Shown piece after piece: positions 1-64,000 of a DNA stretch of 64,000 bases. The notes beneath the pieces were generated by a model. It saw only the letters and a program-made list of their open reading frames with translations, did no database searches and had not been told where the DNA came from. Source of the stretch: Candidatus Kapaibacterium sp. (GTDB lineage: Bacteria > Bacteroidota > Ignavibacteria > Kapaibacteriales > HRBIN21). The position numbers and the translations under genes were made by a program. The stretch's first letter is position 1, and each line of letters opens with the position of its first letter. The stretch lies in contig CALKEU010000005.1 in assembly GCA_938084565.1 (NCBI GenBank), positions 69,715 to 133,714 of the forward strand, given 5' to 3'.

Positions 1-184
1 TCCGCAAACGGGTCGCTGGGAGTACTCTGACCCAGATTGGGACGAGTTCTGGCGTGTCATCAATGGCAATGGGCCCTGCAACCGTGAACGCTTAGCCGTG
101 CGCCGGATGGCCGACGAGATGGGAGCCTGGGTACGTCGTGCACTTCTCAAGCCTGAGACTCGCTACCTTGAGCCACTCTTCTGA
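1..184 (+). CDS. paaA: PaaA, phenylacetyl-CoA epoxidase catalytic subunit (3' end only)
   Basis: The window opens inside this gene; reading from base 2, the last 60 codons are open and end in TGA at 182-184. PaaA is the di-iron catalytic subunit of the PaaABC(D)E complex, which converts phenylacetyl-CoA to its 1,2-epoxide in the cytoplasm. The visible tail has the family pattern of Trp/Phe residues followed by GNGPCN and a basic stretch ending in GAWVRRALL, as in the C-terminus of characterised PaaA proteins. The iron ligands lie upstream of the window and cannot be checked. paaB follows after 26 bases, so the assignment rests on the tail plus an unmistakable paaBCD context. Confidence 0.85.
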   Translation, partial: PQTGRWEYSDPDWDEFWRVINGNGPCNRERLAVRRMADEMGAWVRRALLKPETRYLEPLF

Positions 185-210
185 CGCCGGTCTCACAGGG
201 GGGAGTACCG

Positions 211-624
211 ATGTCAGCACCGCAAACGGCTGTCATCCGTTCGCTGGATCCACGAATTACCCGGCTGCAGATTCCCGAGCAGCTACCGGAGTTTCAGCCC
301 AAGCCCCCACTGGATGAGTGGGAGCCCTATGAAGTCTTCTGGAAGGAGAAGCCGGGGGATCAGCCCATACACGTTGGAACCGTCCATGCTCCCAATGCGG
401 AGATGGCGCTTGCATTCGCGAAAGAGAACTACTGCCGTCGCGGGCGGACAGCAGCAATCTGGGTAGTTCGGACGGCCGATATCTTCACCTTCAGCCCCGA
501 TGATGCTGACATGTTCGCCACGGTGCCGGAGAAGACCTACCGAGAGCCCGACGCCTATAAGGTTGCCCAGAAGTTACTGCGCTTCAAGAGACAGCATGCT
601 GCCGGAGAGAGCCATGGGACATGA
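211..624 (+). CDS. paaB: PaaB, phenylacetyl-CoA epoxidase subunit B
   Basis: A 137-residue subunit of the phenylacetyl-CoA 1,2-epoxidase. Its core (about residues 38-95) reads EPYEVFWKEKPG, then HVGTVHAPNAEMAL, then IWVVRTADI, which is the standard PaaB fold signature. PaaB bridges PaaAC heterodimers and has no catalytic metal of its own. The ATG at 211 is preceded by a strong GGGGGGAG ribosome-binding sequence. The N-terminal 30 residues before the conserved core are longer than in E. coli PaaB (about 95 aa), so this version carries an N-terminal extension. The 3' end overlaps paaC by 11 bases, which suggests translational coupling in a paaABCD operon. Confidence 0.93.
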   Translation: MSAPQTAVIRSLDPRITRLQIPEQLPEFQPKPPLDEWEPYEVFWKEKPGDQPIHVGTVHAPNAEMALAFAKENYCRRGRTAAIWVVRTADIFTFSPDDADMFATVPEKTYREPDAYKVAQKLLRFKRQHAAGESHGT

Positions 625-1387
625 TCCGTCTACCCTTGCGGCTATCAAAGATCTGCTCTACCGCATGGCTGACGATAGCCTCATCCTAGGGCACCGACAT
701 TCGGAGTGGACAGGCTTGGGCCCGATCTTGGAGGAGGATATCGCTTTCTGCTCAATTGCTCAGGACAAGCTCGGGCATGCCTATGCGCTGTATCGGCTTC
801 TGCATGGGCTCGGCGAACCTGAGCCCGACCGAGCGGCCTTTTTTCGGGATGCTCCTGAGTTCCGCTGCTGCCACCTGGTGGAATATCCCAACGACGGATA
901 CGACTTCAGCCTCATGCGGCATTTCCTCTTCGACATCGCTGAGCAGTGGCGGTACCATTTGCTGGAACAGTCTCGCTACGAGCCTCTGGCGCAGCTTGCC
1001 CGCAAGGTGCGGGGCGAGATCAAATACCACGTCTTCCATGCAACACAGTGGGTCGTCCAGCTGGGGGCTCGAGGCAATCAGGAAAGCCACGAGCGCATGC
1101 AACGAGCTCTGGAAGTTGCCTTTCCGCTGGCTTTGGGCATCTTTGAGCCAGTCCCGTACGATGAGATCTTGGAACAGGCTGGCATCTTCCCCGGTGAGCG
1201 GGTTCTGCAGGAGCGCTGGCTGGAGACTATCACGCCGATCCTCGAACGTGCTACCTTGCGTCTTCCCGATCTGAGGAGTGTTGTGCCTTCTTACGGTGGG
1301 CGCCGAGGGATCCACACCGACTACCTTCAGCCCCTGCTGGACGAAATGGGCGAAGTGATCCGCAGTGAGCCCGATGCCGTATGGTAA
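614..1387 (+). CDS. paaC: PaaC, phenylacetyl-CoA epoxidase structural subunit
   Basis: A 257-residue ferritin-like helical protein. PaaC pairs with PaaA and is the scaffold of the monooxygenase; in known enzymes it binds no iron. Recognisable stretches are ADDSLILGHRHSEWTG near the N-terminus, EEDIAFCSIAQDKLGHA, and EIKYHVFHATQWV in the middle. I chose ATG 614 over the upstream in-frame ATG at 500: it begins right at the conserved region, has GGAG about 7 bases upstream, and gives the usual family length (about 250 aa). The longer reading would run deep through paaB in another frame. It overlaps paaB by 11 bases and paaD by 7. Confidence 0.93.
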   Translation: MGHDPSTLAAIKDLLYRMADDSLILGHRHSEWTGLGPILEEDIAFCSIAQDKLGHAYALYRLLHGLGEPEPDRAAFFRDAPEFRCCHLVEYPNDGYDFSLMRHFLFDIAEQWRYHLLEQSRYEPLAQLARKVRGEIKYHVFHATQWVVQLGARGNQESHERMQRALEVAFPLALGIFEPVPYDEILEQAGIFPGERVLQERWLETITPILERATLRLPDLRSVVPSYGGRRGIHTDYLQPLLDEMGEVIRSEPDAVW

Positions 1388-1872
1388 CGCGAGAAGACAT
1401 CTGGCGCGAGCTCAGCACAATCCATGATCCGGAGATCCCTGGCTTGACCATTACCGACATGGGCATTGTAGCCGATGTCCAACTCGAGCCAGAGGCTGGG
1501 CGGGTACTGGTGCGGATTACTCCGACCTTTGTGGGTTGTCCAGCAACGGCACTCATCTGCTCCGAAATTGAACAGCGCCTGCGCCGGCTCCCCCTGCAGC
1601 AAGTGCAGGTTGAGGTGACCTACGAGCCTCCCTGGAACAGCAACCGTCTCTCGGAGCGGGCGCGAGAGGTGTTGCGTCGCTTCGGCATTACGCCACCCCC
1701 GGTGTACGAGGGGCCAGAGGTCCCGCTTCAGCTTCTGGAGGCAAATGTGCCATGTCCATACTGCGGGAGCACGGAAACAACGCTGCGCTCGCCCTTTGGA
1801 CCGACGTTGTGTCGGGCGCTGTACTTTTGCAATGCTTGTCGGCAAGCTTTTGAGCACTTCAAACCTGTGTAA
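1381..1872 (+). CDS. paaD: PaaD, phenylacetate epoxidase maturation factor (MIP18/DUF59 family)
   Basis: A 163-residue protein with an N-terminal DUF59/MIP18 domain (about residues 1-100, beginning EIPGLTITDMGIV) followed by a zinc-ribbon-like tail with CPYCGS near 123 and CNACRQ near 152. The PaaD family is thought to help assemble the Fe-S cluster of the PaaE reductase or the di-iron centre of PaaA; its exact role is still not settled in the literature. The tail matches the standard PaaD C-terminus and separates it from general SufT proteins. The gene overlaps the 3' end of paaC. PaaE, the reductase, is not next to it: an unrelated surface-protein gene follows. Confidence 0.9.
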   Translation: MVTREDIWRELSTIHDPEIPGLTITDMGIVADVQLEPEAGRVLVRITPTFVGCPATALICSEIEQRLRRLPLQQVQVEVTYEPPWNSNRLSERAREVLRRFGITPPPVYEGPEVPLQLLEANVPCPYCGSTETTLRSPFGPTLCRALYFCNACRQAFEHFKPV

Positions 1873-1888
1873 GCTGACACCATCGGGA

Positions 1889-1913
1889 GGCGGAATCGTG
1901 CGGTGATTTCGCC
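1889..1913 (+). terminator. Possible stem-loop terminator after paaD
   Basis: GGCGGAATC (1889-1897) and GATTTCGCC (1905-1913) form a 9-bp stem with one G-U pair and a 7-base loop, 16 bases after the paaD stop. There is no clear T-run behind it, so it may be an attenuator or a Rho-type end rather than a classical terminator. It marks the likely break between the paa operon and the next gene. Confidence 0.4.
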
Positions 1914-1953
1914 TATCCTTGTCGAGGTTGTCCCACACATCAAGGAGGATGCC

Positions 1954-3591
1954 ATGCGCCGAGCAGCTGTATTGCTCTGCCTTGCGTGTGTGCCGCTTAT
2001 AGCGCAGCCTGCTGGGATCATTGCACAGCGCTTGCAGCTGCTCAATGAGCTTCTGCTGGGAGCAACCGCAAACTCGGGGAGCACTGGGCAAGTGCTCTTC
2101 TCGCAGGGACCGGGGAGCTCGCCGGCCTGGAGCACGCAGCTGATCTGGGATGAGGCAAATGCGCGACTCGGGGTGGGGACGCTAACCCCTCAGACCACAC
2201 TCGATGTCGGCGGTACCGTTCGCGCCCTCGGATTCCAATTGCCACTGGGTGCTGCTGCAGGATTTGTACTCCGGAGCGATGCAAATGGAACCGCCTCGTG
2301 GGTCGATCCCTCGACATTGGTTACTGCCAGTAACGGGCTGACCAAAGTCGGCACCGACATCCGCCTTGGTGGGACGCTCACCGCAGCGACCACAATTGCT
2401 CTCAACGGAAACGTGTTGAGCTTTGCTGGAGCGGGAACCAGTACGGTGGCCGTTGGTACAGCATCGCCCCCGGGGAGTACTGCACGGCTGTATGTGACCA
2501 GTAACAGCGGGAGTTACCATGCACTCTACGCCGTGCACACCTCTTCCAGCACGACAGCTGCTTATGGAGCGCTCGGGGGTGAAGTATCCGGTAGCGGCTA
2601 CACATCTGCCAGGGGGTATGTAGGATACCATGCGAGCAATAACCGGACGTTTGGGGTACGCACCATTGGAGGCGACTACGGCGCCTGGTTTGACAGGCCG
2701 ATCGCTATAACGCCGGGGACGCAGGCTCCTGAGACGTTGGCTGATGTAGAAATCCGTAACGTGACAGCAGCTTCCCCACCCCGACTGCTCCTACGGCGGA
2801 CAATCTCTGCTACGGCTGCTGGTACAGTGCTTGCGGGGGTGGAATTCGGGGATGCGTGGCAGGCTGACGCGCAGGCGCAGATACAGGTTCTCCGTGGTGC
2901 TGCGGCGTCTTCGGGGTCGCTGCCGACCGATATTGTGCTGTCGACTACCCCCGTGGGGGGCACAAGCCCGGTGGAACGCCTGCGGATTACGCATCAGGGA
3001 ACCGTGGGGATTGGTACGGCTTCCCCTCGAGCTCTCCTGCACCAAGATGCTGCGTCGGGGAGCTACCATAAGTTCACGGCAGGATCTGTTACGGGGATGA
3101 CGTCCACCGACGGCTTTGATGTCGGCATAGCGGCAGATGGAACTGCAGAGCTGCGGCAGCGGGAAAACGCTGACATACGCTTCTACACCAATGACCAGCT
3201 CCGGATGCAACTGCTGGCCACAGGCGAGCTGCTTTTGCATTATCGGCTGATTGCGCAATCGGCCCGTCGCTTCAAGGAATCGATTCGCTCGATCGAGTCT
3301 CCGATGGAGTTGGTGCGGCGTCTCCGGGGAGTACGCTTTCGGTGGAAGGCAGAGTACGGCGGCACCGCTGATATTGGTTTCGTTGCCGAGGAAGTGGCTG
3401 AGGTCGTGCCGGAAATTGTCCACCGTGATGAGGCAGGGGAAGTTGTCGGTCTCGATTACACGCGCCTTGTTGCTGTCCTTGTGGAAGCGCTCAAGGTGCA
3501 GGACGTGCGTGTGCAACAGCTAGAGCAGCAGCTGGAGAGCCTCCTGCGTACGGTTGAAGAGCTCCGCTGTCAGCTTCCTCCAAGGAGGTAA
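1954..3591 (+). CDS. Exported surface/fibre-like protein with C-terminal S74 (endosialidase chaperone) domain
   Basis: A 545-residue protein with a signal peptide (MRRAAVLLCLACVPLIAQP). A long Gly/Ser/Thr-rich middle has repeated motifs of the type GTASPPG...ARLYV and VGIGTASPRALLHQ, typical of trimeric beta-structured surface fibres. The C-terminal part (about residues 430-510) starts ARRFKESIR and contains GFVAEEVAEVVPEIV and GLDYTRLVAVLVEALK, the peptidase S74 intramolecular chaperone; a coiled coil ends the protein. Such domains trimerise and then cleave themselves off. Similar proteins occur in phage tails and as cell-surface proteins in Bacteroidota; with no phage genes nearby the second reading is preferred. 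I chose ATG 1954 over 1903 because AAGGAGG sits just upstream and it starts the signal peptide. Confidence 0.75.
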   Translation: MRRAAVLLCLACVPLIAQPAGIIAQRLQLLNELLLGATANSGSTGQVLFSQGPGSSPAWSTQLIWDEANARLGVGTLTPQTTLDVGGTVRALGFQLPLGAAAGFVLRSDANGTASWVDPSTLVTASNGLTKVGTDIRLGGTLTAATTIALNGNVLSFAGAGTSTVAVGTASPPGSTARLYVTSNSGSYHALYAVHTSSSTTAAYGALGGEVSGSGYTSARGYVGYHASNNRTFGVRTIGGDYGAWFDRPIAITPGTQAPETLADVEIRNVTAASPPRLLLRRTISATAAGTVLAGVEFGDAWQADAQAQIQVLRGAAASSGSLPTDIVLSTTPVGGTSPVERLRITHQGTVGIGTASPRALLHQDAASGSYHKFTAGSVTGMTSTDGFDVGIAADGTAELRQRENADIRFYTNDQLRMQLLATGELLLHYRLIAQSARRFKESIRSIESPMELVRRLRGVRFRWKAEYGGTADIGFVAEEVAEVVPEIVHRDEAGEVVGLDYTRLVAVLVEALKVQDVRVQQLEQQLESLLRTVEELRCQLPPRR

Positions 3592-3595
3592 AGCG

Positions 3596-3668
3596 TGGGC
3601 CCGGCAGGACTCGAACCTGCAACCAACGGATTATGAGTCCGCCGCTCTCACCATTGAGCTACGGGCCC
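3596..3668 (-). tRNA. tRNA with CAU anticodon (Ile2 or elongator Met)
   Basis: Read on the minus strand, the acceptor 5' strand GGGCCCG pairs with CGGGCCC followed by discriminator A. The D-arm reads TAGCTCAATGG, the anticodon loop CTCATAA (CAU), and the T-arm GGTTCGAGTCC. It is 73 bases long and CCA is not encoded. A CAU anticodon may mean elongator Met or the lysidine-modified Ile2 species that reads AUA. The acceptor sequence resembles Ile2 tRNAs I remember, but I cannot decide by eye. It lies 4 bases beyond the 3' end of the exported-protein gene on the same strand, so it may be made by read-through. Confidence 0.92.
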
Positions 3669-3672
3669 TCCA

Positions 3673-4425
3673 TCAGTTGAAGAGGCCCACAAAAATAGCG
3701 AACTGGGCGGATGCGCCGGAAGGGGTCAATTTCGCAGGGACACCCTCGACTTCGGCGAGAGAATTTTGCTTCCATGTGCCCATGAACGTGAGGAGATAGC
3801 CTCCGCCCAGACGCAGGAGCAGGAACGGAAGGGGAGCATACTCGAGGTAGAGCTGCGGGTAGAGAAAGAGGTACGAGGCGTTGAGGTAGTGCACGAAGGT
3901 AGTGCCTGATTCTTGTGGCACCTCGTCCCAGCTGGTGCGCACAGGTGATTGAGCCAGTTCCACACCGAACGTCCCCCAGCCGCCTGAAAGGGTAGGCAGG
4001 AGGGCTATCGAGCGTAATGGGACAAAGGCATAAGACACTGCCAGCCCTGTCGTGCTCGCCTTCAGTTCGGCTCGACGCTGAGTATCGGCCGCAACGCTGT
4101 GGCGTATCTCTTTACTCCCGCCAGCACCGAAGAAGCCCACTCGGAAGTTGGGAATGAGTCCGATCGTGAAGAAGCCTTCACCTCCGGCTAAGAAGAGTGG
4201 TCCTGACAATGTGCCGATTCCCCACTGCTGGAGCTTGGTGTTCAGGGGCTCTAGGTTGGCAAAGAGGAAGCTTCCCACGAAACCACCGCCGGCAGCGAAG
4301 TAGGGCGTCGTGAAGTCTGCAGGAGCTCGAGGGATTTCTAGCCGCTCGATGTCCAAATCATCTGTCTGCTGGGCAAGGAGGGCAGAAGCCAGGAGAAAGT
4401 AGAGGGGCATGCAACATCGATGCAT
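3673..4425 (-). CDS. Hypothetical exported protein, likely outer-membrane barrel
   Basis: A 250-residue protein that I do not recognise. It starts with a signal peptide (MPLYFLLASALLAQ from the second Met at 4410; the first Met is at 4425). The rest is rich in Gly and aromatics with alternating hydrophobic strands (for example FFTIGLIPNFRVGFFGAGG and LLLRLGGGYLLTFMG) and ends in Phe-Asn. That pattern fits a small outer-membrane beta-barrel of 8-10 strands. It has a TATTTTTG promoter-like box upstream and a tRNA gene immediately downstream. No catalytic motif is visible. Confidence 0.6.
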   Translation of the reverse strand: MHRCCMPLYFLLASALLAQQTDDLDIERLEIPRAPADFTTPYFAAGGGFVGSFLFANLEPLNTKLQQWGIGTLSGPLFLAGGEGFFTIGLIPNFRVGFFGAGGSKEIRHSVAADTQRRAELKASTTGLAVSYAFVPLRSIALLPTLSGGWGTFGVELAQSPVRTSWDEVPQESGTTFVHYLNASYLFLYPQLYLEYAPLPFLLLRLGGGYLLTFMGTWKQNSLAEVEGVPAKLTPSGASAQFAIFVGLFN

Positions 4426-4492
4426 GGACGACTCCTACACTGGACGACGGGTTAGCAACACCCGCTTGGGCGGGCGACAGACAGAGCGCTCG

Positions 4493-4500
4493 CAAAAATA
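4493..4500 (-). promoter_or_regulatory. TAnnTTTG -7 promoter box (TATTTTTG)
   Basis: On the minus strand the sequence reads TATTTTTG, an exact match to the Bacteroidota -7 consensus TAnnTTTG, 68 bases before the ATG at 4425. No -33 TTTG is seen at the expected distance, so the call rests on the -7 box and its position between two same-strand genes. Confidence 0.45.
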
Positions 4501-4514
4501 CAGAAACGCTGCTC

Positions 4515-4534
4515 AGCAGGCTTAGCGGCCTGCT
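4515..4534 (-). terminator. Stem-loop at the end of the histidine kinase gene
   Basis: AGCAGGC (4515-4521) and GCCTGCT (4528-4534) form a perfect 7-bp stem with a 6-base loop. The stem begins at the kinase stop codon and ends just before the downstream promoter box. A T-run is missing, so it is a likely but not classical terminator. Confidence 0.45.
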
Positions 4535-5715
4535 TACGAACCGGGTGGGGCAGCAGGGAAGCGGAGGAGGAAAGTTGTGCCGCAGTTGGGGGTGCTCTCG
4601 ACCGAGATCTGACCGCCGTGGAGCTCCACGAAGCGTTTGACAATACTCAGCCCCAGCCCCGTTCCCCCTTCCCCGTGCGTGCCGCGGCGTTGGAGCAGGG
4701 CAAAGGGTTCGAAGAGGTGAGGGAGCTGTTCAGGAGGAATACCGATGCCAGTGTCGCTGATGCGTACGAGAATCGATGAGTCCGGTTCCTGCTGTGCCAG
4801 AAGTTCCACTGTGCCCCCGGCGGGAGTGAACTTGATAGCGTTGGAGAGCAAGTTCTGGAAAATGCGGAAGAGCTTCTGCGCATCGCCGCGCATGGCGATG
4901 CCTTCTTCTGGTAGGTGAACGGCCAGGCGGATCTGCTTACTGTAGGCGGCCAGTGTCACCGTGTCGATGGCGTTGACGAGAACTTCGCAGAGGTCCAGCT
5001 CGGAGAGCTCGAGAGTCGCATGGCCCCCCTCGGTTCGGGCTAGCTCGAGCAATTCGTTTGTCAACTCCAGCGGTTCCGCCAGCAGCTTGTGGAGTTTTGA
5101 CGCGTGCTCGAGAACGGAGTCGGGAGTGTGGGCTTCTGCACGAATGAGTTCAACAAGCCCTTGGGCCGCGGCCAGGGGAGAGCGGAGGTCGTGGGCAATG
5201 AGTGCCAGGAGGCGGTCTTTGGTAGCGTTGAGCTGTTGGAGCTGTTGGACGAGGTGGGAGAGCTGTTGGCGGTGCTCGTGCAGGGGGCGAATGTCGTGGT
5301 AGAGGGCCAGTACGCCCAGGCGTTTTCCAACTGTGCTGATGGGTACTGCCCGGAGCCAGACAGGGATGCGTTCCCCGCTGCGGTGCTGCCGAACCGTTTC
5401 CGTGCTAATTGGCGTGCCATGGAGGACAGTTTCGGTGAAGTGCTGTCCTTCTGCGCGGAGTTCCTCCGGGACGATCAGATCACCAATGGGCTTTCCTTGA
5501 GCTTCTGCGGCAGAGAAGCCAAAAAGTTCGCTGAACGCAGGGTTGACCGCTATGATGCGGTCTTCTTCATTCACGATAGCGACTGCCAGCGGTAAGTGCT
5601 CGAAGAGGGCTTCCAGAAAAGGTGCGCTTCCCAAAGTACGAGCATGGCGCGTCCGTCGGGAGCACAAGGCTCCTCCTCGGGTCAGCCATGCTCTCAGCTG
5701 CCGCAGTGGCAGCAT
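4534..5715 (-). CDS. PAS-domain sensor histidine kinase
   Basis: A 393-residue kinase with no transmembrane segment, so probably cytoplasmic. Order: a PAS domain (about 32-140, with ALFEHLPLAVAIVNEEDRI and VNPAFSELFGFSAAEAQG), a short coiled coil (145-166), a HisKA domain with H-box HDLRSP and phospho-acceptor His175, then the HATPase region with the N-box (FQNLLSNAIKFTP), G1 (DTGIGIPP) and G2 (GEGGTGLGLSIVKRF). All boxes needed for autophosphorylation are intact. No response-regulator gene is adjacent, so it is an orphan kinase and its partner and signal are unknown. The mltD-like gene 22 bases upstream on the same strand may share its transcript. Confidence 0.9.
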   Translation of the reverse strand: MLPLRQLRAWLTRGGALCSRRTRHARTLGSAPFLEALFEHLPLAVAIVNEEDRIIAVNPAFSELFGFSAAEAQGKPIGDLIVPEELRAEGQHFTETVLHGTPISTETVRQHRSGERIPVWLRAVPISTVGKRLGVLALYHDIRPLHEHRQQLSHLVQQLQQLNATKDRLLALIAHDLRSPLAAAQGLVELIRAEAHTPDSVLEHASKLHKLLAEPLELTNELLELARTEGGHATLELSELDLCEVLVNAIDTVTLAAYSKQIRLAVHLPEEGIAMRGDAQKLFRIFQNLLSNAIKFTPAGGTVELLAQQEPDSSILVRISDTGIGIPPEQLPHLFEPFALLQRRGTHGEGGTGLGLSIVKRFVELHGGQISVESTPNCGTTFLLRFPAAPPGS

Positions 5716-5737
5716 GGTTGGGGGTGAGTCGTTGGTG

Positions 5738-7819
5738 CTAATTGGGAATGTGCAAGTGTTGGCCCACGCGGATCACATCATCCTCTTCGAGGCCGTTGTG
5801 CTTACGGAGCTCCTCAACACTGACTCCAAAGCGGCGAGCAATGGAGAAGAGAGTATCCCCGGCACGCACCGTGTAGATCCGTCGGCTATCTCGGGGAGGG
5901 GACAGCCGTGCCGTTGATGGCGGGACCATGATCCGTAGCGTAGTACCTGCAAGGAGGGTTTGGCCGCGGAAGCTCTGGGGGTTCCAGCGCCGCAGGTGTT
6001 CGACGGTCACTCCATAGCGCTGGGCGATACTGTGGGCGGTCTCACCACGGCGGACGCGGTGGAGGATAAAGGAGCCAGAGGTGACACGAGCAGAGAGGCG
6101 GAGGCGTTGTCCAGCATGGATTCGATCAGAGCGCAGACTGTTCCAGGCCTTGAGGTCAGCAACGCTGACGTTGTAGCGAGCGGCAATCTCGGCAAGGGTT
6201 TCACCCTGTCGGACGACGTGATAGAGGGTAGGCTGTGGGGGTGGAGGGGTTGCCTCTCCGGCCGTGTGTGCTTCGGGGAGCGTAGCCAGTGTAGTCGAAG
6301 CTGAGGTGCCAACGGGAATCCGCAGCGCCGTCCCTGGCCGCAGCCGGCGGCCGATGCGGTTGAGGCGACGTATCTCACCCACCGGGACCCCATAGCGTGC
6401 AGCAATGCGTTCGAGCGTCTCACCGCGACGGACCACATGGGTAAGCCATGGTTGTTTCTCCGCTGGCGAGAGTGTCAACAGACACTGCTGCAGAAGTGTG
6501 GCGCTGCCGAGAGGAATCTTCAGCGGGTAGGGGCGGATATCGGGAGGAGTGCTCAGCGTGAGAAGTTCCGGGTTCAATTGCCGTAGGCTGTCAAGCGTAA
6601 TGTTCAGACATCGGGCCAATGTGGGGAGGTTGACAAGCTCGGTCAATGCGTACGTATCGTAGACGAGCTCCGGCTCAGGGACGATCTGCTCGTCAGAGAA
6701 GCCGAAGGCACGGGGATTGAGCGCAATGAGGGTAGTGGCAATGTAGAGCGGAACGTAGTTGCGGGTTTCGCGTGGGAGGTAGTCCCGAATGTCCCAGAAA
6801 GAGAGTGTTGGCGAGGGAGAGCTCTGGGCAGTTTCGGCAATGACGCTCCGCTGTGCTTGGGCCAGGGCGCGGCGGACTGCTTGGGCACCGCAGTTGTAGG
6901 CTGCAAGCGCAAGGTGCCAATCACCGAACTCGGTGTAGAGATCACGCAAGTGCCGGAGAGCTGCTCGGGTAGATTTCTCCGGGTCGCGACGTTCGTCGAT
7001 CCAGGTTGTAACTCGCAAGCCGTAGAGCTCACCCGTGCTGCGGATGAATTGCCACAGTCCTACGGCACCTGCCCAGGAGACCGCAAATGGATTGAGGCCG
7101 CTTTCGATCATGGAGAGGTAGAGCACCTCCTCGGGCATATTCTCTTCCCGGAGGATGCGGCGCATCAGCGGGAAGTAGCGGCCACTGAGCTGCAACCAGC
7201 GCTGCATGAAGCGCCGTCCACGCCCTTGGGTGAAGAATTCCAGTGCTCGCTCTACGAATTCATTCCGGGGGAGAGGGATTATTGTTGCAGGAACTCCTAT
7301 GGCGTCGGCTTTCAACGGGGGAGGGGTGGGAGGAGAGGCAAGGCGGGTTTCTGCCTCCACGCGGTCGAGGGCTTCGAGCAATTGGTTGCGCACGAGGAGA
7401 AAATCCAGTGCGCTCTGTTCCGGCTTCAGATACGCCTCGTAGTCTTCGAGCACTGACTGAGCAAGCTCGGAGAACTCCGCTGAGCGCCTCATTGTGGGAG
7501 AGTTCGCCAAGGTGTGGAGGAGTGAGAGGGCGTGCTCGAAAGCAATCAGTGCCTGCGCTGTATCGCCGCCTTCGAGGAGGTGGAGGGCATGCAGGTAATA
7601 TGTGCGGGCCCGTTCAAGAGTAGTCGTATCAGAGGAGCGAGGGGGCAGAGAGCCTGCCGTAGGATCGTCGAGCTCCGTGAATTCATCCCCAAAGCGCACG
7701 GCAGCTTGGTGGGCAGGGGCGGGGTGGTAGTGGATAAACCAGCGGGCTGAGGGGGGGACTATCGTGCTGCATCCCCATGCCAACGCTGCCACAGAGAGGA
7801 CACCCCACCATCTGCGCAT
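5738..7819 (-). CDS. mltD: MltD-like membrane-bound lytic transglycosylase with four LysM domains
   Basis: A 693-residue lipoprotein that cleaves peptidoglycan glycan strands at the cell envelope. A lipobox (LAWGC, Cys17) follows a short signal sequence. The SLT domain (about 210-330) contains MIESGLNP with catalytic Glu239, then AGAVGLWQF and LALAAYNCG, all family hallmarks. Four LysM peptidoglycan-binding modules lie at about 461-503, 533-576, 586-630 and 648-692, more than the two usual in E. coli MltD. I started it at ATG 7819 although the frame is open much further up: upstream codons run through tRNA-Leu and infC antisense and carry no family sequence, while 7819 starts the signal peptide. 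Confidence 0.92.
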   Translation of the reverse strand: MRRWWGVLSVAALAWGCSTIVPPSARWFIHYHPAPAHQAAVRFGDEFTELDDPTAGSLPPRSSDTTTLERARTYYLHALHLLEGGDTAQALIAFEHALSLLHTLANSPTMRRSAEFSELAQSVLEDYEAYLKPEQSALDFLLVRNQLLEALDRVEAETRLASPPTPPPLKADAIGVPATIIPLPRNEFVERALEFFTQGRGRRFMQRWLQLSGRYFPLMRRILREENMPEEVLYLSMIESGLNPFAVSWAGAVGLWQFIRSTGELYGLRVTTWIDERRDPEKSTRAALRHLRDLYTEFGDWHLALAAYNCGAQAVRRALAQAQRSVIAETAQSSPSPTLSFWDIRDYLPRETRNYVPLYIATTLIALNPRAFGFSDEQIVPEPELVYDTYALTELVNLPTLARCLNITLDSLRQLNPELLTLSTPPDIRPYPLKIPLGSATLLQQCLLTLSPAEKQPWLTHVVRRGETLERIAARYGVPVGEIRRLNRIGRRLRPGTALRIPVGTSASTTLATLPEAHTAGEATPPPPQPTLYHVVRQGETLAEIAARYNVSVADLKAWNSLRSDRIHAGQRLRLSARVTSGSFILHRVRRGETAHSIAQRYGVTVEHLRRWNPQSFRGQTLLAGTTLRIMVPPSTARLSPPRDSRRIYTVRAGDTLFSIARRFGVSVEELRKHNGLEEDDVIRVGQHLHIPN

Positions 7820-7933
7820 AAGCTTCCCCGCCCCGAGGGCACATAACCGGTGCGCTAATATACAAGCCTCTTGACAAACGCCAGACCAAGTGGCCACATC
7901 GAGTGGGCGGTGGGAAATTTGCAAGGGGCTCTG

Positions 7934-7941
7934 TATTTTTG
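7934..7941 (+). promoter_or_regulatory. TAnnTTTG -7 promoter box for tRNA-Leu/infC operon (TATTTTTG)
   Basis: TATTTTTG matches TAnnTTTG exactly and lies 17 bases before the tRNA-Leu 5' end, a distance that puts transcription start just ahead of the mature tRNA. No good -33 TTTG is seen at the usual spacing. Confidence 0.55.
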
Positions 7942-7957
7942 CAGTGCTTTCGTGCAT

Positions 7958-8039
7958 GCGGAAGTGGCGGAACTGGTAGACGCGCACGTTTGAGGGGCGT
8001 GTGGGGCAACCCGTGAGGGTTCGAGTCCCTCCTTCCGCA
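7958..8039 (+). tRNA. tRNA-Leu (GAG anticodon)
   Basis: GCGGAAG pairs with CTTCCGC and is followed by discriminator A. The D-arm reads TGGCGGAACTGGTAGACGCG, the anticodon loop TTTGAGG (GAG), a variable arm of class II type follows (TGGGGCAACCCG), and the T-arm reads GGTTCGAGTCC. The length is 82 bases and CCA is not encoded. It lies only 8 bases before the infC start codon on the same strand, so both are probably on one primary transcript. Confidence 0.96.
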
Positions 8040-8047
8040 CAGGGTCT

Positions 8048-8635
8048 ATGTATAACGGAGCCAGAGTCAGTGTGCAGCATCGCTACCGGGTTAACGAAGA
8101 GATTACAGCACCGGAGGTTCGGGTCGTCGATGCGCAGGGGAAAACCATCGGCATTATGCGTCGGCGGGAGGCTCTCGAGTATGCTCAGCGCCAAGGGCTG
8201 GATCTGATCGAGATCGCTCCGCAGGCGCAGCCTCCGGTCTGCAAGTTGATGGATTACAGCAAGTTTGCCTACGAGCTCCAGAAGAGAGAGCGCCATCAGC
8301 GCCGGCAACAGCAGCAGCATCAGCTCAAGGAGATTCGCTTCAAGTCGAATACGGACGTGCATGATTTCAACTTCAAAGTGCGGCATGCTCGCGCCTTCCT
8401 CCTCGATGGGCATAAGGTCAAAGCAACGGTGCTCTTCCGCGGGCGGGAGATCCTCTACACTGAACGGGGGGAGGAGTTGCTCAATCGTTTTTGGCAGGCT
8501 GTCGAAGATCTGGCCAAGCTCGAGCAGCCGCCGAAACTTGAGGGGAGGATGATGACGGCTATTGTGGCGCCAGATCGAGTCAAGTTGCAACGCCGCCGCG
8601 TGGATGAACAATCCGCACCTCAGGAGAGTGCATGA
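8048..8635 (+). CDS. infC: Translation initiation factor IF-3
   Basis: A 195-residue IF-3, which binds the 30S subunit and checks start-codon selection. The N-domain begins YRVNEEITAPEVRVVD and includes GIMRRREALEYA and VCKLMDYSKFAYE. The C-domain includes EIRFKSNTDVHDFN, GHKVKATVLFRGRE and the basic tail. ATG 8048 is used; the in-frame GTG at 8069 is an alternative. It lies 8 bases after tRNA-Leu, so if the tRNA is cut out of the primary transcript the infC message is left with a leader of only 8 bases. It is followed by rpmI and rplT in the classical order. The mRNA-level control by L20 known from other bacteria was not located here. Confidence 0.96.
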   Translation: MYNGARVSVQHRYRVNEEITAPEVRVVDAQGKTIGIMRRREALEYAQRQGLDLIEIAPQAQPPVCKLMDYSKFAYELQKRERHQRRQQQQHQLKEIRFKSNTDVHDFNFKVRHARAFLLDGHKVKATVLFRGREILYTERGEELLNRFWQAVEDLAKLEQPPKLEGRMMTAIVAPDRVKLQRRRVDEQSAPQESA

Positions 8636-8656
8636 GTTGAACGGCCGGGGTTGAGG

Positions 8657-8854
8657 ATGCCAAAGCAGAAGACGAATCGTTCGGCTGCGAAACGTTTTTC
8701 GCTGACGGCTACGGGGAAGGTGCGGCGCAATCGGGCCTACCGTAGTCACCTCCTGGTAGGCAAATCCCGCAAGCGGAAGCGGCGTCTTCGGCGGCCAGCG
8801 CTCGTCAGTAGCGCTGATCGGCGGCGTGTTGAGCGCATGTTGTGCCTGCGGTAA
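8657..8854 (+). CDS. rpmI: 50S ribosomal protein L35
   Basis: A 65-residue, very basic protein that starts MPKQKTNRSAAKRFSLTATG, the standard L35 opening, and continues with RRNRAYRSHLL. It belongs to the large ribosomal subunit. ATG 8657 is chosen over the in-frame TTG at 8651 because family members begin at MPK. It sits between infC (21 bases upstream) and rplT (24 bases downstream). Confidence 0.96.
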   Translation: MPKQKTNRSAAKRFSLTATGKVRRNRAYRSHLLVGKSRKRKRRLRRPALVSSADRRRVERMLCLR

Positions 8855-8878
8855 GGTTGGACGGGAGAGGGAACTGCT

Positions 8879-9250
8879 ATGCGTGCACGTAACCGGGTAG
8901 CATCACGGCGTCGGCGAAAAAAGATTCTCCAGCTCGCTAAAGGGTACTGGGGCGCTCGGAGCAAACTCCTCCGGCAAGCCAAGGATCACGTGGCCAAAGC
9001 ACTGCAGTACGCCTATCGCGATCGCCGCCAACGGAAGCGCTTCTTTCGCCAGCTCTGGATTGCTCGCATCAACGCAGCAGCCCGGCAAGAGGGGACAACC
9101 TACTCTCGGCTCCTCCACGCACTGCGTCGGAAGAATATCCGGCTCAACCGCAAGCTGCTGGCAGACTATGCAATGAATCGGCCCGAGACCTTTCGCCAGA
9201 TTGTGCGTATAGCGCTCCAGGCGGACGGTACACCTCAACCCCATGCTTGA
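8879..9250 (+). CDS. rplT: 50S ribosomal protein L20
   Basis: A 123-residue basic protein with the L20 pattern: RRRRKKILQLAKGYWGARS, then AYRDRRQRKRFFRQLWIARIN and YSRLLHALRRKNIRLNRKLLADYA. L20 is an early assembly protein of the large subunit and, in other bacteria, represses the infC-rpmI-rplT message. It overlaps pheS by 8 bases, which suggests coupled translation of ribosomal and tRNA-charging genes. Confidence 0.96.
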   Translation: MRARNRVASRRRRKKILQLAKGYWGARSKLLRQAKDHVAKALQYAYRDRRQRKRFFRQLWIARINAAARQEGTTYSRLLHALRRKNIRLNRKLLADYAMNRPETFRQIVRIALQADGTPQPHA

Positions 9251-10259
9251 GGAATTGCAGGAGCTGCGCAAGCAGCTGGATGCCGAGCTGCAGGCCATTA
9301 CGTCGCTGCGGGAGCTAGAAGATTTCCGCCTTCGCCATCTTGTCCGACGGGGGACCCTGGCCCAGGTTCGGGAACGCTTCCGCCAGCTCCCGGCCGAACA
9401 GAAGCCCGTGGTAGGCCGCGAGCTCCACGCCCTGGAGGAAGCTATCCGCCAGCGCTACAATGAAATACGTCAACGCCTAGAAACCCAGGCCGAAGAGCAG
9501 CTCACCGTGGATCTTTCCCTGCCAGGACGCCGCTTCTTCCTCGGGGGACGCCATCCTATCGAGCAGGTGCTGGCAGATATTGTGAGTATCTTCACCCGCA
9601 TGGGCTTCTGCGTGGCTGAGGGGCCCGACATCGAAGATGATGAGCATAACTTCACGGCACTCAACTTCCCGCCTGAGCATCCTGCCCGAGACATGCAGGA
9701 CACTTTCTTTGTTACACCGGATCGGCAAATCCTGCTGCGAACCCACACCTCGCCTGTGCAAATTCGCCTGATGCGGACCCTTCCCCCCCCGATTCGGGCC
9801 ATTGTACCCGGACGAGTATACCGCAACGAGGAAATCAATCCCCGCTCGCTGGCGGAGTTCCATCAGGTAGAGGGCTTAGTGGTCGACCGCACTACGAGCT
9901 TTGCCGAGCTCAAGGGGACATTGGTGGCCTTCGTACAGCAGATGTATGGACCGCAGACAGCGTATCGATTTCGCCCCTCCTTTTTTCCCTTCACCGAACC
10001 CAGTGCAGAGATGGACATCCGCTGCGTTCTCTGCCGTGGAGAGGGCTGCCGTGTCTGTAAGGGGAGCGGTTGGCTGGAGATTTGCGGCTGTGGTATGGTG
10101 CACCCCGCTGTGCTGCGCAATGGAGGGCTAGATCCGGAAACCTATCTCGGTTTCGCCTTCGGCATGGGGATTGAGCGCATCGCCATGCTGCGTCTGGCCT
10201 TGGACGATATCCGCCTACTCTACCTCAACGACCTGCGTATCCTCCAGCAGTTTCGATGA
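9243..10259 (+). CDS. pheS: Phenylalanyl-tRNA synthetase alpha subunit
   Basis: A 338-residue class II synthetase subunit; with PheT it charges tRNA-Phe. An N-terminal coiled coil (about 1-90) binds tRNA. Motif 1 lies around HPIEQVLADIVSIF, motif 2 includes RVYRNEEINPRS and FHQVEGLVVD, and motif 3 is GFAFGMGIERIAML. The region GLVVDRTTSFAELKG is typical. It overlaps rplT upstream and the ATPase gene downstream (ATGA overlap). pheT is not next to it, unlike the common pheST arrangement, so the beta subunit must be encoded outside this window. Confidence 0.96.
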   Translation: MLEELQELRKQLDAELQAITSLRELEDFRLRHLVRRGTLAQVRERFRQLPAEQKPVVGRELHALEEAIRQRYNEIRQRLETQAEEQLTVDLSLPGRRFFLGGRHPIEQVLADIVSIFTRMGFCVAEGPDIEDDEHNFTALNFPPEHPARDMQDTFFVTPDRQILLRTHTSPVQIRLMRTLPPPIRAIVPGRVYRNEEINPRSLAEFHQVEGLVVDRTTSFAELKGTLVAFVQQMYGPQTAYRFRPSFFPFTEPSAEMDIRCVLCRGEGCRVCKGSGWLEICGCGMVHPAVLRNGGLDPETYLGFAFGMGIERIAMLRLALDDIRLLYLNDLRILQQFR

Positions 10260-10960
10260 CACCTCTGCTGCGTGCCCAGGACGTGGTGAAAGCTTATTCG
10301 CATCGCTTGCCGCACGATACGCCAGTCTTGCGCGGAGTCAGCCTAGAGCTTGCTGCAGGGGAATTTGTGGCCTTGGTGGGTCCGTCAGGAGCTGGAAAGA
10401 GCACACTGCTGCATCTCCTCGGGGGGCTGGATATGCCTGACAGTGGGACGATTGAGCTTTGGCTCGATGGCCGCTGTTATCGTTATGGCGAACTCCCCGA
10501 TGGGGAGCGAGCTCGCCTGCGGAATCGGGCTATCGGCTTCATCTTTCAGGCTTATCACCTGCTGCCAGAACTGACGGCGCTGGAAAATGTCATGGTTCCA
10601 GCTCTCTTGGCTGGCCTTTCTTGGAAGCAGGCTTTGCAGCGTGCTACGGCCTTGCTCGAACGCGTCGGTATGCGCCACCGGGCCGAGCACCGACCTGCGG
10701 AACTCTCCGGTGGTGAACAACAGCGAGTTGCCATTGCCCGAGCCCTCGTCAATCGCCCTGTGCTCGTGCTTGCCGATGAACCCACGGGAAGTCTGGATTC
10801 AGCCAATGCCGCCCTCGTTCTCCAGCTACTCCATGAGCTCCAAAGAGACTTTGCCACCGCTTGTATACTGGCTACCCACAGTCCGGAGGTAGCCCGTGCT
10901 GCCGTCCGCCAGCTCTACCTCCGGGACGGACGTCTAAGCCCTATGGCCGAGATTGCGTAA
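10256..10960 (+). CDS. ABC transporter ATP-binding protein, LolD/MacB type
   Basis: A 234-residue ATPase with Walker A GPSGAGKST (about 44-52), a Q-loop (FQAYHLLPELTALENVM), the signature LSGGEQQRVAIARAL, Walker B VLVLADEPTGSLD and the H-loop THS. The pattern FQ.YHLLPELTALENVMVPALL fits the LolD/MacB/FtsE group, which works with FtsX-like permeases on lipoprotein release, efflux or division. No permease gene is adjacent, so the partner cannot be named. Its ATG overlaps the pheS stop by 4 bases, so it is translated from the same operon. Confidence 0.88.
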   Translation: MTPLLRAQDVVKAYSHRLPHDTPVLRGVSLELAAGEFVALVGPSGAGKSTLLHLLGGLDMPDSGTIELWLDGRCYRYGELPDGERARLRNRAIGFIFQAYHLLPELTALENVMVPALLAGLSWKQALQRATALLERVGMRHRAEHRPAELSGGEQQRVAIARALVNRPVLVLADEPTGSLDSANAALVLQLLHELQRDFATACILATHSPEVARAAVRQLYLRDGRLSPMAEIA

Positions 10961-11021
10961 ACCTCCTGATACTTGCAAGCGTCTAAAGCTGCCGATAGTG
11001 CTCCCGTTTGAGGTGCTCCCG

Positions 11022-13853
11022 ATGGACTGTCGGAGCGGTATGCTGATTGTGTTGCCGGTACTGCTGGTGCTGGGCGTTCTAAAGGGATGGGCGCAGTTGG
11101 TGGTGCACGGGCGGGTGCTCGATGTACAGCAGCGGACCCCGATTCCCGGAGCCACGGTGGTGGCCTTTGCGCTCTCGGATACGGCACGGCGCTGGGGTGC
11201 TGTTGCGAATGCACAGGGAGAGGTGCGGCTCGAGCTGCCCGGTCCGGGTCAATATCGGCTGCGGGTAAGCTCGGTCGGTTACAGAACGCTCGAGCGTGTA
11301 CTCTCCGTTGAAAGATCGCACTCTGTGGGGGATTTGCCTCTGGAACCTGTGGCCCTGCAGACTCATGCGGTCACGGTGGAGGCGCTGCAGGAGCGGGCCT
11401 CTGTCAAGCAGGATACGGTCGAATACAGCGCCTCTGCCTACAAGGTCAATCCTGAGGCCACGGCGGAAGAGCTCGTGCGCAAACTCCCCGGTGTGACGCT
11501 TGAGGGAGGGCAGCTGCGAGCCCATGGCGAGGTAGTTCGGCGTGTGCTCGTCGATGGCCGGGAATTTTTCGGACAGGACCCTCTGGCAGTCTTGCGGAAT
11601 CTGCCGGCCGACCTGGTACAGGCAGTCCAGGTCTTTGACCGCGAAAGCGAGCAAGCGCGGCTGACCGGCATTCGCGATCCGAGCTCGAGCGAGCGCACGC
11701 TCAATCTCATTACCACCCCGGCTCTGCGTACAGGGCAATTTGGGCGGATCTACGGTGGCTATGGCAGTGCGGCACGGTACCAGGCTGGAGCCACCCTCAA
11801 CCTCTTCCGAGGCGCTACGCGGATGTCCGTCGTCGGGATGAGCAACAATGTCAACCAGCAGAACTTTTCGCTCGATGAGGTCCTCGGTGTCGTCAACTTT
11901 GCCGCGCAGCAGGCCGCCAGTGGTGGGCCACCTCTGTCGGTACTCCGTATGCTCTTCCAAGGTGGGCGCTTCCCCGGTCCTCCGAGCGGTATGCGTGGAG
12001 GTCCCGGCGGCCCCTTCGGGCAGATAGGTAGCTTCTTCGTGCCGGAGCAGAACGGCTTGAACACCACCCATGCCTTCGGGCTGATGTATTCCAACCGCTG
12101 GGAGCAGGGACTCGATGTGACGGGGAGTTACTTCTTCAACACGCTCGTGAACACCACCGATGGGGTCCTCCAACGGCAGTACTTCAGCGCTCATGGGGGC
12201 AATGTCCAGTATGCAGAAGAAAGCCACACAAGCGGGAAGCTCGGTACCCATCGGCTCAACCTCCGCATGGAGCTACCTTTCGACACCGCCACCACGCTCC
12301 TGGTGGTTCCGCGCATGACCTTCCAGCCGAGTTCGACCGGCTCGAGCACAACAAGCCTCAGCATGGATGGCTCAGATACCCTCTCGCGGGCTAGGCTAGC
12401 CAGTACGACGACAGCTCGAATGCTGCAGGGCTCGACTCAGCTCCTTCTGGTGCGGCGCTTTGCGCCGGGGCGCTCTCTCTCGCTTGAGCTCGAAGGCACT
12501 TATACTCCGCAGCGGCAGCGCTACACCTCTCGGTTCTCCTCCGATGTTCGGGACACCAGCTCTCCTCAGCAGCTGTCCCGCCAACAGGCACTCGGTTCCG
12601 TGACGGCGACGGTGACATACTCCGAACCGCTCGATAGCCTACACATCCTCCAGCTCCGCTATGCACCGTCGTGGGAGAGAGCAGACGGGGAGCAGCAGGC
12701 GTACTGGGAGATCCCTCCCGAGGGGCAGCTTGTGCCATCAGATCTCCTCAGCTCAAGCCTGTGGCGGCAGGTCTGGGAGCAGCGTGCGGGGATGGCATAT
12801 CTCTACCAAGGGCGTATCCTGCAGTGGAACGTTCGGCTGGACTACTCCTGGCAGCACTTCCGTGCTGAGGAACGCTGGACAGCTCCATGGTCTGTCGAGC
12901 GCCGTTTCTCATTCTGGTTTCCCTTCGTCATGGTGGAGTATCGCCCACAGCAGGCACAAAACCTCCGTGTAGTCTATCGGCCCTTTGTCACGCTCCCCTC
13001 AGCCTCTCAGCTGCAGAGAGCCGTGGACAACAGTAATCCTCTGGCCCTGGTAGCTGGCAACCCCGAGCTCCGTCCCAGCTATACGCACATGCTCTTTGCC
13101 CGGTACAATGCTACGAATCCCTTGCGGGGGCATTTGCTCTTTGCCATGGTGCGCCTCATGTACGGGGTCAACTACATCGGCATGTCAACCCTTCTGGCCT
13201 CGAGAGATACCGTGGTTGGCGGACTTCGGCTGCCAGCCGGGGGGCAGTATACAGTGCCAGTCAATCTCGATGGATACTGGAGCGGACGACTCTTCGGGGT
13301 GGTGGGGATGCCCACGCCATGGCTGCGCAGCACGCTGACCCTCACCACATCACTGGACTATACACAGACGCCCGCCATTATGAATGGGGCAAGGGTCCAA
13401 ACGCGCCAGGTGGTTCCGGCCGTTGGGGTGACGCTCAGCAGTAATTGGAGCGAGCGTATCGACTTTACTGCCTCTTACACCCTGGCGCACACCCTCGTGC
13501 AGACAACTGCCCCAACAGGCTCGAGCCGTTACCTTCAGCAGCGGCTCAGTGCCGATGTCACGGTGTTGCCCTGGGGCTCCTGGGTGCTGGCCTCCCAGCT
13601 CCGCTGGAGCAAATATACTGGCCTTGGAGAGCAGCTCGATCGGCCTGTTACTCTCTGGAGTGTGGCCATTGGCTACCGCTTTCTAGAGAACAAAGCGGCA
13701 GAGGTGCGGCTGCTCATCAACGACGTACTCAACCAAAACACGGGGATTAGCCGCACCGTGACGGGGCAGTACCTTGAAGACAGCACTACGCGCGTGCTCG
13801 GGCGCTATGCGTTGCTGCAGCTGAGCTATCGGCTGCGCAACATCGGGCTATAG
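11022..13853 (+). CDS. TonB-dependent receptor-like outer-membrane barrel with N-terminal carboxypeptidase-regulatory-like domain
   Basis: A 943-residue outer-membrane protein. A signal peptide (MLIVLPVLLVLGVLKGWAQ) is followed by a beta-sandwich (about 30-110: VHGRVLDVQQRTPIPGATVVAF, then RVSSVGYRTLERVL), then a plug-like region (EELVRKLPGVTLEGGQL, VLVDGREFFGQDP) and a long barrel rich in aromatic-ended strands. This is the architecture of the Bacteroidota 'outer membrane beta-barrel family' close to SusC and TonB receptors; the ligand is unknown and no SusD partner is present. The open frame reaches up to 10953, inside the previous gene. ATG 11022 has GAGGTG upstream; ATG 11040, right at the hydrophobic stretch, is the alternative. 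Confidence 0.85.
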   Translation: MDCRSGMLIVLPVLLVLGVLKGWAQLVVHGRVLDVQQRTPIPGATVVAFALSDTARRWGAVANAQGEVRLELPGPGQYRLRVSSVGYRTLERVLSVERSHSVGDLPLEPVALQTHAVTVEALQERASVKQDTVEYSASAYKVNPEATAEELVRKLPGVTLEGGQLRAHGEVVRRVLVDGREFFGQDPLAVLRNLPADLVQAVQVFDRESEQARLTGIRDPSSSERTLNLITTPALRTGQFGRIYGGYGSAARYQAGATLNLFRGATRMSVVGMSNNVNQQNFSLDEVLGVVNFAAQQAASGGPPLSVLRMLFQGGRFPGPPSGMRGGPGGPFGQIGSFFVPEQNGLNTTHAFGLMYSNRWEQGLDVTGSYFFNTLVNTTDGVLQRQYFSAHGGNVQYAEESHTSGKLGTHRLNLRMELPFDTATTLLVVPRMTFQPSSTGSSTTSLSMDGSDTLSRARLASTTTARMLQGSTQLLLVRRFAPGRSLSLELEGTYTPQRQRYTSRFSSDVRDTSSPQQLSRQQALGSVTATVTYSEPLDSLHILQLRYAPSWERADGEQQAYWEIPPEGQLVPSDLLSSSLWRQVWEQRAGMAYLYQGRILQWNVRLDYSWQHFRAEERWTAPWSVERRFSFWFPFVMVEYRPQQAQNLRVVYRPFVTLPSASQLQRAVDNSNPLALVAGNPELRPSYTHMLFARYNATNPLRGHLLFAMVRLMYGVNYIGMSTLLASRDTVVGGLRLPAGGQYTVPVNLDGYWSGRLFGVVGMPTPWLRSTLTLTTSLDYTQTPAIMNGARVQTRQVVPAVGVTLSSNWSERIDFTASYTLAHTLVQTTAPTGSSRYLQQRLSADVTVLPWGSWVLASQLRWSKYTGLGEQLDRPVTLWSVAIGYRFLENKAAEVRLLINDVLNQNTGISRTVTGQYLEDSTTRVLGRYALLQLSYRLRNIGL

Positions 13854-14735
13854 GGCTCGGCTCCTTCCTTCGTGAGCAGCCAGGAGCCGATCCAGGACTT
13901 CCTCGATACCGTGTTCGGCTGCTGGGCGAGAGGTAATCCAATCTGCTTTGCTGCGCAATTCAGCCACGGCATCGGCCATGGCAACTCGTATCCCGCAGGC
14001 GGCAAAGAGGGGCAGATCATTGCGATAATCGCCGACGGCAAGCGTCTGGCGGGGCGACAGTCCCAAGAGGCGCTGGAGAGCACGAGCAGCCGTCCCTTTG
14101 TGGGCCTGTCGAAGGCGAATTTCAGCAAGCGTTGTGCCGGGAAGACTCACCGATTCCACCACAGCAATACTGAGCTGCCGCCGCTCCGAGCGTGGCAGGT
14201 TCTCAAGGGCACGGACAAAGCCCATGACATGCGGTTGGGTGCCGCTGAAGCAGAGCAGTACCGAGGGCGCCTTCACAAAGTCTCGGCGAAGCTGAGCGCG
14301 GCTGCGTTCAAGGAGGGGATCATCGAGGTACGAAGGAAGGTGAATCTCGGCTGTTTGCAAAAGGACGTCGGCAGTAAAGCTAGCATAGTGGATGGCGTAG
14401 TGGCTGGCCAGCTCCAGGAGGTGTTCAAGCAGTGTAGGGGGGAAGGTAGCAGCAAAGCGCACTGTCCCGCTGGGATCGTGGAGGAGAGCTCCATCGAGAG
14501 AGATAATCCAGGCCGGAACCCCAGCATTGCGGGCAAGCTGGGCAAGGCTCGGATAGGGGCGGGCGCTTGCGAAAGCACACTGTACACCGCCAGCTGAGAG
14601 GGCCCGCAAGCGCTCAGCAACGCTATCGGACAGCTCTTCCCCACCGACAAGGAGGGTGCCGTCGACATCGCTAATCAATAGGCGAATCTCTGTCCACCTA
14701 TGTGAACGACGTAGCCACCGCCACCATTGAGGCAT
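13848..14735 (-). CDS. HAD-superfamily hydrolase, Cof/IIB type
   Basis: A 295-residue phosphatase of the haloacid dehalogenase superfamily. Motif I is ISDVDGTLL (about 21-29), motif II is around CAFASARPYP, and motifs III/IV are in the stretch with RQTLAVGDYRNDLPLFAACG. The long cap between motifs II and III marks subclass IIB (Cof), whose members act on sugar phosphates, nucleotides or PLP; the substrate cannot be read from sequence. The start overlaps the stop of the paaG-like gene by one base (TGATG), so it is the third gene of that operon. The 3' end overlaps the end of the convergent receptor gene by 6 bases. Confidence 0.85.
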   Translation of the reverse strand: MPQWWRWLRRSHRWTEIRLLISDVDGTLLVGGEELSDSVAERLRALSAGGVQCAFASARPYPSLAQLARNAGVPAWIISLDGALLHDPSGTVRFAATFPPTLLEHLLELASHYAIHYASFTADVLLQTAEIHLPSYLDDPLLERSRAQLRRDFVKAPSVLLCFSGTQPHVMGFVRALENLPRSERRQLSIAVVESVSLPGTTLAEIRLRQAHKGTAARALQRLLGLSPRQTLAVGDYRNDLPLFAACGIRVAMADAVAELRSKADWITSRPAAEHGIEEVLDRLLAAHEGRSRAL

Positions 14736-15538
14736 CAGCTTTTCCCTGAGCCGTGAGGAGCCGCATCACCGGTAAAGCGAGGAGGACGCTTTTCCAGAAA
14801 GGCTTGAAAGCCCTCAGCATAGTCAGCGCTCTCCCCTGCGCGCTGTTGGTATTCCGCCTCCAGCTCGAGGATCTCCTCCAGTGGGAGGCTGAGGGCCCGA
14901 TTGAGGAGGTCCTTAACATAGCCGTATGTCCGAGTCGGCCCGTGGGCGTAGAGATGAGCAAAGCGGCTCACCGTCTGTGAGAAGGCTTCCGGGGAGACAA
15001 CGACATTGACCAATCCCAGCTGGAGAGCTAACTCAGCAGAGATGGGCTTATTGAGGGTGGCCAGCTCGAAGGCTCGTGCGTAGCCCAGCGAGCGGACGTA
15101 GAAGAAGCTGGAACCGGAGTCGGGAACGAGGGCAAGCGCAATGAAAGCCTCTACAAAGCGGGCCTCTCTGCTCATGATGCGGAAATCGGTGGCTAATGCC
15201 AATGCCATCCCAGCCCCGGCTGCCACCCCATTGATGGCGCCAATGATTGGTTTGGGAATGCTCCGCATGGTCTGAATCAGCGGATTATACCGCTGGCGCA
15301 GCACGTCGCCGAAGAAAGTCGTCTGCCCAGAGGGCACTTCTTTGAGATCTTGGCCCGCACAGAAGGCTTTGCCTGCGCCTGTCAGCACGATACAGCGGAC
15401 TCGGGGGTCCTGCTCGGCCGAGCGAAGGGCTGCCAGAAGCTCTTGGCCCATTTGGGCGTTGACGGCATTGGCCACCTCAGGACGGTTGAGGGTGAGGGTG
15501 GCAACACCATCCGTGTAGGAGATGAGCACTGTGTCCAT
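14735..15538 (-). CDS. paaG: Enoyl-CoA hydratase/isomerase, PaaG-like (1,2-epoxyphenylacetyl-CoA isomerase)
   Basis: A 267-residue crotonase-fold protein. It resembles PaaG in the oxyanion-hole segment TGAGKAFCAGQDLKEV, in YNPLIQTM, in VAAGAGMALALATDF and in the ending SADYAEGFQAFLEKRPPRFTGD. PaaG turns the ring epoxide made by PaaABC into the oxepin form, opening the way to ring cleavage. Presence of paaABCD in the same window supports this reading, though a general enoyl-CoA isomerase cannot be excluded. ATG 15538 begins the conserved N-terminus; an in-frame ATG at 15577 would overlap the upstream paaF-like gene by 16 bases. Confidence 0.8.
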   Translation of the reverse strand: MDTVLISYTDGVATLTLNRPEVANAVNAQMGQELLAALRSAEQDPRVRCIVLTGAGKAFCAGQDLKEVPSGQTTFFGDVLRQRYNPLIQTMRSIPKPIIGAINGVAAGAGMALALATDFRIMSREARFVEAFIALALVPDSGSSFFYVRSLGYARAFELATLNKPISAELALQLGLVNVVVSPEAFSQTVSRFAHLYAHGPTRTYGYVKDLLNRALSLPLEEILELEAEYQQRAGESADYAEGFQAFLEKRPPRFTGDAAPHGSGKS

Positions 15539-15561
15539 GGGACTTGCAACGTTGTGGCACG

Positions 15562-16347
15562 TTACCGTCCTTGCCATTGCGGCGGTCGCTTTTGCTGGAA
15601 TGCCCGCATGCCCTCCTTTTGGTCGGCCGTGGAGAAGAGCAGGTAGAAGTTCTTGCGCTCGAGCTCGAGTCCGATCTCCAGTGGGGTCCTCAGAGCTTGC
15701 AGCACTGCTTCTTTCGCCAGGCGGACGGCAATTGGGGGTTTGGAGGCAATGGTGCTTGCAAGGGCAAAGGCTTCGTCGAGATAGACTTCGACCGGGACGA
15801 CGCGATTGACAAGTCCGAGCCGGTGGGCTTCGTGGGCAGAGAGGAAGCGCCCCGTCAAGACCAGCTCCATAGCCATTGCTTTACCGATTGTTCGGGTCAA
15901 ACGTTGCGTGCCGCCGGCGCCAGGCATGACCCCAATGTTGATCTCTGGTTGCCCGAACTGAGCCGTTTCGCTTGCAATGATCATGTCGCACAGCAAGGCC
16001 AATTCACAGCCACCGCCTAGTGCGTAGCCGCTGACAGCGGCAATCAGAGGAGTTTTCAGAGCGCTGATGCGTTCCCACTTGCGGAATTGGTCGCGCAGGA
16101 GCATTTCGACGCTGTCGGCGTCGGCCATTTCATCGATATCGGCACCAGCTGCAAATGCTCGTTCGTTGCCGTGGAGGACGATGCAGCCAATCTCTGGGTC
16201 GGCGTCAAAGCTTTCCAGAGCCGTGATGAGTTCGTCCATGAGCGCTAGGCTCAGGGCATTGAGCTTCTCGGGGCGATTGAGCTGTACGGCTCCAACGCGC
16301 GGATTTGCTTCGTAGCGGTATGGACGGATGTAGGTATAGGGTGCCAT
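15562..16347 (-). CDS. paaF: Enoyl-CoA hydratase, PaaF-like (2,3-dehydroadipyl-CoA hydratase)
   Basis: A 261-residue crotonase-family hydratase. Conserved segments are LNRPEKLNALSLALM, GNERAFAAGADIDEMAD, GYALGGGCELALLCDMIIA, and FGQPEINIGVMPGAGGTQRL with its catalytic Glu in the PEI(N/T)xG-type motif. The closest match from memory is PaaF, which hydrates 2,3-dehydroadipyl-CoA late in phenylacetate degradation; short-chain hydratases of fatty-acid oxidation are close relatives. I chose ATG 16347 over 16380 because the upstream ATG overlaps the promoter-like TAATTTTG box at 16378-16385. It is first in a paaF-paaG-HAD operon. Confidence 0.82.
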   Translation of the reverse strand: MAPYTYIRPYRYEANPRVGAVQLNRPEKLNALSLALMDELITALESFDADPEIGCIVLHGNERAFAAGADIDEMADADSVEMLLRDQFRKWERISALKTPLIAAVSGYALGGGCELALLCDMIIASETAQFGQPEINIGVMPGAGGTQRLTRTIGKAMAMELVLTGRFLSAHEAHRLGLVNRVVPVEVYLDEAFALASTIASKPPIAVRLAKEAVLQALRTPLEIGLELERKNFYLLFSTADQKEGMRAFQQKRPPQWQGR

Positions 16348-16377
16348 GGCAGTACGGAGGAAGTTGTCGGACGGGTG

Positions 16378-16385
16378 CAAAATTA
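16378..16385 (-). promoter_or_regulatory. TAnnTTTG -7 promoter box upstream of paaF (TAATTTTG)
   Basis: On the minus strand TAATTTTG matches TAnnTTTG exactly, 31 bases before ATG 16347. If used, transcription would start around 16371, which rules out the alternative ATG at 16380 and decides the start of the paaF-like protein. Confidence 0.5.
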
Positions 16386-16455
16386 CCGCCCGGCTTCCGT
16401 TACGCTACCGGCTCCCGTGCTGCGTCTTTTCAAGAGAGTCAAGCAAGGTTATGCC

Positions 16456-17709
16456 ATGTGGCGTATCTGGTGGGGATTGGCTCTGCTCGGTGGGAGTCTG
16501 TGGGCACAGCAGAAGCTGCTCATTCCGATGGATTTGACGCAGACAAACCATCTGAAGGCCTATGGCGTTGCGTATTGGAATTTGCAGCAAGGGCGTTGGG
16601 TAGATTGGCTGCTGAACTATCGGGGCGGGTCTTTTCTCATGGAGTATGTGCCGGAGCTTGCGCTCGAGTGTCGGCTCCGGGGGGTTTCCTTCCAGGTACT
16701 CTCGGCGGCCGAGGCAGCACAAGTCTATGCTGAGGTACAGAGCCCGGACGTCAACATGGATGTGGTCCGCCTTGAACGAGCACCGCGATTGGCCGTCTAC
16801 GTCATGCCAACGGCGAAACCGTGGGATGATGCCGTACAGCTTGCGCTCGACTACGCCCAAATCCCGTACGATAAAGTCTGGGACGAAGAGGTGCTAGCCG
16901 GAAAGTTGAAGGAGTATGACTGGCTGCATTTGCACCATGAGGATTTCACAGGCCAGTATGGTAAGTTCTGGGCTGCCTTCGGACACACGACGTGGTACCA
17001 ACAGCAGGTTGCGCTCCAGGAGGCAACCGCGCGCAAGCTGGGCTTCCGTAAGGTCTCAGAGCTCAAGAAGGCGGTGGTGATGGCTATCCGAGAGTTTGTC
17101 CTCAACGGTGGCTTTATGTTCGCCATGTGTAGTGCCACCGATACCTACGACATTGCCCTAGCGGCCCGCAATGTGGATATCTGCGCCGAGATGTTCGATG
17201 GAGATCCGGCTGACCCTAATGCGAACCAGAAGCTGGATTTCTCCCTCACGTTTGCCTTCCAAAACTTCACGCTGGAGATGAACCCGTACGTGTACGAATT
17301 TTCCAACATCGATGTCGGTCCGACAGGCTTGGCCGATCCCAGCTCGGACTACTTCACGTTGTTCGACTTCTCGGCTCGCTATGACCCTGTACCAACGATG
17401 CTGACGCAGTGCCATGTCAACGTCATCCATGGCTTCCTTGGGCAGACGACGGCGTTCCGGGAGGAGCTCCTCAAGCCTTCGGTTGTGATTCTCGGCAAGC
17501 GCGAGGGGACGAACGAGGTCAAGTATATCTATGGCTCGGTCGGCCGTGGGATGTTTGCCTGGTATGGCGGGCATGATCCGGAAGATTACCAGCATGCCGT
17601 GGGAGATCCGCCGACGGATCTGTCGCTCTATCCCAATTCACCGGGATATCGCCTGATTTTGAACAACGTCCTCTTCCCCGCTGCACGTAAGAGGAGCCTC
17701 AAGACTTAA
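16456..17709 (+). CDS. Exported protein of the family often labelled 'asparagine synthetase B' in Bacteroidota; function unknown
   Basis: A 417-residue protein with a signal peptide (MWRIWWGLALLGGSLWAQ). It goes on KLLIPMDLTQTNHLKAYGVA and WLLNYRGGSFLM. I recall close relatives across Bacteroidota that databases call 'asparagine synthetase B', but no amidotransferase or synthetase motif is visible, and a periplasmic protein could hardly play that role. Other conserved-looking parts are LHLHHEDFTGQYGKFW (about 160), GGFMFAMCSATDTYDIALA (about 220) and MFAWYGGHDPEDYQHAVGD near the end. The N-terminal part hints at a flavodoxin/GATase1-like alpha-beta fold. The end overlaps the convergent rel gene by 4 bases. 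Confidence 0.7.
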   Translation: MWRIWWGLALLGGSLWAQQKLLIPMDLTQTNHLKAYGVAYWNLQQGRWVDWLLNYRGGSFLMEYVPELALECRLRGVSFQVLSAAEAAQVYAEVQSPDVNMDVVRLERAPRLAVYVMPTAKPWDDAVQLALDYAQIPYDKVWDEEVLAGKLKEYDWLHLHHEDFTGQYGKFWAAFGHTTWYQQQVALQEATARKLGFRKVSELKKAVVMAIREFVLNGGFMFAMCSATDTYDIALAARNVDICAEMFDGDPADPNANQKLDFSLTFAFQNFTLEMNPYVYEFSNIDVGPTGLADPSSDYFTLFDFSARYDPVPTMLTQCHVNVIHGFLGQTTAFREELLKPSVVILGKREGTNEVKYIYGSVGRGMFAWYGGHDPEDYQHAVGDPPTDLSLYPNSPGYRLILNNVLFPAARKRSLKT

Positions 17710-19922
17710 GGGCTTTCGAAGCGCGCAACGGTGTGAACCCCACGAATTTTCCGGAGCTTGTCCACGATACGCTCCAGGTGCTCTGTGTTGCGGACGTAGA
17801 GAGTGAACACGCCTTCGAAGAGTCCGCTATAGCTGTCGATGTTGACGCTCCGAATATTGGTGCGGTCACATGCGACGATGGCTTTCGTGATGTCGTGTAA
17901 CATCCCAGGCCGGTCATCGCCTGTGATGCGGAGAGCCGCAATGAATTGCTCCTCGCCCACATTGCCCCAGCGCAGCTGTACAAGGCGAGGATGGTTGTTC
18001 TGGAGCATGTCCTGCACGTTCTTACACGTGCGGCGGTGAACGCGGATACCGCTGCCGATAGTGATAATGCCGACGATGTCATCGCCAGGGATCGGATTAC
18101 AGCAGCGGGCGTAGGAGTACAGGAGCGGAGTCCCATCGGTTGAGGTGCCTACTAGTTCTATTCCCCGGCTCTGCTGGCGAGCGGCTTCGGCAATCTGTTC
18201 GGGCGAGGGGAGGGAGGGGGGCTCAGCAGTAGGCTGGCCATTGCGCTGGAGAAGTTCGATGACCAGTTCGGGGGTAATGGCTCCGGTTCCGAGGGCATAG
18301 AAGAGGGCGGAGCGATTATCATACTTGAGGGCGTGCGCGATGCGCTCCAGATCTTCATCCCGGACATTCAGGTGGAGCTTGCGCAAGCGTTTCTCGAGCA
18401 AGTGTTGCCCCTCCTGCTGCTTGAGACGCCTCTGCTCGTTGAGGTAGCGGCGGATGTATGATTTGGCTTTGTGCGTGACGACGATTTGCTCCCAATCACG
18501 GCTGGGGGCTTGGTGCTTGGAGGTGAGAATCTCAACTTGGTCGCCCGTTTGAAGTTTATAGTTCAGCGGGACGATGCGCCCGTTGACTTTCGCCCCGATG
18601 CAATGGTGGCCGATCTCGGTGTGGATTGCAAAGGCAAAATCAAGGGGGGTTGCACCTTTCGGGAGGCGTTTGAGCTCGCCCTTAGGGGTGAAGACGTAGA
18701 TTTCGTCCTGGTAGAGATTGAGCCGGAAGCTCTCCAACAGCTCTTGGGCGGCTTCCTCGCGGGAGCGCTTCTCGAAGAGTTCACGCACCCACTGGATCCA
18801 CTCCTCTAATTCGGGGTCATCGTCCCAGCGTGGGGCGGCACCATAGGAGGCTTTGTAGCGGAAGTGGGCAGCAACGCCGCGTTCGGCAATTTCGTGCATT
18901 GCGCGGGTACGGATCTGAATCTCGACAGGCCTTCCTTCAGGGCCGATAACCGTGGTGTGGAGCGAACGGTAGCCATTCTTCTTGGGCACAGCGATGAAGT
19001 CCTTGAAGCGCTCAGGGATGGGGGTAAACAGCTGTGTGACGAGGCCGTAGACGAAGTAGCACTCGTTGCTGTCGTCGGTGTCCAAGATGATGCGGATGGC
19101 GAAGAGATCGTAGATTTCCTCCAGCGGCTTACCGCGGGTGACCATCTTCTGGTAGATGGAGTAAAGGTTCTTGGGCCGCCCAGTGATCTCGAAGCGGAGG
19201 CCATGGAGGCGGAGCTGGCGCTCGATAGGCTCAATGACGCCCTGGATGTATGCCTCGCGCTCGGCGCGGCTGGCCTGGAGGGCTTGAGCCAGCGAGGCAT
19301 AGGCCTCAGGATTGAGTGCCTTGAAGGAGAGATCCTCCAGCTCCCATTTGAGATTGGCCAGCCCCAGCCGGTGAGCAAAGGGGGCATAAATGTCGAGCGT
19401 CTCCCGTGCAATACGCCGGCGCCGTTCTGGCGGGAGGACATCGAGCGTCCGCATGTTGTGCAGGCGATCGGCTAACTTGATGAGGATAGCCCGGACGTCA
19501 CGAATCAGAGAGAGCAAGAGCTTGCGGTACGTTTCCGCTTCGGTAACCGTTCGGTTCTCGACAATGCCGCTGATCTTCGTGACACTATCGACGATCTCAG
19601 CGATCGTGCTTCCGAATTCAGCCTGGATATCCTGCAGCGTGAATTCCGTGTCTTCAATAACGTCGTGCAACAGGGCTGCAGCCACGGAGATATCGTCGAG
19701 AGCGATGTCGCGGGCTACAATGCGAGCAACCTCTACTGGGTGCGTGTAGTACGGCTCACCTGAGGCTCGGAGGCTCTCTTTGTGAGCCTCAAGGCAGAAA
19801 TGGAAAGCTTTGCGGATGAGATGTTCGTCGCAGCGGGGGAGAGCGGAACGGCAGTCTTCCAGGAGGGCCTCCAGGAGGCTTTCCGGGGATACCGATGGCT
19901 GTATTACGGCCGAGGATGCCAT
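17706..19922 (-). CDS. rel: Bifunctional (p)ppGpp synthetase/hydrolase (Rel/SpoT family)
   Basis: A 738-residue stringent-response enzyme. It has an N-terminal HD hydrolase domain (HPVEVARIVA then LLHDVIEDTEFTLQDI, about 60-110), a synthetase domain (YSIYQKMV, DLFAIRIILD, GYRSLHTTVIGPEGRPVEIQIRT, about 250-350), a TGS domain (IYVFTPKGELKRLPKGATPLDFA, about 415-470), a zinc-finger-like helical region with YARCCNPIPGD, and a C-terminal ACT domain (about 660-738). The intact HD motif and synthetase residues suggest that both activities are kept. The length matches long RSH proteins. It is transcribed divergently from the coiled-coil gene pair and convergently with the exported protein. Confidence 0.95.
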   Translation of the reverse strand: MASSAVIQPSVSPESLLEALLEDCRSALPRCDEHLIRKAFHFCLEAHKESLRASGEPYYTHPVEVARIVARDIALDDISVAAALLHDVIEDTEFTLQDIQAEFGSTIAEIVDSVTKISGIVENRTVTEAETYRKLLLSLIRDVRAILIKLADRLHNMRTLDVLPPERRRRIARETLDIYAPFAHRLGLANLKWELEDLSFKALNPEAYASLAQALQASRAEREAYIQGVIEPIERQLRLHGLRFEITGRPKNLYSIYQKMVTRGKPLEEIYDLFAIRIILDTDDSNECYFVYGLVTQLFTPIPERFKDFIAVPKKNGYRSLHTTVIGPEGRPVEIQIRTRAMHEIAERGVAAHFRYKASYGAAPRWDDDPELEEWIQWVRELFEKRSREEAAQELLESFRLNLYQDEIYVFTPKGELKRLPKGATPLDFAFAIHTEIGHHCIGAKVNGRIVPLNYKLQTGDQVEILTSKHQAPSRDWEQIVVTHKAKSYIRRYLNEQRRLKQQEGQHLLEKRLRKLHLNVRDEDLERIAHALKYDNRSALFYALGTGAITPELVIELLQRNGQPTAEPPSLPSPEQIAEAARQQSRGIELVGTSTDGTPLLYSYARCCNPIPGDDIVGIITIGSGIRVHRRTCKNVQDMLQNNHPRLVQLRWGNVGEEQFIAALRITGDDRPGMLHDITKAIVACDRTNIRSVNIDSYSGLFEGVFTLYVRNTEHLERIVDKLRKIRGVHTVARFESP

Positions 19923-19926
19923 AGCT

Positions 19927-19934
19927 TAGCTTTG
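19927..19934 (+). promoter_or_regulatory. TAnnTTTG -7 promoter box (TAGCTTTG)
   Basis: TAGCTTTG matches TAnnTTTG and lies about 50 bases before the ATG at 19983, in the divergent gap between rel and the coiled-coil gene pair. No -33 element is apparent. Confidence 0.35.
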
Positions 19935-19982
19935 CTAGAAAGCGGCCGATATTCTCGACTGTAGAATGTTCGAGTGCCTCAG

Positions 19983-20255
19983 ATGAAGTCGCGGCGGTGG
20001 TATGCCCACCACAGACTTCCCCGCCGGTTCTACGAGGAGCTGGCCGAGGAGGGGCTGCTCTATGCGTTCTTGCAGGAACATTGTGCTGACCTCTTGCAGA
20101 GAGACGAACAATTTCGGTATGACATGTACGAGATCCTCCTGCGGTGCGCCCCGAAGCCTGAGGCAGGGCTTGAACGGGATTTGCTCTCTGAGCTCTCCGA
20201 AGCGCTGAGCTACTTCCTTGAGTATACACGCCCATGGCGGAAAGCAAAGCTTTGA
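19983..20255 (+). CDS. Small hypothetical cytoplasmic protein
   Basis: A 90-residue protein that I do not recognise. It starts with a basic patch (MKSRRWYAHHRLPRRFYEEL) and is otherwise acidic and helical, with no signal peptide or membrane segment. ATG 19983 is used; a GTG 9 bases earlier is possible. Its last 22 bases overlap the start of the next gene, a coiled-coil membrane protein, so the two are very likely made together and may interact. Confidence 0.6.
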   Translation: MKSRRWYAHHRLPRRFYEELAEEGLLYAFLQEHCADLLQRDEQFRYDMYEILLRCAPKPEAGLERDLLSELSEALSYFLEYTRPWRKAKL

Positions 20256-21052
20256 GCGCAGAGATTCTGGCTCTCTTTCACACCGTCCGGCAGCAGGCTC
20301 ATGCCTATGCGGAGGCCTTTGCCCAGGTAGAGGAACTGCTGCAACAGCTGCAGCGCCAACGTGAGCTCCTCTACGCTCAAGTCGACTCGCTTCGCCAGCG
20401 GCAAGAGGCCCTTGTCGGACAATTCCAGCGCCAGGTCGAACAACTTCTCGGCTTGCTGACCGAGCGGGCTGCCGTGCTGCAGGAGATTACAGCTCGTATG
20501 GAGCGCATTGAAGCTCTAGCGCATCACGTCAGTCAGCTCCCCGAACGCTTTGCTGGTCAGGTTGCCGAAGCATTAGCACAGATGCAGCAGAGTGTCCGTG
20601 GAACCGAGCAGAAGATTGCTCTTGTTCTGCGGAGCCTCCAAGAGGAGCTTACGCTCGTCCAACAGCGCCTTCAGGCTGTCCGTTTGCTCTGCCAGAGCGA
20701 TGTTGGAAGACTACAGCAGAAGCTTGAGAGCGTACAGGCCTTGCTGGATCAGCTGCGAGAGGCAATTCTGCAGAGCGTGGAACATCGCCTTCAGCCGTTG
20801 GAGCACCAACTGGCAGAACTAGCTACAGCTGTCGTACAGTTGGAGAAGCAGCCCGTGGAATCGCCGGCGGTAGCGCCCAGCCCAAGCGGAGAGATGCACG
20901 AATGGATGCGGCAGATGCGGTATGAGTTTCAATTTCTCGAGCAAGGGATCGTACGGCTGAAAAAGTCCGTGGCTGCGGCCTTGATCCTCTGTGCGATTCT
21001 GGCCGTTGGTATGGTAGGGCTGCTTCTCCTCATTCTCGGTGGTGGTCGCTAA
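20234..21052 (+). CDS. Coiled-coil protein with C-terminal membrane anchor
   Basis: A 272-residue protein. Almost all of residues 1-215 is heptad-like helix rich in Gln, Leu, Glu and Arg (for example EELLQQLQRQRELLYAQVD and LQKLESVQALLDQLREAIL). A short Pro/Ser linker and a final hydrophobic segment (about 247-269: AAALILCAILAVGMVGLLLLIL) follow. The layout is that of a tail-anchored cytoplasmic coiled coil. The function is unknown; candidates are a division, chromosome-organising or envelope-scaffold role. It overlaps the 90-residue gene upstream and precedes htrA by about 70 bases. Confidence 0.65.
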   Translation: MAESKALSAEILALFHTVRQQAHAYAEAFAQVEELLQQLQRQRELLYAQVDSLRQRQEALVGQFQRQVEQLLGLLTERAAVLQEITARMERIEALAHHVSQLPERFAGQVAEALAQMQQSVRGTEQKIALVLRSLQEELTLVQQRLQAVRLLCQSDVGRLQQKLESVQALLDQLREAILQSVEHRLQPLEHQLAELATAVVQLEKQPVESPAVAPSPSGEMHEWMRQMRYEFQFLEQGIVRLKKSVAAALILCAILAVGMVGLLLLILGGGR

Positions 21053-21122
21053 TACGAGGGGGGGTGAGCGTTCGTCTAAAGACACGCCAACGGGTTTGTT
21101 GGAAAAAGGGTGAGTCTCGCCT

Positions 21123-22679
21123 ATGGATCGGCGCACGTTGTTGGCAGCTATCGCGCTCGTCGGTATTGGTATGGTCATTGGCGTTGTGCTGGTTTCTCAC
21201 CTTGGTTCGGGCAGCATCATTGGTTCGGTCATTGCCAAGACGGGCACGCCTACGCAAGTTGGGGCCAAGCAGCCACCGGTGCAGGCAGTTGAAAGCATTC
21301 GCCAGTTTAACCGTGTCTTCGTTGAGGCAGCTAACGCGGTGATGCCCTCCGTTGTAGGTATCCGTGTCGTACGGGAACAGGGGGGAAGCAGGCGAATGTT
21401 TGAGTTCTTCGGGCCCTTCCGCCGCTTTTTCGAGGAGCGAATTCCTGAAGAGATAACCCCGCCACCGCAGCGTGCCCAAGGCTCGGGAGTCATCGTGACG
21501 GAGGATGGCTACATTGTGACCAACAATCACGTGATCGAAGGGGCAAAGGAAGAGGACATTCGGGTCATTACGCACGACGGCAAGGAATATCGGGCTAAAA
21601 TTGTGGGGAGGGATCCGCTGACGGACCTGGCACTGCTCAAGATTGAGGCTCGTGGGCTCAAGCCGGCCTACTTCGGCAATGTGGACGATATCCAAGTGGG
21701 GGAGTGGGTCATTGCAGTCGGAAATCCTTTGGGCTTGCGCTCGACGATTACGGCCGGTATTGTCAGCGCCACCGGGCGCGGAGGACTGGGGGTCATCAGC
21801 GGGGATCCCTACGCTGTGGAGAACTTCATTCAAACTGATGCTGCCATCAACCCCGGCAACAGTGGCGGGGGGCTCTTCACGCTGCAGGGAGCACTCATCG
21901 GCATTAATACTGCCATTGCTACGACGACGGGCTTCTACCAGGGCTACGGCTTCGCCGTACCGGTCGATATTGTCCGGGCAGTGGTGGAAGACCTGATGGA
22001 AGATGGGAAGATCGATCGTGGCTACATTGGGGTACAAATCCAGCCGGTGGACGATGTCACGGCCAAAGCGCTCGGCCTGGAGAAGCCGCAAGGGGCAATT
22101 GTCTCCAATGTGCTAAAGGGCAGCGCTGCTGAACGAGCCGGCATCAAGGAAGGGGATGTGATCTTGGAATTCGATGGCATCCCGATTCGGAGCCCCAACC
22201 ATCTTCAGGGGTTGGTTGTAACGCGGCGTGCCGGACAGACGGTTCGATTGACAATTTGGCGGGATGGCAAGAGGCTCGACAAAAACGTCACGCTGCGCCG
22301 TCGGGATGAGGATACCACGGCGAGCCGGACCAGCGGTACAGAGCCGTCGGAGAGCTCGTCCGAGGAGGGGCGCTCGGTGGATTTAGAGAAGCTGGGGTTC
22401 AGCATTGGAGCGCTCTCCGAGCAGACGCGCTCGCGCCTTGAGGTGGAGTATGGGGTCGAAGTGCGGCGGGTGACACCATATAGCTATGCTTGGGAGCGTG
22501 GTCTGCGCTCGGGGGATGTCATCACGCACGTTGCCAATACGCCTGTCCGCTCGGTGGCGGAGTTCCGCCGTTTGCTAGGACAGCGGAAAGCCGGGGAGGC
22601 GGTGCTACTCCGGGTCGTCTCCCTCGGTCCGGATGGAGAGGTCGTGCGGCGTATTGTTTCGCTGGAGATACCCTCGTAG
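21123..22679 (+). CDS. degP: HtrA/DegP-type periplasmic serine protease with two PDZ domains
   Basis: A 518-residue trypsin-like protease for envelope protein quality control. An N-terminal membrane anchor or signal (LLAAIALVGIGMVIGVVLV) is followed by the protease domain with the full catalytic triad: His136 in TNNHV, Asp168 in DPLTDLALL and Ser247 in GNSGGG. PDZ1 lies at about 300-390 (GYIGVQIQ onward) and PDZ2 at about 425-515 (YGVEVRRVTPYSYAWERGLRSGDVI). The signal has no obvious cleavage motif, so it may remain anchored as in DegS. Ser/Thr/Glu-rich spacer residues join the PDZ domains. The end lies 18 bases from the convergent lyase gene. Confidence 0.94.
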   Translation: MDRRTLLAAIALVGIGMVIGVVLVSHLGSGSIIGSVIAKTGTPTQVGAKQPPVQAVESIRQFNRVFVEAANAVMPSVVGIRVVREQGGSRRMFEFFGPFRRFFEERIPEEITPPPQRAQGSGVIVTEDGYIVTNNHVIEGAKEEDIRVITHDGKEYRAKIVGRDPLTDLALLKIEARGLKPAYFGNVDDIQVGEWVIAVGNPLGLRSTITAGIVSATGRGGLGVISGDPYAVENFIQTDAAINPGNSGGGLFTLQGALIGINTAIATTTGFYQGYGFAVPVDIVRAVVEDLMEDGKIDRGYIGVQIQPVDDVTAKALGLEKPQGAIVSNVLKGSAAERAGIKEGDVILEFDGIPIRSPNHLQGLVVTRRAGQTVRLTIWRDGKRLDKNVTLRRRDEDTTASRTSGTEPSESSSEEGRSVDLEKLGFSIGALSEQTRSRLEVEYGVEVRRVTPYSYAWERGLRSGDVITHVANTPVRSVAEFRRLLGQRKAGEAVLLRVVSLGPDGEVVRRIVSLEIPS

Positions 22680-22697
22680 GCTGTCTGGTGGCCGGGC

Positions 22698-25343
22698 TCA
22701 CAGCGGTTGGAAGCGCGCGGTGAAGAAGCGCAGGACCGGGGGTTCGTAGACCATGCGGAGACCGCGGACACTGTGCCGCCGTTGCCACACGGCTCGGAGG
22801 CCTTCAACCACGGAAGCCATGTGGGCCGATGTATAGACCCGCCGGGGGAGTGTGAGCCGTACCAGCTCTAGCCGGGGATACCGGTGGCGGCCTGTGCGGG
22901 GATCGCGTCCGGCCGAGACCGTACCCCGTTCCATGGAGCGCACACCGCTTTCCAAGTACAACTCTGCGGCCAGTCGTTGAGCGGGGAACTCATCCTGTGG
23001 GATGTGGGGGAAGAAGCGCCGTGCGTCGACATAGACAGCATGGCCTCCGATGGGAAGGACAATTGGGATGCCTTCGGCGTGGAGAGCTTCCCCAAGCTGT
23101 CGGACTTGCTCAATGCGGGAACGGAGGTAGTCGAGAGAGAGCATTTCACGGAGTCCGTAAGCCATGGCTAAGAGGTCACGAGCAGCTAGCCCCCCCGTGT
23201 ATTGCTCCCCCTCATAGAAGCGCAGCAGACGGACCATGCGCCGATAGAGCTCGGCATCGCGAACAGCAATGAAGCCGCCGATATTGACGAGCGGGTCTTT
23301 CTTGGCTGAGAACGTTATGCCATCGGCATAGCTCATGAGCTCGCGGAGGATATCCGCAGGAGGACGCCCCGTCTGTCCAGGCTCTCGCTGGTGGATGAAG
23401 TAGGCATTTTCCGCACAGCGTGTTGCATCGAAGATGAGTCGAACACCGTAGCGGCGTGCTACGGCAGCTAAGCGCCGAGTCCCCTCCAGCGAAACGGGCT
23501 GCCCGCCGGCCATGTTGACGTTCATCTCCAGACAGATGTACGCGATGTTCTCTGCTCCGTGCCGCTGGATGAACTCCTCTACGGCGTCGACATCCATGTC
23601 CCCCTTGAAGGGGTAGAGGTCTTCGGGGTCGTGTGCTTGGGGGACGATGAGGTCGACGAAAATGCCGCCAGCTCGCTCTTGGTGCTCACGCGTGGTGGTG
23701 AAGTACATGTTGTTCAGCACGTACTGCCCTGGTCGGATGAGGGTTTGCGAGAGAATGTGCTCGGCAGCACGGCCCTGGTGCGTGGGGATAACGAAGGGGA
23801 ATCCAAGCACCTCAGAAACGGTGGCGGAGAATATTTCCCAGGCACTGCTCCGGTTGAGAGGCTCTGGCGCCTGCAGGAGGGCTGCCCATTGTTGATCGCT
23901 CTGTGCGGAGGTACCCGAGTCAGTCAGCAGGTCAATGGCGACATCCTCCGAGCGGAGGAGGAATGTGTTATAGCCGGCGCGGTGCAGCGCTTCCTGGCGT
24001 TCTTGCCGACTTCGATAGCTGAGGAGTTCCACATGCTTGATGCGGTAAGGGGGCAGAGTGGGTGGGAGCGGAAGATCGGGCAGGGGCGGAAACTCATGCT
24101 CGGGGACGAAGCGAGCTTCCTCCTGCCATGGCTCCTCGAGGGGATCTACAGGATGGAGAGTCGGAAGCTCCGGAGCTATGGCGCGGAGGTGCTCGAGCGC
24201 AGTGAGGGTATACGTGAAATGCTCGGGCACATACCGGCGGAGGGGCAAAGCTAGCCAGAGGCGGTTAGTATTGATGCCGATACGGATCCCCGAGAGGAGG
24301 TAGAGCGCGGCTGCAAGTGAAGCGAGTTCTTCAGGACGTGCAGGCCGTCCGAAGTCTTCCGCTGGCACATGAATGCCCCAGAGCCCGCTGTCGGGGTGAA
24401 AGTTGCGGCGCGATAGTTCTTCCCGCAACCATTCCCGCACCGCTGCATGGTGGCGGAAGAGCTCCGGACGGGTAAGTGCCTCGTGAAGTCCACGGGCGAG
24501 GGCTTCCATGTCACGGCCAGCAAGCCCCCCGTAGGTGTGCAGACCTTCGTAGACGACAACGAGTGATTGTACCTGCTGCAGGATTTCAGGGTCGGTGCCG
24601 CAGAGGAGAGCTCCCGTGTGCGCAAATCCATCTTCGCGGGCGTTCCATACCGTCACTACAGTGCGGGCTGCTAGCTCTCGTATGAGATCGATCGGGACCC
24701 CCTGTAAGGCGCAATGGGCAAAGCAGCTGGAGGCGTTCCACAGGATTGCAACTCCGTGCTCGGCGGCAACTTCGAAGCTTTCGCCAAGGGCTGTCAAGTC
24801 TGTCAGAGGGAAGCCCATGACTTCGGGCGTCAGACGCCAGTAAAAGAGTGTGGGGATGCGCTCGTGTAACAGGGTTTTGAGCGCTGGTAGGTCTGGAGCA
24901 ATGCCGGCAGAGCTTTCAGCAATCGGGATCGGAATGAGCTCTGCCCCAGCACGGCTGAAGTGAAAGTGCTCCAGAGGGCTCAAAGGCCCGTGCAGCACTC
25001 GGCTGTGCTGTGAGAAGAAGATATGGCCCAGGAGGTTGAGAGCCCCGCGTCCGCGATGGGTCGGCACGACCCATGCTGTGCCAAAGGCCATCTGCGCAAT
25101 GCGCTCCAGGTTGTAGAAATTGGTGCTTCCGGCGTACGCCTCGTCGCCGATGAGCATTCCCGACCATTGAGAATCGCTCATAGCATGGAGCCCGCGAAAG
25201 TGGGCCAGGTCAATCAGGACCTCTTCGTGGGCGAGGCGATAGACATTGTAGTGGGCGTGCTGGAGCGCACGTTGGCGTTCTTCAGCGGACAGACGGTCCG
25301 AGAGCTCGACTGTCTTAATGCGGTAAGGCTCTGGCGGATACAT
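22698..25343 (-). CDS. Tandem-fused tyrosine phenol-lyase-like protein: degenerate N-half, PLP-binding C-half
   Basis: One uninterrupted 881-residue frame holds two copies of the tyrosine phenol-lyase/tryptophanase fold (N-half about 1-395, Pro-rich linker 395-431, C-half 432-881). The C-half keeps the PLP machinery: THQGR (521-525), MYFTTT (Phe548/Thr549), VNMAGGQP, DATRC (Asp639), SAKKD with Schiff-base Lys682, SMERG (Arg806), VRLTLPRR (Arg829) and the ending FFTARF. It is closer to tyrosine phenol-lyase than to TnaA. The N-half has NARED (Glu237 for Lys682), NASSC (Asn203 for Asp639) and lacks the Arg829 equivalent, so it cannot be a normal PLP enzyme. Yet it keeps GDEAYAGS (Tyr70) and LHTYGG (Tyr271), which the C-half has lost (Leu496; QYTGG). 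A composite active site is therefore possible. The substrate is unproven; L-tyrosine-type beta-elimination is the first guess. Confidence 0.88.
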   Translation of the reverse strand: MYPPEPYRIKTVELSDRLSAEERQRALQHAHYNVYRLAHEEVLIDLAHFRGLHAMSDSQWSGMLIGDEAYAGSTNFYNLERIAQMAFGTAWVVPTHRGRGALNLLGHIFFSQHSRVLHGPLSPLEHFHFSRAGAELIPIPIAESSAGIAPDLPALKTLLHERIPTLFYWRLTPEVMGFPLTDLTALGESFEVAAEHGVAILWNASSCFAHCALQGVPIDLIRELAARTVVTVWNAREDGFAHTGALLCGTDPEILQQVQSLVVVYEGLHTYGGLAGRDMEALARGLHEALTRPELFRHHAAVREWLREELSRRNFHPDSGLWGIHVPAEDFGRPARPEELASLAAALYLLSGIRIGINTNRLWLALPLRRYVPEHFTYTLTALEHLRAIAPELPTLHPVDPLEEPWQEEARFVPEHEFPPLPDLPLPPTLPPYRIKHVELLSYRSRQERQEALHRAGYNTFLLRSEDVAIDLLTDSGTSAQSDQQWAALLQAPEPLNRSSAWEIFSATVSEVLGFPFVIPTHQGRAAEHILSQTLIRPGQYVLNNMYFTTTREHQERAGGIFVDLIVPQAHDPEDLYPFKGDMDVDAVEEFIQRHGAENIAYICLEMNVNMAGGQPVSLEGTRRLAAVARRYGVRLIFDATRCAENAYFIHQREPGQTGRPPADILRELMSYADGITFSAKKDPLVNIGGFIAVRDAELYRRMVRLLRFYEGEQYTGGLAARDLLAMAYGLREMLSLDYLRSRIEQVRQLGEALHAEGIPIVLPIGGHAVYVDARRFFPHIPQDEFPAQRLAAELYLESGVRSMERGTVSAGRDPRTGRHRYPRLELVRLTLPRRVYTSAHMASVVEGLRAVWQRRHSVRGLRMVYEPPVLRFFTARFQPL

Positions 25344-25377
25344 CGGTGCAGACGCACATGTAAACTATCGTGGGCGG

Positions 25378-25385
25378 CAAAACTA
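25378..25385 (-). promoter_or_regulatory. TAnnTTTG -7 promoter box for the TPL-like gene (TAGTTTTG)
   Basis: On the minus strand TAGTTTTG matches TAnnTTTG exactly, and its first three bases are the rlmN stop codon TAG. Start of the lyase gene is 35 bases downstream. The lyase therefore seems to have its own promoter at the very end of rlmN. Confidence 0.5.
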
Positions 25386-26548
25386 GGCGCCTACGGCAGC
25401 ATCTGGGCTGACGGGGCTCACGTGAGGCGGTGATATCGGGCAGGCCGAGCCTTCCCATGCCAGGGCCAGCTGCCCGCAGGCAGCTTCGATATCGAGGCCG
25501 TTAGAGCGTCGGACTGTTGCAATGATACCATGAGTGCGGAGGCGCTCTTGGAAGGCTGGGATGCGCTCCGGCGGACTTGGGCGGAGTGTGGCCGCAAAGC
25601 CAGTCGGATGCACGAAATCAATTGGGTGGAAGGGAATAAGGTTGACCTTGGCCCGTCCAGTCTGCCGAACGAAACGGGCAAGAGCGTTGGCATCGGCTGG
25701 GGAGTCGTTGAGGTGGTCGAAGAGGATGTATTCGTATGTGATTGGCTCTCCGGTGCGTTCGCTGTAGTGGCGGGCTGCCCCTTGGAGTTCGAGCAGGCTA
25801 TAGCGTCGTGCAATGGGCATGAGGCGCTCGCGGAGGTGCTGATCTGTGGTGTGGAGTGAAATTGCAAGCCTCACGCGCAGCCCTGACTCAGCTAGGCGAT
25901 AGATACCGGGGACAATTCCGGCCGTGGAGAGCACAATGCGCCGTGCGGAGAGCAATCCTGCGGCTGGATCGGTCCACACTCGGATGGCCTCTAAGACAGC
26001 CTCGAGATTCAGCAGTGGTTCGCCCATCCCCATGAAGACGACATTCGTCACAGCTTGACCGCTGAAGCGCCGGGCAAGGAGGAGCTGATCGACAATTTCA
26101 GCGCTATTCAGGTTGCGCCGCAGTCGAAGAGAGGCTGTTGCGCAGAAAGCACATCCGAGCGGACAGCCTACTTGTGTGGAAACGCATAGCGTCAGTCGCC
26201 CACGGCAGGGATGCTCGGCAGGGATAAGAACAGCTTCAATAGAAGCACCACCAGGCAGCTGGAGGAGAAGCTTCACAGTGCCATCGGTAGCGCGGCGCCA
26301 CTGGCGGAGGGAGAGCGTCTGTGTAGTACAGCTTTCAGCTAGATGCTGACGGAGCGCCTTCGGCAAGTTGGTCATGGCGCTGAAGTCTTCCACACCCTTC
26401 GCGTAGAGCCACTCCATGAGTTGAACGGCTCGGTAGCGAGGGTGTCCCCACTGCTGGAACAGTAACTCCAGCTGTGCACGAGACAATCCCTTAAGGTGGA
26501 GCTTCTCTCCCTGCTGGAGCGACAGGGTACGCATGTGTGGGAGCATCC

Positions 26549-26552
<4 letters not shown>
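25383..26552 (-). CDS. rlmN: Dual-specificity RNA methyltransferase RlmN (23S rRNA A2503 / tRNA A37)
   Basis: A 389-residue radical-SAM enzyme that adds a C2 methyl group to A2503 of 23S rRNA and A37 of some tRNAs. The Fe-S motif is CPLGCAFC (Cys130, Cys134, Cys137). FMGMGEPLLN, ISLHTTD and the C-terminal FHPIDFVHPTGFA region with a later catalytic Cys (DIEAACGQLA) follow. The N-terminal accessory domain starts GLSRAQLELLFQQWGHPRYRA. The family length is about 350-390 aa, so the protein is full length. It overlaps the clpC stop by 4 bases and is probably co-transcribed with clpC. Confidence 0.95.
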
Positions 26553-29047
<2,495 letters not shown>

Positions 29048-29159
29048 GGTTGGGCTAGCTAGAGCCTATTGGACTCTCGAGCATACTACGGGTGGGGACG
29101 CAGTGGGGACGAGCTTTATTGCAGCTCCATCCCTGCTGCAGGATAGCTCCCTCCCACCC

Positions 29160-29167
29160 TAGTTTTG
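29160..29167 (+). promoter_or_regulatory. TAnnTTTG -7 promoter box for heptose genes (TAGTTTTG)
   Basis: TAGTTTTG lies 32 bases before the ATG of the heptose kinase gene and matches the TAnnTTTG consensus. It sits in the divergent gap with clpC. No -33 element is clear. Confidence 0.45.
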
Positions 29168-29198
29168 TACCTACTCGGGTGAGTCGAGGTTTCGGCCG

Positions 29199-30188
29199 AT
29201 GGATTCTCTCACTGTTGAACGGGCGCAGGAGTTACTCGAGCGATGTCGCGGCCGGCGTGTTGCGGTGCTCGGTGATGTAATGCTAGACCGCTACTTCTGG
29301 GGGAGCGTGACACGCATTTCGCCGGAAGCCCCCGTACCGGTGGTGGATCTGGAAGAGGAAGAGGCTCGGTTAGGTGGGGCGGCCAATGTAGCCCATAATC
29401 TCTCAGCCCTTGGCCTTCGGCCGCTCTTACTCGGAGTCATCGGGGAGGATACCGCTGGAGACGTACTTCTGGAGCTCATGGCCCGCTTGGACTGTGAAAC
29501 GCACGGGCTCTTCCGGCAGCCGGGCCGGCCAACTACAGAAAAGATCCGCATTCTCGGCAACCGACAGCATCTGGTGCGCCTCGATCGAGAGGTCAGAACC
29601 CCGGTCAACAGTGCCGTCATTGCCCACATTCTGCACCTCCTGGAGGAGACTCCCGATGTCGAGGCGCTCATTATCCAGGATTACAACAAGGGGCTCCTGA
29701 CACCGGGGCTCATTGCGGCAGTCTTGTCTCTTATGCGCCAGCGTGGTATCCCAGTTCTTGTCGATCCGAAGCAGGAGAACTTCTTCGCCTACGTCGGGGT
29801 AAAGCTCTTCAAACCGAATCGGCGCGAAGCGGCTCAGGCATTGCAACGGCCGCTTCGAACCATTGAAGATGTCCGGTGGGCAGCTCGTCAGCTGCGGGAG
29901 CAGCTGCACTGCCAGGCGGTGCTCTTGACGCTGGGGGAAGAAGGGATGCTGCTGGATGAGGCTGGGGAGCAGCAGAGCTACATTCCGGCTCGGGCCCGCC
30001 ATGTGGCCGATGTCTCCGGTGCGGGGGATACTGTCATTGCCACTGTAGCCGCCGCTCTGGTAGCCGGGGCCACACTCCGCGAGGCAGCGGCTCTTGCCAA
30101 TGTGGCTGCCGGTGTGGTCTGCTCCCAACCGGGGGTGGTTCCCATTGACCCTCGAGCCCTGCTGTCGGCTATCTTCGAGATGGGATAG
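29199..30188 (+). CDS. hldA: D-glycero-beta-D-manno-heptose-7-phosphate kinase
   Basis: A 329-residue PfkB/ribokinase-family sugar kinase for the ADP-heptose precursor of LPS inner core. Family marks are LGDVMLDRYFWGSVTRISPEAP near the start, RLGGAANVAHNLSALG and the catalytic site ADVSGAGDTVIATVAAALVAG near 268-288. This is the kinase half of what is a bifunctional HldE in E. coli; here the cytidylyltransferase or adenylyltransferase half is a separate gene immediately downstream. It implies that the organism makes heptose-containing lipopolysaccharide. Confidence 0.93.
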   Translation: MDSLTVERAQELLERCRGRRVAVLGDVMLDRYFWGSVTRISPEAPVPVVDLEEEEARLGGAANVAHNLSALGLRPLLLGVIGEDTAGDVLLELMARLDCETHGLFRQPGRPTTEKIRILGNRQHLVRLDREVRTPVNSAVIAHILHLLEETPDVEALIIQDYNKGLLTPGLIAAVLSLMRQRGIPVLVDPKQENFFAYVGVKLFKPNRREAAQALQRPLRTIEDVRWAARQLREQLHCQAVLLTLGEEGMLLDEAGEQQSYIPARARHVADVSGAGDTVIATVAAALVAGATLREAAALANVAAGVVCSQPGVVPIDPRALLSAIFEMG

Positions 30189-30193
30189 TGACG

Positions 30194-30670
30194 ATGGTAG
30201 TGGAGCGTTCGCTGCTTGCTCTGCTCTGCGCCGAGCTCCGAGAGCGCGGTCGTCAGATTGTGTTCACCAATGGCTGCTTCGATTTGCTCCATCTCGGCCA
30301 TCTGCGCTACCTGGAGCAGGCTCGTCGGCTCGGGGATGTACTTGTGGTTGGAGTTAATACCGACGCCTCTGTTCGACGCCTCAAGGGGGCTCTGCGGCCC
30401 CTCCGTCCGCAGGAGGAGCGCGCCGCGCTGGTGGCAGCATTGAAGCCAGTGGATTTCGTGACGCTCTTCGACGAGGACACACCGGAAGCCCTCATTGCGC
30501 AGCTACGCCCTGACACGCTTGTCAAGGGAGGAGACTACCTGCCCGAGCAAATTGCTGGAGCAGATTTAGTGCGGTCGTGGGGCGGGAAAGTTGTCGTCAT
30601 CCCGTACGTTGAGGGGTACTCCACAAGTAGCCTCGTCCAGGACATCTTGCGCCGGCACGGACTCGGTTAG
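30194..30670 (+). CDS. hldC: D-glycero-beta-D-manno-heptose-1-phosphate adenylyltransferase
   Basis: A 158-residue nucleotidyltransferase with the HxGH-type site NGCFDLLHLGHLRYLEQAR (about 24-42), then VGVNTDASVRRLKG and the ending GYSTSSLVQDI. It joins the heptose-1-phosphate to AMP, giving ADP-heptose precursor, and pairs with the kinase gene upstream. ATG 30194 is used; a GTG at 30188 overlaps the kinase stop codon. The 3' end overlaps the convergent barrel gene by 4 bases. Confidence 0.92.
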   Translation: MVVERSLLALLCAELRERGRQIVFTNGCFDLLHLGHLRYLEQARRLGDVLVVGVNTDASVRRLKGALRPLRPQEERAALVAALKPVDFVTLFDEDTPEALIAQLRPDTLVKGGDYLPEQIAGADLVRSWGGKVVVIPYVEGYSTSSLVQDILRRHGLG

Positions 30671-31878
30671 CGCCGTCTCGAAGGGAGAAACCACTGCTCT
30701 CCGAGGGTAAGGGTGAAGGTGAAGCGTCCGAACCATTCGTGGACGAGCCCTCGGGTGCGTTGTCCGCGCATCCCAGTTTGGCAAGCCAAGTCCAGCAGCG
30801 CTGTCTGTCCCACTGGGAGATGAACCCCCAATGAGAGAGCAGCTTCCGAGAGGGAGTGCTCCGCAATTCGGTAGTAGAGACGTTGCCAGCTGATGCCGGT
30901 CGAGAAGCCGAACTGAGTACGCCCTGCGGTCACGTGCGGAGCTCGGTGCAAGCTCAGGGAAAGCCGGTACAAGGGCTGGAAAACCACCCCGCGGGCGGAT
31001 TGGTAGTCGAGCAGCCGGAAGTCAGCATAGAGGCCTTCGAACGCTGCAGTCGTGCGGCCCCAGCGATAGGCAAGGCCAGCACCTATTGTGGGCGGCAGAC
31101 GCCATCTGAGCGAACGCTCAAGCGTCGTATCCCCGTATGTGTGCGTGAAGGAGTAGCGCCACAGCTGCTGTGTCGAGATTACCGCGGGGCTCGAAAGGGC
31201 CAGGGTGACAAGCCACCCAGGTGCTAGACCGTACCAGGCTCCTACCACGACCGCCCCCCCGGTAAGCCAGTCCGTCACGGTGAGTGTGTCGGGTGCTGAC
31301 CACTGGTCCTGCAGCGTGGTACTCCACTCCCGGCGGAAGAGCCCGAAGAGGTACCGCACTGCAGCACCGATCCCAAACGAAGGCAGCGGGCGGAAGGCAA
31401 AGCCGAGGTGGCTGGCGCTGATGCCTCCGCTGCCCAGAAGACGATAACTTCCCTGAAGCTGCTCTTCAGGGAGTTGGAGCCTGATAGGGACAGCAACGGC
31501 TACATTGACCGAGCTGAGCGGATAGAAGCCCCAGCTCAACGCCCACCCCTGCGCCGTGTCAAGGGCAAAGAGGAGCAAGAGTCCTTCAACCTTGCCGTTA
31601 TTCTGTGCCACCGTCCCCATCTCCCCTCGGATCTGCTGCTGATGGAAACGGTAGCCCCCTTGGAGGCGGGTTGAGCGGACAAAGGTCCACAGGGCTGGAT
31701 TTGCTATGCTGATGGCGTACTCTGAGGGTAGAGCAATGCCGTACGAACTTGCTGCGTCATAGACGGCTCCGACGCTGGGTCGGAAGTCTCCAATCCCGAA
31801 GAGGGAGTAGTTCGAGCCTCCCTGTGCCCACAGAGGGACGGGTGCAATAGTGAGCAGAGTGAGCAAGCAATACCTCAT
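30667..31878 (-). CDS. Outer-membrane beta-barrel protein, FadL-like architecture
   Basis: A 403-residue exported protein with a signal peptide (MRYCLLTLLTIAPVPLWAQ). The opening SNYSLFGIGDFRPS and ANPALW resembles a large Bacteroidota family with a 'YSxxGIGD ... NPA' start and a FadL/TodX-like barrel. The rest alternates hydrophobic strands ending in aromatic residues. The function is unknown, possibly transport of hydrophobic compounds. It follows a lipoprotein gene with a 4-base overlap, so the two probably form an outer-membrane pair. Confidence 0.7.
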   Translation of the reverse strand: MRYCLLTLLTIAPVPLWAQGGSNYSLFGIGDFRPSVGAVYDAASSYGIALPSEYAISIANPALWTFVRSTRLQGGYRFHQQQIRGEMGTVAQNNGKVEGLLLLFALDTAQGWALSWGFYPLSSVNVAVAVPIRLQLPEEQLQGSYRLLGSGGISASHLGFAFRPLPSFGIGAAVRYLFGLFRREWSTTLQDQWSAPDTLTVTDWLTGGAVVVGAWYGLAPGWLVTLALSSPAVISTQQLWRYSFTHTYGDTTLERSLRWRLPPTIGAGLAYRWGRTTAAFEGLYADFRLLDYQSARGVVFQPLYRLSLSLHRAPHVTAGRTQFGFSTGISWQRLYYRIAEHSLSEAALSLGVHLPVGQTALLDLACQTGMRGQRTRGLVHEWFGRFTFTLTLGEQWFLPSRRR

Positions 31879-33113
31879 GGGCGTTTCCGCACGGCGTAGA
31901 TGAGAACAAGCTGCGGGGCAGCGCTACCAGAGCGGGAGAAGGCCAGCCGATCCAGATGTCCGTAGAGCTCTGTGGCAGGGAGACTGATGAAGAGTCTCCC
32001 GCGCCGTTGCCGGCGGAACCAGTACTCGAGCATCGGTGCTAGAGTCCGGCTCACGTAGGTTCCGCTGTGGGGGTCATAGGTCGCCGTCGCACTCAGCCAG
32101 GAGGGGGCATTCGTGTCGGCAGGCAGGATGAGCAGCGTGCGGGAGCGCTCCCGGTTGCCTGTCCAGCAAGCGGCCGTATCAAGCGTCAGCCGGAGCTCCG
32201 CCCGATAGAGGGCTGCCAGCGGAGGGAGCCCCTCCAGCTGTATAGAGAGCGCCGGACGGTAAGCAATACCTGGCTGGAGAATGAGGCAGCAGTACGGATC
32301 GAATTGGCTCGGCGAGAGGAAGCTCCCGGCGTATCCGGCGGTCAACCGCACGGTGTCTACTCGGTCTGAGCGGCGGTAGAGGACCTCCAGAGATGGAGCC
32401 GGACGGTGCAGCTGACCAATGCTCTGCGTTGCAAAAGCCCGAATGGCCGTGGCAGCCCCTGTGGGAATCAGCGCAATACCGTAGATCTGCTGCCGTTGGA
32501 GGCTATCGGCTTGCAGGCGGAACCATTCTGCAAGGAGCTGACGTCCAGCCTCGTTCAATTCTACTCGAACTGGCTCGGCTGTGTCACGCAGAGGAATTGC
32601 TTCCTCCCAGCGCCCGAGCTCGAGAGGATCGAGTGTTCCGGCATCCCCAGTGGCAAAGAGACTATCCCAGGTAGCCTTGGGGGTCCACAGCCGCGTGACT
32701 CTGTGTACGGTGAAGGGGACTCGGGTTGCCGCACCGCTGCTGTCGCCGAGCGTATAGCGCTCGGGGGAAAGCACCAGGGTAGCGCGGAGAATCCATGCTG
32801 CGCTGAGCCATCCTAAGGTATCAGGAATGTCGGTGAAGCGGAGCAAGGTGCGCGCTTCCAGATCGCGGAAGCGTCCAATATAGAGCACGCCTGCATTGAA
32901 GAGAGGCTGTGCGATCTTCTCCGTCTCAATGGCCTCAAAGAGGGAGTCCGGTGGAGCAGAGAGGAGCTGTAAGTGGACGGTGTCTGGGAGGAACTCCGCG
33001 CCGACCGGCGAGGGAGCATCATTACATCCGGCCCACAGCGCCACGACGGTGGGGAGCAGGAAAGCGCCTTGTCGGAGAGATCGCCACACAGCACAAGCTC
33101 CGCAGAAGACCAT
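31875..33113 (-). CDS. Hypothetical lipoprotein with repeated jelly-roll-like regions
   Basis: A 412-residue protein with a lipobox-like end of the signal sequence (VVALWAGC). After it come segments such as ARTLLRFTDIPDTL, ILRATLVLSPERYTLG and IPLRDTAEPVRVELNEAGRQLL. These are reminiscent of the DNRLRE/CBM-like domain seen in surface proteins, though I cannot confirm it. It ends in basic residues (AVRKRP) and overlaps the barrel gene downstream by 4 bases. ATG 33113 is used; an ATG at 33128 is equally open. Its role may be to work with the barrel at the outer membrane. Confidence 0.6.
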   Translation of the reverse strand: MVFCGACAVWRSLRQGAFLLPTVVALWAGCNDAPSPVGAEFLPDTVHLQLLSAPPDSLFEAIETEKIAQPLFNAGVLYIGRFRDLEARTLLRFTDIPDTLGWLSAAWILRATLVLSPERYTLGDSSGAATRVPFTVHRVTRLWTPKATWDSLFATGDAGTLDPLELGRWEEAIPLRDTAEPVRVELNEAGRQLLAEWFRLQADSLQRQQIYGIALIPTGAATAIRAFATQSIGQLHRPAPSLEVLYRRSDRVDTVRLTAGYAGSFLSPSQFDPYCCLILQPGIAYRPALSIQLEGLPPLAALYRAELRLTLDTAACWTGNRERSRTLLILPADTNAPSWLSATATYDPHSGTYVSRTLAPMLEYWFRRQRRGRLFISLPATELYGHLDRLAFSRSGSAAPQLVLIYAVRKRP

Positions 33114-33223
33114 GCTAGAGGAGTACAAAAATGCAAAACCCGTTGCGCTCTCCTGGCCGATGGCAGCATTCTCGCTCCTTGTTCGTCTTTTGGCTTCCAG
33201 TCAGCCAGACAGAGTCGGTTTCC

Positions 33224-34027
33224 ATGGCAGGGCCCATTGTGCTGCTGACCGACTACGGCTTGCAGGATACCTACGTCGGGGTACTCAAAGGGATCATTGC
33301 CCGTATTGCCCCCCAGACGCCAGTCATTGATTTGTTGCACTATGTGCGGCCGCAGCAGGTTCGGCAGGGTGCGTATGCTCTCTGGATTGCGGAGCCATAT
33401 TTCCCTGATGGGGCAATTTTCGTGGTGGTGGTTGATCCAGAGGTAGGGACCGAGCGGCGTGCCGTTGCGGTAGAGATAAACCGCAAGTACTTCCTGGCGC
33501 CCGACAACGGTGTGCTGAGTTTTGTGCTAGAACGCTATGGGGCGGAGCGGGCAGTCCTCATAGAAAACCCTGCCTATCGGCTGCCCGTGCTCAGCTCGAC
33601 TTTTCACGGTCGGGATCTCTTTGCTCCGGCGGCTGCCTACGTGGCGCAGGGGGTACGACTGGAGCAGCTCGGCCTGCCGGTCGACCCAGGAAGCTTATAC
33701 CGGCTGCCACCGCCGCGGTGCGAGTACGCCGGTGGTGTCTGGACTGGAGAGGTGCTGCACATTGATCGTTTTGGCAACTTGATTACCTCGTTGGCGGTCG
33801 AGCGTCTCCAGATAGGCAGCTCACCCCAGGAGCGCAGCCGGTGGTGTGTTGCCATCGGCAGCGTGACGCTGACGGGCATTGTGCGTACCTTCGCCGACGT
33901 TGCCGAGGGCGAGCTCTGTGCCTATGTTGGCAGTGATGGCCTCATTGAGATTGCCCGGCGCAACGGGCATGCAGCGATGCACCTGCAAGTGCAGCTTGGG
34001 GATCCGGTGCGTGCTTGGCGCCTATAG
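33224..34027 (+). CDS. SAM hydroxide adenosyltransferase (DUF62/SAM hydrolase)
   Basis: A 267-residue enzyme of the family that splits S-adenosylmethionine into adenosine and methionine, related to fluorinase. Marks are the opening LLTDYGLQDTYVGVLKG, VVVDPEVGTERRAVAVE, APDNGVLSFVLERYG, STFHGRDLFAPAAAYVAQG and the C-domain HIDRFGNLITSL. ATG 33224 is used because conserved sequence begins there; an open stretch upstream to 33131 has no family resemblance. Its cell role is unclear; SAM removal or methionine recycling is proposed. Confidence 0.9.
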   Translation: MAGPIVLLTDYGLQDTYVGVLKGIIARIAPQTPVIDLLHYVRPQQVRQGAYALWIAEPYFPDGAIFVVVVDPEVGTERRAVAVEINRKYFLAPDNGVLSFVLERYGAERAVLIENPAYRLPVLSSTFHGRDLFAPAAAYVAQGVRLEQLGLPVDPGSLYRLPPPRCEYAGGVWTGEVLHIDRFGNLITSLAVERLQIGSSPQERSRWCVAIGSVTLTGIVRTFADVAEGELCAYVGSDGLIEIARRNGHAAMHLQVQLGDPVRAWRL

Positions 34028-34076
34028 CTGCTGCGGTGTTGTTCGTCTCTGTCCGCACAGTGTTGGATGTAGGAGC

Positions 34077-35318
34077 ATGCCGAACGGTGCTGTTGCTTTC
34101 ACCATTGCTCTGCTCGGTCTTGCGGGGCTGCTCCTTTTGCAGCTACCCGGATGGGTGCGGTTGTGGCGGCAGGTGCGGGGATGGCGGCAGCGGAGCGCTT
34201 TTCTGGTAAGTGTAGGGATGGCGCAGGTGCCATTCGTGTACGGTCTCTTGTTGTACAAGGCCATCCCCGTAGAGCTCCCCGCAGAGGTGTGGTTCGTAGC
34301 GTGGGCATGGGCGCTGACTGTGACGCTGCTGGGCTTGGGCATGAGTGTGTGGCAGGTACTCGAGCGGCAAGTCTTACGACAGCGGCAGCCTACGGTTGCT
34401 GTAGAGGCTCGGCGCCACTTTCTGCGCTTGGCTCTTCTGGGGGGAGCTAGCTTTGTGGCCTCAACGCAGCTTTTGGCCGCAACACGGCAGCGTCGCGGGC
34501 ATGTTGAATTTGTCGAACTCCCGGTGGCTGATTTACCGGCCCCGTTGGAGGGCTTGACCATTGGAGTCATCAGCGACATCCACGCCGGGCCGTTTATGCA
34601 ACGTCCGCAGCTGGAGCGCTACCGGCGTGAGCTCGAGGAGCTCGGCTGCGAGCTGATTGTCTTGCCGGGGGATTTCATCATCAACCGGACGTCCGAGATC
34701 TATCCCTTCGTTGAAACCTTTGCTGGGCTACAGGCACCGCTGGGTGTCTTTGCAATCACGGGGAACCACGACTACTTCTCCGGTGAGGTCGAGCGTATTT
34801 GCCACGAGATAGAGCAGGCCGGTATCCGGCTTCTCCGCAATGAGGCTGTCACCGTTGAGCGGGATGGGGCAGCTATCACTCTTGCTGGACTCGATGACTT
34901 CTATGCCCGTGCACTGCCTGACTACGTTGAGTGGGGACGGGATCCGGATGGAGTGCTCTCAAACTGGCAACGCCGCATATCGCAGAGTGTGGGGCCACGG
35001 ATTGTGCTGTGCCATCGACCGTACTACTTCGAGCCGTTGGTACTTCTGGGCGCTGACGCTGTTATTGCTGGGCACACGCACGGTGGGCAAATCGTGTTGG
35101 CTGAGCTTGGGCGCTTGAGTCTGTCGCCGGCGGCAATGGTGTCGCCGTATGTTGCGGGGACATACTGGTCGAGGCTACGGCCGCATAAGTGGATGTATGT
35201 GACGCGAGGGATTGGCACGGTTGGAATCCCAATCCGGTGGAATGCTCCGCCGGAGATTACGCACATTCGGCTTGTCCGAGCACCGCAGGGAGGGAAAGCG
35301 TGGATCGAGACGTCATAG
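34077..35318 (+). CDS. Membrane-anchored metallophosphoesterase (YkuE/YaeI-like)
   Basis: A 413-residue protein. Residues 1-140 hold about four hydrophobic segments (AFTIALLGLAGLLLLQLPG, SVGMAQVPFVYGLLLY, FVAWAWALTVTLLGLG and LALLGGASFVASTQLL). The calcineurin-like domain has all metal motifs: ISDIHAG, LPGDFI, TGNHDYF and GHTHGGQ. Relatives act on phospholipid pyrophosphates or nucleotides; the substrate here is not clear. ATG 34077 has AGGAG very close (one base away). Its 3' end overlaps the NrnA-like gene by 19 bases. Confidence 0.88.
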   Translation: MPNGAVAFTIALLGLAGLLLLQLPGWVRLWRQVRGWRQRSAFLVSVGMAQVPFVYGLLLYKAIPVELPAEVWFVAWAWALTVTLLGLGMSVWQVLERQVLRQRQPTVAVEARRHFLRLALLGGASFVASTQLLAATRQRRGHVEFVELPVADLPAPLEGLTIGVISDIHAGPFMQRPQLERYRRELEELGCELIVLPGDFIINRTSEIYPFVETFAGLQAPLGVFAITGNHDYFSGEVERICHEIEQAGIRLLRNEAVTVERDGAAITLAGLDDFYARALPDYVEWGRDPDGVLSNWQRRISQSVGPRIVLCHRPYYFEPLVLLGADAVIAGHTHGGQIVLAELGRLSLSPAAMVSPYVAGTYWSRLRPHKWMYVTRGIGTVGIPIRWNAPPEITHIRLVRAPQGGKAWIETS

Positions 35319-36307
35319 CCTCTGCACAAGACCTTCTATGCCGCAGCCACCGGGTGATCATCACCACTCATATCCATCCTGATGGTGATGGCATCGGTTC
35401 GGCGCTTGCGCTGCAGCACTATCTCGGCTCATTGGGGAAGGAGGTACGCTGCCTCTTGCACAGTCCAGTTCCGGCAACCTTGTTGTTTCTCCCGGGTGCA
35501 GATACCATTCTGCGCTACCAGCCAGACTGCCATGCAGCGGTGCTGGCTGAGGCCGATGCCGTTGTCATCGTGGATACCAGTGAGTTACGGCGTCTTGGGG
35601 CGGTAGCCGAAGTCGTCGAGCAAGCAGCGGCTTCGAAGCTCGTCATCGATCATCATCTGTCTCCCCAACCCTTTGCTGATGTCTACGTTGTCGACCCTCG
35701 GGCAAGTGCTACCGGAGAGCTCGTCTGGCAGTTGTTGCAGCGAATGGGAGGGGCCTATCGCACGCCCGAGATTGCCCTCTGCCTCTACACGGCTATTGTG
35801 ACGGACACGGGGAGTTTTGCCTACTCCAACACCTCAGCCCAGACACATCGGACGATTGCCGAGCTTGTGGACATTGGGGTCGATATCCCTTGGGTTCACG
35901 AGCAGCTCTTCCAGTCCTGGTCGCTGGCCCGGATGCATCTTCTCGGAGAGGTTTTGGCTACTATGGAGCTGCACGATGATGGCCGCATTGGGGTATTGGT
36001 TGTCCCGCAAGAGGCTTTTCACCGAACAGGGGCCACAGAAGAAGATGTAGAAGGGCTAGCCCAATATACGCTCTCGGTGCGTGGTGTCTCTGTTGGACTG
36101 CTCATCGTTGAGCTTCCGCAAGGGGGCGATATCAAGATTTCATTCCGTTCACGCATGGGCATTCCAGTGCACGATCTTGCAGCTGAGTTTGGAGGTGGCG
36201 GACATGAATATGCCGCTGGCGCTCGGCTACCTCCTGGGGATCTACGGCAGGTATGTCACCGGCTCATTGAGCGCACCGCGGCGTACTTAAGAGAGTTCAT
36301 GCCGTAG
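35300..36307 (+). CDS. nrnA: DHH/DHHA1 phosphoesterase, NrnA-like (oligoribonuclease / pAp phosphatase)
   Basis: A 335-residue cytoplasmic enzyme. The DHH domain has THIHPDGDGIGS, IVDTSELRRLG and IDHHLSP; the DHHA1 domain has ISFRSRMGIPVHDLA and the GGGGHEYAAGARL substrate loop. NrnA degrades 2-5-nt RNAs and often dephosphorylates 3'-phosphoadenosine 5'-phosphate. GTG 35300, with AGGGAGGG upstream, is preferred over the open ATG at 35189, which lies inside the upstream gene and has no family sequence. It overlaps the upstream gene by 19 bases and the convergent aminotransferase gene by 21. Confidence 0.9.
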   Translation: MDRDVIASAQDLLCRSHRVIITTHIHPDGDGIGSALALQHYLGSLGKEVRCLLHSPVPATLLFLPGADTILRYQPDCHAAVLAEADAVVIVDTSELRRLGAVAEVVEQAAASKLVIDHHLSPQPFADVYVVDPRASATGELVWQLLQRMGGAYRTPEIALCLYTAIVTDTGSFAYSNTSAQTHRTIAELVDIGVDIPWVHEQLFQSWSLARMHLLGEVLATMELHDDGRIGVLVVPQEAFHRTGATEEDVEGLAQYTLSVRGVSVGLLIVELPQGGDIKISFRSRMGIPVHDLAAEFGGGGHEYAAGARLPPGDLRQVCHRLIERTAAYLREFMP

Positions 36308-37687
36308 CGAGCAAAACACTGTGCGTAGGCGTTGCAGTGCCTCGTCGATGGTATCCTCAGAGATCGTCAGAGGAGGCCGGAAGCGAATTGAGCGCTCACC
36401 GCAGGGGAGAATGAGCACTCCTTCGTTGAAGGCCTGACGGCGGAAGCGTTGCCGGATGTCATCATTAGGAAGGTCGAAGGCGCAGAAGAGTCCTCGACCA
36501 CGTACATTGCTGATGAGCTCTGGGAATTCTGCTTGGAGTTCCTGCAAGCGGCTTTGAAGGTAGGCCCCGACTCGGCGGACATGCTCAAGGAGGCGCTCTT
36601 CGTGGATGATTTCCAAATAGCGCGTGGCACGGAGCATGTCAACCAGGTTCCCACCCCAGGTGGAGTTAATGCGCCCGGGACGGTGGAAGACATTCTCGGG
36701 TTCGGTATCGACTCGGTCAGTGACCAGAATGCCGCAGACCTGCATTTTCTTGCCGAAGACCACAATGTCGGGGGTGACTCCGAGTTGTTCGTGAGCCCAC
36801 ATGGTACCTGTCAGCCCGACGCCGGTCTGCACCTCGTCAAAGATGAGAAGGGCATCGTTCTCATCGGCCAGGAGGCGCAGTGCCTGGAGAAACTCCGGGC
36901 GAAAGTGGTTGTCTCCGCCTTCCCCTTGAATGGGCTCGATGATGATAGCGGCGATGTCGTCGCGGTGCTCCCGGAAGGCCTGCTTCACCTGCTCGAGAGC
37001 CTGCTGCTCTTCGCGCATGACCTGCTCGAGCACTTCCTCTGTAACGGGGAAGCGGAGGGCAGGGTTGTGGATACGAGGCCAAGGGAACTTGGGGAAGTAC
37101 ATCGTCTTGATTGGGTCGGTATTCGTGAGGGAGAGCGTATAGCCGCTCCGGCCATGGAAGGCGCGTCGGAAGTGGATTACCTGATGTCCTCTTTCGATGG
37201 CGTAGCCTTTGCGGAAGTTCTGTCGGACCTTCCAGTCGAAGGCAACTTTGAGAGCATTTTCCACGGCTAATGCTCCGCCTTCAATGAAGAAGGCATAGCG
37301 AAATGCCGGCGGAGCGGCAAGGGCAAAGAGGGTTTTGACAAAGGTTGCATAGACCGTGGTGTAGATGTCCGAGTTCGAGGGCTTGTTCAAGGCGGTCACC
37401 AGTAGCATCTGGAGGAAACCCGGCTCCAGCAGCTTAGGATGGTTAAACCCCAAGGGCATTGAGGCAAAGCAGGTGAATAGATCCAAGTACGTCTTGCCCG
37501 ACCGGGCGTCGACAATGGTTGGCGTGAGGCTCCGTTCCAGATCGACCACGACATCGAACCCATCCACGAGAATGTGCTTGCGCAGCTCGGAGAGCACCTC
37601 TTCCGGACGAACCGGAAACATGGGTTCATACGCTGCCGTGTCTGGCGAAAAGAGCGTCGGGAGTATGTCTCTTACGGTCGAGAGCAT
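36287..37687 (-). CDS. lat: L-lysine 6-transaminase
   Basis: A 466-residue class III PLP aminotransferase that moves the epsilon-amino group of lysine to 2-oxoglutarate, giving the semialdehyde. The cofactor lysine lies in VVFGKKMQVCG; EVQTGVGLTGTMW, FRRAFHGRSGYTLSLTN and IINEGGG-type positions (EGGALAVENALK) fit. The opening PEEVLSELRKHILVDGFDVVVDLERS is typical of the lysine 6-aminotransferase group rather than ornithine or GABA enzymes. No lysine-degradation neighbours are present. ATG 37687 is used; an ATG at 37708 is possible. It is convergent with the NrnA-like gene and overlaps it. Confidence 0.88.
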   Translation of the reverse strand: MLSTVRDILPTLFSPDTAAYEPMFPVRPEEVLSELRKHILVDGFDVVVDLERSLTPTIVDARSGKTYLDLFTCFASMPLGFNHPKLLEPGFLQMLLVTALNKPSNSDIYTTVYATFVKTLFALAAPPAFRYAFFIEGGALAVENALKVAFDWKVRQNFRKGYAIERGHQVIHFRRAFHGRSGYTLSLTNTDPIKTMYFPKFPWPRIHNPALRFPVTEEVLEQVMREEQQALEQVKQAFREHRDDIAAIIIEPIQGEGGDNHFRPEFLQALRLLADENDALLIFDEVQTGVGLTGTMWAHEQLGVTPDIVVFGKKMQVCGILVTDRVDTEPENVFHRPGRINSTWGGNLVDMLRATRYLEIIHEERLLEHVRRVGAYLQSRLQELQAEFPELISNVRGRGLFCAFDLPNDDIRQRFRRQAFNEGVLILPCGERSIRFRPPLTISEDTIDEALQRLRTVFCSLRHELS

Positions 37688-37754
37688 TGCTGCTCTTAGG
37701 AGGTTCAACCTGAACTAGGCAACGAATGACACTCTGCCTTCGTGTTGCGCAATG

Positions 37755-37785
37755 TTTGGTAGGGAGTGCAAAACCCCTTATATTG
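37755..37785 (+). promoter_or_regulatory. Bacteroidota-type promoter (TTTG, 20 bases, TATATTG)
   Basis: TTTG (37755-37758), 20 bases, then TATATTG (37779-37785) matches the -33/-7 layout of the Bacteroidota housekeeping promoter, with a T missing in the -7 box. It is 45 bases before ATG 37831, the best-formed promoter in the window. Confidence 0.55.
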
Positions 37786-37830
37786 CGCTTTCGTTGGAGA
37801 GGACCGTCTCATCCAGAAGGAACTGCTGTG

Positions 37831-39156
37831 ATGGCGAAGCATCAGCAGGCTCAGGGCAGTCGGGCCAGTCTCCCCCACTATGGCCTCTTTCTGGTGCTGT
37901 TCGTAGGGGTGACGTGGATCTTCCACAGCTTCTTGTTGCCGCGCATTGTGGAGTACTTCTTCGTTTCACAGTTCAAGCCAGCAACGGGTAAGCCACTGGT
38001 CAACTTCCGCGGCGTCTACGCCACGCCTTCGACTGAAGGGGAGAAGTATGGTGGTATGGAGGTGCGGCGGGAGTACATCAATCGGGAGTACATCTTCGAT
38101 TTCACGCCGAAAGCACGCACGGAGAAGGAGCATGGATATACGAAGGCGGCGAGCGAATGGCTCGTCAAGGCTCCCAAACTTGGCGAAGATCCCATCATTT
38201 TGGAGCCGTTTGGCTTTCTCATCCTCTCTTTGGACATAGGCTTTTTGATCGCCGTACTGCTGACACTCCTTTTGCCCCCATCTATCGGGCTCCTCTCGGC
38301 CAAAGTTGAGGAGGCGATAGAAGAGACCAAGGCCAAGGTGCGTATTCAGACTGGCTTCAGTGAAGAGGTCATCGAGGTTCTCGTCATGCAGGACGAGGAT
38401 CTTGTCAAACTCGACTGGGATACGCTTCGCCATGTCTTCGCCTATGTCTGGGAGCGCACAATGCCGGAGGAGGAAACAGCTGCAGCGCATCGCCAGCCTT
38501 CGTTTGAAGAGCTCTTCACCCCAGAGACCGATCCAGTGCGCTTCCGGAAAGAGATTTTGGACAACCGTATCCGGGAGCATTTCTCGGACTTTGTGGCCCG
38601 GGAGATTGTAGATACGCGGGCTGCACAGCTGTGGCGTCGTAATCGGCTGCGTATTGGTAAAGCATTGCGGCTGTACATGAGCCACCATTTTGCAGAAAAG
38701 TACTCCAACGCTGTCACTGGCTTAGCCTACGGTGGGGCTGCTCTGCTGATCATCGCCATCGGTATCCGGGGCTTGAAATTCATTCCCGCCACGCGGCCGA
38801 CTCTGATCCTTTTTGCCATCTTCCTGGAGTTCTCCATGCTCACCCTGCTGGCCTTCACGCTCTTCTATACCGAGGCTGAAGAGCGAGTGGACAAGATGCT
38901 CAAGAAGATGGAAGACGCGGCTCGGGGCCAGCTTGAGACGCTGGAGCAGCAGTCGCGGGATATCCACCGTCTTGCTCAGGCCTTAGAAGGGGGTACGACG
39001 GAACTCATTCGCAAGCGCGTCGAACAGGCAATCACGGAGTACTTGACCTCCGATGACGCTGTCAAGCGCATGGTTGCCGAAGAGATTAGCCGGAAGATCC
39101 TCATCGGTATTCGGGAAGCGGTCGAGGAGGGCCGGACGAATGAGGAGAGGAGCTAG
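37831..39156 (+). CDS. Hypothetical membrane protein with four predicted transmembrane segments
   Basis: A 441-residue protein that I do not recognise. Hydrophobic segments lie near residues 17-40, 126-155, 290-312 and 318-345. Between TM2 and TM3 is a charged stretch of about 135 residues (starting LSAKVEEAIEETKAKVRIQ). After TM4 comes a charged helical tail of about 95 residues (ERVDKMLKKMEDAARGQLE onward). This suggests two cytoplasmic regions and one periplasmic loop of about 85 residues that includes EVRREYINREYIFDF. ATG 37831 follows AGAAGG and a well-placed promoter. The gene stands alone between a lysine aminotransferase (divergent) and the PorU-like gene. Confidence 0.65.
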   Translation: MAKHQQAQGSRASLPHYGLFLVLFVGVTWIFHSFLLPRIVEYFFVSQFKPATGKPLVNFRGVYATPSTEGEKYGGMEVRREYINREYIFDFTPKARTEKEHGYTKAASEWLVKAPKLGEDPIILEPFGFLILSLDIGFLIAVLLTLLLPPSIGLLSAKVEEAIEETKAKVRIQTGFSEEVIEVLVMQDEDLVKLDWDTLRHVFAYVWERTMPEEETAAAHRQPSFEELFTPETDPVRFRKEILDNRIREHFSDFVAREIVDTRAAQLWRRNRLRIGKALRLYMSHHFAEKYSNAVTGLAYGGAALLIIAIGIRGLKFIPATRPTLILFAIFLEFSMLTLLAFTLFYTEAEERVDKMLKKMEDAARGQLETLEQQSRDIHRLAQALEGGTTELIRKRVEQAITEYLTSDDAVKRMVAEEISRKILIGIREAVEEGRTNEERS

Positions 39157-39184
39157 ACCCGCACGCTCTACGGACGTGTGGTGA

Positions 39185-39201
39185 AGCTCCTCTGCGGAGC
39201 T
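39185..39201 (+). terminator. Small hairpin between membrane protein and PorU-like genes
   Basis: AGCTCC and GGAGCT form a 6-bp stem with a 5-base loop, 28 bases after the upstream stop and 20 before the PorU-like ATG. No T-run follows, so its role as a terminator is uncertain. Confidence 0.3.
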
Positions 39202-39221
39202 GTCCGAGAAGAGACCGAGGA

Positions 39222-42200
39222 ATGTCCACCATCCTACGTGCTATCCTCGTTGGAGCGCTGCTCATCACGGAGGCGGGGGCTATTGTACAGCGGCGGCTCA
39301 GCCCAGAGGGGCTCGAACTCAGGCTGCGCTTTGAGCAGGCGCGTCTTGACACAATGCCCCGTGGGCGTTATGCTGCTCGGCTCGGGGAGGCGGATGCTTT
39401 CTTCCTGCCCGATTCTTCAGCAGCAGCGGTGGAGTACAGTACGTGGCTTGTCGCACTTCCGGAGGGGACAAGTCAAGCGGAGCTCCAGTGGGAGGTGCGG
39501 CATCTGCGACAGTGGATGCCGGTGGAGCTAGGAACAGTTGGAGGGGTGTGGAACCTACAGGACACTGCGGAGGCCCCTTCGATAACCCCGAGCGTCCGAC
39601 TCCGACCACTTGGGTACTGGCGAGGTATACGGCTGGGGCTCCTGGAGCTTATTCCCTGGGAGTATGATCCTGGGCAGAAGCGACTACGCCTCTGGAGCGA
39701 TCTCACCGTCCGCATCCGCTACGCCAAGCCGATTGCGGCCCCGGTGCGCCAAGCCTGGGCGCCGTTGGAGGAGCCAATTGGCCGTATGCTGCTCAATGCG
39801 GAGCATGCGCTTGCTCTTCGCCGTCAAGAGTCTGCGTTGGCTGTCATGGAACAGCCGTTTCTGCTTGAGCAGCCTGCGGTGCGGCTAGGGACGCAGCGGG
39901 ATGGTATTGCGATGCTTCCTCTCAGTGATCTTCTGGCGCTCGTCCCGGAGTGGCAGGGGGCTGCCGCGGAGCGTCTGCAGCTGCTCTGGTCGGGAAAACC
40001 AGTGCCGCTGTGGCTGATCGACAGCGACGGGCGGCTCGATGCTAGCGATACGCTCTTCTTCTTCGGGCGTCGACCAGCCGGAGACACAACGTGGTTGGAT
40101 TCCTATAGCAGCGAGGAGGCCTTCTTCCTCGTGTTGCGCGATAGTGGCACAGGGACTCGCTTTGAACTGCTGGAACAGGCCGAGGGGAATGAGTACAGCG
40201 AGGCAGAGATTCTGCCGACGCTGTTCCACTGGGAATACGAGCGGGCCTACGTACAAGGGGTGAACGAAGGGTTCCTCCGGTATCGCACAGAGACAGCGCC
40301 CGGGGAAGGGTGGTACTGGGCAGTGGTCGGTGCACGCCGTCCCCCGTGGCGGGATTCATTGCAGCTGCCGGCCTTCGATACTGTGGCGGTGCGCCTGCGA
40401 GCATATGCACTCAACGGGATCCCTGCCTGTGCGCCAGAACATCGGTTGCTCATTGTGCTCAACGGTGATACCGTGGGGCTATCTCTTCGCTCCGGGTGGG
40501 GACCCCTGGTATGGGATACCGTGCTCGTACAGGGGTGGTCGGCTGGATGGAATCGTGTCGAGCTCCACTCGGTCCCTGCCGATACTCTCGGAAGCTGTGC
40601 GGTGGCCGAGCAGGGGGTAGATTTCCTCGAGTTCCTCGTTAGGCCGCAGCCGGTAGCCGTGAAGGGCAGGTGGCAGGGGGAGGTAGCTGCTCGAAACGGT
40701 CGGAGTCGCCTTGTTGTGCATGGCTTTCGGTCTCCGGACATTGTGGCTGTCGATACGCTGCGGGGGCGGATAGTACGCGCCCATGGGATAGCCGAGGGAG
40801 TTCTCCGGGTGGCTGCACGCTCGGGGCAAAGGGCACAATTGGAGCTCTGGCTCGGGGATAGCCTTCTGGTGCGTCGTACGCAAGCGGGGGTGCTCATCTG
40901 CTGGTGGCAGCCGCCACAATTTGAGCTGCAGCAGGTGTGGGTGCGCGGTATGTCGCCAGAGCTGGTTGCAGTAGTCCGGGGCATTCCTCCGGAAGCGCTC
41001 GTCCTCTGGGTTAGTTTGGAGGCCCCAACGGCAGAGGCGTTGGCATTATTGGGTTCGTGGGGGCTTGAGCAGGGAGCGTACGCAGCGCGGGATTGGGCAT
41101 GGATATGGGTACTCCGCCGCAGCGATCCTGCCGGGAAAGTCGAACAGGTAGCCCCGCCGGGGAGTTGGGCAAACGTACTGCTTGGGATACCCCTGTTCAG
41201 CAGCTCATACCGAGTAGCTCTGGCTCTGGCAGAGGCCGATACAGCACACCTCTGGATAGAGGACCGGGAGCAGTGGCAGAGGGTCTCCCTACGGCGGGTG
41301 GAACCGAGCACACTGACGCAGCCGGAGCCACAGGCGGATGTGATTGTCGTTGCTCATCCGCGGCTATGGTCGGCAGCTCAGCGTTGGGCTGACTATCGGC
41401 GCCAGAGCCGTGGAGTTCGCGTGCGTCTGGTGTCGGTCGAGGAAATCGCCACAGTCTTCGGGTACGGTCGGCTCTCTCCACATGCTCTCAAGGCTTTTCT
41501 GCGGTATGCCTATACGCACTGGCAGAAGCCGGCTCCGCAGGCGGTCCTTCTGTTTGGTTCGGCCAGTTGGGATGCACGCGGGCTGCTGGGCTATCCGAAA
41601 CCAAATCTGGTCCCAACGTATGGCGTGCCACCGAGCGACTACTGGTATGGCTTGCTCGAGGGCGATGATTTGATTCCTGAGCTCATCGTGGGACGGATTC
41701 CGGCTGCTGACAGCGTGGAGGCGATGGCGGTTGTAGAGAAGATTCGTGCCTGGGAGGCGGCTCCACCGGTGGAACTGTGGCGCAAGCGAGCAGTACTCAT
41801 CTTTGGCTATGGCTTCCTCAATACGAGCGACGCCTACTACAGCTGGCTGACCAGTGTGCTCGGTATGCAGCCGACGGTGTTTGTCAAAGAAACCCCTGAG
41901 CCGACCAGCAGTCGTTATGGGCCGCTCATTCGGCAGGCTCTCGCAGAAGGAGCCGGGGTGACCATCTATTTCGGACACGGTGCCGAAGCCAATATGGAGG
42001 TCCAAGGCTGGGAACCCGACCGATTGAGCAATGCTGAGCGACAGGGGATCCTGATGACGCTGTCGTGCTCGATGGGAAATTTTGCCGTGCCTTACGTGCG
42101 GGCGTTCAATGAGCAGTATGTCGTCACAGCGCGCCGGGGCATGGTAGCAGCTTTGGGGATGTCGGGCATTGGTATCGACCTGCTCGAGCGCACGGTGCAG

Positions 42201-44924
42201 CATTATCTTTTCGAAGCCCTTGTCGAGCGGAGGATGCGCCTGCTCGGGGCGCTCTATGTGGTGGCGCGCTTGCCGTTGGTGCCTTTTGCCGGGCGGGATG
42301 AGTATCGAGCAACGATTCTGCAGCATACGCTGTTGGGGGATCCCTTGCTGCTCTTTCCTGTGGATACGGTACCAGAGCTGTTCCCTATACCGCCTACGCC
42401 CTTTGTCCATCGAGGAGATGGGGTGCCGGCAGCGGAGTTCGTTGCCGGGGATTCTATTCGGGTGCGGATTGTTGTCGGTAATGCAGGGATTGTCCCACCG
42501 AACTCGTGGCGCATACGGCTGAGCTACGACGGGCCGGCGGGCCGTGATACCCTCTGGATTGCTGGGAAGCCGCTCCAGGCGAGCGCTCTGTGGGATACTC
42601 TCCTTCCTTCGGCGTGGAGTCAGCCGGGCGTGCATCGGCTGCTCCTGCAGCTGAATCCGGACAGCACTGTTCGGGAGCGCACGTGGGACAACAACGAAAG
42701 CAGTGTGAGTTACCTTGTGCGCCCTCGGGGACTAGTGCCCCTGGAGCCTCTGCCGTTCTGGCATGTGTCTGCTGGGGCGGCGCACTTCCGGATGCTGAAT
42801 CCATTGGGATCGGCACAGGCCTTCCAGTACGAGGCAGAGCTCTGGCAGGCAGGGGAGCGGATTGCTGTTGCCGCTCCAACAGAATGGCATCTGGTCGATG
42901 AAGTGGTAGATTGGCGCCCAGCAGGGGTACTCCTACAACCTGGCCGACGCTATTCTCTACGTGTCCGTGCACGGGACGGTGCCGATACCCTGTGGACGCA
43001 GTGGTTAGAGGTGCCCTTCTGGGTGGACAGCACCGCTACGGATCGATGGGTTCGCTGGCAACAGCGCGATAGCACTGAGTTTGCCGCCAATAGCCTCCAG
43101 GGCATGGAGATAGTGCCTGGGGAAGATGGAGGGGCTGTTGTACGGCTCCGTCAGTGGAGGCGCTCGGTGGAGGCCTGGTCTGACCCGGTGCGGATTCGGG
43201 CTGCTGTTCGCATCGATGGGGAGCGCATTCTGGAATTGGAACAGGAAGCCGGTATTGGAGCGGTTATCCTCCCAGCTGGAGATGCTGCCCCCAGGGCGTT
43301 TTTCTACCGCACTGGCAGAACTGGTCAACCCGAGGAGGCTGGGTATTTCCTCAGACTCCTGCGGGATTCGGTCCGTGGGGGGGAGTACCTCGTGTGGGTA
43401 CTCTCGGGCGATGGACTCTGGCGTTTCACGGCAGAGCAGTTGGATACCCTTCGGAGTGTGCTCCGGCAGCATTACGGGGCTGTGCGAGTTGATTCTCTGG
43501 CTCGTTCGGGGATAGCCTTTATCTTCATCGGTCGGCGCGGCGGAGAAGGTGGAAGCGCCGTTGAGGTCTTTCGCCGTGGGGATAGCAGTAGGGTGCATGC
43601 ACAGCTTGTCGGCTTTGTGCCGCAAGGGAGGCTGCGGACGCCCTGGATTGGACCAGCCCGACGTCTCGGCCAACTAGAGCTTGAGCTCAGCGCCCTGCAG
43701 TATTGGGAGCTTACTCTCTACGGACGGCGTAGTCTGGGAGAGCCCGAGCACGACATTGTCTGGGATGGCATTGTGCAAGGGGATACAGTGCTCGAGTTGT
43801 CTGAGCAGCCCTATGCCTTCCTTCAGCTAGAGCTTCGGGCCCATTATGTTGAGGGAGCTGCTGTGCCAGAGCTGCGGCGTATCACGTGTACGTTTGAACC
43901 ACAAGGGGAGCTGGCTATACTGCCGGCCTCCCTGTGGGTGCCGACGGGGTTGAGCGGTGATCTCATACCAGTGTCGTTGCGTATCGGCAACCGCTCGCTC
44001 CGGGCTGTAGTCGAGCGTGCTCAGCTGCGTCTAGGGACCCGGTCAGCGCTAGGGGATCAGGAGCGAGAGAGGCGGGAGCTCGATATTTTCCTTCCGCCGA
44101 ATGAGGAGATCCTTGTGGAGAGCAGGCTGTCTACATTTGGATGGAGTCAGCAGGGGATCGTATGGGCAACCCTCCGCACGGAGGGGGAGCTGTATACCTT
44201 CAACAATACGGCTGAGGTACCTTACCGGCTTGCGCTCGATACCCTCCCGCCAACGCTCCAAGTGTGGTGGCGCGATGGAGAGCATTGGGTGCCCTTAGAG
44301 TCAGGAATATCGATTGCTCGTCAACCGGAGCTCTGGTTTGTGTTGTCGGACAACAATACCGCGGCTCCCATCGCGAAAGCCGCGGCACTGCGTGTCTGGA
44401 TTGAGGGACAATTGATGGACAGCACAACGGCGGCCGCGTATCGATTCTACCCCAGTTCGCAGCTGGATTCCCTGCCAGCGTTTCTGCGCGCTCCAGGCGT
44501 ACGCGCGGCGGTGTACTGTCGGCCACAGCGCCTGCCGCTAGGGCGGATTGTCGTATGGGCTATTGGGGAGGATGCCGCTGGTTTGCAGGATACGGTCGAA
44601 CGAGTGGTAGAGGTCACCGATCGCTTTGCCCTGCGATTCCTTGGGCAGTATCCACACCCTACCCCGGGCCCGATATGCTTGCGCTTCGCCTACGAAGGGT
44701 ATACGGCATACGAGCCTGTGCGGGTGGAGATCTTCTCCCTGCTGGGGCAGCGACTCTATGCAGAGGAACGGCTCATCAGGGTGGGCGAGCAGACATGGTG
44801 TTGGCCGGGGCGGACCGATGAGGCGGTGCCTGTGGGGCCAGGGACCTACCTGTGGCGGCTTTGGTTCCCACGGCTCGGACCAGCTATTGGCAGCATAACA
44901 GGTACGATGACGGTCGTGCCCTAA
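39222..44924 (+). CDS. Giant PorU-like protein: gingipain (C25) domain and T9SS C-terminal sorting domain
   Basis: A 1900-residue exported protein (signal peptide MSTILRAILVGALLITEAGA). The middle holds a C25 peptidase domain (about 700-1050) with catalytic His919 in FGHG and Cys949 in TLSCSMGNF, as in gingipains and the T9SS sortase PorU. After it come about 750 residues of beta-rich repeats, including CARDB-like parts around RDTLWIAGKPLQ and WDNNESSVSYL. A C-terminal domain of about 95 residues starts near YPHPTPGPICL and has SLLGQRLYAEERL and GPGTYLWRL, the type A sorting-domain pattern. PorU of P. gingivalis is about 1160 residues, so this one is much longer. Either it is the sortase or a large secreted C25 protease; I lean to a PorU-like sortase. 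thrS lies downstream. Confidence 0.85.
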   Translation: MSTILRAILVGALLITEAGAIVQRRLSPEGLELRLRFEQARLDTMPRGRYAARLGEADAFFLPDSSAAAVEYSTWLVALPEGTSQAELQWEVRHLRQWMPVELGTVGGVWNLQDTAEAPSITPSVRLRPLGYWRGIRLGLLELIPWEYDPGQKRLRLWSDLTVRIRYAKPIAAPVRQAWAPLEEPIGRMLLNAEHALALRRQESALAVMEQPFLLEQPAVRLGTQRDGIAMLPLSDLLALVPEWQGAAAERLQLLWSGKPVPLWLIDSDGRLDASDTLFFFGRRPAGDTTWLDSYSSEEAFFLVLRDSGTGTRFELLEQAEGNEYSEAEILPTLFHWEYERAYVQGVNEGFLRYRTETAPGEGWYWAVVGARRPPWRDSLQLPAFDTVAVRLRAYALNGIPACAPEHRLLIVLNGDTVGLSLRSGWGPLVWDTVLVQGWSAGWNRVELHSVPADTLGSCAVAEQGVDFLEFLVRPQPVAVKGRWQGEVAARNGRSRLVVHGFRSPDIVAVDTLRGRIVRAHGIAEGVLRVAARSGQRAQLELWLGDSLLVRRTQAGVLICWWQPPQFELQQVWVRGMSPELVAVVRGIPPEALVLWVSLEAPTAEALALLGSWGLEQGAYAARDWAWIWVLRRSDPAGKVEQVAPPGSWANVLLGIPLFSSSYRVALALAEADTAHLWIEDREQWQRVSLRRVEPSTLTQPEPQADVIVVAHPRLWSAAQRWADYRRQSRGVRVRLVSVEEIATVFGYGRLSPHALKAFLRYAYTHWQKPAPQAVLLFGSASWDARGLLGYPKPNLVPTYGVPPSDYWYGLLEGDDLIPELIVGRIPAADSVEAMAVVEKIRAWEAAPPVELWRKRAVLIFGYGFLNTSDAYYSWLTSVLGMQPTVFVKETPEPTSSRYGPLIRQALAEGAGVTIYFGHGAEANMEVQGWEPDRLSNAERQGILMTLSCSMGNFAVPYVRAFNEQYVVTARRGMVAALGMSGIGIDLLERTVQHYLFEALVERRMRLLGALYVVARLPLVPFAGRDEYRATILQHTLLGDPLLLFPVDTVPELFPIPPTPFVHRGDGVPAAEFVAGDSIRVRIVVGNAGIVPPNSWRIRLSYDGPAGRDTLWIAGKPLQASALWDTLLPSAWSQPGVHRLLLQLNPDSTVRERTWDNNESSVSYLVRPRGLVPLEPLPFWHVSAGAAHFRMLNPLGSAQAFQYEAELWQAGERIAVAAPTEWHLVDEVVDWRPAGVLLQPGRRYSLRVRARDGADTLWTQWLEVPFWVDSTATDRWVRWQQRDSTEFAANSLQGMEIVPGEDGGAVVRLRQWRRSVEAWSDPVRIRAAVRIDGERILELEQEAGIGAVILPAGDAAPRAFFYRTGRTGQPEEAGYFLRLLRDSVRGGEYLVWVLSGDGLWRFTAEQLDTLRSVLRQHYGAVRVDSLARSGIAFIFIGRRGGEGGSAVEVFRRGDSSRVHAQLVGFVPQGRLRTPWIGPARRLGQLELELSALQYWELTLYGRRSLGEPEHDIVWDGIVQGDTVLELSEQPYAFLQLELRAHYVEGAAVPELRRITCTFEPQGELAILPASLWVPTGLSGDLIPVSLRIGNRSLRAVVERAQLRLGTRSALGDQERERRELDIFLPPNEEILVESRLSTFGWSQQGIVWATLRTEGELYTFNNTAEVPYRLALDTLPPTLQVWWRDGEHWVPLESGISIARQPELWFVLSDNNTAAPIAKAAALRVWIEGQLMDSTTAAAYRFYPSSQLDSLPAFLRAPGVRAAVYCRPQRLPLGRIVVWAIGEDAAGLQDTVERVVEVTDRFALRFLGQYPHPTPGPICLRFAYEGYTAYEPVRVEIFSLLGQRLYAEERLIRVGEQTWCWPGRTDEAVPVGPGTYLWRLWFPRLGPAIGSITGTMTVVP

Positions 44925-44978
44925 AGGTGTCTGCTTGACGTCTCAAGAGCTGAGTCGGGTAATGTAGGAGGGTCATAC

Positions 44979-46946
44979 ATGGCCGAGATTGTCGTGCGTG
45001 AACGTGAATCGATCTCCATCCACATCCAGGGAGGGCCGAGCACGGAATTTCCTCGCGGGGTGACGGGGCAGTACATTGTTGAGACACTCTTTCCCGACAG
45101 AGCGTCTCAGATTGTGGGCATCGAAGTCAACGGTACCATCTACGATCTATCCCGCCCGATACTGGAGGATGCCGTTGTCCGCTTCCTCACGTTCGACGAT
45201 CCTGAGGGCAAGCAGATCTTCTGGCATTCTTCGGCACATCTGATGGCCGAGGCGCTGGAGGCGCTCTATCCGGGGATCAAGTTTGCCATCGGTCCTCCAA
45301 TCGAGCAGGGATTCTACTACGACGTGGAGCTGCCCGAGGGCGCAACACTGACGGCCGAGGATCTCCCACGCATTGAGGAAAAGATGCGCGAGCTGGCCTG
45401 CCGCGCCGTTCCCTTCGAGCGCATCGAGGTCTCCTGGGAAGAGGCCGTGCGGTACTACCAGGAGCACTGGAACCCGTACAAGCTGGAAATTCTGGAAGAG
45501 CTTCGGGGCCAACCCATCACCTTCTATCGGCAGGGCAATTTCATCGACCTCTGTAAGGGCACACACGTTCCCTCTACGGGTATGCTCCGGTATCCGAAGT
45601 TGTTAAGCATTGCCGGCGCTTACTGGCGTGGGGATAGTCGGAAGCCGATGCTCACCCGTATCTATGGCATCTGCTTTCCCGAGCGCGTGCAGCTAGAGGA
45701 ATTCCTCCGGTTGCGGGAGGAAGCCGAGCGGCGTGATCACCGGAAGCTAGGGCGGGAGCTAGAGCTCTTCCTCCTGACACCAGCCGTTGGACCAGGATTG
45801 CCCATTTGGCTGCCGAATGGGACGGTTCTTCGCCGGACACTCGAGCACTTCCTGCGCCAGGAGCAGCTCAAGCGAGGGTATCACGAGGTCATTACCCCGC
45901 ACATCGGGAATTTGGAGCTCTACAAGACGTCGGGGCACTATCCGTATTACGCCGATTCCCAGTTTCCGCCCATGGCTCTGGAGGAGCATGAGCAGTATTT
46001 GCTCAAGCCCATGAACTGCCCTCACCACCACCAGATCTACGCTTCCAAGCCCCGTAGCTATCGCGAGCTCCCCTTGCGTCTGGCCGAATTCGGGACCGTC
46101 TACCGCTACGAGCAGTCGGGGGAATTGAATGGGCTGATCCGGGTGCGTGGCTTCACTCAGGACGACGCCCATATCTACTGCGCTCCGGAGCAGCTGAAGG
46201 AGGAGATCAAGGCTGTCGTGGAGCTGACCCAGTATGTCTTCCGCATCTTCGGCATGCCGGTCGATATTCGGCTCTCCTTTCGTGACGAGAACGCTGCCAA
46301 GTACGGCGGGGATCGGGCACTCTGGGAGCGGGCACAGCGCGAAATCCAGGAAGTTGCCGATGAGCTCGGCCTGCAGTACACAATCGGCCTGGGGGAGGCG
46401 GCCTTCTATGGCCCGAAGATTGACTTCATCGTCCGCGATGCTCTCGGCCGCCGGTGGCAGCTGGGGACAATTCAGGTCGACTACGTTATGCCAGAGCGCT
46501 TCCGGCTGGAGTATATCGGCCCGGATGGACAGCCTCATCGACCTGTCATCATCCACCGAGCGCCGTTTGGATCTCTGGAGCGCTTCATTGGCATTCTGAT
46601 CGAGCACTACGCCGGCAATTTCCCCTTCTGGTTGGCCCCTGTGCAGGCTATTGTGCTGCCGATTACGGATGCTCAGCACACAGCAGCTGTCGAACTAGCC
46701 GCACGGCTCCAGGCGGTCGGCTACCGAGTGCAGGTGGATCTGCGTCCTGAGCGCCTTCAGCGGAAGATCGCTGAGGCGGAGCACCGGAAGATCCCCTTCC
46801 TGCTCATCCTGGGCCGTAGAGAGGTAGAGAATGCAACGGTAGCTGTACGGCGACATGGATTGGGAGACCAGGGCAGTTACTCTGTAGAGGCCCTCTTACA
46901 GTGGTTTGCGGCGCTGAATGTCCCAGGGGCCGAGCATGCTGGATAG
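44979..46946 (+). CDS. thrS: Threonyl-tRNA synthetase
   Basis: A 655-residue full-length class II synthetase. It has a TGS domain (about 15-75), the editing domain with HSSAHLMAEALEALYP, the catalytic core with the zinc-binding MNCPHHHQIY and ELPLRLAEFGTVYRYEQSG, RVRGFTQDDAHIY, and the C-terminal anticodon-binding domain (AGNFPFWLAPVQAIVLPI onward). AGGAGGG lies 8 bases before ATG 44979. No T-box leader or terminator hairpin is evident in the 54-base gap upstream. The stop overlaps the next gene by 11 bases. Confidence 0.97.
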   Translation: MAEIVVRERESISIHIQGGPSTEFPRGVTGQYIVETLFPDRASQIVGIEVNGTIYDLSRPILEDAVVRFLTFDDPEGKQIFWHSSAHLMAEALEALYPGIKFAIGPPIEQGFYYDVELPEGATLTAEDLPRIEEKMRELACRAVPFERIEVSWEEAVRYYQEHWNPYKLEILEELRGQPITFYRQGNFIDLCKGTHVPSTGMLRYPKLLSIAGAYWRGDSRKPMLTRIYGICFPERVQLEEFLRLREEAERRDHRKLGRELELFLLTPAVGPGLPIWLPNGTVLRRTLEHFLRQEQLKRGYHEVITPHIGNLELYKTSGHYPYYADSQFPPMALEEHEQYLLKPMNCPHHHQIYASKPRSYRELPLRLAEFGTVYRYEQSGELNGLIRVRGFTQDDAHIYCAPEQLKEEIKAVVELTQYVFRIFGMPVDIRLSFRDENAAKYGGDRALWERAQREIQEVADELGLQYTIGLGEAAFYGPKIDFIVRDALGRRWQLGTIQVDYVMPERFRLEYIGPDGQPHRPVIIHRAPFGSLERFIGILIEHYAGNFPFWLAPVQAIVLPITDAQHTAAVELAARLQAVGYRVQVDLRPERLQRKIAEAEHRKIPFLLILGRREVENATVAVRRHGLGDQGSYSVEALLQWFAALNVPGAEHAG

Positions 46947-48309
46947 GCGCCGTAGCTTCGCTGCTGCAGTGGTGGGATGCCTGTTGTGCATCGGCGCTAA
47001 TGCGCAGGCCCAAGAGTGGGGATTTCAGGTGCGCCTGGTGGCCGATAATCTGAATGTGCCATGGTCCATCCTCTGGGGACCCGATGGGTGGCTCTGGTGT
47101 ACCGAACGCCCAGGGCGCATTAGCCGTATACACCCCGAGACAGGTGCACAGAGTGTGCTTCTGGCGGCGGTGCCCGATCTCTATGCTCGGACGGAGGCAG
47201 GGCTTCTGGGCATGGCACTCCATCGGCGCTTTACCGACTCTCCCTTCGTGGCGGTAGCTTACACGGTGTTTTCAGACTTTGTGGAGCTGCGTGTTGTGCG
47301 CTACCGCTACGATGCTGCACGCGATACGCTCCTGGAGCCACGGACGTTGCTTGCTGGTATCCGAGTTGGGAACATCCACGCTGGCTGCCGCCTGCTCCCT
47401 CTGCCCGATGGCACACTGCTGCTGACCGTGGGGGAAGGAGGTATCCCACAGCTGGCACAGGATCTAAACTCTCTGAGCGGTAAGGCCCTCCGTATCCGGT
47501 GGGATGGCACTCCGCCGGCAGACAATCCTTTTCCAGGCAGCCCTCTCTGGGCGTGGGGATTGCGTAATTCCCAAGGGCTCACGCTCGGCAGTGAGGGTCT
47601 CCTCTACGCCTCCGAGCATGGCGCCTCTACCGATGACGAGATCAACCTTCTCGAACCGGGTCGCAACTACGGCTGGCCGCTCGTGGAGGGGGTCTGTGAT
47701 AAGCCTCAGGAGCAGGACTTTTGCCGGGACTCCAATGTTGCAGAGCCTCTCTATACCTGGACTCCGACGGTAGCTCCCTGCGGCTTGGCCTACTACGGCA
47801 GGGCATTGACCCGCCTGCCCCAGTTCCAGCATTCTTTGCTGTTGGCAACCCTGAAGGGCAATACGCTGTACCAGCTCCGCCTCTCTGCCGATGGTAGGCG
47901 GATCGAGAGCGTAAGACCCTATGCCGTAGGTCTCGGACGCCTGCGGGATGTGCTGGTGACGCCTGACGGACGAGTCTTTCTCTGCACCAGTAATCGAGAT
48001 GGTCGTGGAACGCCCCGACCGGGGGACGACCGCATCGTCGAGCTCGTTCCTCTGGGGCAGCACATCGATGGCGGAGAGCTGCCCGAAGGGTGGGGGCGCC
48101 TCTGGATCGAGGATGGCCGCCTGTGGGTACAGCTCGATACCCCGGCTGACGTTGCAATCTTCACGGTCTGCGGAGAGCTTCTGGCTTTCGGCTCTGCTGC
48201 TCTGCCGCTTCAACGATGGTGCACCCCTGTGCTAGCACCGGGGTGGTATGGTGTCCGGGTGGCTCGTGGGCAGAAAAGGCATTACGGCGCCATTATAGTG
48301 CCGCCGTGA
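46936..48309 (+). CDS. Exported glucose/sorbosone dehydrogenase-like (PQQ-type six-bladed propeller) protein with sorting-domain-like tail
   Basis: A 457-residue protein with a signal peptide (MLDRRRSFAAAVVGCLLCIGANAQA). The propeller domain (about 28-385) has VPWSILWGPDGWLWCTERPGR, EAGLLGMALH, NIHAGCRLLPLPDGTLLLTVGEG, WAWGLRNSQGLT, EHGASTDDEINLLEPGRNYGWP and HSLLLATLKGNTLYQL, which are typical of the YliI/Asd family of aldose sugar dehydrogenases. The last 65 residues (VWQLDTPADVAIFTVCGELLAFG-like pattern ending GWYGVRVARGQK) look like a T9SS type A sorting domain, so the enzyme may be surface-exposed. ATG 46936 is used; ATG 46918 is also open. It overlaps thrS. Confidence 0.85.
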   Translation: MLDRRRSFAAAVVGCLLCIGANAQAQEWGFQVRLVADNLNVPWSILWGPDGWLWCTERPGRISRIHPETGAQSVLLAAVPDLYARTEAGLLGMALHRRFTDSPFVAVAYTVFSDFVELRVVRYRYDAARDTLLEPRTLLAGIRVGNIHAGCRLLPLPDGTLLLTVGEGGIPQLAQDLNSLSGKALRIRWDGTPPADNPFPGSPLWAWGLRNSQGLTLGSEGLLYASEHGASTDDEINLLEPGRNYGWPLVEGVCDKPQEQDFCRDSNVAEPLYTWTPTVAPCGLAYYGRALTRLPQFQHSLLLATLKGNTLYQLRLSADGRRIESVRPYAVGLGRLRDVLVTPDGRVFLCTSNRDGRGTPRPGDDRIVELVPLGQHIDGGELPEGWGRLWIEDGRLWVQLDTPADVAIFTVCGELLAFGSAALPLQRWCTPVLAPGWYGVRVARGQKRHYGAIIVPP

Positions 48310-48337
48310 GGAGGTGGCATGGAAGCGGCGATTCCTG

Positions 48338-48345
48338 TAATTTTG
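48338..48345 (+). promoter_or_regulatory. TAnnTTTG -7 promoter box for the tRNA pair (TAATTTTG)
   Basis: TAATTTTG matches the TAnnTTTG consensus and lies 13 bases before the tRNA-Ala 5' end, so transcription would start almost at the mature tRNA. No -33 TTTG was seen. Confidence 0.5.
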
Positions 48346-48357
48346 CATTACCCCCAT

Positions 48358-48430
48358 GGGCCCGTAGCTCAGTTGGGAGAGCGCGTGAATGGCATTCACG
48401 AGGTCAGGGGTTCAAATCCCCTCGGGTCCA
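48358..48430 (+). tRNA. tRNA-Ala (GGC anticodon)
   Basis: GGGCCCG pairs with CGGGTCC (one G-U pair) followed by discriminator A. D-arm TAGCTCAGTTGGGAGAGC, anticodon arm CGTGA-ATGGCAT-TCACG (GGC), T-arm GGGGTTCAAATCCCC. It is 73 bases long, with no encoded CCA. tRNA-Asp follows after 7 bases. Confidence 0.96.
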
Positions 48431-48437
48431 CGAATGT

Positions 48438-48511
48438 GGGGCCGTAGCTCAGCTGGTTAGAGCGCCTGCCTGTCACGCAGGAGGACGCGAGTTCGAGTCT
48501 CGTCGGCCCCG
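48438..48511 (+). tRNA. tRNA-Asp (GTC anticodon)
   Basis: GGGGCCG pairs with CGGCCCC and is followed by discriminator G. D-arm TAGCTCAGCTGGTTAGAGC, anticodon loop CTGTCAC (GTC), T-arm GAGTTCGAGTCTC. It is 74 bases long, with no encoded CCA. It is probably co-transcribed with tRNA-Ala. Confidence 0.97.
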
Positions 48512-48527
48512 CTTCTCATCTCGGGGC

Positions 48528-48811
48528 GGTGTGCAGGGAAGGCTTCTTGAGGAAAGGGGACCAGCACCCTGTGCTGAGCACCGTTTGCCCACCTCCTGAA
48601 CGCAGCAAGCCACGGAAAGGCAGAGGTATCTAGCCGTACGCCGGCAAGTCAGCCGATTGCGAAAGCACCCGCCCGGGGCACATCCCTAGTATCCCTGGTT
48701 AACCTGAGCAGATGGGACTAGCCGGCTGTCTCCCCAGCAGAGACAAGGAGGCCAAAAGCACCTTCGGCGAGAAACGCTGTCCTGCTGCTACGCCAGCCCC
48801 AAGAGCACACC
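48528..48811 (+). ncRNA. Candidate structured non-coding RNA in the gene-free stretch after tRNA-Asp
   Basis: The stretch from 48512 to 48965 has no plausible protein frame. Its first 300 bases hold many perfect stems: GGTGTGC (48528-48534) with GCACACC (48805-48811), closing the whole region; CAGCAC/GTGCTG (48562-48576); ACCTC/GAGGT (48591-48627); a GAAA tetraloop on TGC/GCA (48658-48667); CTAGT-CCC/GGGACTAG with a 2-base bulge (48686-48721); and TGTCTC/GAGACA (48727-48745). I could not match it to RNase P, tmRNA, SRP, 6S or 5S RNA by eye: it has GAGGAAAG but no matching ACAGAA end, no TTCGA arm and no SRP core. The strand is assumed from the tRNA context. The rest (48812-48965) shows nothing clear. 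Confidence 0.4.
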
Positions 48812-48965
48812 ACGGAGCCAACGTTTGCCGATTATCGAAGAGCAGGAGAAAGAGCTGTGAAAAGCCAGCCTAATCCCTTCAGCGATAGCCTCGCAGGGAG
48901 CTGGAGGAGAAGTCCGAAAGCGGCATCGACACTGCAGCACAGGATGCAGCACTGCGCGATGCGCT

Positions 48966-49313
48966 TTACTCGTGTGGTGTTTCACCGGCTCGGTAAAAGC
49001 GGACGTGGACCCGCTCAAGCGTTGCGAGCCCTTCAGGGATGACGGTGTCGATGAGCGAGAGGAAGGCCTCAATGCGTTCGATAGTGTCGACAATTTCAAT
49101 GACGATAGGCAGATCGACCGAAAGCCGTTCCAGCCGCGCAGTGTGGATGCGGCTATGCGCCCCAAAGCCGGCAATGCCGCGCAGGACTGTAGCCCCTGCT
49201 AGACCTTGTTGGCGAGCCTGTCGGAGAATCCACTCCCACAGTGGCATACCTTCGTGGCGATCCTGTTCACCGATGAAGATGCGCAGCAGATGGCCTTCGG
49301 TTGGCAGTACCAT
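48966..49313 (-). CDS. DUF190 family protein
   Basis: A 115-residue small cytoplasmic protein with the DUF190 pattern: GHLLRIFIGEQDRHEGMPLWEWIL, QGLAGATVLRGIAGFGAHSRIH and LPIVIEIVDTIERIEAFL. The fold is ferredoxin-like and related to PII-type proteins. Its function is unknown, but genes of this family often sit beside crcB, as here (6 bases apart), so a regulatory role for the fluoride channel has been suggested by association. Confidence 0.88.
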   Translation of the reverse strand: MVLPTEGHLLRIFIGEQDRHEGMPLWEWILRQARQQGLAGATVLRGIAGFGAHSRIHTARLERLSVDLPIVIEIVDTIERIEAFLSLIDTVIPEGLATLERVHVRFYRAGETPHE

Positions 49314-49319
49314 GGCGCA

Positions 49320-49703
49320 CTAGGCGAGCAATTGAGCACATATTATACCGAGCCACACGCCTACGAGCCCAAGAGCTGTGTGGGCGACAATGTTGAAAGC
49401 AGCAAGCCACCATTCGAGTGCCCGAAGCAGGGCGTAGGTTTCCCCAGCGTATGTCGAGTAGGTCGAAAAGGCTCCCAGGAAGCCGATGACGAGAAAGAGC
49501 CGGCTCGAACTACCAAACCAGCCTTTGAGCTCCATGAGCCCTAAGATGAGTCCGAGCACGAAGCATGCTAGGGTGTTGACCAGGAGTGTAGCAGCCGGAA
49601 AGCGGGGTGGTAGAGCGAAGAGCGCGTAAAAGGCTCCCATGAGCCCATAGCGCGCCAGAGCCCCAAGAGCTCCACCGAGACCGACCAGAAGGAGAGCGCG
49701 CAT
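49320..49703 (-). CDS. crcB: CrcB/Fluc fluoride channel with Tyr in place of the Phe-box residues
   Basis: A 127-residue protein with four transmembrane helices that exports fluoride as a dual-topology dimer. Marks are GGALGALARYGLMG, ATLLVNTLACFVLG (with the conserved Asn) and GFLGAFSTYSTYAGE. In characterised channels this last motif is usually of the TTFSTF type with two phenylalanines lining the pore; here both positions seem to be Tyr (STYSTY). It lies between DUF190 (downstream) and a GWxTD-domain gene, whose stop codon touches the crcB start, so no room exists for a fluoride riboswitch directly ahead. Confidence 0.92.
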   Translation of the reverse strand: MRALLLVGLGGALGALARYGLMGAFYALFALPPRFPAATLLVNTLACFVLGLILGLMELKGWFGSSSRLFLVIGFLGAFSTYSTYAGETYALLRALEWWLAAFNIVAHTALGLVGVWLGIICAQLLA

Positions 49704-50972
49704 CTATGTTCCACGGTAGCGGTACTTCGTCCCTGGCGGAAGGGGAGTCAGCAAGCGGTAATCCTCAAAGCCCGTGTAGTCGACGAAGAGGACTTCACGG
49801 TCGCTGTAAATCCAGCGCTCATAGGAGCGCCCATTGCTCTGGAATTGCTCGCGGCGTAGCGGTGGGCCGAAGATGACGTAGACCATGCCACGATCGGTGA
49901 GCCATCCTTCGGTGTAGCTTCGGAAGAGCCGATTGGCCTGGGCGATGCGGTCATAATACTCTTCGAAGGCTTCATTGCGCAATGTACCTGGGGTTGGGTC
50001 GAGAAGCGCCCAGAAAGCCTCGAAGCGGCGTCGCTTCTCGCTACTTGTTGGAGCTGCCAGGATGCTATCGATCTGCTCTTGGGTTGCCACGTACCGGAGC
50101 TGGCGAATAGCTTGCTCAAGGTCGCTGACGGTTCGCCCCCAGAAGCTCCAGAGAAAGCGAACAGAGCGCTCACTCTGAGCCACGGGGGATCCTGCAGAAA
50201 GGAGGCGGATTCGCAGCAGTTGCGATCCCGTCGGGAGTTCTGCAGGGAGCGTCAGCGGCAGGATAAGGATTTGGCGGCCAGGCTCAACGGTAGGGAGTAT
50301 TTTCCGTGCGAGGGTAGCCAGCAGCGTGTGCTGGGGTGAGAGTAATTCGGCAAGTACCTCGAGGCTATCGTGCCGGTAGTGGGCGTAGAGTTCCGCAATG
50401 GCAAAGAAAGGGGAATCCAGCTGGGCGAGATTGTCGTCAAAGTAGGGGGTAATGAGGGGGCGTTCGGAGGTTTCCTCCACGGCGCTGGCAATGAGGATGC
50501 TGCTCAGCGCAAGCTCCGGGCGTCGATAATCCGGGACGCGGTAGCGGCGTGTCAGCTGGTAGGTGCGGTTTGTCGCCTCCTCTGTAATTGCCACAGTGAT
50601 GGTGTAGACCCCCTCGGGGAGATGTTCGACAGTCTGGAGTCGGTCAAAGGCCGCTGTTGCACCTTGAGCGATGGCGTAGGTTGGAGCCGTCAGAGTGCGG
50701 CGATAAAGGCGCTGTCGGATAGTTGTCCCGGTGCTATCGCGAATGGCGATGCTGGCAACATATGTTGCCGAAAAGCCAGCTGTATCGGTGGGCCGAAAGC
50801 TGAGGGCAGCATATGGGACGATGGTCCATACGTCTAGCCGAGCATTGGAATCGGGTATGTCGGCTGCAAAGCAGAGAACATCCATGATGAAGGGTTGTGA
50901 GTCCTGTGCAGTGGCAGCTCCAGCCAGCACAAGGGATGCCAGTATGCTACAGAGCCGTGCCGTAGAGCTCAT
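49704..50972 (-). CDS. Exported GWxTD-domain protein
   Basis: A 422-residue exported protein (signal peptide near SILASLVLAGAATAQ). The last 100 residues include EGWLTDRGMVYVIFGPPLRRE, the GWxTD signature of a domain common in Bacteroidota, Acidobacteria and others, whose role is unknown. The N-terminal part has beta-strand-rich sequence (TYVASIAIRDSTGTTI, YTITVAITEEATNRTYQL). ATG 50972 is used; ATG 50984 is also open. It overlaps the 3' end of rimO and abuts crcB, so the rimO-GWxTD-crcB-DUF190 genes look like one transcript. Confidence 0.85.
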   Translation of the reverse strand: MSSTARLCSILASLVLAGAATAQDSQPFIMDVLCFAADIPDSNARLDVWTIVPYAALSFRPTDTAGFSATYVASIAIRDSTGTTIRQRLYRRTLTAPTYAIAQGATAAFDRLQTVEHLPEGVYTITVAITEEATNRTYQLTRRYRVPDYRRPELALSSILIASAVEETSERPLITPYFDDNLAQLDSPFFAIAELYAHYRHDSLEVLAELLSPQHTLLATLARKILPTVEPGRQILILPLTLPAELPTGSQLLRIRLLSAGSPVAQSERSVRFLWSFWGRTVSDLEQAIRQLRYVATQEQIDSILAAPTSSEKRRRFEAFWALLDPTPGTLRNEAFEEYYDRIAQANRLFRSYTEGWLTDRGMVYVIFGPPLRREQFQSNGRSYERWIYSDREVLFVDYTGFEDYRLLTPLPPGTKYRYRGT

Positions 50973-52257
50973 AGTCGCTTGCATCCTCGATGAGCACGGA
51001 GACGAAGCTGCCGGGGGTCAACGGACGAGAGGAACGAACGAAAACTTCATTGTCAATCTCCGGAGCATCGGCCTCGGTGCGCCCGCGATATTCTCCCTCT
51101 GCGAGACGTTCGTCGAGCAGAACTTGCTGGCGAGAGCCGATTTTGGCCCGATTGAGCTCAGAGGAGATCCCACGCTGAAGCTCCATAAGGGCGCAGAGCC
51201 GTTCCTGCTTGACCTCCGGGGGAATCGGATCGCCGAGTATCCATGCAGCAGTCCCCTCCTCGTGGGAATACGGGAAAACCCCCAGACGCTCGAAGCGGGC
51301 CTGCCGGACGAACTCATAGAGCTCAGCAAAGCGCTCGTCCGTTTCATTGGGATATCCCACAATGAAGGTTGTGCGGAGCGCGACCGTGGGTACCCGTGCA
51401 CGGATGGTCTCCAGCAGCCGTTCGATTGTGCGCCGTGTTATCCCCCGACGCATGGAGGAGAGGACAGGATCGGAGATGTGTTGGAGTGGAATGTCCAGAT
51501 AGCGGCACACTGACGGGGTATCCGCCATAACCTCGAGTATTTCACCGGGGAAGTGGGCCGGATAGGCGTAAAGGAGGCGGATCCAGGCCAGACCAGGGAT
51601 GCGGCTCAAGGCAGCAAGGAGCTCGGCGATGCGGCGGCGGCCGTAGAGATCCACACCATAGAAGGTGGTGTCTTGGGCAATCAGGATGAGCTCTCGAACC
51701 CCTCGTTCGGCTAGGCGTTGGGCTTCGGCGAGAATGTGTTCTATGGGACGAGACCGGTAGCGACCTCGCATGAGCGGGATAGCACAGAAGGAGCAGGGGT
51801 GGTCGCAGCCCTCGGCAATTTTGAGATAGGCATAGTGCCCAGGCGTGGAGAGTTGGCGCTCCCCGACAAGTTCGTAACACGCATCACCCCGTACGGCGCG
51901 TACGATGGGTTCGTAAGCTTCCGGGCCAAAGAAGTAGTCTACCTCAGGCAGTTCGCGACGCAGTTCGTCAGCATATCGAGCGGCTAGGCATCCAGCAACG
52001 ATGATGCGCCGAACAAGGCCGGCGCGCTTCCGTTCAATGGCTTCCAGAATGGCCGCAATGCTTTCCTGCTTGGCAGCCTCGATGAACCCACAGGTATTCA
52101 AGATGAGGGTTTCAGCGCTCTCGATATCTGTCACTGTGACACCGTGGGCTTGCAGGTAGCCTGCCAGCGTTTCCGAATCCACCGTATTCTTGCTGCAGCC
52201 CAGAGTCACGATAGCAACAGTAGGTGTCTGCGCAGCATGCGGAAGGGCTCGTGACAT
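50947..52257 (-). CDS. rimO: Ribosomal protein S12 methylthiotransferase RimO
   Basis: A 436-residue radical-SAM methylthiotransferase that modifies Asp89 of S12. The N-terminal UPF0004 domain starts VAIVTLGCSKNTVDSE and has NTCGFIEAAKQES and VAGCLAARY; the radical SAM site is CDHPCSFCAIPLMRGRYRSRP. The C-terminal TRAM domain is present but short. CAIPLMRG and the length separate RimO from MiaB. ATG 52257 gives the best fit; ATGs at 52272 and 52287 are open. It overlaps the GWxTD gene. Confidence 0.94.
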   Translation of the reverse strand: MSRALPHAAQTPTVAIVTLGCSKNTVDSETLAGYLQAHGVTVTDIESAETLILNTCGFIEAAKQESIAAILEAIERKRAGLVRRIIVAGCLAARYADELRRELPEVDYFFGPEAYEPIVRAVRGDACYELVGERQLSTPGHYAYLKIAEGCDHPCSFCAIPLMRGRYRSRPIEHILAEAQRLAERGVRELILIAQDTTFYGVDLYGRRRIAELLAALSRIPGLAWIRLLYAYPAHFPGEILEVMADTPSVCRYLDIPLQHISDPVLSSMRRGITRRTIERLLETIRARVPTVALRTTFIVGYPNETDERFAELYEFVRQARFERLGVFPYSHEEGTAAWILGDPIPPEVKQERLCALMELQRGISSELNRAKIGSRQQVLLDERLAEGEYRGRTEADAPEIDNEVFVRSSRPLTPGSFVSVLIEDASDYELYGTAL

Positions 52258-52339
52258 ACCATCGATAGGCATGACGGCTGTGGGCAAAAGACGTGGGCTT
52301 CCGAAAGCCTATTGCAACAGGGAGAGCAAGGGTGCTGCG

Positions 52340-52347
52340 TATTTTTG
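52340..52347 (+). promoter_or_regulatory. TAnnTTTG -7 promoter box (TATTTTTG)
   Basis: TATTTTTG matches the consensus and lies 31 bases before ATG 52378 of the 3-hydroxyacyl-CoA dehydrogenase gene. A TTG at 52312-52314 is 25 bases upstream, a little too far for the usual -33 distance. Confidence 0.5.
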
Positions 52348-52377
52348 TGTCGGCAGTCGAACAGAGTATGGATACTG

Positions 52378-53229
52378 ATGGAGCGTCTTCTCGTCATCGG
52401 TGCGGGCACAATGGGTACGGGCATTGCCCATGTCTTCGCTCAGCATGGCTTTACGGTATTCGTGGTGGATGTTGCCGAGGAAGTGCTCCAACGGGCTCGT
52501 GCGACGATTGAGCGTAATCTCGGTCGGCAGGTGCAGAAGGGTGTCATAACCGAGGAAGAGCGGCAGGCCATCATGGAGCGCTTACACATGGGAACAGACC
52601 TCGAAGCGGCTGCCCGCGAGGCCGAATTTGTCCTTGAGGCCGCACCAGAACATCCAGAGCTGAAGCGCCAGCTCTTTGAGCGGCTCGATCAGCTCTGCGC
52701 ACCCGAGGTGATCTTTGCTACCAATACCTCGTCCCTGTCCATTACCTGGCTTGCAGCAGCAACCAAGCGCCCTGATCGCTTCATCGGTATGCACTTCTTC
52801 AATCCCGTCCCCGTTATGCAACTCTGCGAGATCGTCCGCGGATTGGCAACGAGCGAGGAGACATATCGGTTCACTGAAGATTTGGCCCGTCGGGTCGGCA
52901 AGACGCCCGTCTGTGTGCAGGATTACCCCGGTTTTGTGTCTAATCGCATCCTCATGCCGATGATCAACGAAGCCATCTATTGCCTCATGGAGGGGGTGGC
53001 CTCGGCTGAAGACATCGACACCGTCATGCGTCTGGGGATGAACCATCCGATGGGGCCTTTAGCGCTGGCAGACTTAATCGGGCTGGATGTCTGCCTGGCA
53101 ATTCTCGAGGTCTTGCATCGGGAACTCGGGGAGGATAAGTATCGGCCATGTCCTCTGCTGCGGAAGATGGTAGCAGCGGGCCGCCTTGGGCGGAAGACGG
53201 GGCTCGGTTTTTACGAGTACAAAAGTTAG
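52378..53229 (+). CDS. hbd: 3-hydroxyacyl-CoA dehydrogenase (3-hydroxybutyryl-CoA dehydrogenase / PaaH type)
   Basis: A 283-residue NAD(P)-dependent dehydrogenase. The Rossmann motif is VIGAGTMGTGIAHVFAQHG (about 6-24); ATNTSSLSI, RFIGMHFFNPVPVMQLCEIV (with the active-site His) and GFVSNRILMPMINEAI follow. The length matches the single-domain type. It oxidises 3-hydroxyacyl-CoA in butyrate/poly-hydroxybutyrate metabolism or, as PaaH, in phenylacetate degradation; given paaABCD, paaF and paaG in the window, the second use is possible but not shown. It is preceded by its own promoter box and followed by mreC. Confidence 0.92.
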   Translation: MERLLVIGAGTMGTGIAHVFAQHGFTVFVVDVAEEVLQRARATIERNLGRQVQKGVITEEERQAIMERLHMGTDLEAAAREAEFVLEAAPEHPELKRQLFERLDQLCAPEVIFATNTSSLSITWLAAATKRPDRFIGMHFFNPVPVMQLCEIVRGLATSEETYRFTEDLARRVGKTPVCVQDYPGFVSNRILMPMINEAIYCLMEGVASAEDIDTVMRLGMNHPMGPLALADLIGLDVCLAILEVLHRELGEDKYRPCPLLRKMVAAGRLGRKTGLGFYEYKS

Positions 53230-53256
53230 CACCTGTGGGATGGCGGCATTCGGTCC

Positions 53257-54102
53257 ATGCGCCTCCAGCGCGTTGTGGTACTTGTTCTGCGGATTCGGAG
53301 CTACATTGTTCTGACGGCCCTCCTGCTTGCCTCTCTTGCTCTCATGCAGGTTGACGATGCAGCATCGCTCCGCGGCCTGCGGGCATTGGCTGTTGTGGGA
53401 ATAGGTGTGGTACAGAAACTGCTCGGGGGTATTCCAAATCCGTGGCTGCTGCACCGAGAAAACGAGCTTTTACATCGACTCAATGTAGAGCTGCTCCTTG
53501 AGGTGTCGCGCCTGCGACGGATGCAGGCGGAGAATGAGCAGCTGCGGCAATTGCTCGGTATACGGGCCGAAAGCCCGTACGAGTTTATTGCGGCGGAGGT
53601 GCTCGGTCTGACTGTAGGGCAGTTGCGCAACTATGCAATCCTGAACAGAGGAGCTGCCGATGGTCTCCAAATTGGGATGCCGGTTGTGACAGCGGCTGGA
53701 CTTGTCGGACGTATTCGGGAGGTGAGCGCTCACTACGCCGTTGTAGAGCTGTTGGAAAATCGGGATGTGCGGGTTGCTGTTCGGCTGGAGGGATCTGGGG
53801 CTGAAGGCATTTTAGTGTGGGAGGGGAGTGTGGGGCAGTTTGCTCTACACTACATTCCCTCCTCAATCCCCGTCCAGGCAGGGCAGCTCGTGGTAACGTC
53901 TGCCTCTAGTGATCGCTTCCCGCCGGGAATTCCCGTTGGTGTCGTACAGCGGGTCGATCGGGAAGCGGGGAGCGGTTTTTACCGGATTCTTGTCACCCCA
54001 CGGGAGCCGTACCAGACTCTTCGGTATGTTGCAGTACTGCGGCATGTTCCGCATCCGGAGCGTCGGCTCTTGGAGCAGCGCTATTTGTCACCCGGGAGGT
54101 GA
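53257..54102 (+). CDS. mreC: Rod-shape-determining protein MreC
   Basis: A 281-residue bitopic membrane protein of the elongasome. A transmembrane helix (about 14-31, YIVLTALLLASLALMQV) is followed by a coiled coil (about 65-105) and the periplasmic beta-domain, with NYAILNRGAADGLQIGMPVVTAAGLVGRI. MreC connects cytoplasmic MreB with cell-wall synthesis enzymes. It precedes mreD with a 3-base gap. mreB is not adjacent, so it must lie elsewhere. Confidence 0.92.
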   Translation: MRLQRVVVLVLRIRSYIVLTALLLASLALMQVDDAASLRGLRALAVVGIGVVQKLLGGIPNPWLLHRENELLHRLNVELLLEVSRLRRMQAENEQLRQLLGIRAESPYEFIAAEVLGLTVGQLRNYAILNRGAADGLQIGMPVVTAAGLVGRIREVSAHYAVVELLENRDVRVAVRLEGSGAEGILVWEGSVGQFALHYIPSSIPVQAGQLVVTSASSDRFPPGIPVGVVQRVDREAGSGFYRILVTPREPYQTLRYVAVLRHVPHPERRLLEQRYLSPGR

Positions 54103-54104
54103 CG

Positions 54105-54641
54105 ATGGGCCCATCACCGCTACCGGGGGTACATATTTGGCTGCGCCTGATAGGCTACGGCATTGCTGCTCTCTGTGGGGTTGTCATTCAGCTTGTGTTG
54201 ATGCCTTCGGTAGCAATTGGGGGTATTGCCCCTGATGTGCTGCTGGTGATAATTCTCTGGATTGCTCTGCGCCATGGGCCAGTGGCTGGCGCCTTGGCTG
54301 GTTTTATCATCGGCTTGCTCGTCGATGCTGTATTGCCAGGAGCTCTCGGGATCAACTCTTTTGCTAAGACTGTGGCAGGCTTCGTCGGCGGCCTATTTGC
54401 CGAGCCCGGGCTCGATAATCCGCTGACTCTGCCATGGCTTCGACTCAGTGCCATCCTGGCTCTCAGCAGCGCGGTTCAGCACTTGCTCTACTATGCCCTT
54501 CTCCTCCATCCTCTGGATGTCTCGCTGGGGAGCTTCCTCCTCACTGTGGCAGGAGCCACAGGTTACTCGCTCGTTGTGGGGGCTCTCATAGCTATGGTAG
54601 CAAAGCTGTGGAGGGGGCGGGACACTATTTCCGAACAATGA
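54105..54641 (+). CDS. mreD: Rod-shape-determining protein MreD
   Basis: A 178-residue integral membrane protein with five to six hydrophobic segments (for example LIGYGIAALCGVVIQLVLMP, PDVLLVIILWIALRHGP and GALAGFIIGLLVDAVLPGALG). The pattern GLLVDAVLPGALGINSFAKTVAGFVGG is the MreD hallmark. It works with MreC in the elongasome. ATG 54105 has GGGAGG just upstream; GTG 54099 is an alternative start that overlaps the mreC stop. It is convergent with the vWA-OmpA gene and overlaps it by 17 bases. Confidence 0.9.
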   Translation: MGPSPLPGVHIWLRLIGYGIAALCGVVIQLVLMPSVAIGGIAPDVLLVIILWIALRHGPVAGALAGFIIGLLVDAVLPGALGINSFAKTVAGFVGGLFAEPGLDNPLTLPWLRLSAILALSSAVQHLLYYALLLHPLDVSLGSFLLTVAGATGYSLVVGALIAMVAKLWRGRDTISEQ

Positions 54642-55953
54642 CAATCTCCACTCGGCGGTTGAGGCTGCGCCCAAATTCTGTGGTGTTGTCTGCTATGGGC
54701 CGGCTGGCTCCGAAAGCAGCCACCAGGAGTTGGCGTTCTGGAACCCCGCGCTGGAGTAGGTATTGGCGGACATTCTCGGCTCGCCGCTGGGACAGACGGT
54801 AATTGTGGACTGCCGTTCCGCGGCTATCCGTATGCCCCTCGATGCGAATGACCACCTCAGGGCGACGCTTCAGGAAGCGAGCCAGGATCTCCAACTCGGG
54901 AACGCTGTCGGGGAGAGTTGCGTCGTTGGTGGCAAAGAGAAGGTGCTCAAGGATGAATTTCCGCCCAATGGCGACAATCGGGATGGTCTGCCGCAGGAGC
55001 TGTTGCTTCTGGTGATCCAGGATAGCCACTCGGATAGAGTCCGGGGGGATCTCCTCGCCCGTGCGATAGGTCAGCACCCACAGGTTGGTTAGCTCTGCTG
55101 CATACTGCTCTAGAATGCGGGAGAAGGGCGCTTGGATATCGTAGAGGCTGCCGCGAGTTGACTCCGCAATGCGCCTGTACTCCTTGAGCTCAGGCCGAGT
55201 GATGCAGAAGACACGAACATGGCGTTCCCGGAGGTAGTCGATGATAGTCTCGGTGGTGAACTCCGTGCGTCCATATCCTTTCTCTCCGCGCTGATGGTAC
55301 GGGGCATCGGTCACGAGCACGATTACTCTGTTGGCTGCGGGACGGAAGGGGTAGCGCGCAGCTTCGGCGAGCGCTTCCAGAGCATTCTCCTTCTCATCCA
55401 TCCCCCCGCTGGCCCAGATGCGAGAAATCCAGCGGAGAAATTCGGCTACCTCTTCGGTGAAGGGATATGTACGCTCGATGACGTCGGAGAATAGGACAAG
55501 GCCCAAGCGGTAATCGATACCGTGGAGCCGGAGCGTTTGTGTGAAACGTTCAATATTGTTGCGTACGCCGTTCACATATGGTTGCATCGTCCCAGTGACG
55601 TCGATGGCGAAGACGAAGTCAATGGGGATGCGCCGCTGTGGGGAAAGGCGGCTGGTGGCGAGCACGGGATAGGTGCGGTCGTTTTCTACGATGGTGAATT
55701 CCTCCGGGTACAGCGTATCGGGGGATTCCCCGAGGACTTCCACAATGAGATTGATGTCGGGGAAGCGTGTAATATCGACGTTGTGCAGGCGTAGCTGAAA
55801 TGTAGTGCGTGTACTCTGGATTCGCGTCTGCTCAAGGAGACGGCGGTGAATATCAGCTGTGTCGGCTTGCGGGAACCTTGTCGGTAAGGCGGAGAGCAGG
55901 CCGAGGACAGCGGCAATCGAGGAGAGACTTCTGTGGCGGCATGCCATAGCCAT
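54625..55953 (-). CDS. Exported protein with vWA domain and C-terminal OmpA-like domain
   Basis: A 442-residue exported protein (hydrophobic start SLSSIAAVLGLLSALP). The von Willebrand A domain (about 115-290) has a metal site of the form DVTGT (Thr in place of the usual Ser), then TDAPYHQ. An OmpA domain (about 330-442) with EGHTDSRGTAVHNYRLSQRRAENVRQYL and RSLNRRVEIVI binds peptidoglycan. The combination suggests a periplasmic protein tethered to the cell wall that senses or docks onto something outside. It is the last of four genes running the same way (59-55 kb). Confidence 0.85.
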   Translation of the reverse strand: MAMACRHRSLSSIAAVLGLLSALPTRFPQADTADIHRRLLEQTRIQSTRTTFQLRLHNVDITRFPDINLIVEVLGESPDTLYPEEFTIVENDRTYPVLATSRLSPQRRIPIDFVFAIDVTGTMQPYVNGVRNNIERFTQTLRLHGIDYRLGLVLFSDVIERTYPFTEEVAEFLRWISRIWASGGMDEKENALEALAEAARYPFRPAANRVIVLVTDAPYHQRGEKGYGRTEFTTETIIDYLRERHVRVFCITRPELKEYRRIAESTRGSLYDIQAPFSRILEQYAAELTNLWVLTYRTGEEIPPDSIRVAILDHQKQQLLRQTIPIVAIGRKFILEHLLFATNDATLPDSVPELEILARFLKRRPEVVIRIEGHTDSRGTAVHNYRLSQRRAENVRQYLLQRGVPERQLLVAAFGASRPIADNTTEFGRSLNRRVEIVIVRK

Positions 55954-56014
55954 TCATTGTTCTGTGTCCATCCACCAGGAGCCGTGTCTCCGTTCTGCGA
56001 GTGTCGTTCTGCTG

Positions 56015-57406
56015 TCACAGGGCGATACGGAGAAGCGGGGAGAGGACGAAGAAATTCCGTGTTTCGAAGAGGCGGACTGGCCGCAGAGGAGTTGCATACT
56101 TTGCTTCAACGTACAACCAGCGCCCCACGATAGGCACGTACGCACGTCCGAGTAAGATTTGGTTGGAGTACTGTAACGAGACGCCAAAGGGAAAGCTACT
56201 CTGGTTGCGATATTCGAACCGTACGTACAGCCAATCGCCTAACTCCTGAGGTTTGTACGTACGCAGCCCTTCCACTCCTTCGCGAGTCAGAGAGACAGTG
56301 GTAGTATTCCGTCGGAGGAGAGCAGCCTCGGTAATTTCAGCATAGCTGATCCCGACGTCCACCCGCAGGAAGTGGGTGGGACGCTCTGGATTGCTCCACC
56401 AGTTGTAAAAAAGGGTCCACTGTCCTGTGGAGCGGAGTAGTGGCACGACGCGGTCGGGATCTATATCGGGGTCGCTTGTGCGGAGGGGGTCACGGTCGGG
56501 CGCAAGCGGGAGGATGGCGTAGGTAGTAGGGTCAATGGAGCTAGAAGGATCGATCCCTTTGAGGGGAATTTCCGCGTGGACATGAGTACCAAGCTGGGGA
56601 TGGAAGGGGAAATAGAAATCAGCCCCCGCAACCAGCTGGCCGCCGGAGCTGAGATTGAGTTTCCGCACGGGGATTAGTCCGCCGAGGAAGTTCGGATCTA
56701 GGCCACCGGTGATACGGTAGCCCATACCGAACTGAATGTCGAGGAGATGGGGGATAGCTTTCTGCGTAGTTTCATCGATGTTTTGGATGAGGGGGCGCTG
56801 GAGGAAGACTCGGGCAATGCCGGCGGACCAGAAGGGATAGCCAATAGGATCGGCACCCGTATTGGCTCGCAGCCAGAAGCCACTGCGTCCGAGTTTGAGG
56901 CTCTGCTCGAAGACGGACACTCCAATGGCGTGTCCCACAGTGGTGGGCATGGTAAAGTTAATGATGGCCTCAGCCTGAGCAGGAGTTGGAGGCACAGTAG
57001 GAGGGATATCTTCGTAGCAGTAGCGGCGCTGTGGGTCCGCAAGGAAGGTAGCCAACCCCCGGATGTTGGCTTCGATCTCCGAAGAGGTCATCTTCGCCGT
57101 GCCGCACTCGATGAGGAGAATTTCGTATTCGGTGTTGCGCCGGCGTGTCGGGGCTGCCGTCACCAGGATGCGTTGCATATCCAACTGCGCTTCGGGGTAG
57201 CCCAGGAGGAGGAAAGTCTGGTGTAGTTGGATCATGAGGTTGGGTTCGCAGATACGCCATCGAGGGAAGTACTTGAGGATATTGGGGTCAATGGTTTTGA
57301 GAGCTGCTACAATTGAATCGGCATCCGGCACCGCAACGTAAGGTTGCGGCTGTGCCCAGAGGAGCGAAGCTGTTGCGATAAGGCAGGGGAGAGTCCAGCG
57401 TTGCAT
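56015..57406 (-). CDS. Outer-membrane-type exported protein of unknown function
   Basis: A 463-residue protein with a signal peptide (PCLIATASLLWAQ). I do not recognise it. The first 130 residues are a small soluble region with TPTRRRNTEYEILLI-like strands. The rest has alternating hydrophobic strands (GFWLRANTGADPIGYPFW, GGQLVAGADFYFPFHPQ, DWLYVRFEYRNQSSFPFGV) and ends on hydrophobic residues, as in an outer-membrane barrel. It begins 10 bases after the end of the upstream barrel gene and shares its layout (helper region plus barrel). Possibly one complex with its neighbours. Confidence 0.6.
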   Translation of the reverse strand: MQRWTLPCLIATASLLWAQPQPYVAVPDADSIVAALKTIDPNILKYFPRWRICEPNLMIQLHQTFLLLGYPEAQLDMQRILVTAAPTRRRNTEYEILLIECGTAKMTSSEIEANIRGLATFLADPQRRYCYEDIPPTVPPTPAQAEAIINFTMPTTVGHAIGVSVFEQSLKLGRSGFWLRANTGADPIGYPFWSAGIARVFLQRPLIQNIDETTQKAIPHLLDIQFGMGYRITGGLDPNFLGGLIPVRKLNLSSGGQLVAGADFYFPFHPQLGTHVHAEIPLKGIDPSSSIDPTTYAILPLAPDRDPLRTSDPDIDPDRVVPLLRSTGQWTLFYNWWSNPERPTHFLRVDVGISYAEITEAALLRRNTTTVSLTREGVEGLRTYKPQELGDWLYVRFEYRNQSSFPFGVSLQYSNQILLGRAYVPIVGRWLYVEAKYATPLRPVRLFETRNFFVLSPLLRIAL

Positions 57407-57416
57407 GGAGTTTCCC

Positions 57417-59102
57417 TTAGAAGTTCAACACTGCGCGGACGGAGGGCACGAACAGGGTGCGTTGTTCCCACAATCGAGGCTCTCGGAGAAGACAGGTAAA
57501 GAGGCGCCCGTCGAAGCGGAGGGAAAAGCTCGGCACAATAGGAATCTGGAGCCATGCTGTTGTCAACAGTGTTCCATCGAAGTATCGGAAGCCGAATCCG
57601 TATGGGGTGCTCACCTCTGTTGACATGAAGTCCACACCTCCGCTAATGCTCCCGATGGTTTCACTGCCCTTACGGATGAAGCGGGGAGACGGTGAGGCAG
57701 CAGTATCGTGCTGTTCTGCCCATGTCTCGCTTCCGTAGAGGGTGCCACCGAGGAGCAGGCGGAAGTAGTAGTTCTTGTCAACAGCGACAGCAAACGAGTA
57801 GTGTGCTTGGACGTGGTAGCGGATCAGGAAGTCGGATTCCTGTTGCAGCTGGGGATTCCAGATTGGGTGGTCTGAGCGCTGTGCATCACCGAAGACATAG
57901 GAAGCAGAGAGGTGAAAGAGGCCACCGTCACGAATAAGCTTGATGGGGAAGTCTACCCTTCCATACAAGCCCCATCCTGCAATGGTCAGCCGCGATCGGA
58001 CCCCCAGCCGTGAGGAAAGCTTGCTCCAGCCCGCCGTTGGCAGCACCACGCCCAAGCGGGCGCTGCTCCAGAGGGCATTTACCGTCAGTCGTTGTGACCA
58101 TACGGAGGGATAGTTGAGCTCTTCCAATCCGTAGCGTAGCTCAACACCGAGCTGGGGCAGATGGCGATTGTAGATTCTCTGCCCTTCTTCCTCAGCTGCT
58201 GCCTCCTCTTCGGCATGAGCCGGAATAGCGTAATGGGTGTAGCGGAGGAGGTCAGGAAAGCTGAGAATCAGTTCGCTCGGTTTTGTGTACTGGAGAGGCT
58301 GCCCCTCGGAGATGCGGAGGTAGGTCTGTACGTCATCCTCCTGCACAAGCTCGGCATTCCCAAAGGTAGGGGGAGCAAATTCTGTATCCTCATCCCCGAT
58401 GCCCTGGGCTTCCAGCGTGACATTCTCGACAGCACCCTGAACCACGGCGTTGGCTAGGTAGTCGTAGAGGGTAGGCGACGGAGACGTTGACGGTGCAGCG
58501 ATACGGCGGAGCTCGGTGAAGAGGAGAATATCAGCATCTTGGACGCTCCGCAAGTCGCGGGCAATCGTGCGTGAGCGGTCTCGAGTCTTGACCAGTGCGA
58601 TGACGCTAAAGGGCTCACCTGGACGGTAGCGAGTTGTGACGACGAAGGCGTTTTTGAAGGCGTTGCAGTTGTTCTGCATGACTTGCACGGCATACTTGAC
58701 CGCTTCAATGGTCTCTGCCCGATTGACAATGCCCGGCGGGACCCCGTCTTCCTCACGAAGTTTACGCAGCACCTCTTGAATGTCAGCGGCGCAGCCTTCA
58801 AGAGTTACGCGATCTTGAATTTGCTGGTAAAGGGCTGGATTGGTCGTCTGCAGAGTGGTCACTACATCGGGAGCTTTCGGCATGGGATTGAGAAGCTCTT
58901 GGATGTCGGCGAAAACTTGGCCTTCTAGGCGGAAGATGGAGATTGTGCTGTAGCGGTAGTTTTTGAACTTGCGCAAGATGGCGCGGATTTCTGCATCTTG
59001 TGCATGCACTACGTCGCTACTACACAGCAGGATGATAATCCCCAAAAGGAAGAGCTGTTGGGAGAGTGCCCGCCGCATCGTCGTTTGTCGGCTGTAGGAC
59101 AT
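57417..59102 (-). CDS. Outer-membrane-type exported protein with extra N-terminal soluble domain, unknown function
   Basis: A 561-residue protein with a signal peptide (LFLLGIIILLCSSDVVHAQ). Residues 36-260 are a soluble region (RILRKFKNYRYSTISIF-like start, then VQVMQNNCNAFKNAFVVTTRYR). Residues 290-561 have beta-strand-like segments ending in aromatic residues and a last residue Phe after Asn, typical of a barrel. ATG 59102 is used, directly after the previous gene; ATG 59078 is an alternative. I do not recognise it. It lies between the membrane-anchored periplasmic protein and another outer-membrane-type gene and is likely part of the same complex. Confidence 0.6.
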   Translation of the reverse strand: MSYSRQTTMRRALSQQLFLLGIIILLCSSDVVHAQDAEIRAILRKFKNYRYSTISIFRLEGQVFADIQELLNPMPKAPDVVTTLQTTNPALYQQIQDRVTLEGCAADIQEVLRKLREEDGVPPGIVNRAETIEAVKYAVQVMQNNCNAFKNAFVVTTRYRPGEPFSVIALVKTRDRSRTIARDLRSVQDADILLFTELRRIAAPSTSPSPTLYDYLANAVVQGAVENVTLEAQGIGDEDTEFAPPTFGNAELVQEDDVQTYLRISEGQPLQYTKPSELILSFPDLLRYTHYAIPAHAEEEAAAEEEGQRIYNRHLPQLGVELRYGLEELNYPSVWSQRLTVNALWSSARLGVVLPTAGWSKLSSRLGVRSRLTIAGWGLYGRVDFPIKLIRDGGLFHLSASYVFGDAQRSDHPIWNPQLQQESDFLIRYHVQAHYSFAVAVDKNYYFRLLLGGTLYGSETWAEQHDTAASPSPRFIRKGSETIGSISGGVDFMSTEVSTPYGFGFRYFDGTLLTTAWLQIPIVPSFSLRFDGRLFTCLLREPRLWEQRTLFVPSVRAVLNF

Positions 59103-59104
59103 GC

Positions 59105-61297
59105 CTAGTACGTGATTGGGATATTGGGAATCGCTGCCCGTCCTTCGCGCGATTCGGCTCCGTTAATAGGATTACGGGCTTTGGCCGTTATAAGCAGCGA
59201 GACCGTGCCATCGAGACGTCCGCGCCGGACCGGGAGAGGCCCGTCGAGGCGGATGCGAACTTCATAGGTATTGGCTCCCGCCCGTTGGATGGATACACTT
59301 GGCTTGTAGTTGGGAATGTCGGCACGGGTAATCTGGACACGCACATCTTTGATGTCGTCCGCTGTAGCTGAGCGCTGCACGTCGACGAAGGGAGGCAAGA
59401 TCGTAATGCCGGTGATGAGGATTTCAGGATTGCGCGGGTCGATCGTGGGGTCAATCTTGACATCCCCGACGGCAATGCGAGGAGCTCGCTGCTGGGGGAG
59501 ACCAGTCCCTTCGTAGAGCGGAACCAGCTCGCCTGTGTACGGATTCTGCCATGCAACTTGAACGGTCACCGAGGAAGCCGTAGCGGGAATGTCACGTTCG
59601 GCTTGGAGGCCGGGAGCAATAGGCTGCTGATCCGTGCCCAATAGGATAGCGGTCCGGAATTGGGCTGCGGGGATTTTGCCTCCCGAGCTCGGCTGGGCAA
59701 CGACTTGGAAGGTGTAGCCATAGAAGAGGCTGTTTTGGAGCATGGCGTCGATATCCTGAGCATTCTCAAGGCGGCTTGGGAAGACAACCAGGCGAGCCTC
59801 AGAAGTGGCTTGTTTCCCGACTACGTTGGTATGGGTGATGCGGATAGTATACTGACCGGCACTGACAGGTTCGTTGATTTGGAGTTCGAACTTGTGGTTC
59901 GTTGCTGCTCCAGCCTGGGCCGTGCCGGCTACAAGTTCAGGCCCGAGATCGGCTAGACGGAAGGGCAGCGGAGGCTGGATCGAGACTGTCGGAGGTTTCC
60001 CCCCCGGAATTATTGGGCCAGCAACGAAGGGAATGACGATCCGTTGGGCTTTGTCGAACGAGTAGAACTCCTCCTGGGCCAGGAAGACCTTGGGATCAGC
60101 CGGTGGGGGTACGGCGGGCTTAATGACGCGAATATCGATAGCAATACTTGAGCGGTTCTGTTCGAAGCCAGCCGATTGGCCAGGGGCAAGCAGACGAGCA
60201 ATGTAGCCGTAGAGTTCGAGTTTGCTGATGATTTCGGAAGCCTTTTCGGGAAATTCTCGCCGCGCATAATCCATCGATGCTTGCAATTGATTGAGAAATT
60301 CCTCAGCATCGATCCGGCCAGCGATGAGGTTGTCAGCCAGGGGGGGATTGTAGGCATCGAGTTCGTATTCGAGCGAGTTCTTGACCAGATGCAGATCTTT
60401 AACCTTGATTTGCACGGTGCCAATGTTGACGGTTTCATCCCCTGTGAGCTCGAGCGGTTTCTCGCCTTGGATCCCAAGGATACGATTTGTGCGGGAGGCA
60501 AAGCGGAGTTTATACCATCCAGGTTGGGCGGGGGGCTGGAAGCGGATAGCGAAGACGCGTTTCTTGATACGTCCGCCGTTCTGATGGGCTCGGTCGAGTG
60601 TCCGCTTGTGGTCGTACCAGAAGATGCTATCCTTAGCAGCGGCGTCGGCAGGGGCAAAGCGCCGTATGTCTCCGATAGCAATGCTGTAGGGCTTGTAGAC
60701 AGGGAGCTGATAGTCTCGTGTTGCAGCCAAATCCAGCTCCAGGCGACGCATTGCCAGAAGTCGCCAGGGCGCGCCCTCAACTTCGGAGCCAATGGGTTGG
60801 CCTTCGCTGAGGCGTTCCCAGGGGATGCGCCGGAGAGAATCATCGGGCAGGAAGGGAGGTGGTTGTTCAGGATTCGGGCTGGGGTGGTAGAAAATTTGGT
60901 AGTCTAGCTCCTGAACATTGGCCAGGCGGATGAGGTTCTGCAAGCGCTGCTGTGCTTCAGCTGGCTCGAGCTCTTCGGTGGTAGAAAGACCAGAGACGTC
61001 TGTGACCCCCACCTCGACTTCGTAATAGCGATCTTGGCGAATCTGAATGCCCCCCGATGTCTGCATGAAGCCTTCCGTCAGCGTGATCTCATCCTTCGGG
61101 CGCGTTGCAATACCTTCTGTCCCCGTCCCCACCTGGAGTTGGGAGAGGATGCTCTGGACGATGCGCATGGACTCTTTCTGCTTCTGGAGCAGGTGCTCCT
61201 CGGCGTCGTCGCGCTCGACGATGATGAGGAGCAATTCCAGAACGACCGCTAGGTAGAGCACGAAATATACCTTGCCTGGCCCGCCGCCGCGCGCCAT
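59105..61297 (-). CDS. Single-pass inner-membrane protein with large periplasmic part, GldM/PorM-like architecture
   Basis: A 730-residue protein. One hydrophobic segment near the N-terminus (about 9-29, KVYFVLYLAVVLELLLIIV) is followed by charged helix, then about 650 residues with beta-sandwich-like segments (GWYKLRFASRTNRILGIQG, GQYTIRITHTNVVGKQATS, SSVTVQVAWQNPYTGEL). GldM/PorM, the T9SS motor shaft, has the same layout but is about 515 residues; I did not find a motif that proves homology. The context (followed by two outer-membrane-type proteins and a vWA-OmpA protein) suggests an envelope-spanning machine. It could also be a novel one. Function unproven. Confidence 0.55.
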   Translation of the reverse strand: MARGGGPGKVYFVLYLAVVLELLLIIVERDDAEEHLLQKQKESMRIVQSILSQLQVGTGTEGIATRPKDEITLTEGFMQTSGGIQIRQDRYYEVEVGVTDVSGLSTTEELEPAEAQQRLQNLIRLANVQELDYQIFYHPSPNPEQPPPFLPDDSLRRIPWERLSEGQPIGSEVEGAPWRLLAMRRLELDLAATRDYQLPVYKPYSIAIGDIRRFAPADAAAKDSIFWYDHKRTLDRAHQNGGRIKKRVFAIRFQPPAQPGWYKLRFASRTNRILGIQGEKPLELTGDETVNIGTVQIKVKDLHLVKNSLEYELDAYNPPLADNLIAGRIDAEEFLNQLQASMDYARREFPEKASEIISKLELYGYIARLLAPGQSAGFEQNRSSIAIDIRVIKPAVPPPADPKVFLAQEEFYSFDKAQRIVIPFVAGPIIPGGKPPTVSIQPPLPFRLADLGPELVAGTAQAGAATNHKFELQINEPVSAGQYTIRITHTNVVGKQATSEARLVVFPSRLENAQDIDAMLQNSLFYGYTFQVVAQPSSGGKIPAAQFRTAILLGTDQQPIAPGLQAERDIPATASSVTVQVAWQNPYTGELVPLYEGTGLPQQRAPRIAVGDVKIDPTIDPRNPEILITGITILPPFVDVQRSATADDIKDVRVQITRADIPNYKPSVSIQRAGANTYEVRIRLDGPLPVRRGRLDGTVSLLITAKARNPINGAESREGRAAIPNIPITY

Positions 61298-61328
61298 CGG
61301 GTCTTCTCCTGTCTATCTGACGTGCTGT

Positions 61329-61721
61329 TTACTGTTGGGGAGTTGAGCTTTCAGAAGATGGAGTCCCTTCGGCATGGTCACAGCAGCTGTGCTTATCCTT
61401 GCTCTCACTGTGCTGGCCCTTGGCGCAGCAGCTCTGCTTATCCGTGCCCTCACTGTGCTGCTCTCCGCCCTTGGCACAGCAGGAGCGATGTGTACTCGCT
61501 GCAGATATTGTTGAAGCAGCCTCTGCGGCTGAAGCTTCGGCTGTTTCCTGTACTGTAGTGTCTACGACCTTGCTCGTGTGCTGGGCTTTCGTAGCGCAAC
61601 AAGATCGTGAAGATGCCTTTGTGCGGCAGTTTCCGTCTCCATGTGCATACGCTCCTGTACTACCAGCGATGAAAAGGCTCAAAGCGAAAGCTGTCAAGAG
61701 CATACGGCTGAACTTCTGCAT
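61329..61721 (-). CDS. Small exported Cys-Cys repeat protein
   Basis: A 130-residue protein. A signal peptide (MLLTAFALSLFIAGSTGAYA) is followed by a hydrophilic region with four Ser-Cys-Cys elements at residues 40-42, 80-82, 97-99 and 112-114, plus Cys32. The last three are in repeated units of the type SCCAKG(x)QHSEs(x)DK. The Cys-Cys pairs, His residues and acidic residues would suit metal binding or surface thiol chemistry. I do not know the family. ATG 61721 is chosen over the open upstream frame because it starts the signal peptide and follows a TACATTTG box. It lies between speE-like and the GldM-like genes. Confidence 0.65.
   Translation of the reverse strand: MQKFSRMLLTAFALSLFIAGSTGAYAHGDGNCRTKASSRSCCATKAQHTSKVVDTTVQETAEASAAEAASTISAASTHRSCCAKGGEQHSEGTDKQSCCAKGQHSESKDKHSCCDHAEGTPSSESSTPQQ
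61371..61490 (-). repeat. Direct repeat region encoding SCCAKG-type units
   Basis: Within the Cys-Cys protein gene, tgctct(t/c)..ctcactgtgctg type units recur two to three times about 50 bases apart, encoding the SCC(A/D)..QHSE.. repeats. The region is low-complexity and may vary in copy number between strains. Confidence 0.45.
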
Positions 61722-61773
61722 TGGACTGACCGTTGAACTGTGACACAAGCAGATAGCAAGCACGAACAAAATG

Positions 61774-61781
61774 CAAATGTA
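61774..61781 (-). promoter_or_regulatory. TAnnTTTG -7 promoter box for the Cys-Cys protein (TACATTTG)
   Basis: On the minus strand TACATTTG matches the consensus and lies 52 bases before ATG 61721, in the gap after the aminopropyltransferase stop. Confidence 0.45.
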
Positions 61782-61806
61782 GTGTAGTTTGCACTTCCCA
61801 TTGCGC

Positions 61807-62718
61807 CTACGCCTGCCAGACGAAGGCATTCTGGTCGTGGATGAGGCGTCCACGCTGGTGAAGAGCCTCTTCCAGATAGGGAGGCAGAACAAACATGGCC
61901 GAGTGCATATGTGGGGAGTAGTACCGACTGTAGAGCTGCCGAGTGCGGTAGCGGTGTTCGAGTTCAGGAAGGGGGAGAGCGATTGGATTGTAGGCTTTGC
62001 TAGCCATGATGAAGGCCCAGGGGAGTTGGAAGGAGGACACGAATGCCCAGTAGAGGCCTACCCAGGGGAAGACCTCCCGTAGTGTTTTCCTCAGGCTAGC
62101 CGCAAAATCGGGATAGAGGGGGTCAGCGCTTCCGGCCTGGGCGACGAAGAGGCCTTCCGGGGTAAGGCGGGAGGCAAGGTGCTTGTAGAATTCGACCGTA
62201 AAGAGCATGACGGACGGGCCACCTTCGATGGGTTCGGTCAGGTCGGAGATGATGACATCGTAGGTGCTTTCCGGGCTATTTTCCACGAAGGCTCGCGCAT
62301 CGCCGTAGTAGAGCTGTGTTCTCGGGTCCTGGAAGCAGCCCTGGTGCCATTCCGGCAACAGGCGCTCGCAGAGCTCGACGAGCTCCCGATCGATGTCGAC
62401 CATAACCGCCTGCTCTACGCACGGATGGCGCAGCACTTCGCGGAGGGTGGCTCCCTCGCCGCCGCCCATGATCAAAACGCTGCGAGGGTGAGGATGAGTC
62501 ATCAAGGCTGGATGGACGAGGCTCTCATGGTAGATAAACTCGTCGACTTCTGCCGACTGAATACGGCCATCCAGGAAGAGCGCTTTGCCCAAAGCAGGGG
62601 CACGGACAATTGCTACGCTCTGGTAGGCCGTGCGACCCAGGAAGAGAACCTCATGGACGCGATAGTGGAATTGGAGGTGTTCGGTGTGCTGATCGATGAT
62701 CCAGATACCGCTTGCCAT
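61807..62718 (-). CDS. Aminopropyltransferase of the ACL5/thermospermine-synthase type
   Basis: A 303-residue polyamine aminopropyltransferase; it moves aminopropyl from decarboxylated SAM to a polyamine. It has QSAEVDEFIYHESLVHPAL, IMGGGEGATLREVLRH and ISDLTEPIEGGPSVMLFT. The segment DLTEPIEGGP corresponds to the plant ACL5 'DLADPVEGGP' motif, whereas classical spermidine synthases have D(S/T)(S/T)DP here; VAQAGSADPLY also agrees with ACL5. It may therefore make thermospermine or another long polyamine, as expected in thermophiles. It starts 6 bases after nrdJ, so the two are likely one transcript. Confidence 0.85.
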   Translation of the reverse strand: MASGIWIIDQHTEHLQFHYRVHEVLFLGRTAYQSVAIVRAPALGKALFLDGRIQSAEVDEFIYHESLVHPALMTHPHPRSVLIMGGGEGATLREVLRHPCVEQAVMVDIDRELVELCERLLPEWHQGCFQDPRTQLYYGDARAFVENSPESTYDVIISDLTEPIEGGPSVMLFTVEFYKHLASRLTPEGLFVAQAGSADPLYPDFAASLRKTLREVFPWVGLYWAFVSSFQLPWAFIMASKAYNPIALPLPELEHRYRTRQLYSRYYSPHMHSAMFVLPPYLEEALHQRGRLIHDQNAFVWQA

Positions 62719-62724
62719 GAGCTC

Positions 62725-64000
62725 TCAGGAGCATCCGCTCGGAGTTCCACAATCTTCGCAGACAGCGCAGCTGCCCGTTTGCCGCATGCGCATGGAGCCA
62801 CAGACCGGACAGGTCTCGCCCGTATATCCTCGAGCTTTAGCCTCAGCCACGCGGCGGGCATACGCACCGTTGATACCTATGCCATTGGGAGCTACCAGCT
62901 CAGGCTCTTCCTCTGCGGGCTTTGGTGTCTCCCATTCGCTAATGCGAACCACCGACGGGGATGCTGGAGGGGGCTGTTGGCCTGCTGTGGGCGGCGCAGG
63001 GGTGCTCTCGTGCAGGTGAGGAGGTACTTCGTCGACCGCTTTGACATGGACGAAATCCGTGCGCCCCAGATAATCATAAGCCAGCGAGCGGAAGACGTAG
63101 TCGAGGACGGAGGTAGCGTACTTGATGGCTTCGTGCCCTTCGACGGGACCGGAGGGTTCGAAGCGAGTGAAGGTAAAGGTATCCACGAGCTCCTCAAGGG
63201 GGATGCCGTACTGCAGTGCTTTGGAAGCCAGTACAGCAAAGCAGTTGAGCAGGCCCTTGAAGGAGGCTCCTTCCTTGTACATATCGATGAAGATCTCGCC
63301 GAGCGTGCCGTCCTCGTATTCGCCCGTGCGGAGGTAGACCTTGTGGCCGCCTACATAGGCTTCCCGGACGAAGCCTTGGCGCTTCTTTGGAAGGCGTCGG
63401 CGCTGTGGACGCTGGTAGACAACGCGTTCGATGATGCGTTCCTGTACCTCCCGGGGGCCTTTGGTTTCATCGAGTGTCTCCTCATCGCCGAGCATGACGA
63501 TTTCATCCTCCAACCCTTCGATGGCGCTACTTAGGGGCTGCGAGAGTTTTGAGCCATCTCGGTACAGAGCAATAGCTTTCAGCCCCATCTGCCATGCCTG
63601 GAGGTAGACGTCCGCAACGTCTTGGACCGTTGCCTCTGCGGGCATATTGACCGTTTTGGAAATGCCGCCGGAGATGAATGGCTGTACGGCAGCCATCATG
63701 CGTATGTGGGCTAGGTAGTCAATGTAGCGTTTGCCGCGCTTGCCGCACTTGTTAGCACAGTCGAACACGGGGAGGTGCTCCGGACGCAGATGGGGGGCCC
63801 CTTCCACCGTCATTGTACCGCAGACATACTCATTGGCAGCCTCGATCTCTTCCCGGCTGAAGCCGAGGGCTTGCAGGAGATCAAAGTGGGGATCGGAGAG
63901 CTGCTCACGGCTGAAGCCCAGACGCAGGCAGAACTCCTCGCCAAGGGTCCAGGGCGTAAAGGCGAAGCGAATATCAAACACGTTGGGTAGGAGCGACTCA
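62725..64000 (-). CDS. nrdJ: Class II (adenosylcobalamin-dependent) ribonucleotide reductase, C-terminal part
   Basis: The frame is open to the window edge, so the start lies outside; 424 codons plus stop are visible. The visible part has [52 protein letters not shown]-type sequence and [28 protein letters not shown], hallmarks of the large class II NrdJ of the vitamin B12-dependent type. The last 40 residues are Cys-rich ([24 protein letters not shown]), the redox tail that regenerates the active-site disulphide. The enzyme makes deoxyribonucleotides with or without oxygen. The aminopropyltransferase gene follows after 6 bases. Confidence 0.93.

Follow-up and report, generated by a model that had tools for sequence, protein, structure and literature searches.

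The region studied here lies in a 64,000-nucleotide stretch of DNA from Candidatus Kapaibacterium sp., a member of a little-known branch of Bacteroidota (contig CALKEU010000005.1), referred to below as the window. It holds four genes on one strand, encoding M730, B561, B463 and a vWA-OmpA protein (Table 1), and an ORF check of the window gave spacings of 2, 10 and 61 bases, exactly as described in a preceding sequence-only reading. The M730 family was present in 60 of 61 genomes of the order to which Candidatus Kapaibacterium belongs. The genes of M730, B561 and B463 were kept together in 19 of 19 further, non-congeneric neighbourhoods, and the vWA-OmpA gene accompanied them in 18 of the 19; the encoded proteins were 24 to 56% identical to those of the window. 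As gene order and strand are conserved across the order at these identities, the block is more than a chance arrangement. Searches of Pfam, NCBIfam and the PDB supplied no names for the four proteins except vWA and OmpA. A lack of conservation in relatives or clear matches to unrelated families had been named as grounds for abandoning the idea of a module; both were looked for, the block proved to be conserved, and the searches returned no match that would dissolve it. A gene for a small CC-rich secreted peptide just upstream of the M730 gene, which is likely the fifth gene of the module, and a GldL-like gene elsewhere in the window were not part of the earlier description.

Table 1. Features discussed in the text, with their positions in the window
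Feature	Position	Strand	Basis
M730 (GldM-like shaft gene, 730 aa)	59105-61297	-	ORF
M730 membrane helix, residues 9-30, motif KVYFVLYLA..E..IIVERD	61208-61273	-	sequence, alignment
B561 (561 aa)	57417-59102	-	ORF
B463 (463 aa)	56015-57406	-	ORF
vWA-OmpA protein (442 aa)	54625-55953	-	ORF and domain matches
Small secreted CC-rich peptide (~130 aa)	61329-61721	-	ORF 61329-61892, read from its internal Met
GldL-like membrane protein (476 aa)	37726-39156	+	profile match at 38641-39090
PorU-like C25 peptidase (1900 aa)	39222-44924	+	matches to T9SS sortase models

M730 has a single hydrophobic helix at about residues 10 to 27, followed by about 700 residues, which bears out the proposed combination of one N-terminal membrane helix and a large periplasmic part. 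The helix is among the best-conserved stretches of the family: in N-terminal alignment numbering, Y15, E28, R29 and D30 were present in 42 of 42 relatives from the class and E21, inside the helix, in 37 of 42. In MotB-like axles, an acidic residue inside the helix is the proton site. In other orders of the class, members of the shaft family are about 190 to 640 aa long, compared to 730 aa in the window. Pfam searches with all members of the M730 family gave weak Ig-like matches and nothing else, and PDB searches with the single sequence and the profile gave nothing credible (best E value 0.18 or worse). The AlphaFold models of M730 and B463 were poor (pLDDT 48 and 39), because each run used just four close sequences. 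In the low-confidence model of M730, the N-terminal 300 residues are unmodelled and the C-terminal half is predicted as about three Ig-like domains; residues 402 to 730 aligned with generic Ig/cadherin-like chains (Z up to 8.0), and GldM/PorM was absent among the best 50 structural matches listed for this model.

B561 consists of a signal-like N-terminus, a soluble region of about 290 residues and a C-terminal barrel-like domain, whereas B463 combines a signal-like N-terminus with an alpha/beta domain of about 120 residues (pLDDT roughly 55 to 88) and a C-terminal barrel-like domain. The C-terminal 140 columns of the two families are paralogous (hhalign probability 96.8%, reversed control 0.4%). 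From the signal-like N-termini, the alternating C-terminal strands and the terminal aromatic or hydrophobic residue we infer that both are barrels. The sequence features thus agree with the suggested pair of barrels with soluble N-terminal regions, but the fold predicted for B463 is too poor to serve as proof (pLDDT 38.7); a structural search with it gave unrelated matches with a best Z of 5.2. The structural matches of M730 and B463 thus count neither for nor against a given fold. PDB searches with the B561 and B463 profiles yielded nothing credible (best E value 0.18 or worse), and neither protein had a profile match in Pfam or NCBIfam, including Pfam searches with all family members. Cys101 of B463 is invariant in 21 of 21 sequences, and Cys53 and Cys130 co-vary. 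A conserved cysteine in a periplasmic region deserves attention, as disulfide bonds that link SprF and PorG to GldK were reported in 2025 (excerpts of PMC12635249).

In the product of the fourth gene, the VWA domain (2e-11) and the OmpA domain (2.1e-20) that had been recognized in the sequence-only reading were both recovered. D118, T120, T215, D216, D376 and R391 are invariant in 21 rows of its alignment; we take the first four to be MIDAS-type positions and the last two to be the peptidoglycan-binding positions of OmpA domains.

A profile comparison of M730 with GldM had been proposed as a check, and it spoke against similarity: hhalign of 48 M730 and 30 GldM sequences gave a probability of 0.2%. 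The GldM profile TIGR03517 likewise had no match in the window's own genome at E ≤ 10. The N-terminal helix of the M730 family matched that of GldM not beyond chance, 28 of 150 nulls being as high. A 540-aa shaft form of other orders reached an hhalign score of 38.7 against GldM with 0 of 100 nulls as high, in one grouping of seven sequences; in five other groupings the score faded to between 21 and 29.5. As the sequence comparison does not show homology, M730 is proposed to work in a GldM-like manner but is not classed as GldM.

A survey for a GldL-like partner, likewise proposed, was successful. In other orders of the class, a shaft gene was present at 18 loci, and at 11 of these a two-helix GldL-like gene lies directly upstream of it; the same arrangement was seen at seven of seven fetched loci of one family of the order (f7), which were selected because both matches lie on one contig. 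In the window, a distance of about 20 kb separates the GldL-like gene from that of M730; the GldL-like product has two extra N-terminal hydrophobic helices followed by the GldL-like hairpin, with R348 in helix 1 and E368 in helix 2. An arginine in TM1 and a glutamate (E85) in TM2 are invariant across 11 GldL-like rows. GldL-like genes occur in 61 of 61 genomes of the order, with several copies in most. The GldL profile TIGR03513 gave no match in the window's own genome at E ≤ 10; hhalign paired the glutamate of the GldL-like proteins with the TM2 glutamate of GldL at a score of 21.8, compared to 14.7 ± 3.4 for column-shuffled nulls, of which 4 of 150 were as high (p about 0.03). For GldL itself, excerpts of PMC8986121 describe E49 as strictly conserved in helix 2 of a two-helix hairpin. 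At six of six loci fetched from the order, a PorU-like C25 peptidase gene adjoins the GldL-like gene, and the two are also neighbours in the window. With the T9SS sortase models, the window's C25 peptidase stayed below the cut-offs, scoring 171 bits where 450 are required and 126 bits where 420 are.

Components of type IX secretion are present in these bacteria. SprA was found above cut-off in 41 of 41 genomes of the order, the window's own included, and this genome has 26 matches to the T9SS C-terminal tails of TIGR04183, 16 of them over the cut-off. In a sample of 148 genomes of the phylum, SprA was detected in 117 and the GldM profile in 39, which raises the question of how secretion is driven in the deeply branching lineages. 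The shaft family and the GldL-like proteins occurred in the same 20 genomes; as the GldL-like profile was built from genes beside shaft genes and seven of its source genomes are in the sample, this agreement exists in part by construction. All 20 genomes with the shaft family also have SprA, and none is among the 39 with GldM. Since 59 of the 117 SprA-positive genomes have neither GldM nor the shaft family, SprA without a recognized motor is common and the argument from absence is weak.

We propose, with a probability of about 0.65, that type IX secretion in this lineage is of a divergent kind with a proton-driven motor of the GldLM type, and that the block encodes the shaft of this motor and its outer-membrane half. 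For the stoichiometry, the flow of protons, the rotation and the protein contacts we infer the following. The GldL-like protein may assemble into a ring in the inner membrane that encloses the N-terminal helix of an M730 dimer. Protons passing via acidic residues, namely the glutamate of GldL-like helix 2 and possibly E21 of M730, would make the shaft rotate or tilt, and its Ig-like periplasmic domains would pass the motion to B561 and B463 via the soluble region at the N-terminus of each. Anchorage on peptidoglycan would be the task of the vWA-OmpA protein, and the machine driven would be the SprA translocon, secreting CTD-tagged proteins. Of the two options left by the sequence-only reading, a T9SS variant or a different trans-envelope machine, the former is backed by SprA, the CTD tails, the GldL-like linkage, the PorU-like neighbour and the missing GldL and GldM profile matches; it is held back by the missing profile similarity of M730 to GldM and by the quality of the shaft models, none of which was good enough for a whole-length comparison.

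It is unlikely that the block descends from canonical GldLM and simply escapes the profiles in this lineage, GldK and GldN being encoded at other sites of the genome and B561 and B463 serving as no more than PorP- or PorG-like accessories. This explanation would retain the role as T9SS motor and lose most of the novelty. The T9SS parts, SprA and CTD tails, fit it, as do the hhalign hints that link the GldL-like proteins with GldL and the 540-aa form with GldM. Against it stand differences in size, in charged residues and in the partner genes, together with the result of comparing M730 with GldM; Pfam and NCBIfam searches of the four module proteins also returned nothing resembling a GldK or GldN domain. 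Improbable, too, is a different proton-driven trans-envelope machine of GldLM or MotAB/TolQR layout that serves surface motility or envelope maintenance and is unlinked to SprA. The adjacency of GldL-like and PorU-like genes in the order, the presence of SprA in every sampled genome with the shaft family and the lack of overlap with GldM speak against it, although the GldM profile has no match in the genome, GldL-like copies are multiple in most genomes of the order, and family f7 has several shaft paralogues. The acid inside the shaft helix also favours such a machine: excerpts of PMC9389320 describe an acidic residue in the helix of AglQ/AglS axles as the proton site, whereas excerpts of PMC8986121 place the conserved acid of GldM, E31, merely close to the helix and describe it as dispensable. 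A static envelope scaffold, in which a pillar anchored in the inner membrane is combined with two proteins of the outer membrane and a clamp on peptidoglycan, would account for the adhesive or anchoring vWA and OmpA domains, for a module free of enzyme domains and for the lack of a GldL-like gene within the window's block; strong conservation of the shaft's membrane helix would be needless in an inert anchor, however, and a two-helix partner with invariant arginine and glutamate adjoins the shaft gene in relatives, making this explanation highly improbable. A TonB/ExbBD or Tol system was dropped for want of family matches, a T6SS-like TssL because the OmpA domain is the sole common element, and a conjugation or phage origin because the block is order-wide.

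If the proposed T9SS motor exists, it would explain type IX secretion in bacteria lacking the textbook motor genes. The module is a concrete motor candidate for one large branch of the phylum, and the shaft and GldL-like proteins form a searchable family pair. They provide natural variation for two questions, the identity of the proton-carrying residues and the way in which the GldL ring is kept in place during GldM movement; the second is called open in excerpts of PMC9389320. Whether disulfide coupling as described for SprF/PorG and GldK (excerpts of PMC12635249) extends beyond GldK could be tested on the cysteines that co-vary and on the CC-rich peptide. A bolder version, possible but in our view doubtful, is a second, independently built class of T9SS motor, in which an axle with its own MotB-like acid, E21, would sit inside an acid-bearing GldL-like ring anchored by the extra helices, the GldK/GldN ring would be replaced by B561/B463, clamped to peptidoglycan by the vWA-OmpA protein, and, within the order, Cys101 and the CC-rich peptide would link covalently by disulfides to the part that moves. 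In the open-licence PMC literature we found no description of T9SS motor genes in Kapabacteria, which is no proof of their absence in print; type IX secretion and Kapabacteria taken together led to one paper, on hot-spring CAZymes.

Compared with known systems, the vWA-OmpA protein resembles PorE in its OmpA-family C-terminal domain, which scored 59 bits with NF052230, far under the cut-off of 600; a vWA domain takes the place of PorE's other domains. B561 and B463 are like PorG, SprF and PorP in that a T9SS genome encodes them and that they are predicted to be barrel-like and located in the outer membrane, but each has a large soluble domain at its N-terminus and neither matches a profile. 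In the bolder version, the free Cys101 of B463 and the CC-rich peptide would couple covalently by analogy with SprF/PorG and GldK, with other partners; in contrast to SprF/PorG, the cysteines lie in the N-terminal domain instead of a C-terminal tail and are confined to the order. With the 5:2 motors MotAB, TolQR, ExbBD and AglRQS, M730 shares an acid within a single axle helix, and the GldL-like proteins of the order share a set of four hydrophobic helices, the last pair of which follows a long loop, although Pfam and NCBIfam searches showed no similarity of these proteins to MotA/ExbB. As in GldM/PorM, one membrane helix at the N-terminus of M730 is followed by an extensive periplasmic region, and the Ig-like domains of its low-confidence C-terminal model may correspond to those of GldM, in which a helical D1 precedes three Ig-fold domains, D2 to D4 (excerpts of PMC12421860); M730 differs in E21, the ERD motif and its length, the GldM set having about 510 to 560 aa. 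Compared to GldL, the GldL-like protein of the order has a long loop and, at its N-terminus, two additional helices, but shares with GldL/PorL the two-helix hairpin with an invariant glutamate in helix 2, and as in GldLM the GldL-like and shaft genes are adjacent in relatives, though not in the window.

The sequence-only reading had placed four same-strand genes in the window, separated by gaps of 2, 10 and 61 bases, and these positions were confirmed by the open reading frames. They encode the 730-residue GldM-like shaft M730, the barrel-like outer-membrane proteins B561 and B463, and VWA, whose vWA and OmpA domains were the only named domains that Pfam and NCBIfam returned for the four proteins.

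Features of the window and their positions
Feature	Position	Strand	Remarks
M730	59105-61297	-	ORF
B561	57417-59102	-	ORF
B463	56015-57406	-	ORF
VWA	54625-55953	-	ORF; vWA + OmpA domains (Pfam, NCBIfam)
Small secreted CC-rich peptide	61329-61721	-	signal peptide, repeated CC motifs
GldL-like ORF	37726-39156		~20 kb from M730; family profile match
C25 peptidase, 1900 aa	39222-44924		directly after GldL-like gene; T9SS-sortase models, below cut-offs
966-aa outer-membrane protein	10953-13853	+	carboxypeptidase-regulatory + OMP_b-brl_3 domains
GWxTD-domain protein	49704-50984	-	signal peptide

The genome holding the window comprises 1.87 Mb; in the named collection, Candidatus Kapaibacterium, HRbin21 and one Bacteroidota MAG are near relatives of it. 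M730 is present in 60 of the 61 genomes of the order Kapaibacteriales; genomes of its family f7 (e.g., G011, G037 and G047) show up to 6 M730 matches each, several in frames of ~800 aa. We compared 22 neighbourhoods, namely our own, those of two near relatives and 19 others, every one a separate genus. The order M730-B561-B463 and the single strand were kept throughout, including 19/19 of the non-near ones, two of which were counted after tblastn rescue of genes masked by opposite-strand ORFs. VWA is next after the trio in 18 of the 19 further neighbourhoods and is absent from L038. The conservation of the block in relatives, a check named in the sequence-only reading, was thus borne out. The C-terminal 140 columns of B561 and B463 are paralogous (profile comparison, 96.8%, E 2.6e-10; reversed control, 0.4%).

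The membrane helix of M730 is near-invariant in an alignment of 22 order sequences. Among 42 sequences from the whole class Ignavibacteria, Y15, E28, R29 and D30 of the helix region are found in 42/42 and E21, within the helix, in 37. Such conservation would be unneeded for an inert anchor and would be expected of a helix packed inside a ring.

M730 relatives from other orders of the class occur in forms of ~190 to 640 aa. Eighteen of 20 stretches fetched from these orders contain a shaft gene, and directly upstream of it, on the same strand, 11 of the 18 carry a gene for a two-helix hairpin, here called GldL-like. At two loci, L148 (14394-15911) and L152 (14366-15877), a further gene encoding a single-helix protein (503 to 505 aa) with a related ERD motif lies upstream of the GldL-like gene, so that in some loci one GldL-like gene is flanked by shaft-like genes on both sides. 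When the 11 hairpin proteins are aligned, helix 1 has an Arg and helix 2 a Glu that never vary. The same layout is found in GldL, including the helix-2 Glu, described in PMC8986121 as essential and strictly conserved (E49), and a basic residue in helix 1, visible in the GldL rows of our alignment. The GldL-like profile scored 21.8 against 29 GldL sequences, with Glu aligned to Glu (column-shuffled controls, 14.7 +/- 3.4; 4/150 reached 21.8), which is suggestive of a relationship to GldL, not proof. Neither Pfam nor NCBIfam recognized the GldL-like family.

This family is present in 61/61 order genomes. In its member in the window, the hairpin is preceded by a long loop, and two additional hydrophobic helices lie at the N-terminus. 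The GldL-like and C25 peptidase genes are adjacent in all six order loci fetched; at L204, one locus from another order, the GldL-like gene has no C25 peptidase neighbour. In f7, a GldL-like gene is the immediate upstream neighbour of a copy of M730 in 7/7 loci, which were picked for having both matches on one contig. Most order genomes contain three GldL-like genes, with frames of ~450, ~340 and ~270 aa; our genome has only the first kind.

SprA, the T9SS translocon, was found in 41/41 order genomes, and our genome contains 26 matches to T9SS tails, the C-terminal secretion tags of substrates, 16 of them exceeding the cut-off. The GldM and GldL profiles gave no match in this genome at E<=10. 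In a phylum sample of 148 genomes, SprA was detected in 117, GldM in 39, and the M730 and GldL-like families in 20 each. Comparison of the genome lists by hand showed that the latter two families share the identical 20 genomes, all SprA-positive. This agreement is limited by the origin of the GldL-like profile, which was built from shaft-adjacent genes and has 7 of its source genomes in the sample. GldM-holding and M730-holding genomes showed zero overlap. As 59 SprA-positive genomes, including 16 from the class of the window, have neither a GldM profile match nor the M730 family, the GldM profile misses much, and further motor variants probably remain to be found.

In B463, Cys101 is present in 21/21 order rows, whereas Cys53 and Cys130 occur together in 16, are both missing in 5 and never occur singly (hypergeometric 5e-5, relatedness ignored). 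The arrangement looks like a disulfide within the protein, with a single invariant Cys left free; it was absent from the 12 relatives examined outside the order. The fast-evolving CC-rich peptide is encoded just upstream of M730 in 13/22 neighbourhoods, and the same test on 182 other genes found such a neighbour for 3. Because SprF and PorG are joined to GldK by disulfide bonds, according to PMC12635249, disulfide coupling may be proposed here by analogy as a fair guess, no more.

In the most likely mechanism, GldL-like proteins would assemble into an inner-membrane ring, a dimer of M730 would act as the shaft, B561 and B463 would receive its motion at the outer membrane, VWA would clamp peptidoglycan, and SprA would be the pore being driven. 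Genes, linkage and residues are observed; assembly and motion we infer.

A profile comparison of M730 (48 sequences) with GldM (30 sequences) gave 0.2%, so that the GldM check proposed for the 730-residue protein returned no sequence match, and the N-terminal helices scored within controls (28/150 as high). Seven forms of ~540 aa from other orders reached 29% and a score of 38.7 (controls, 0/100 as high), aligning to GldM columns 243-418; five other sequence groupings scored 21 to 29.5. In the poor predicted structure of M730 (pLDDT 48), the C-terminal half has a general likeness to Ig and cadherin chains (Z up to 8.0). This likeness agrees with D2-D4 of PorM, which are Ig-like according to PMC12421860, but is not specific. 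We therefore do not claim identity as GldM by sequence and limit our claim to M730 working like GldM.
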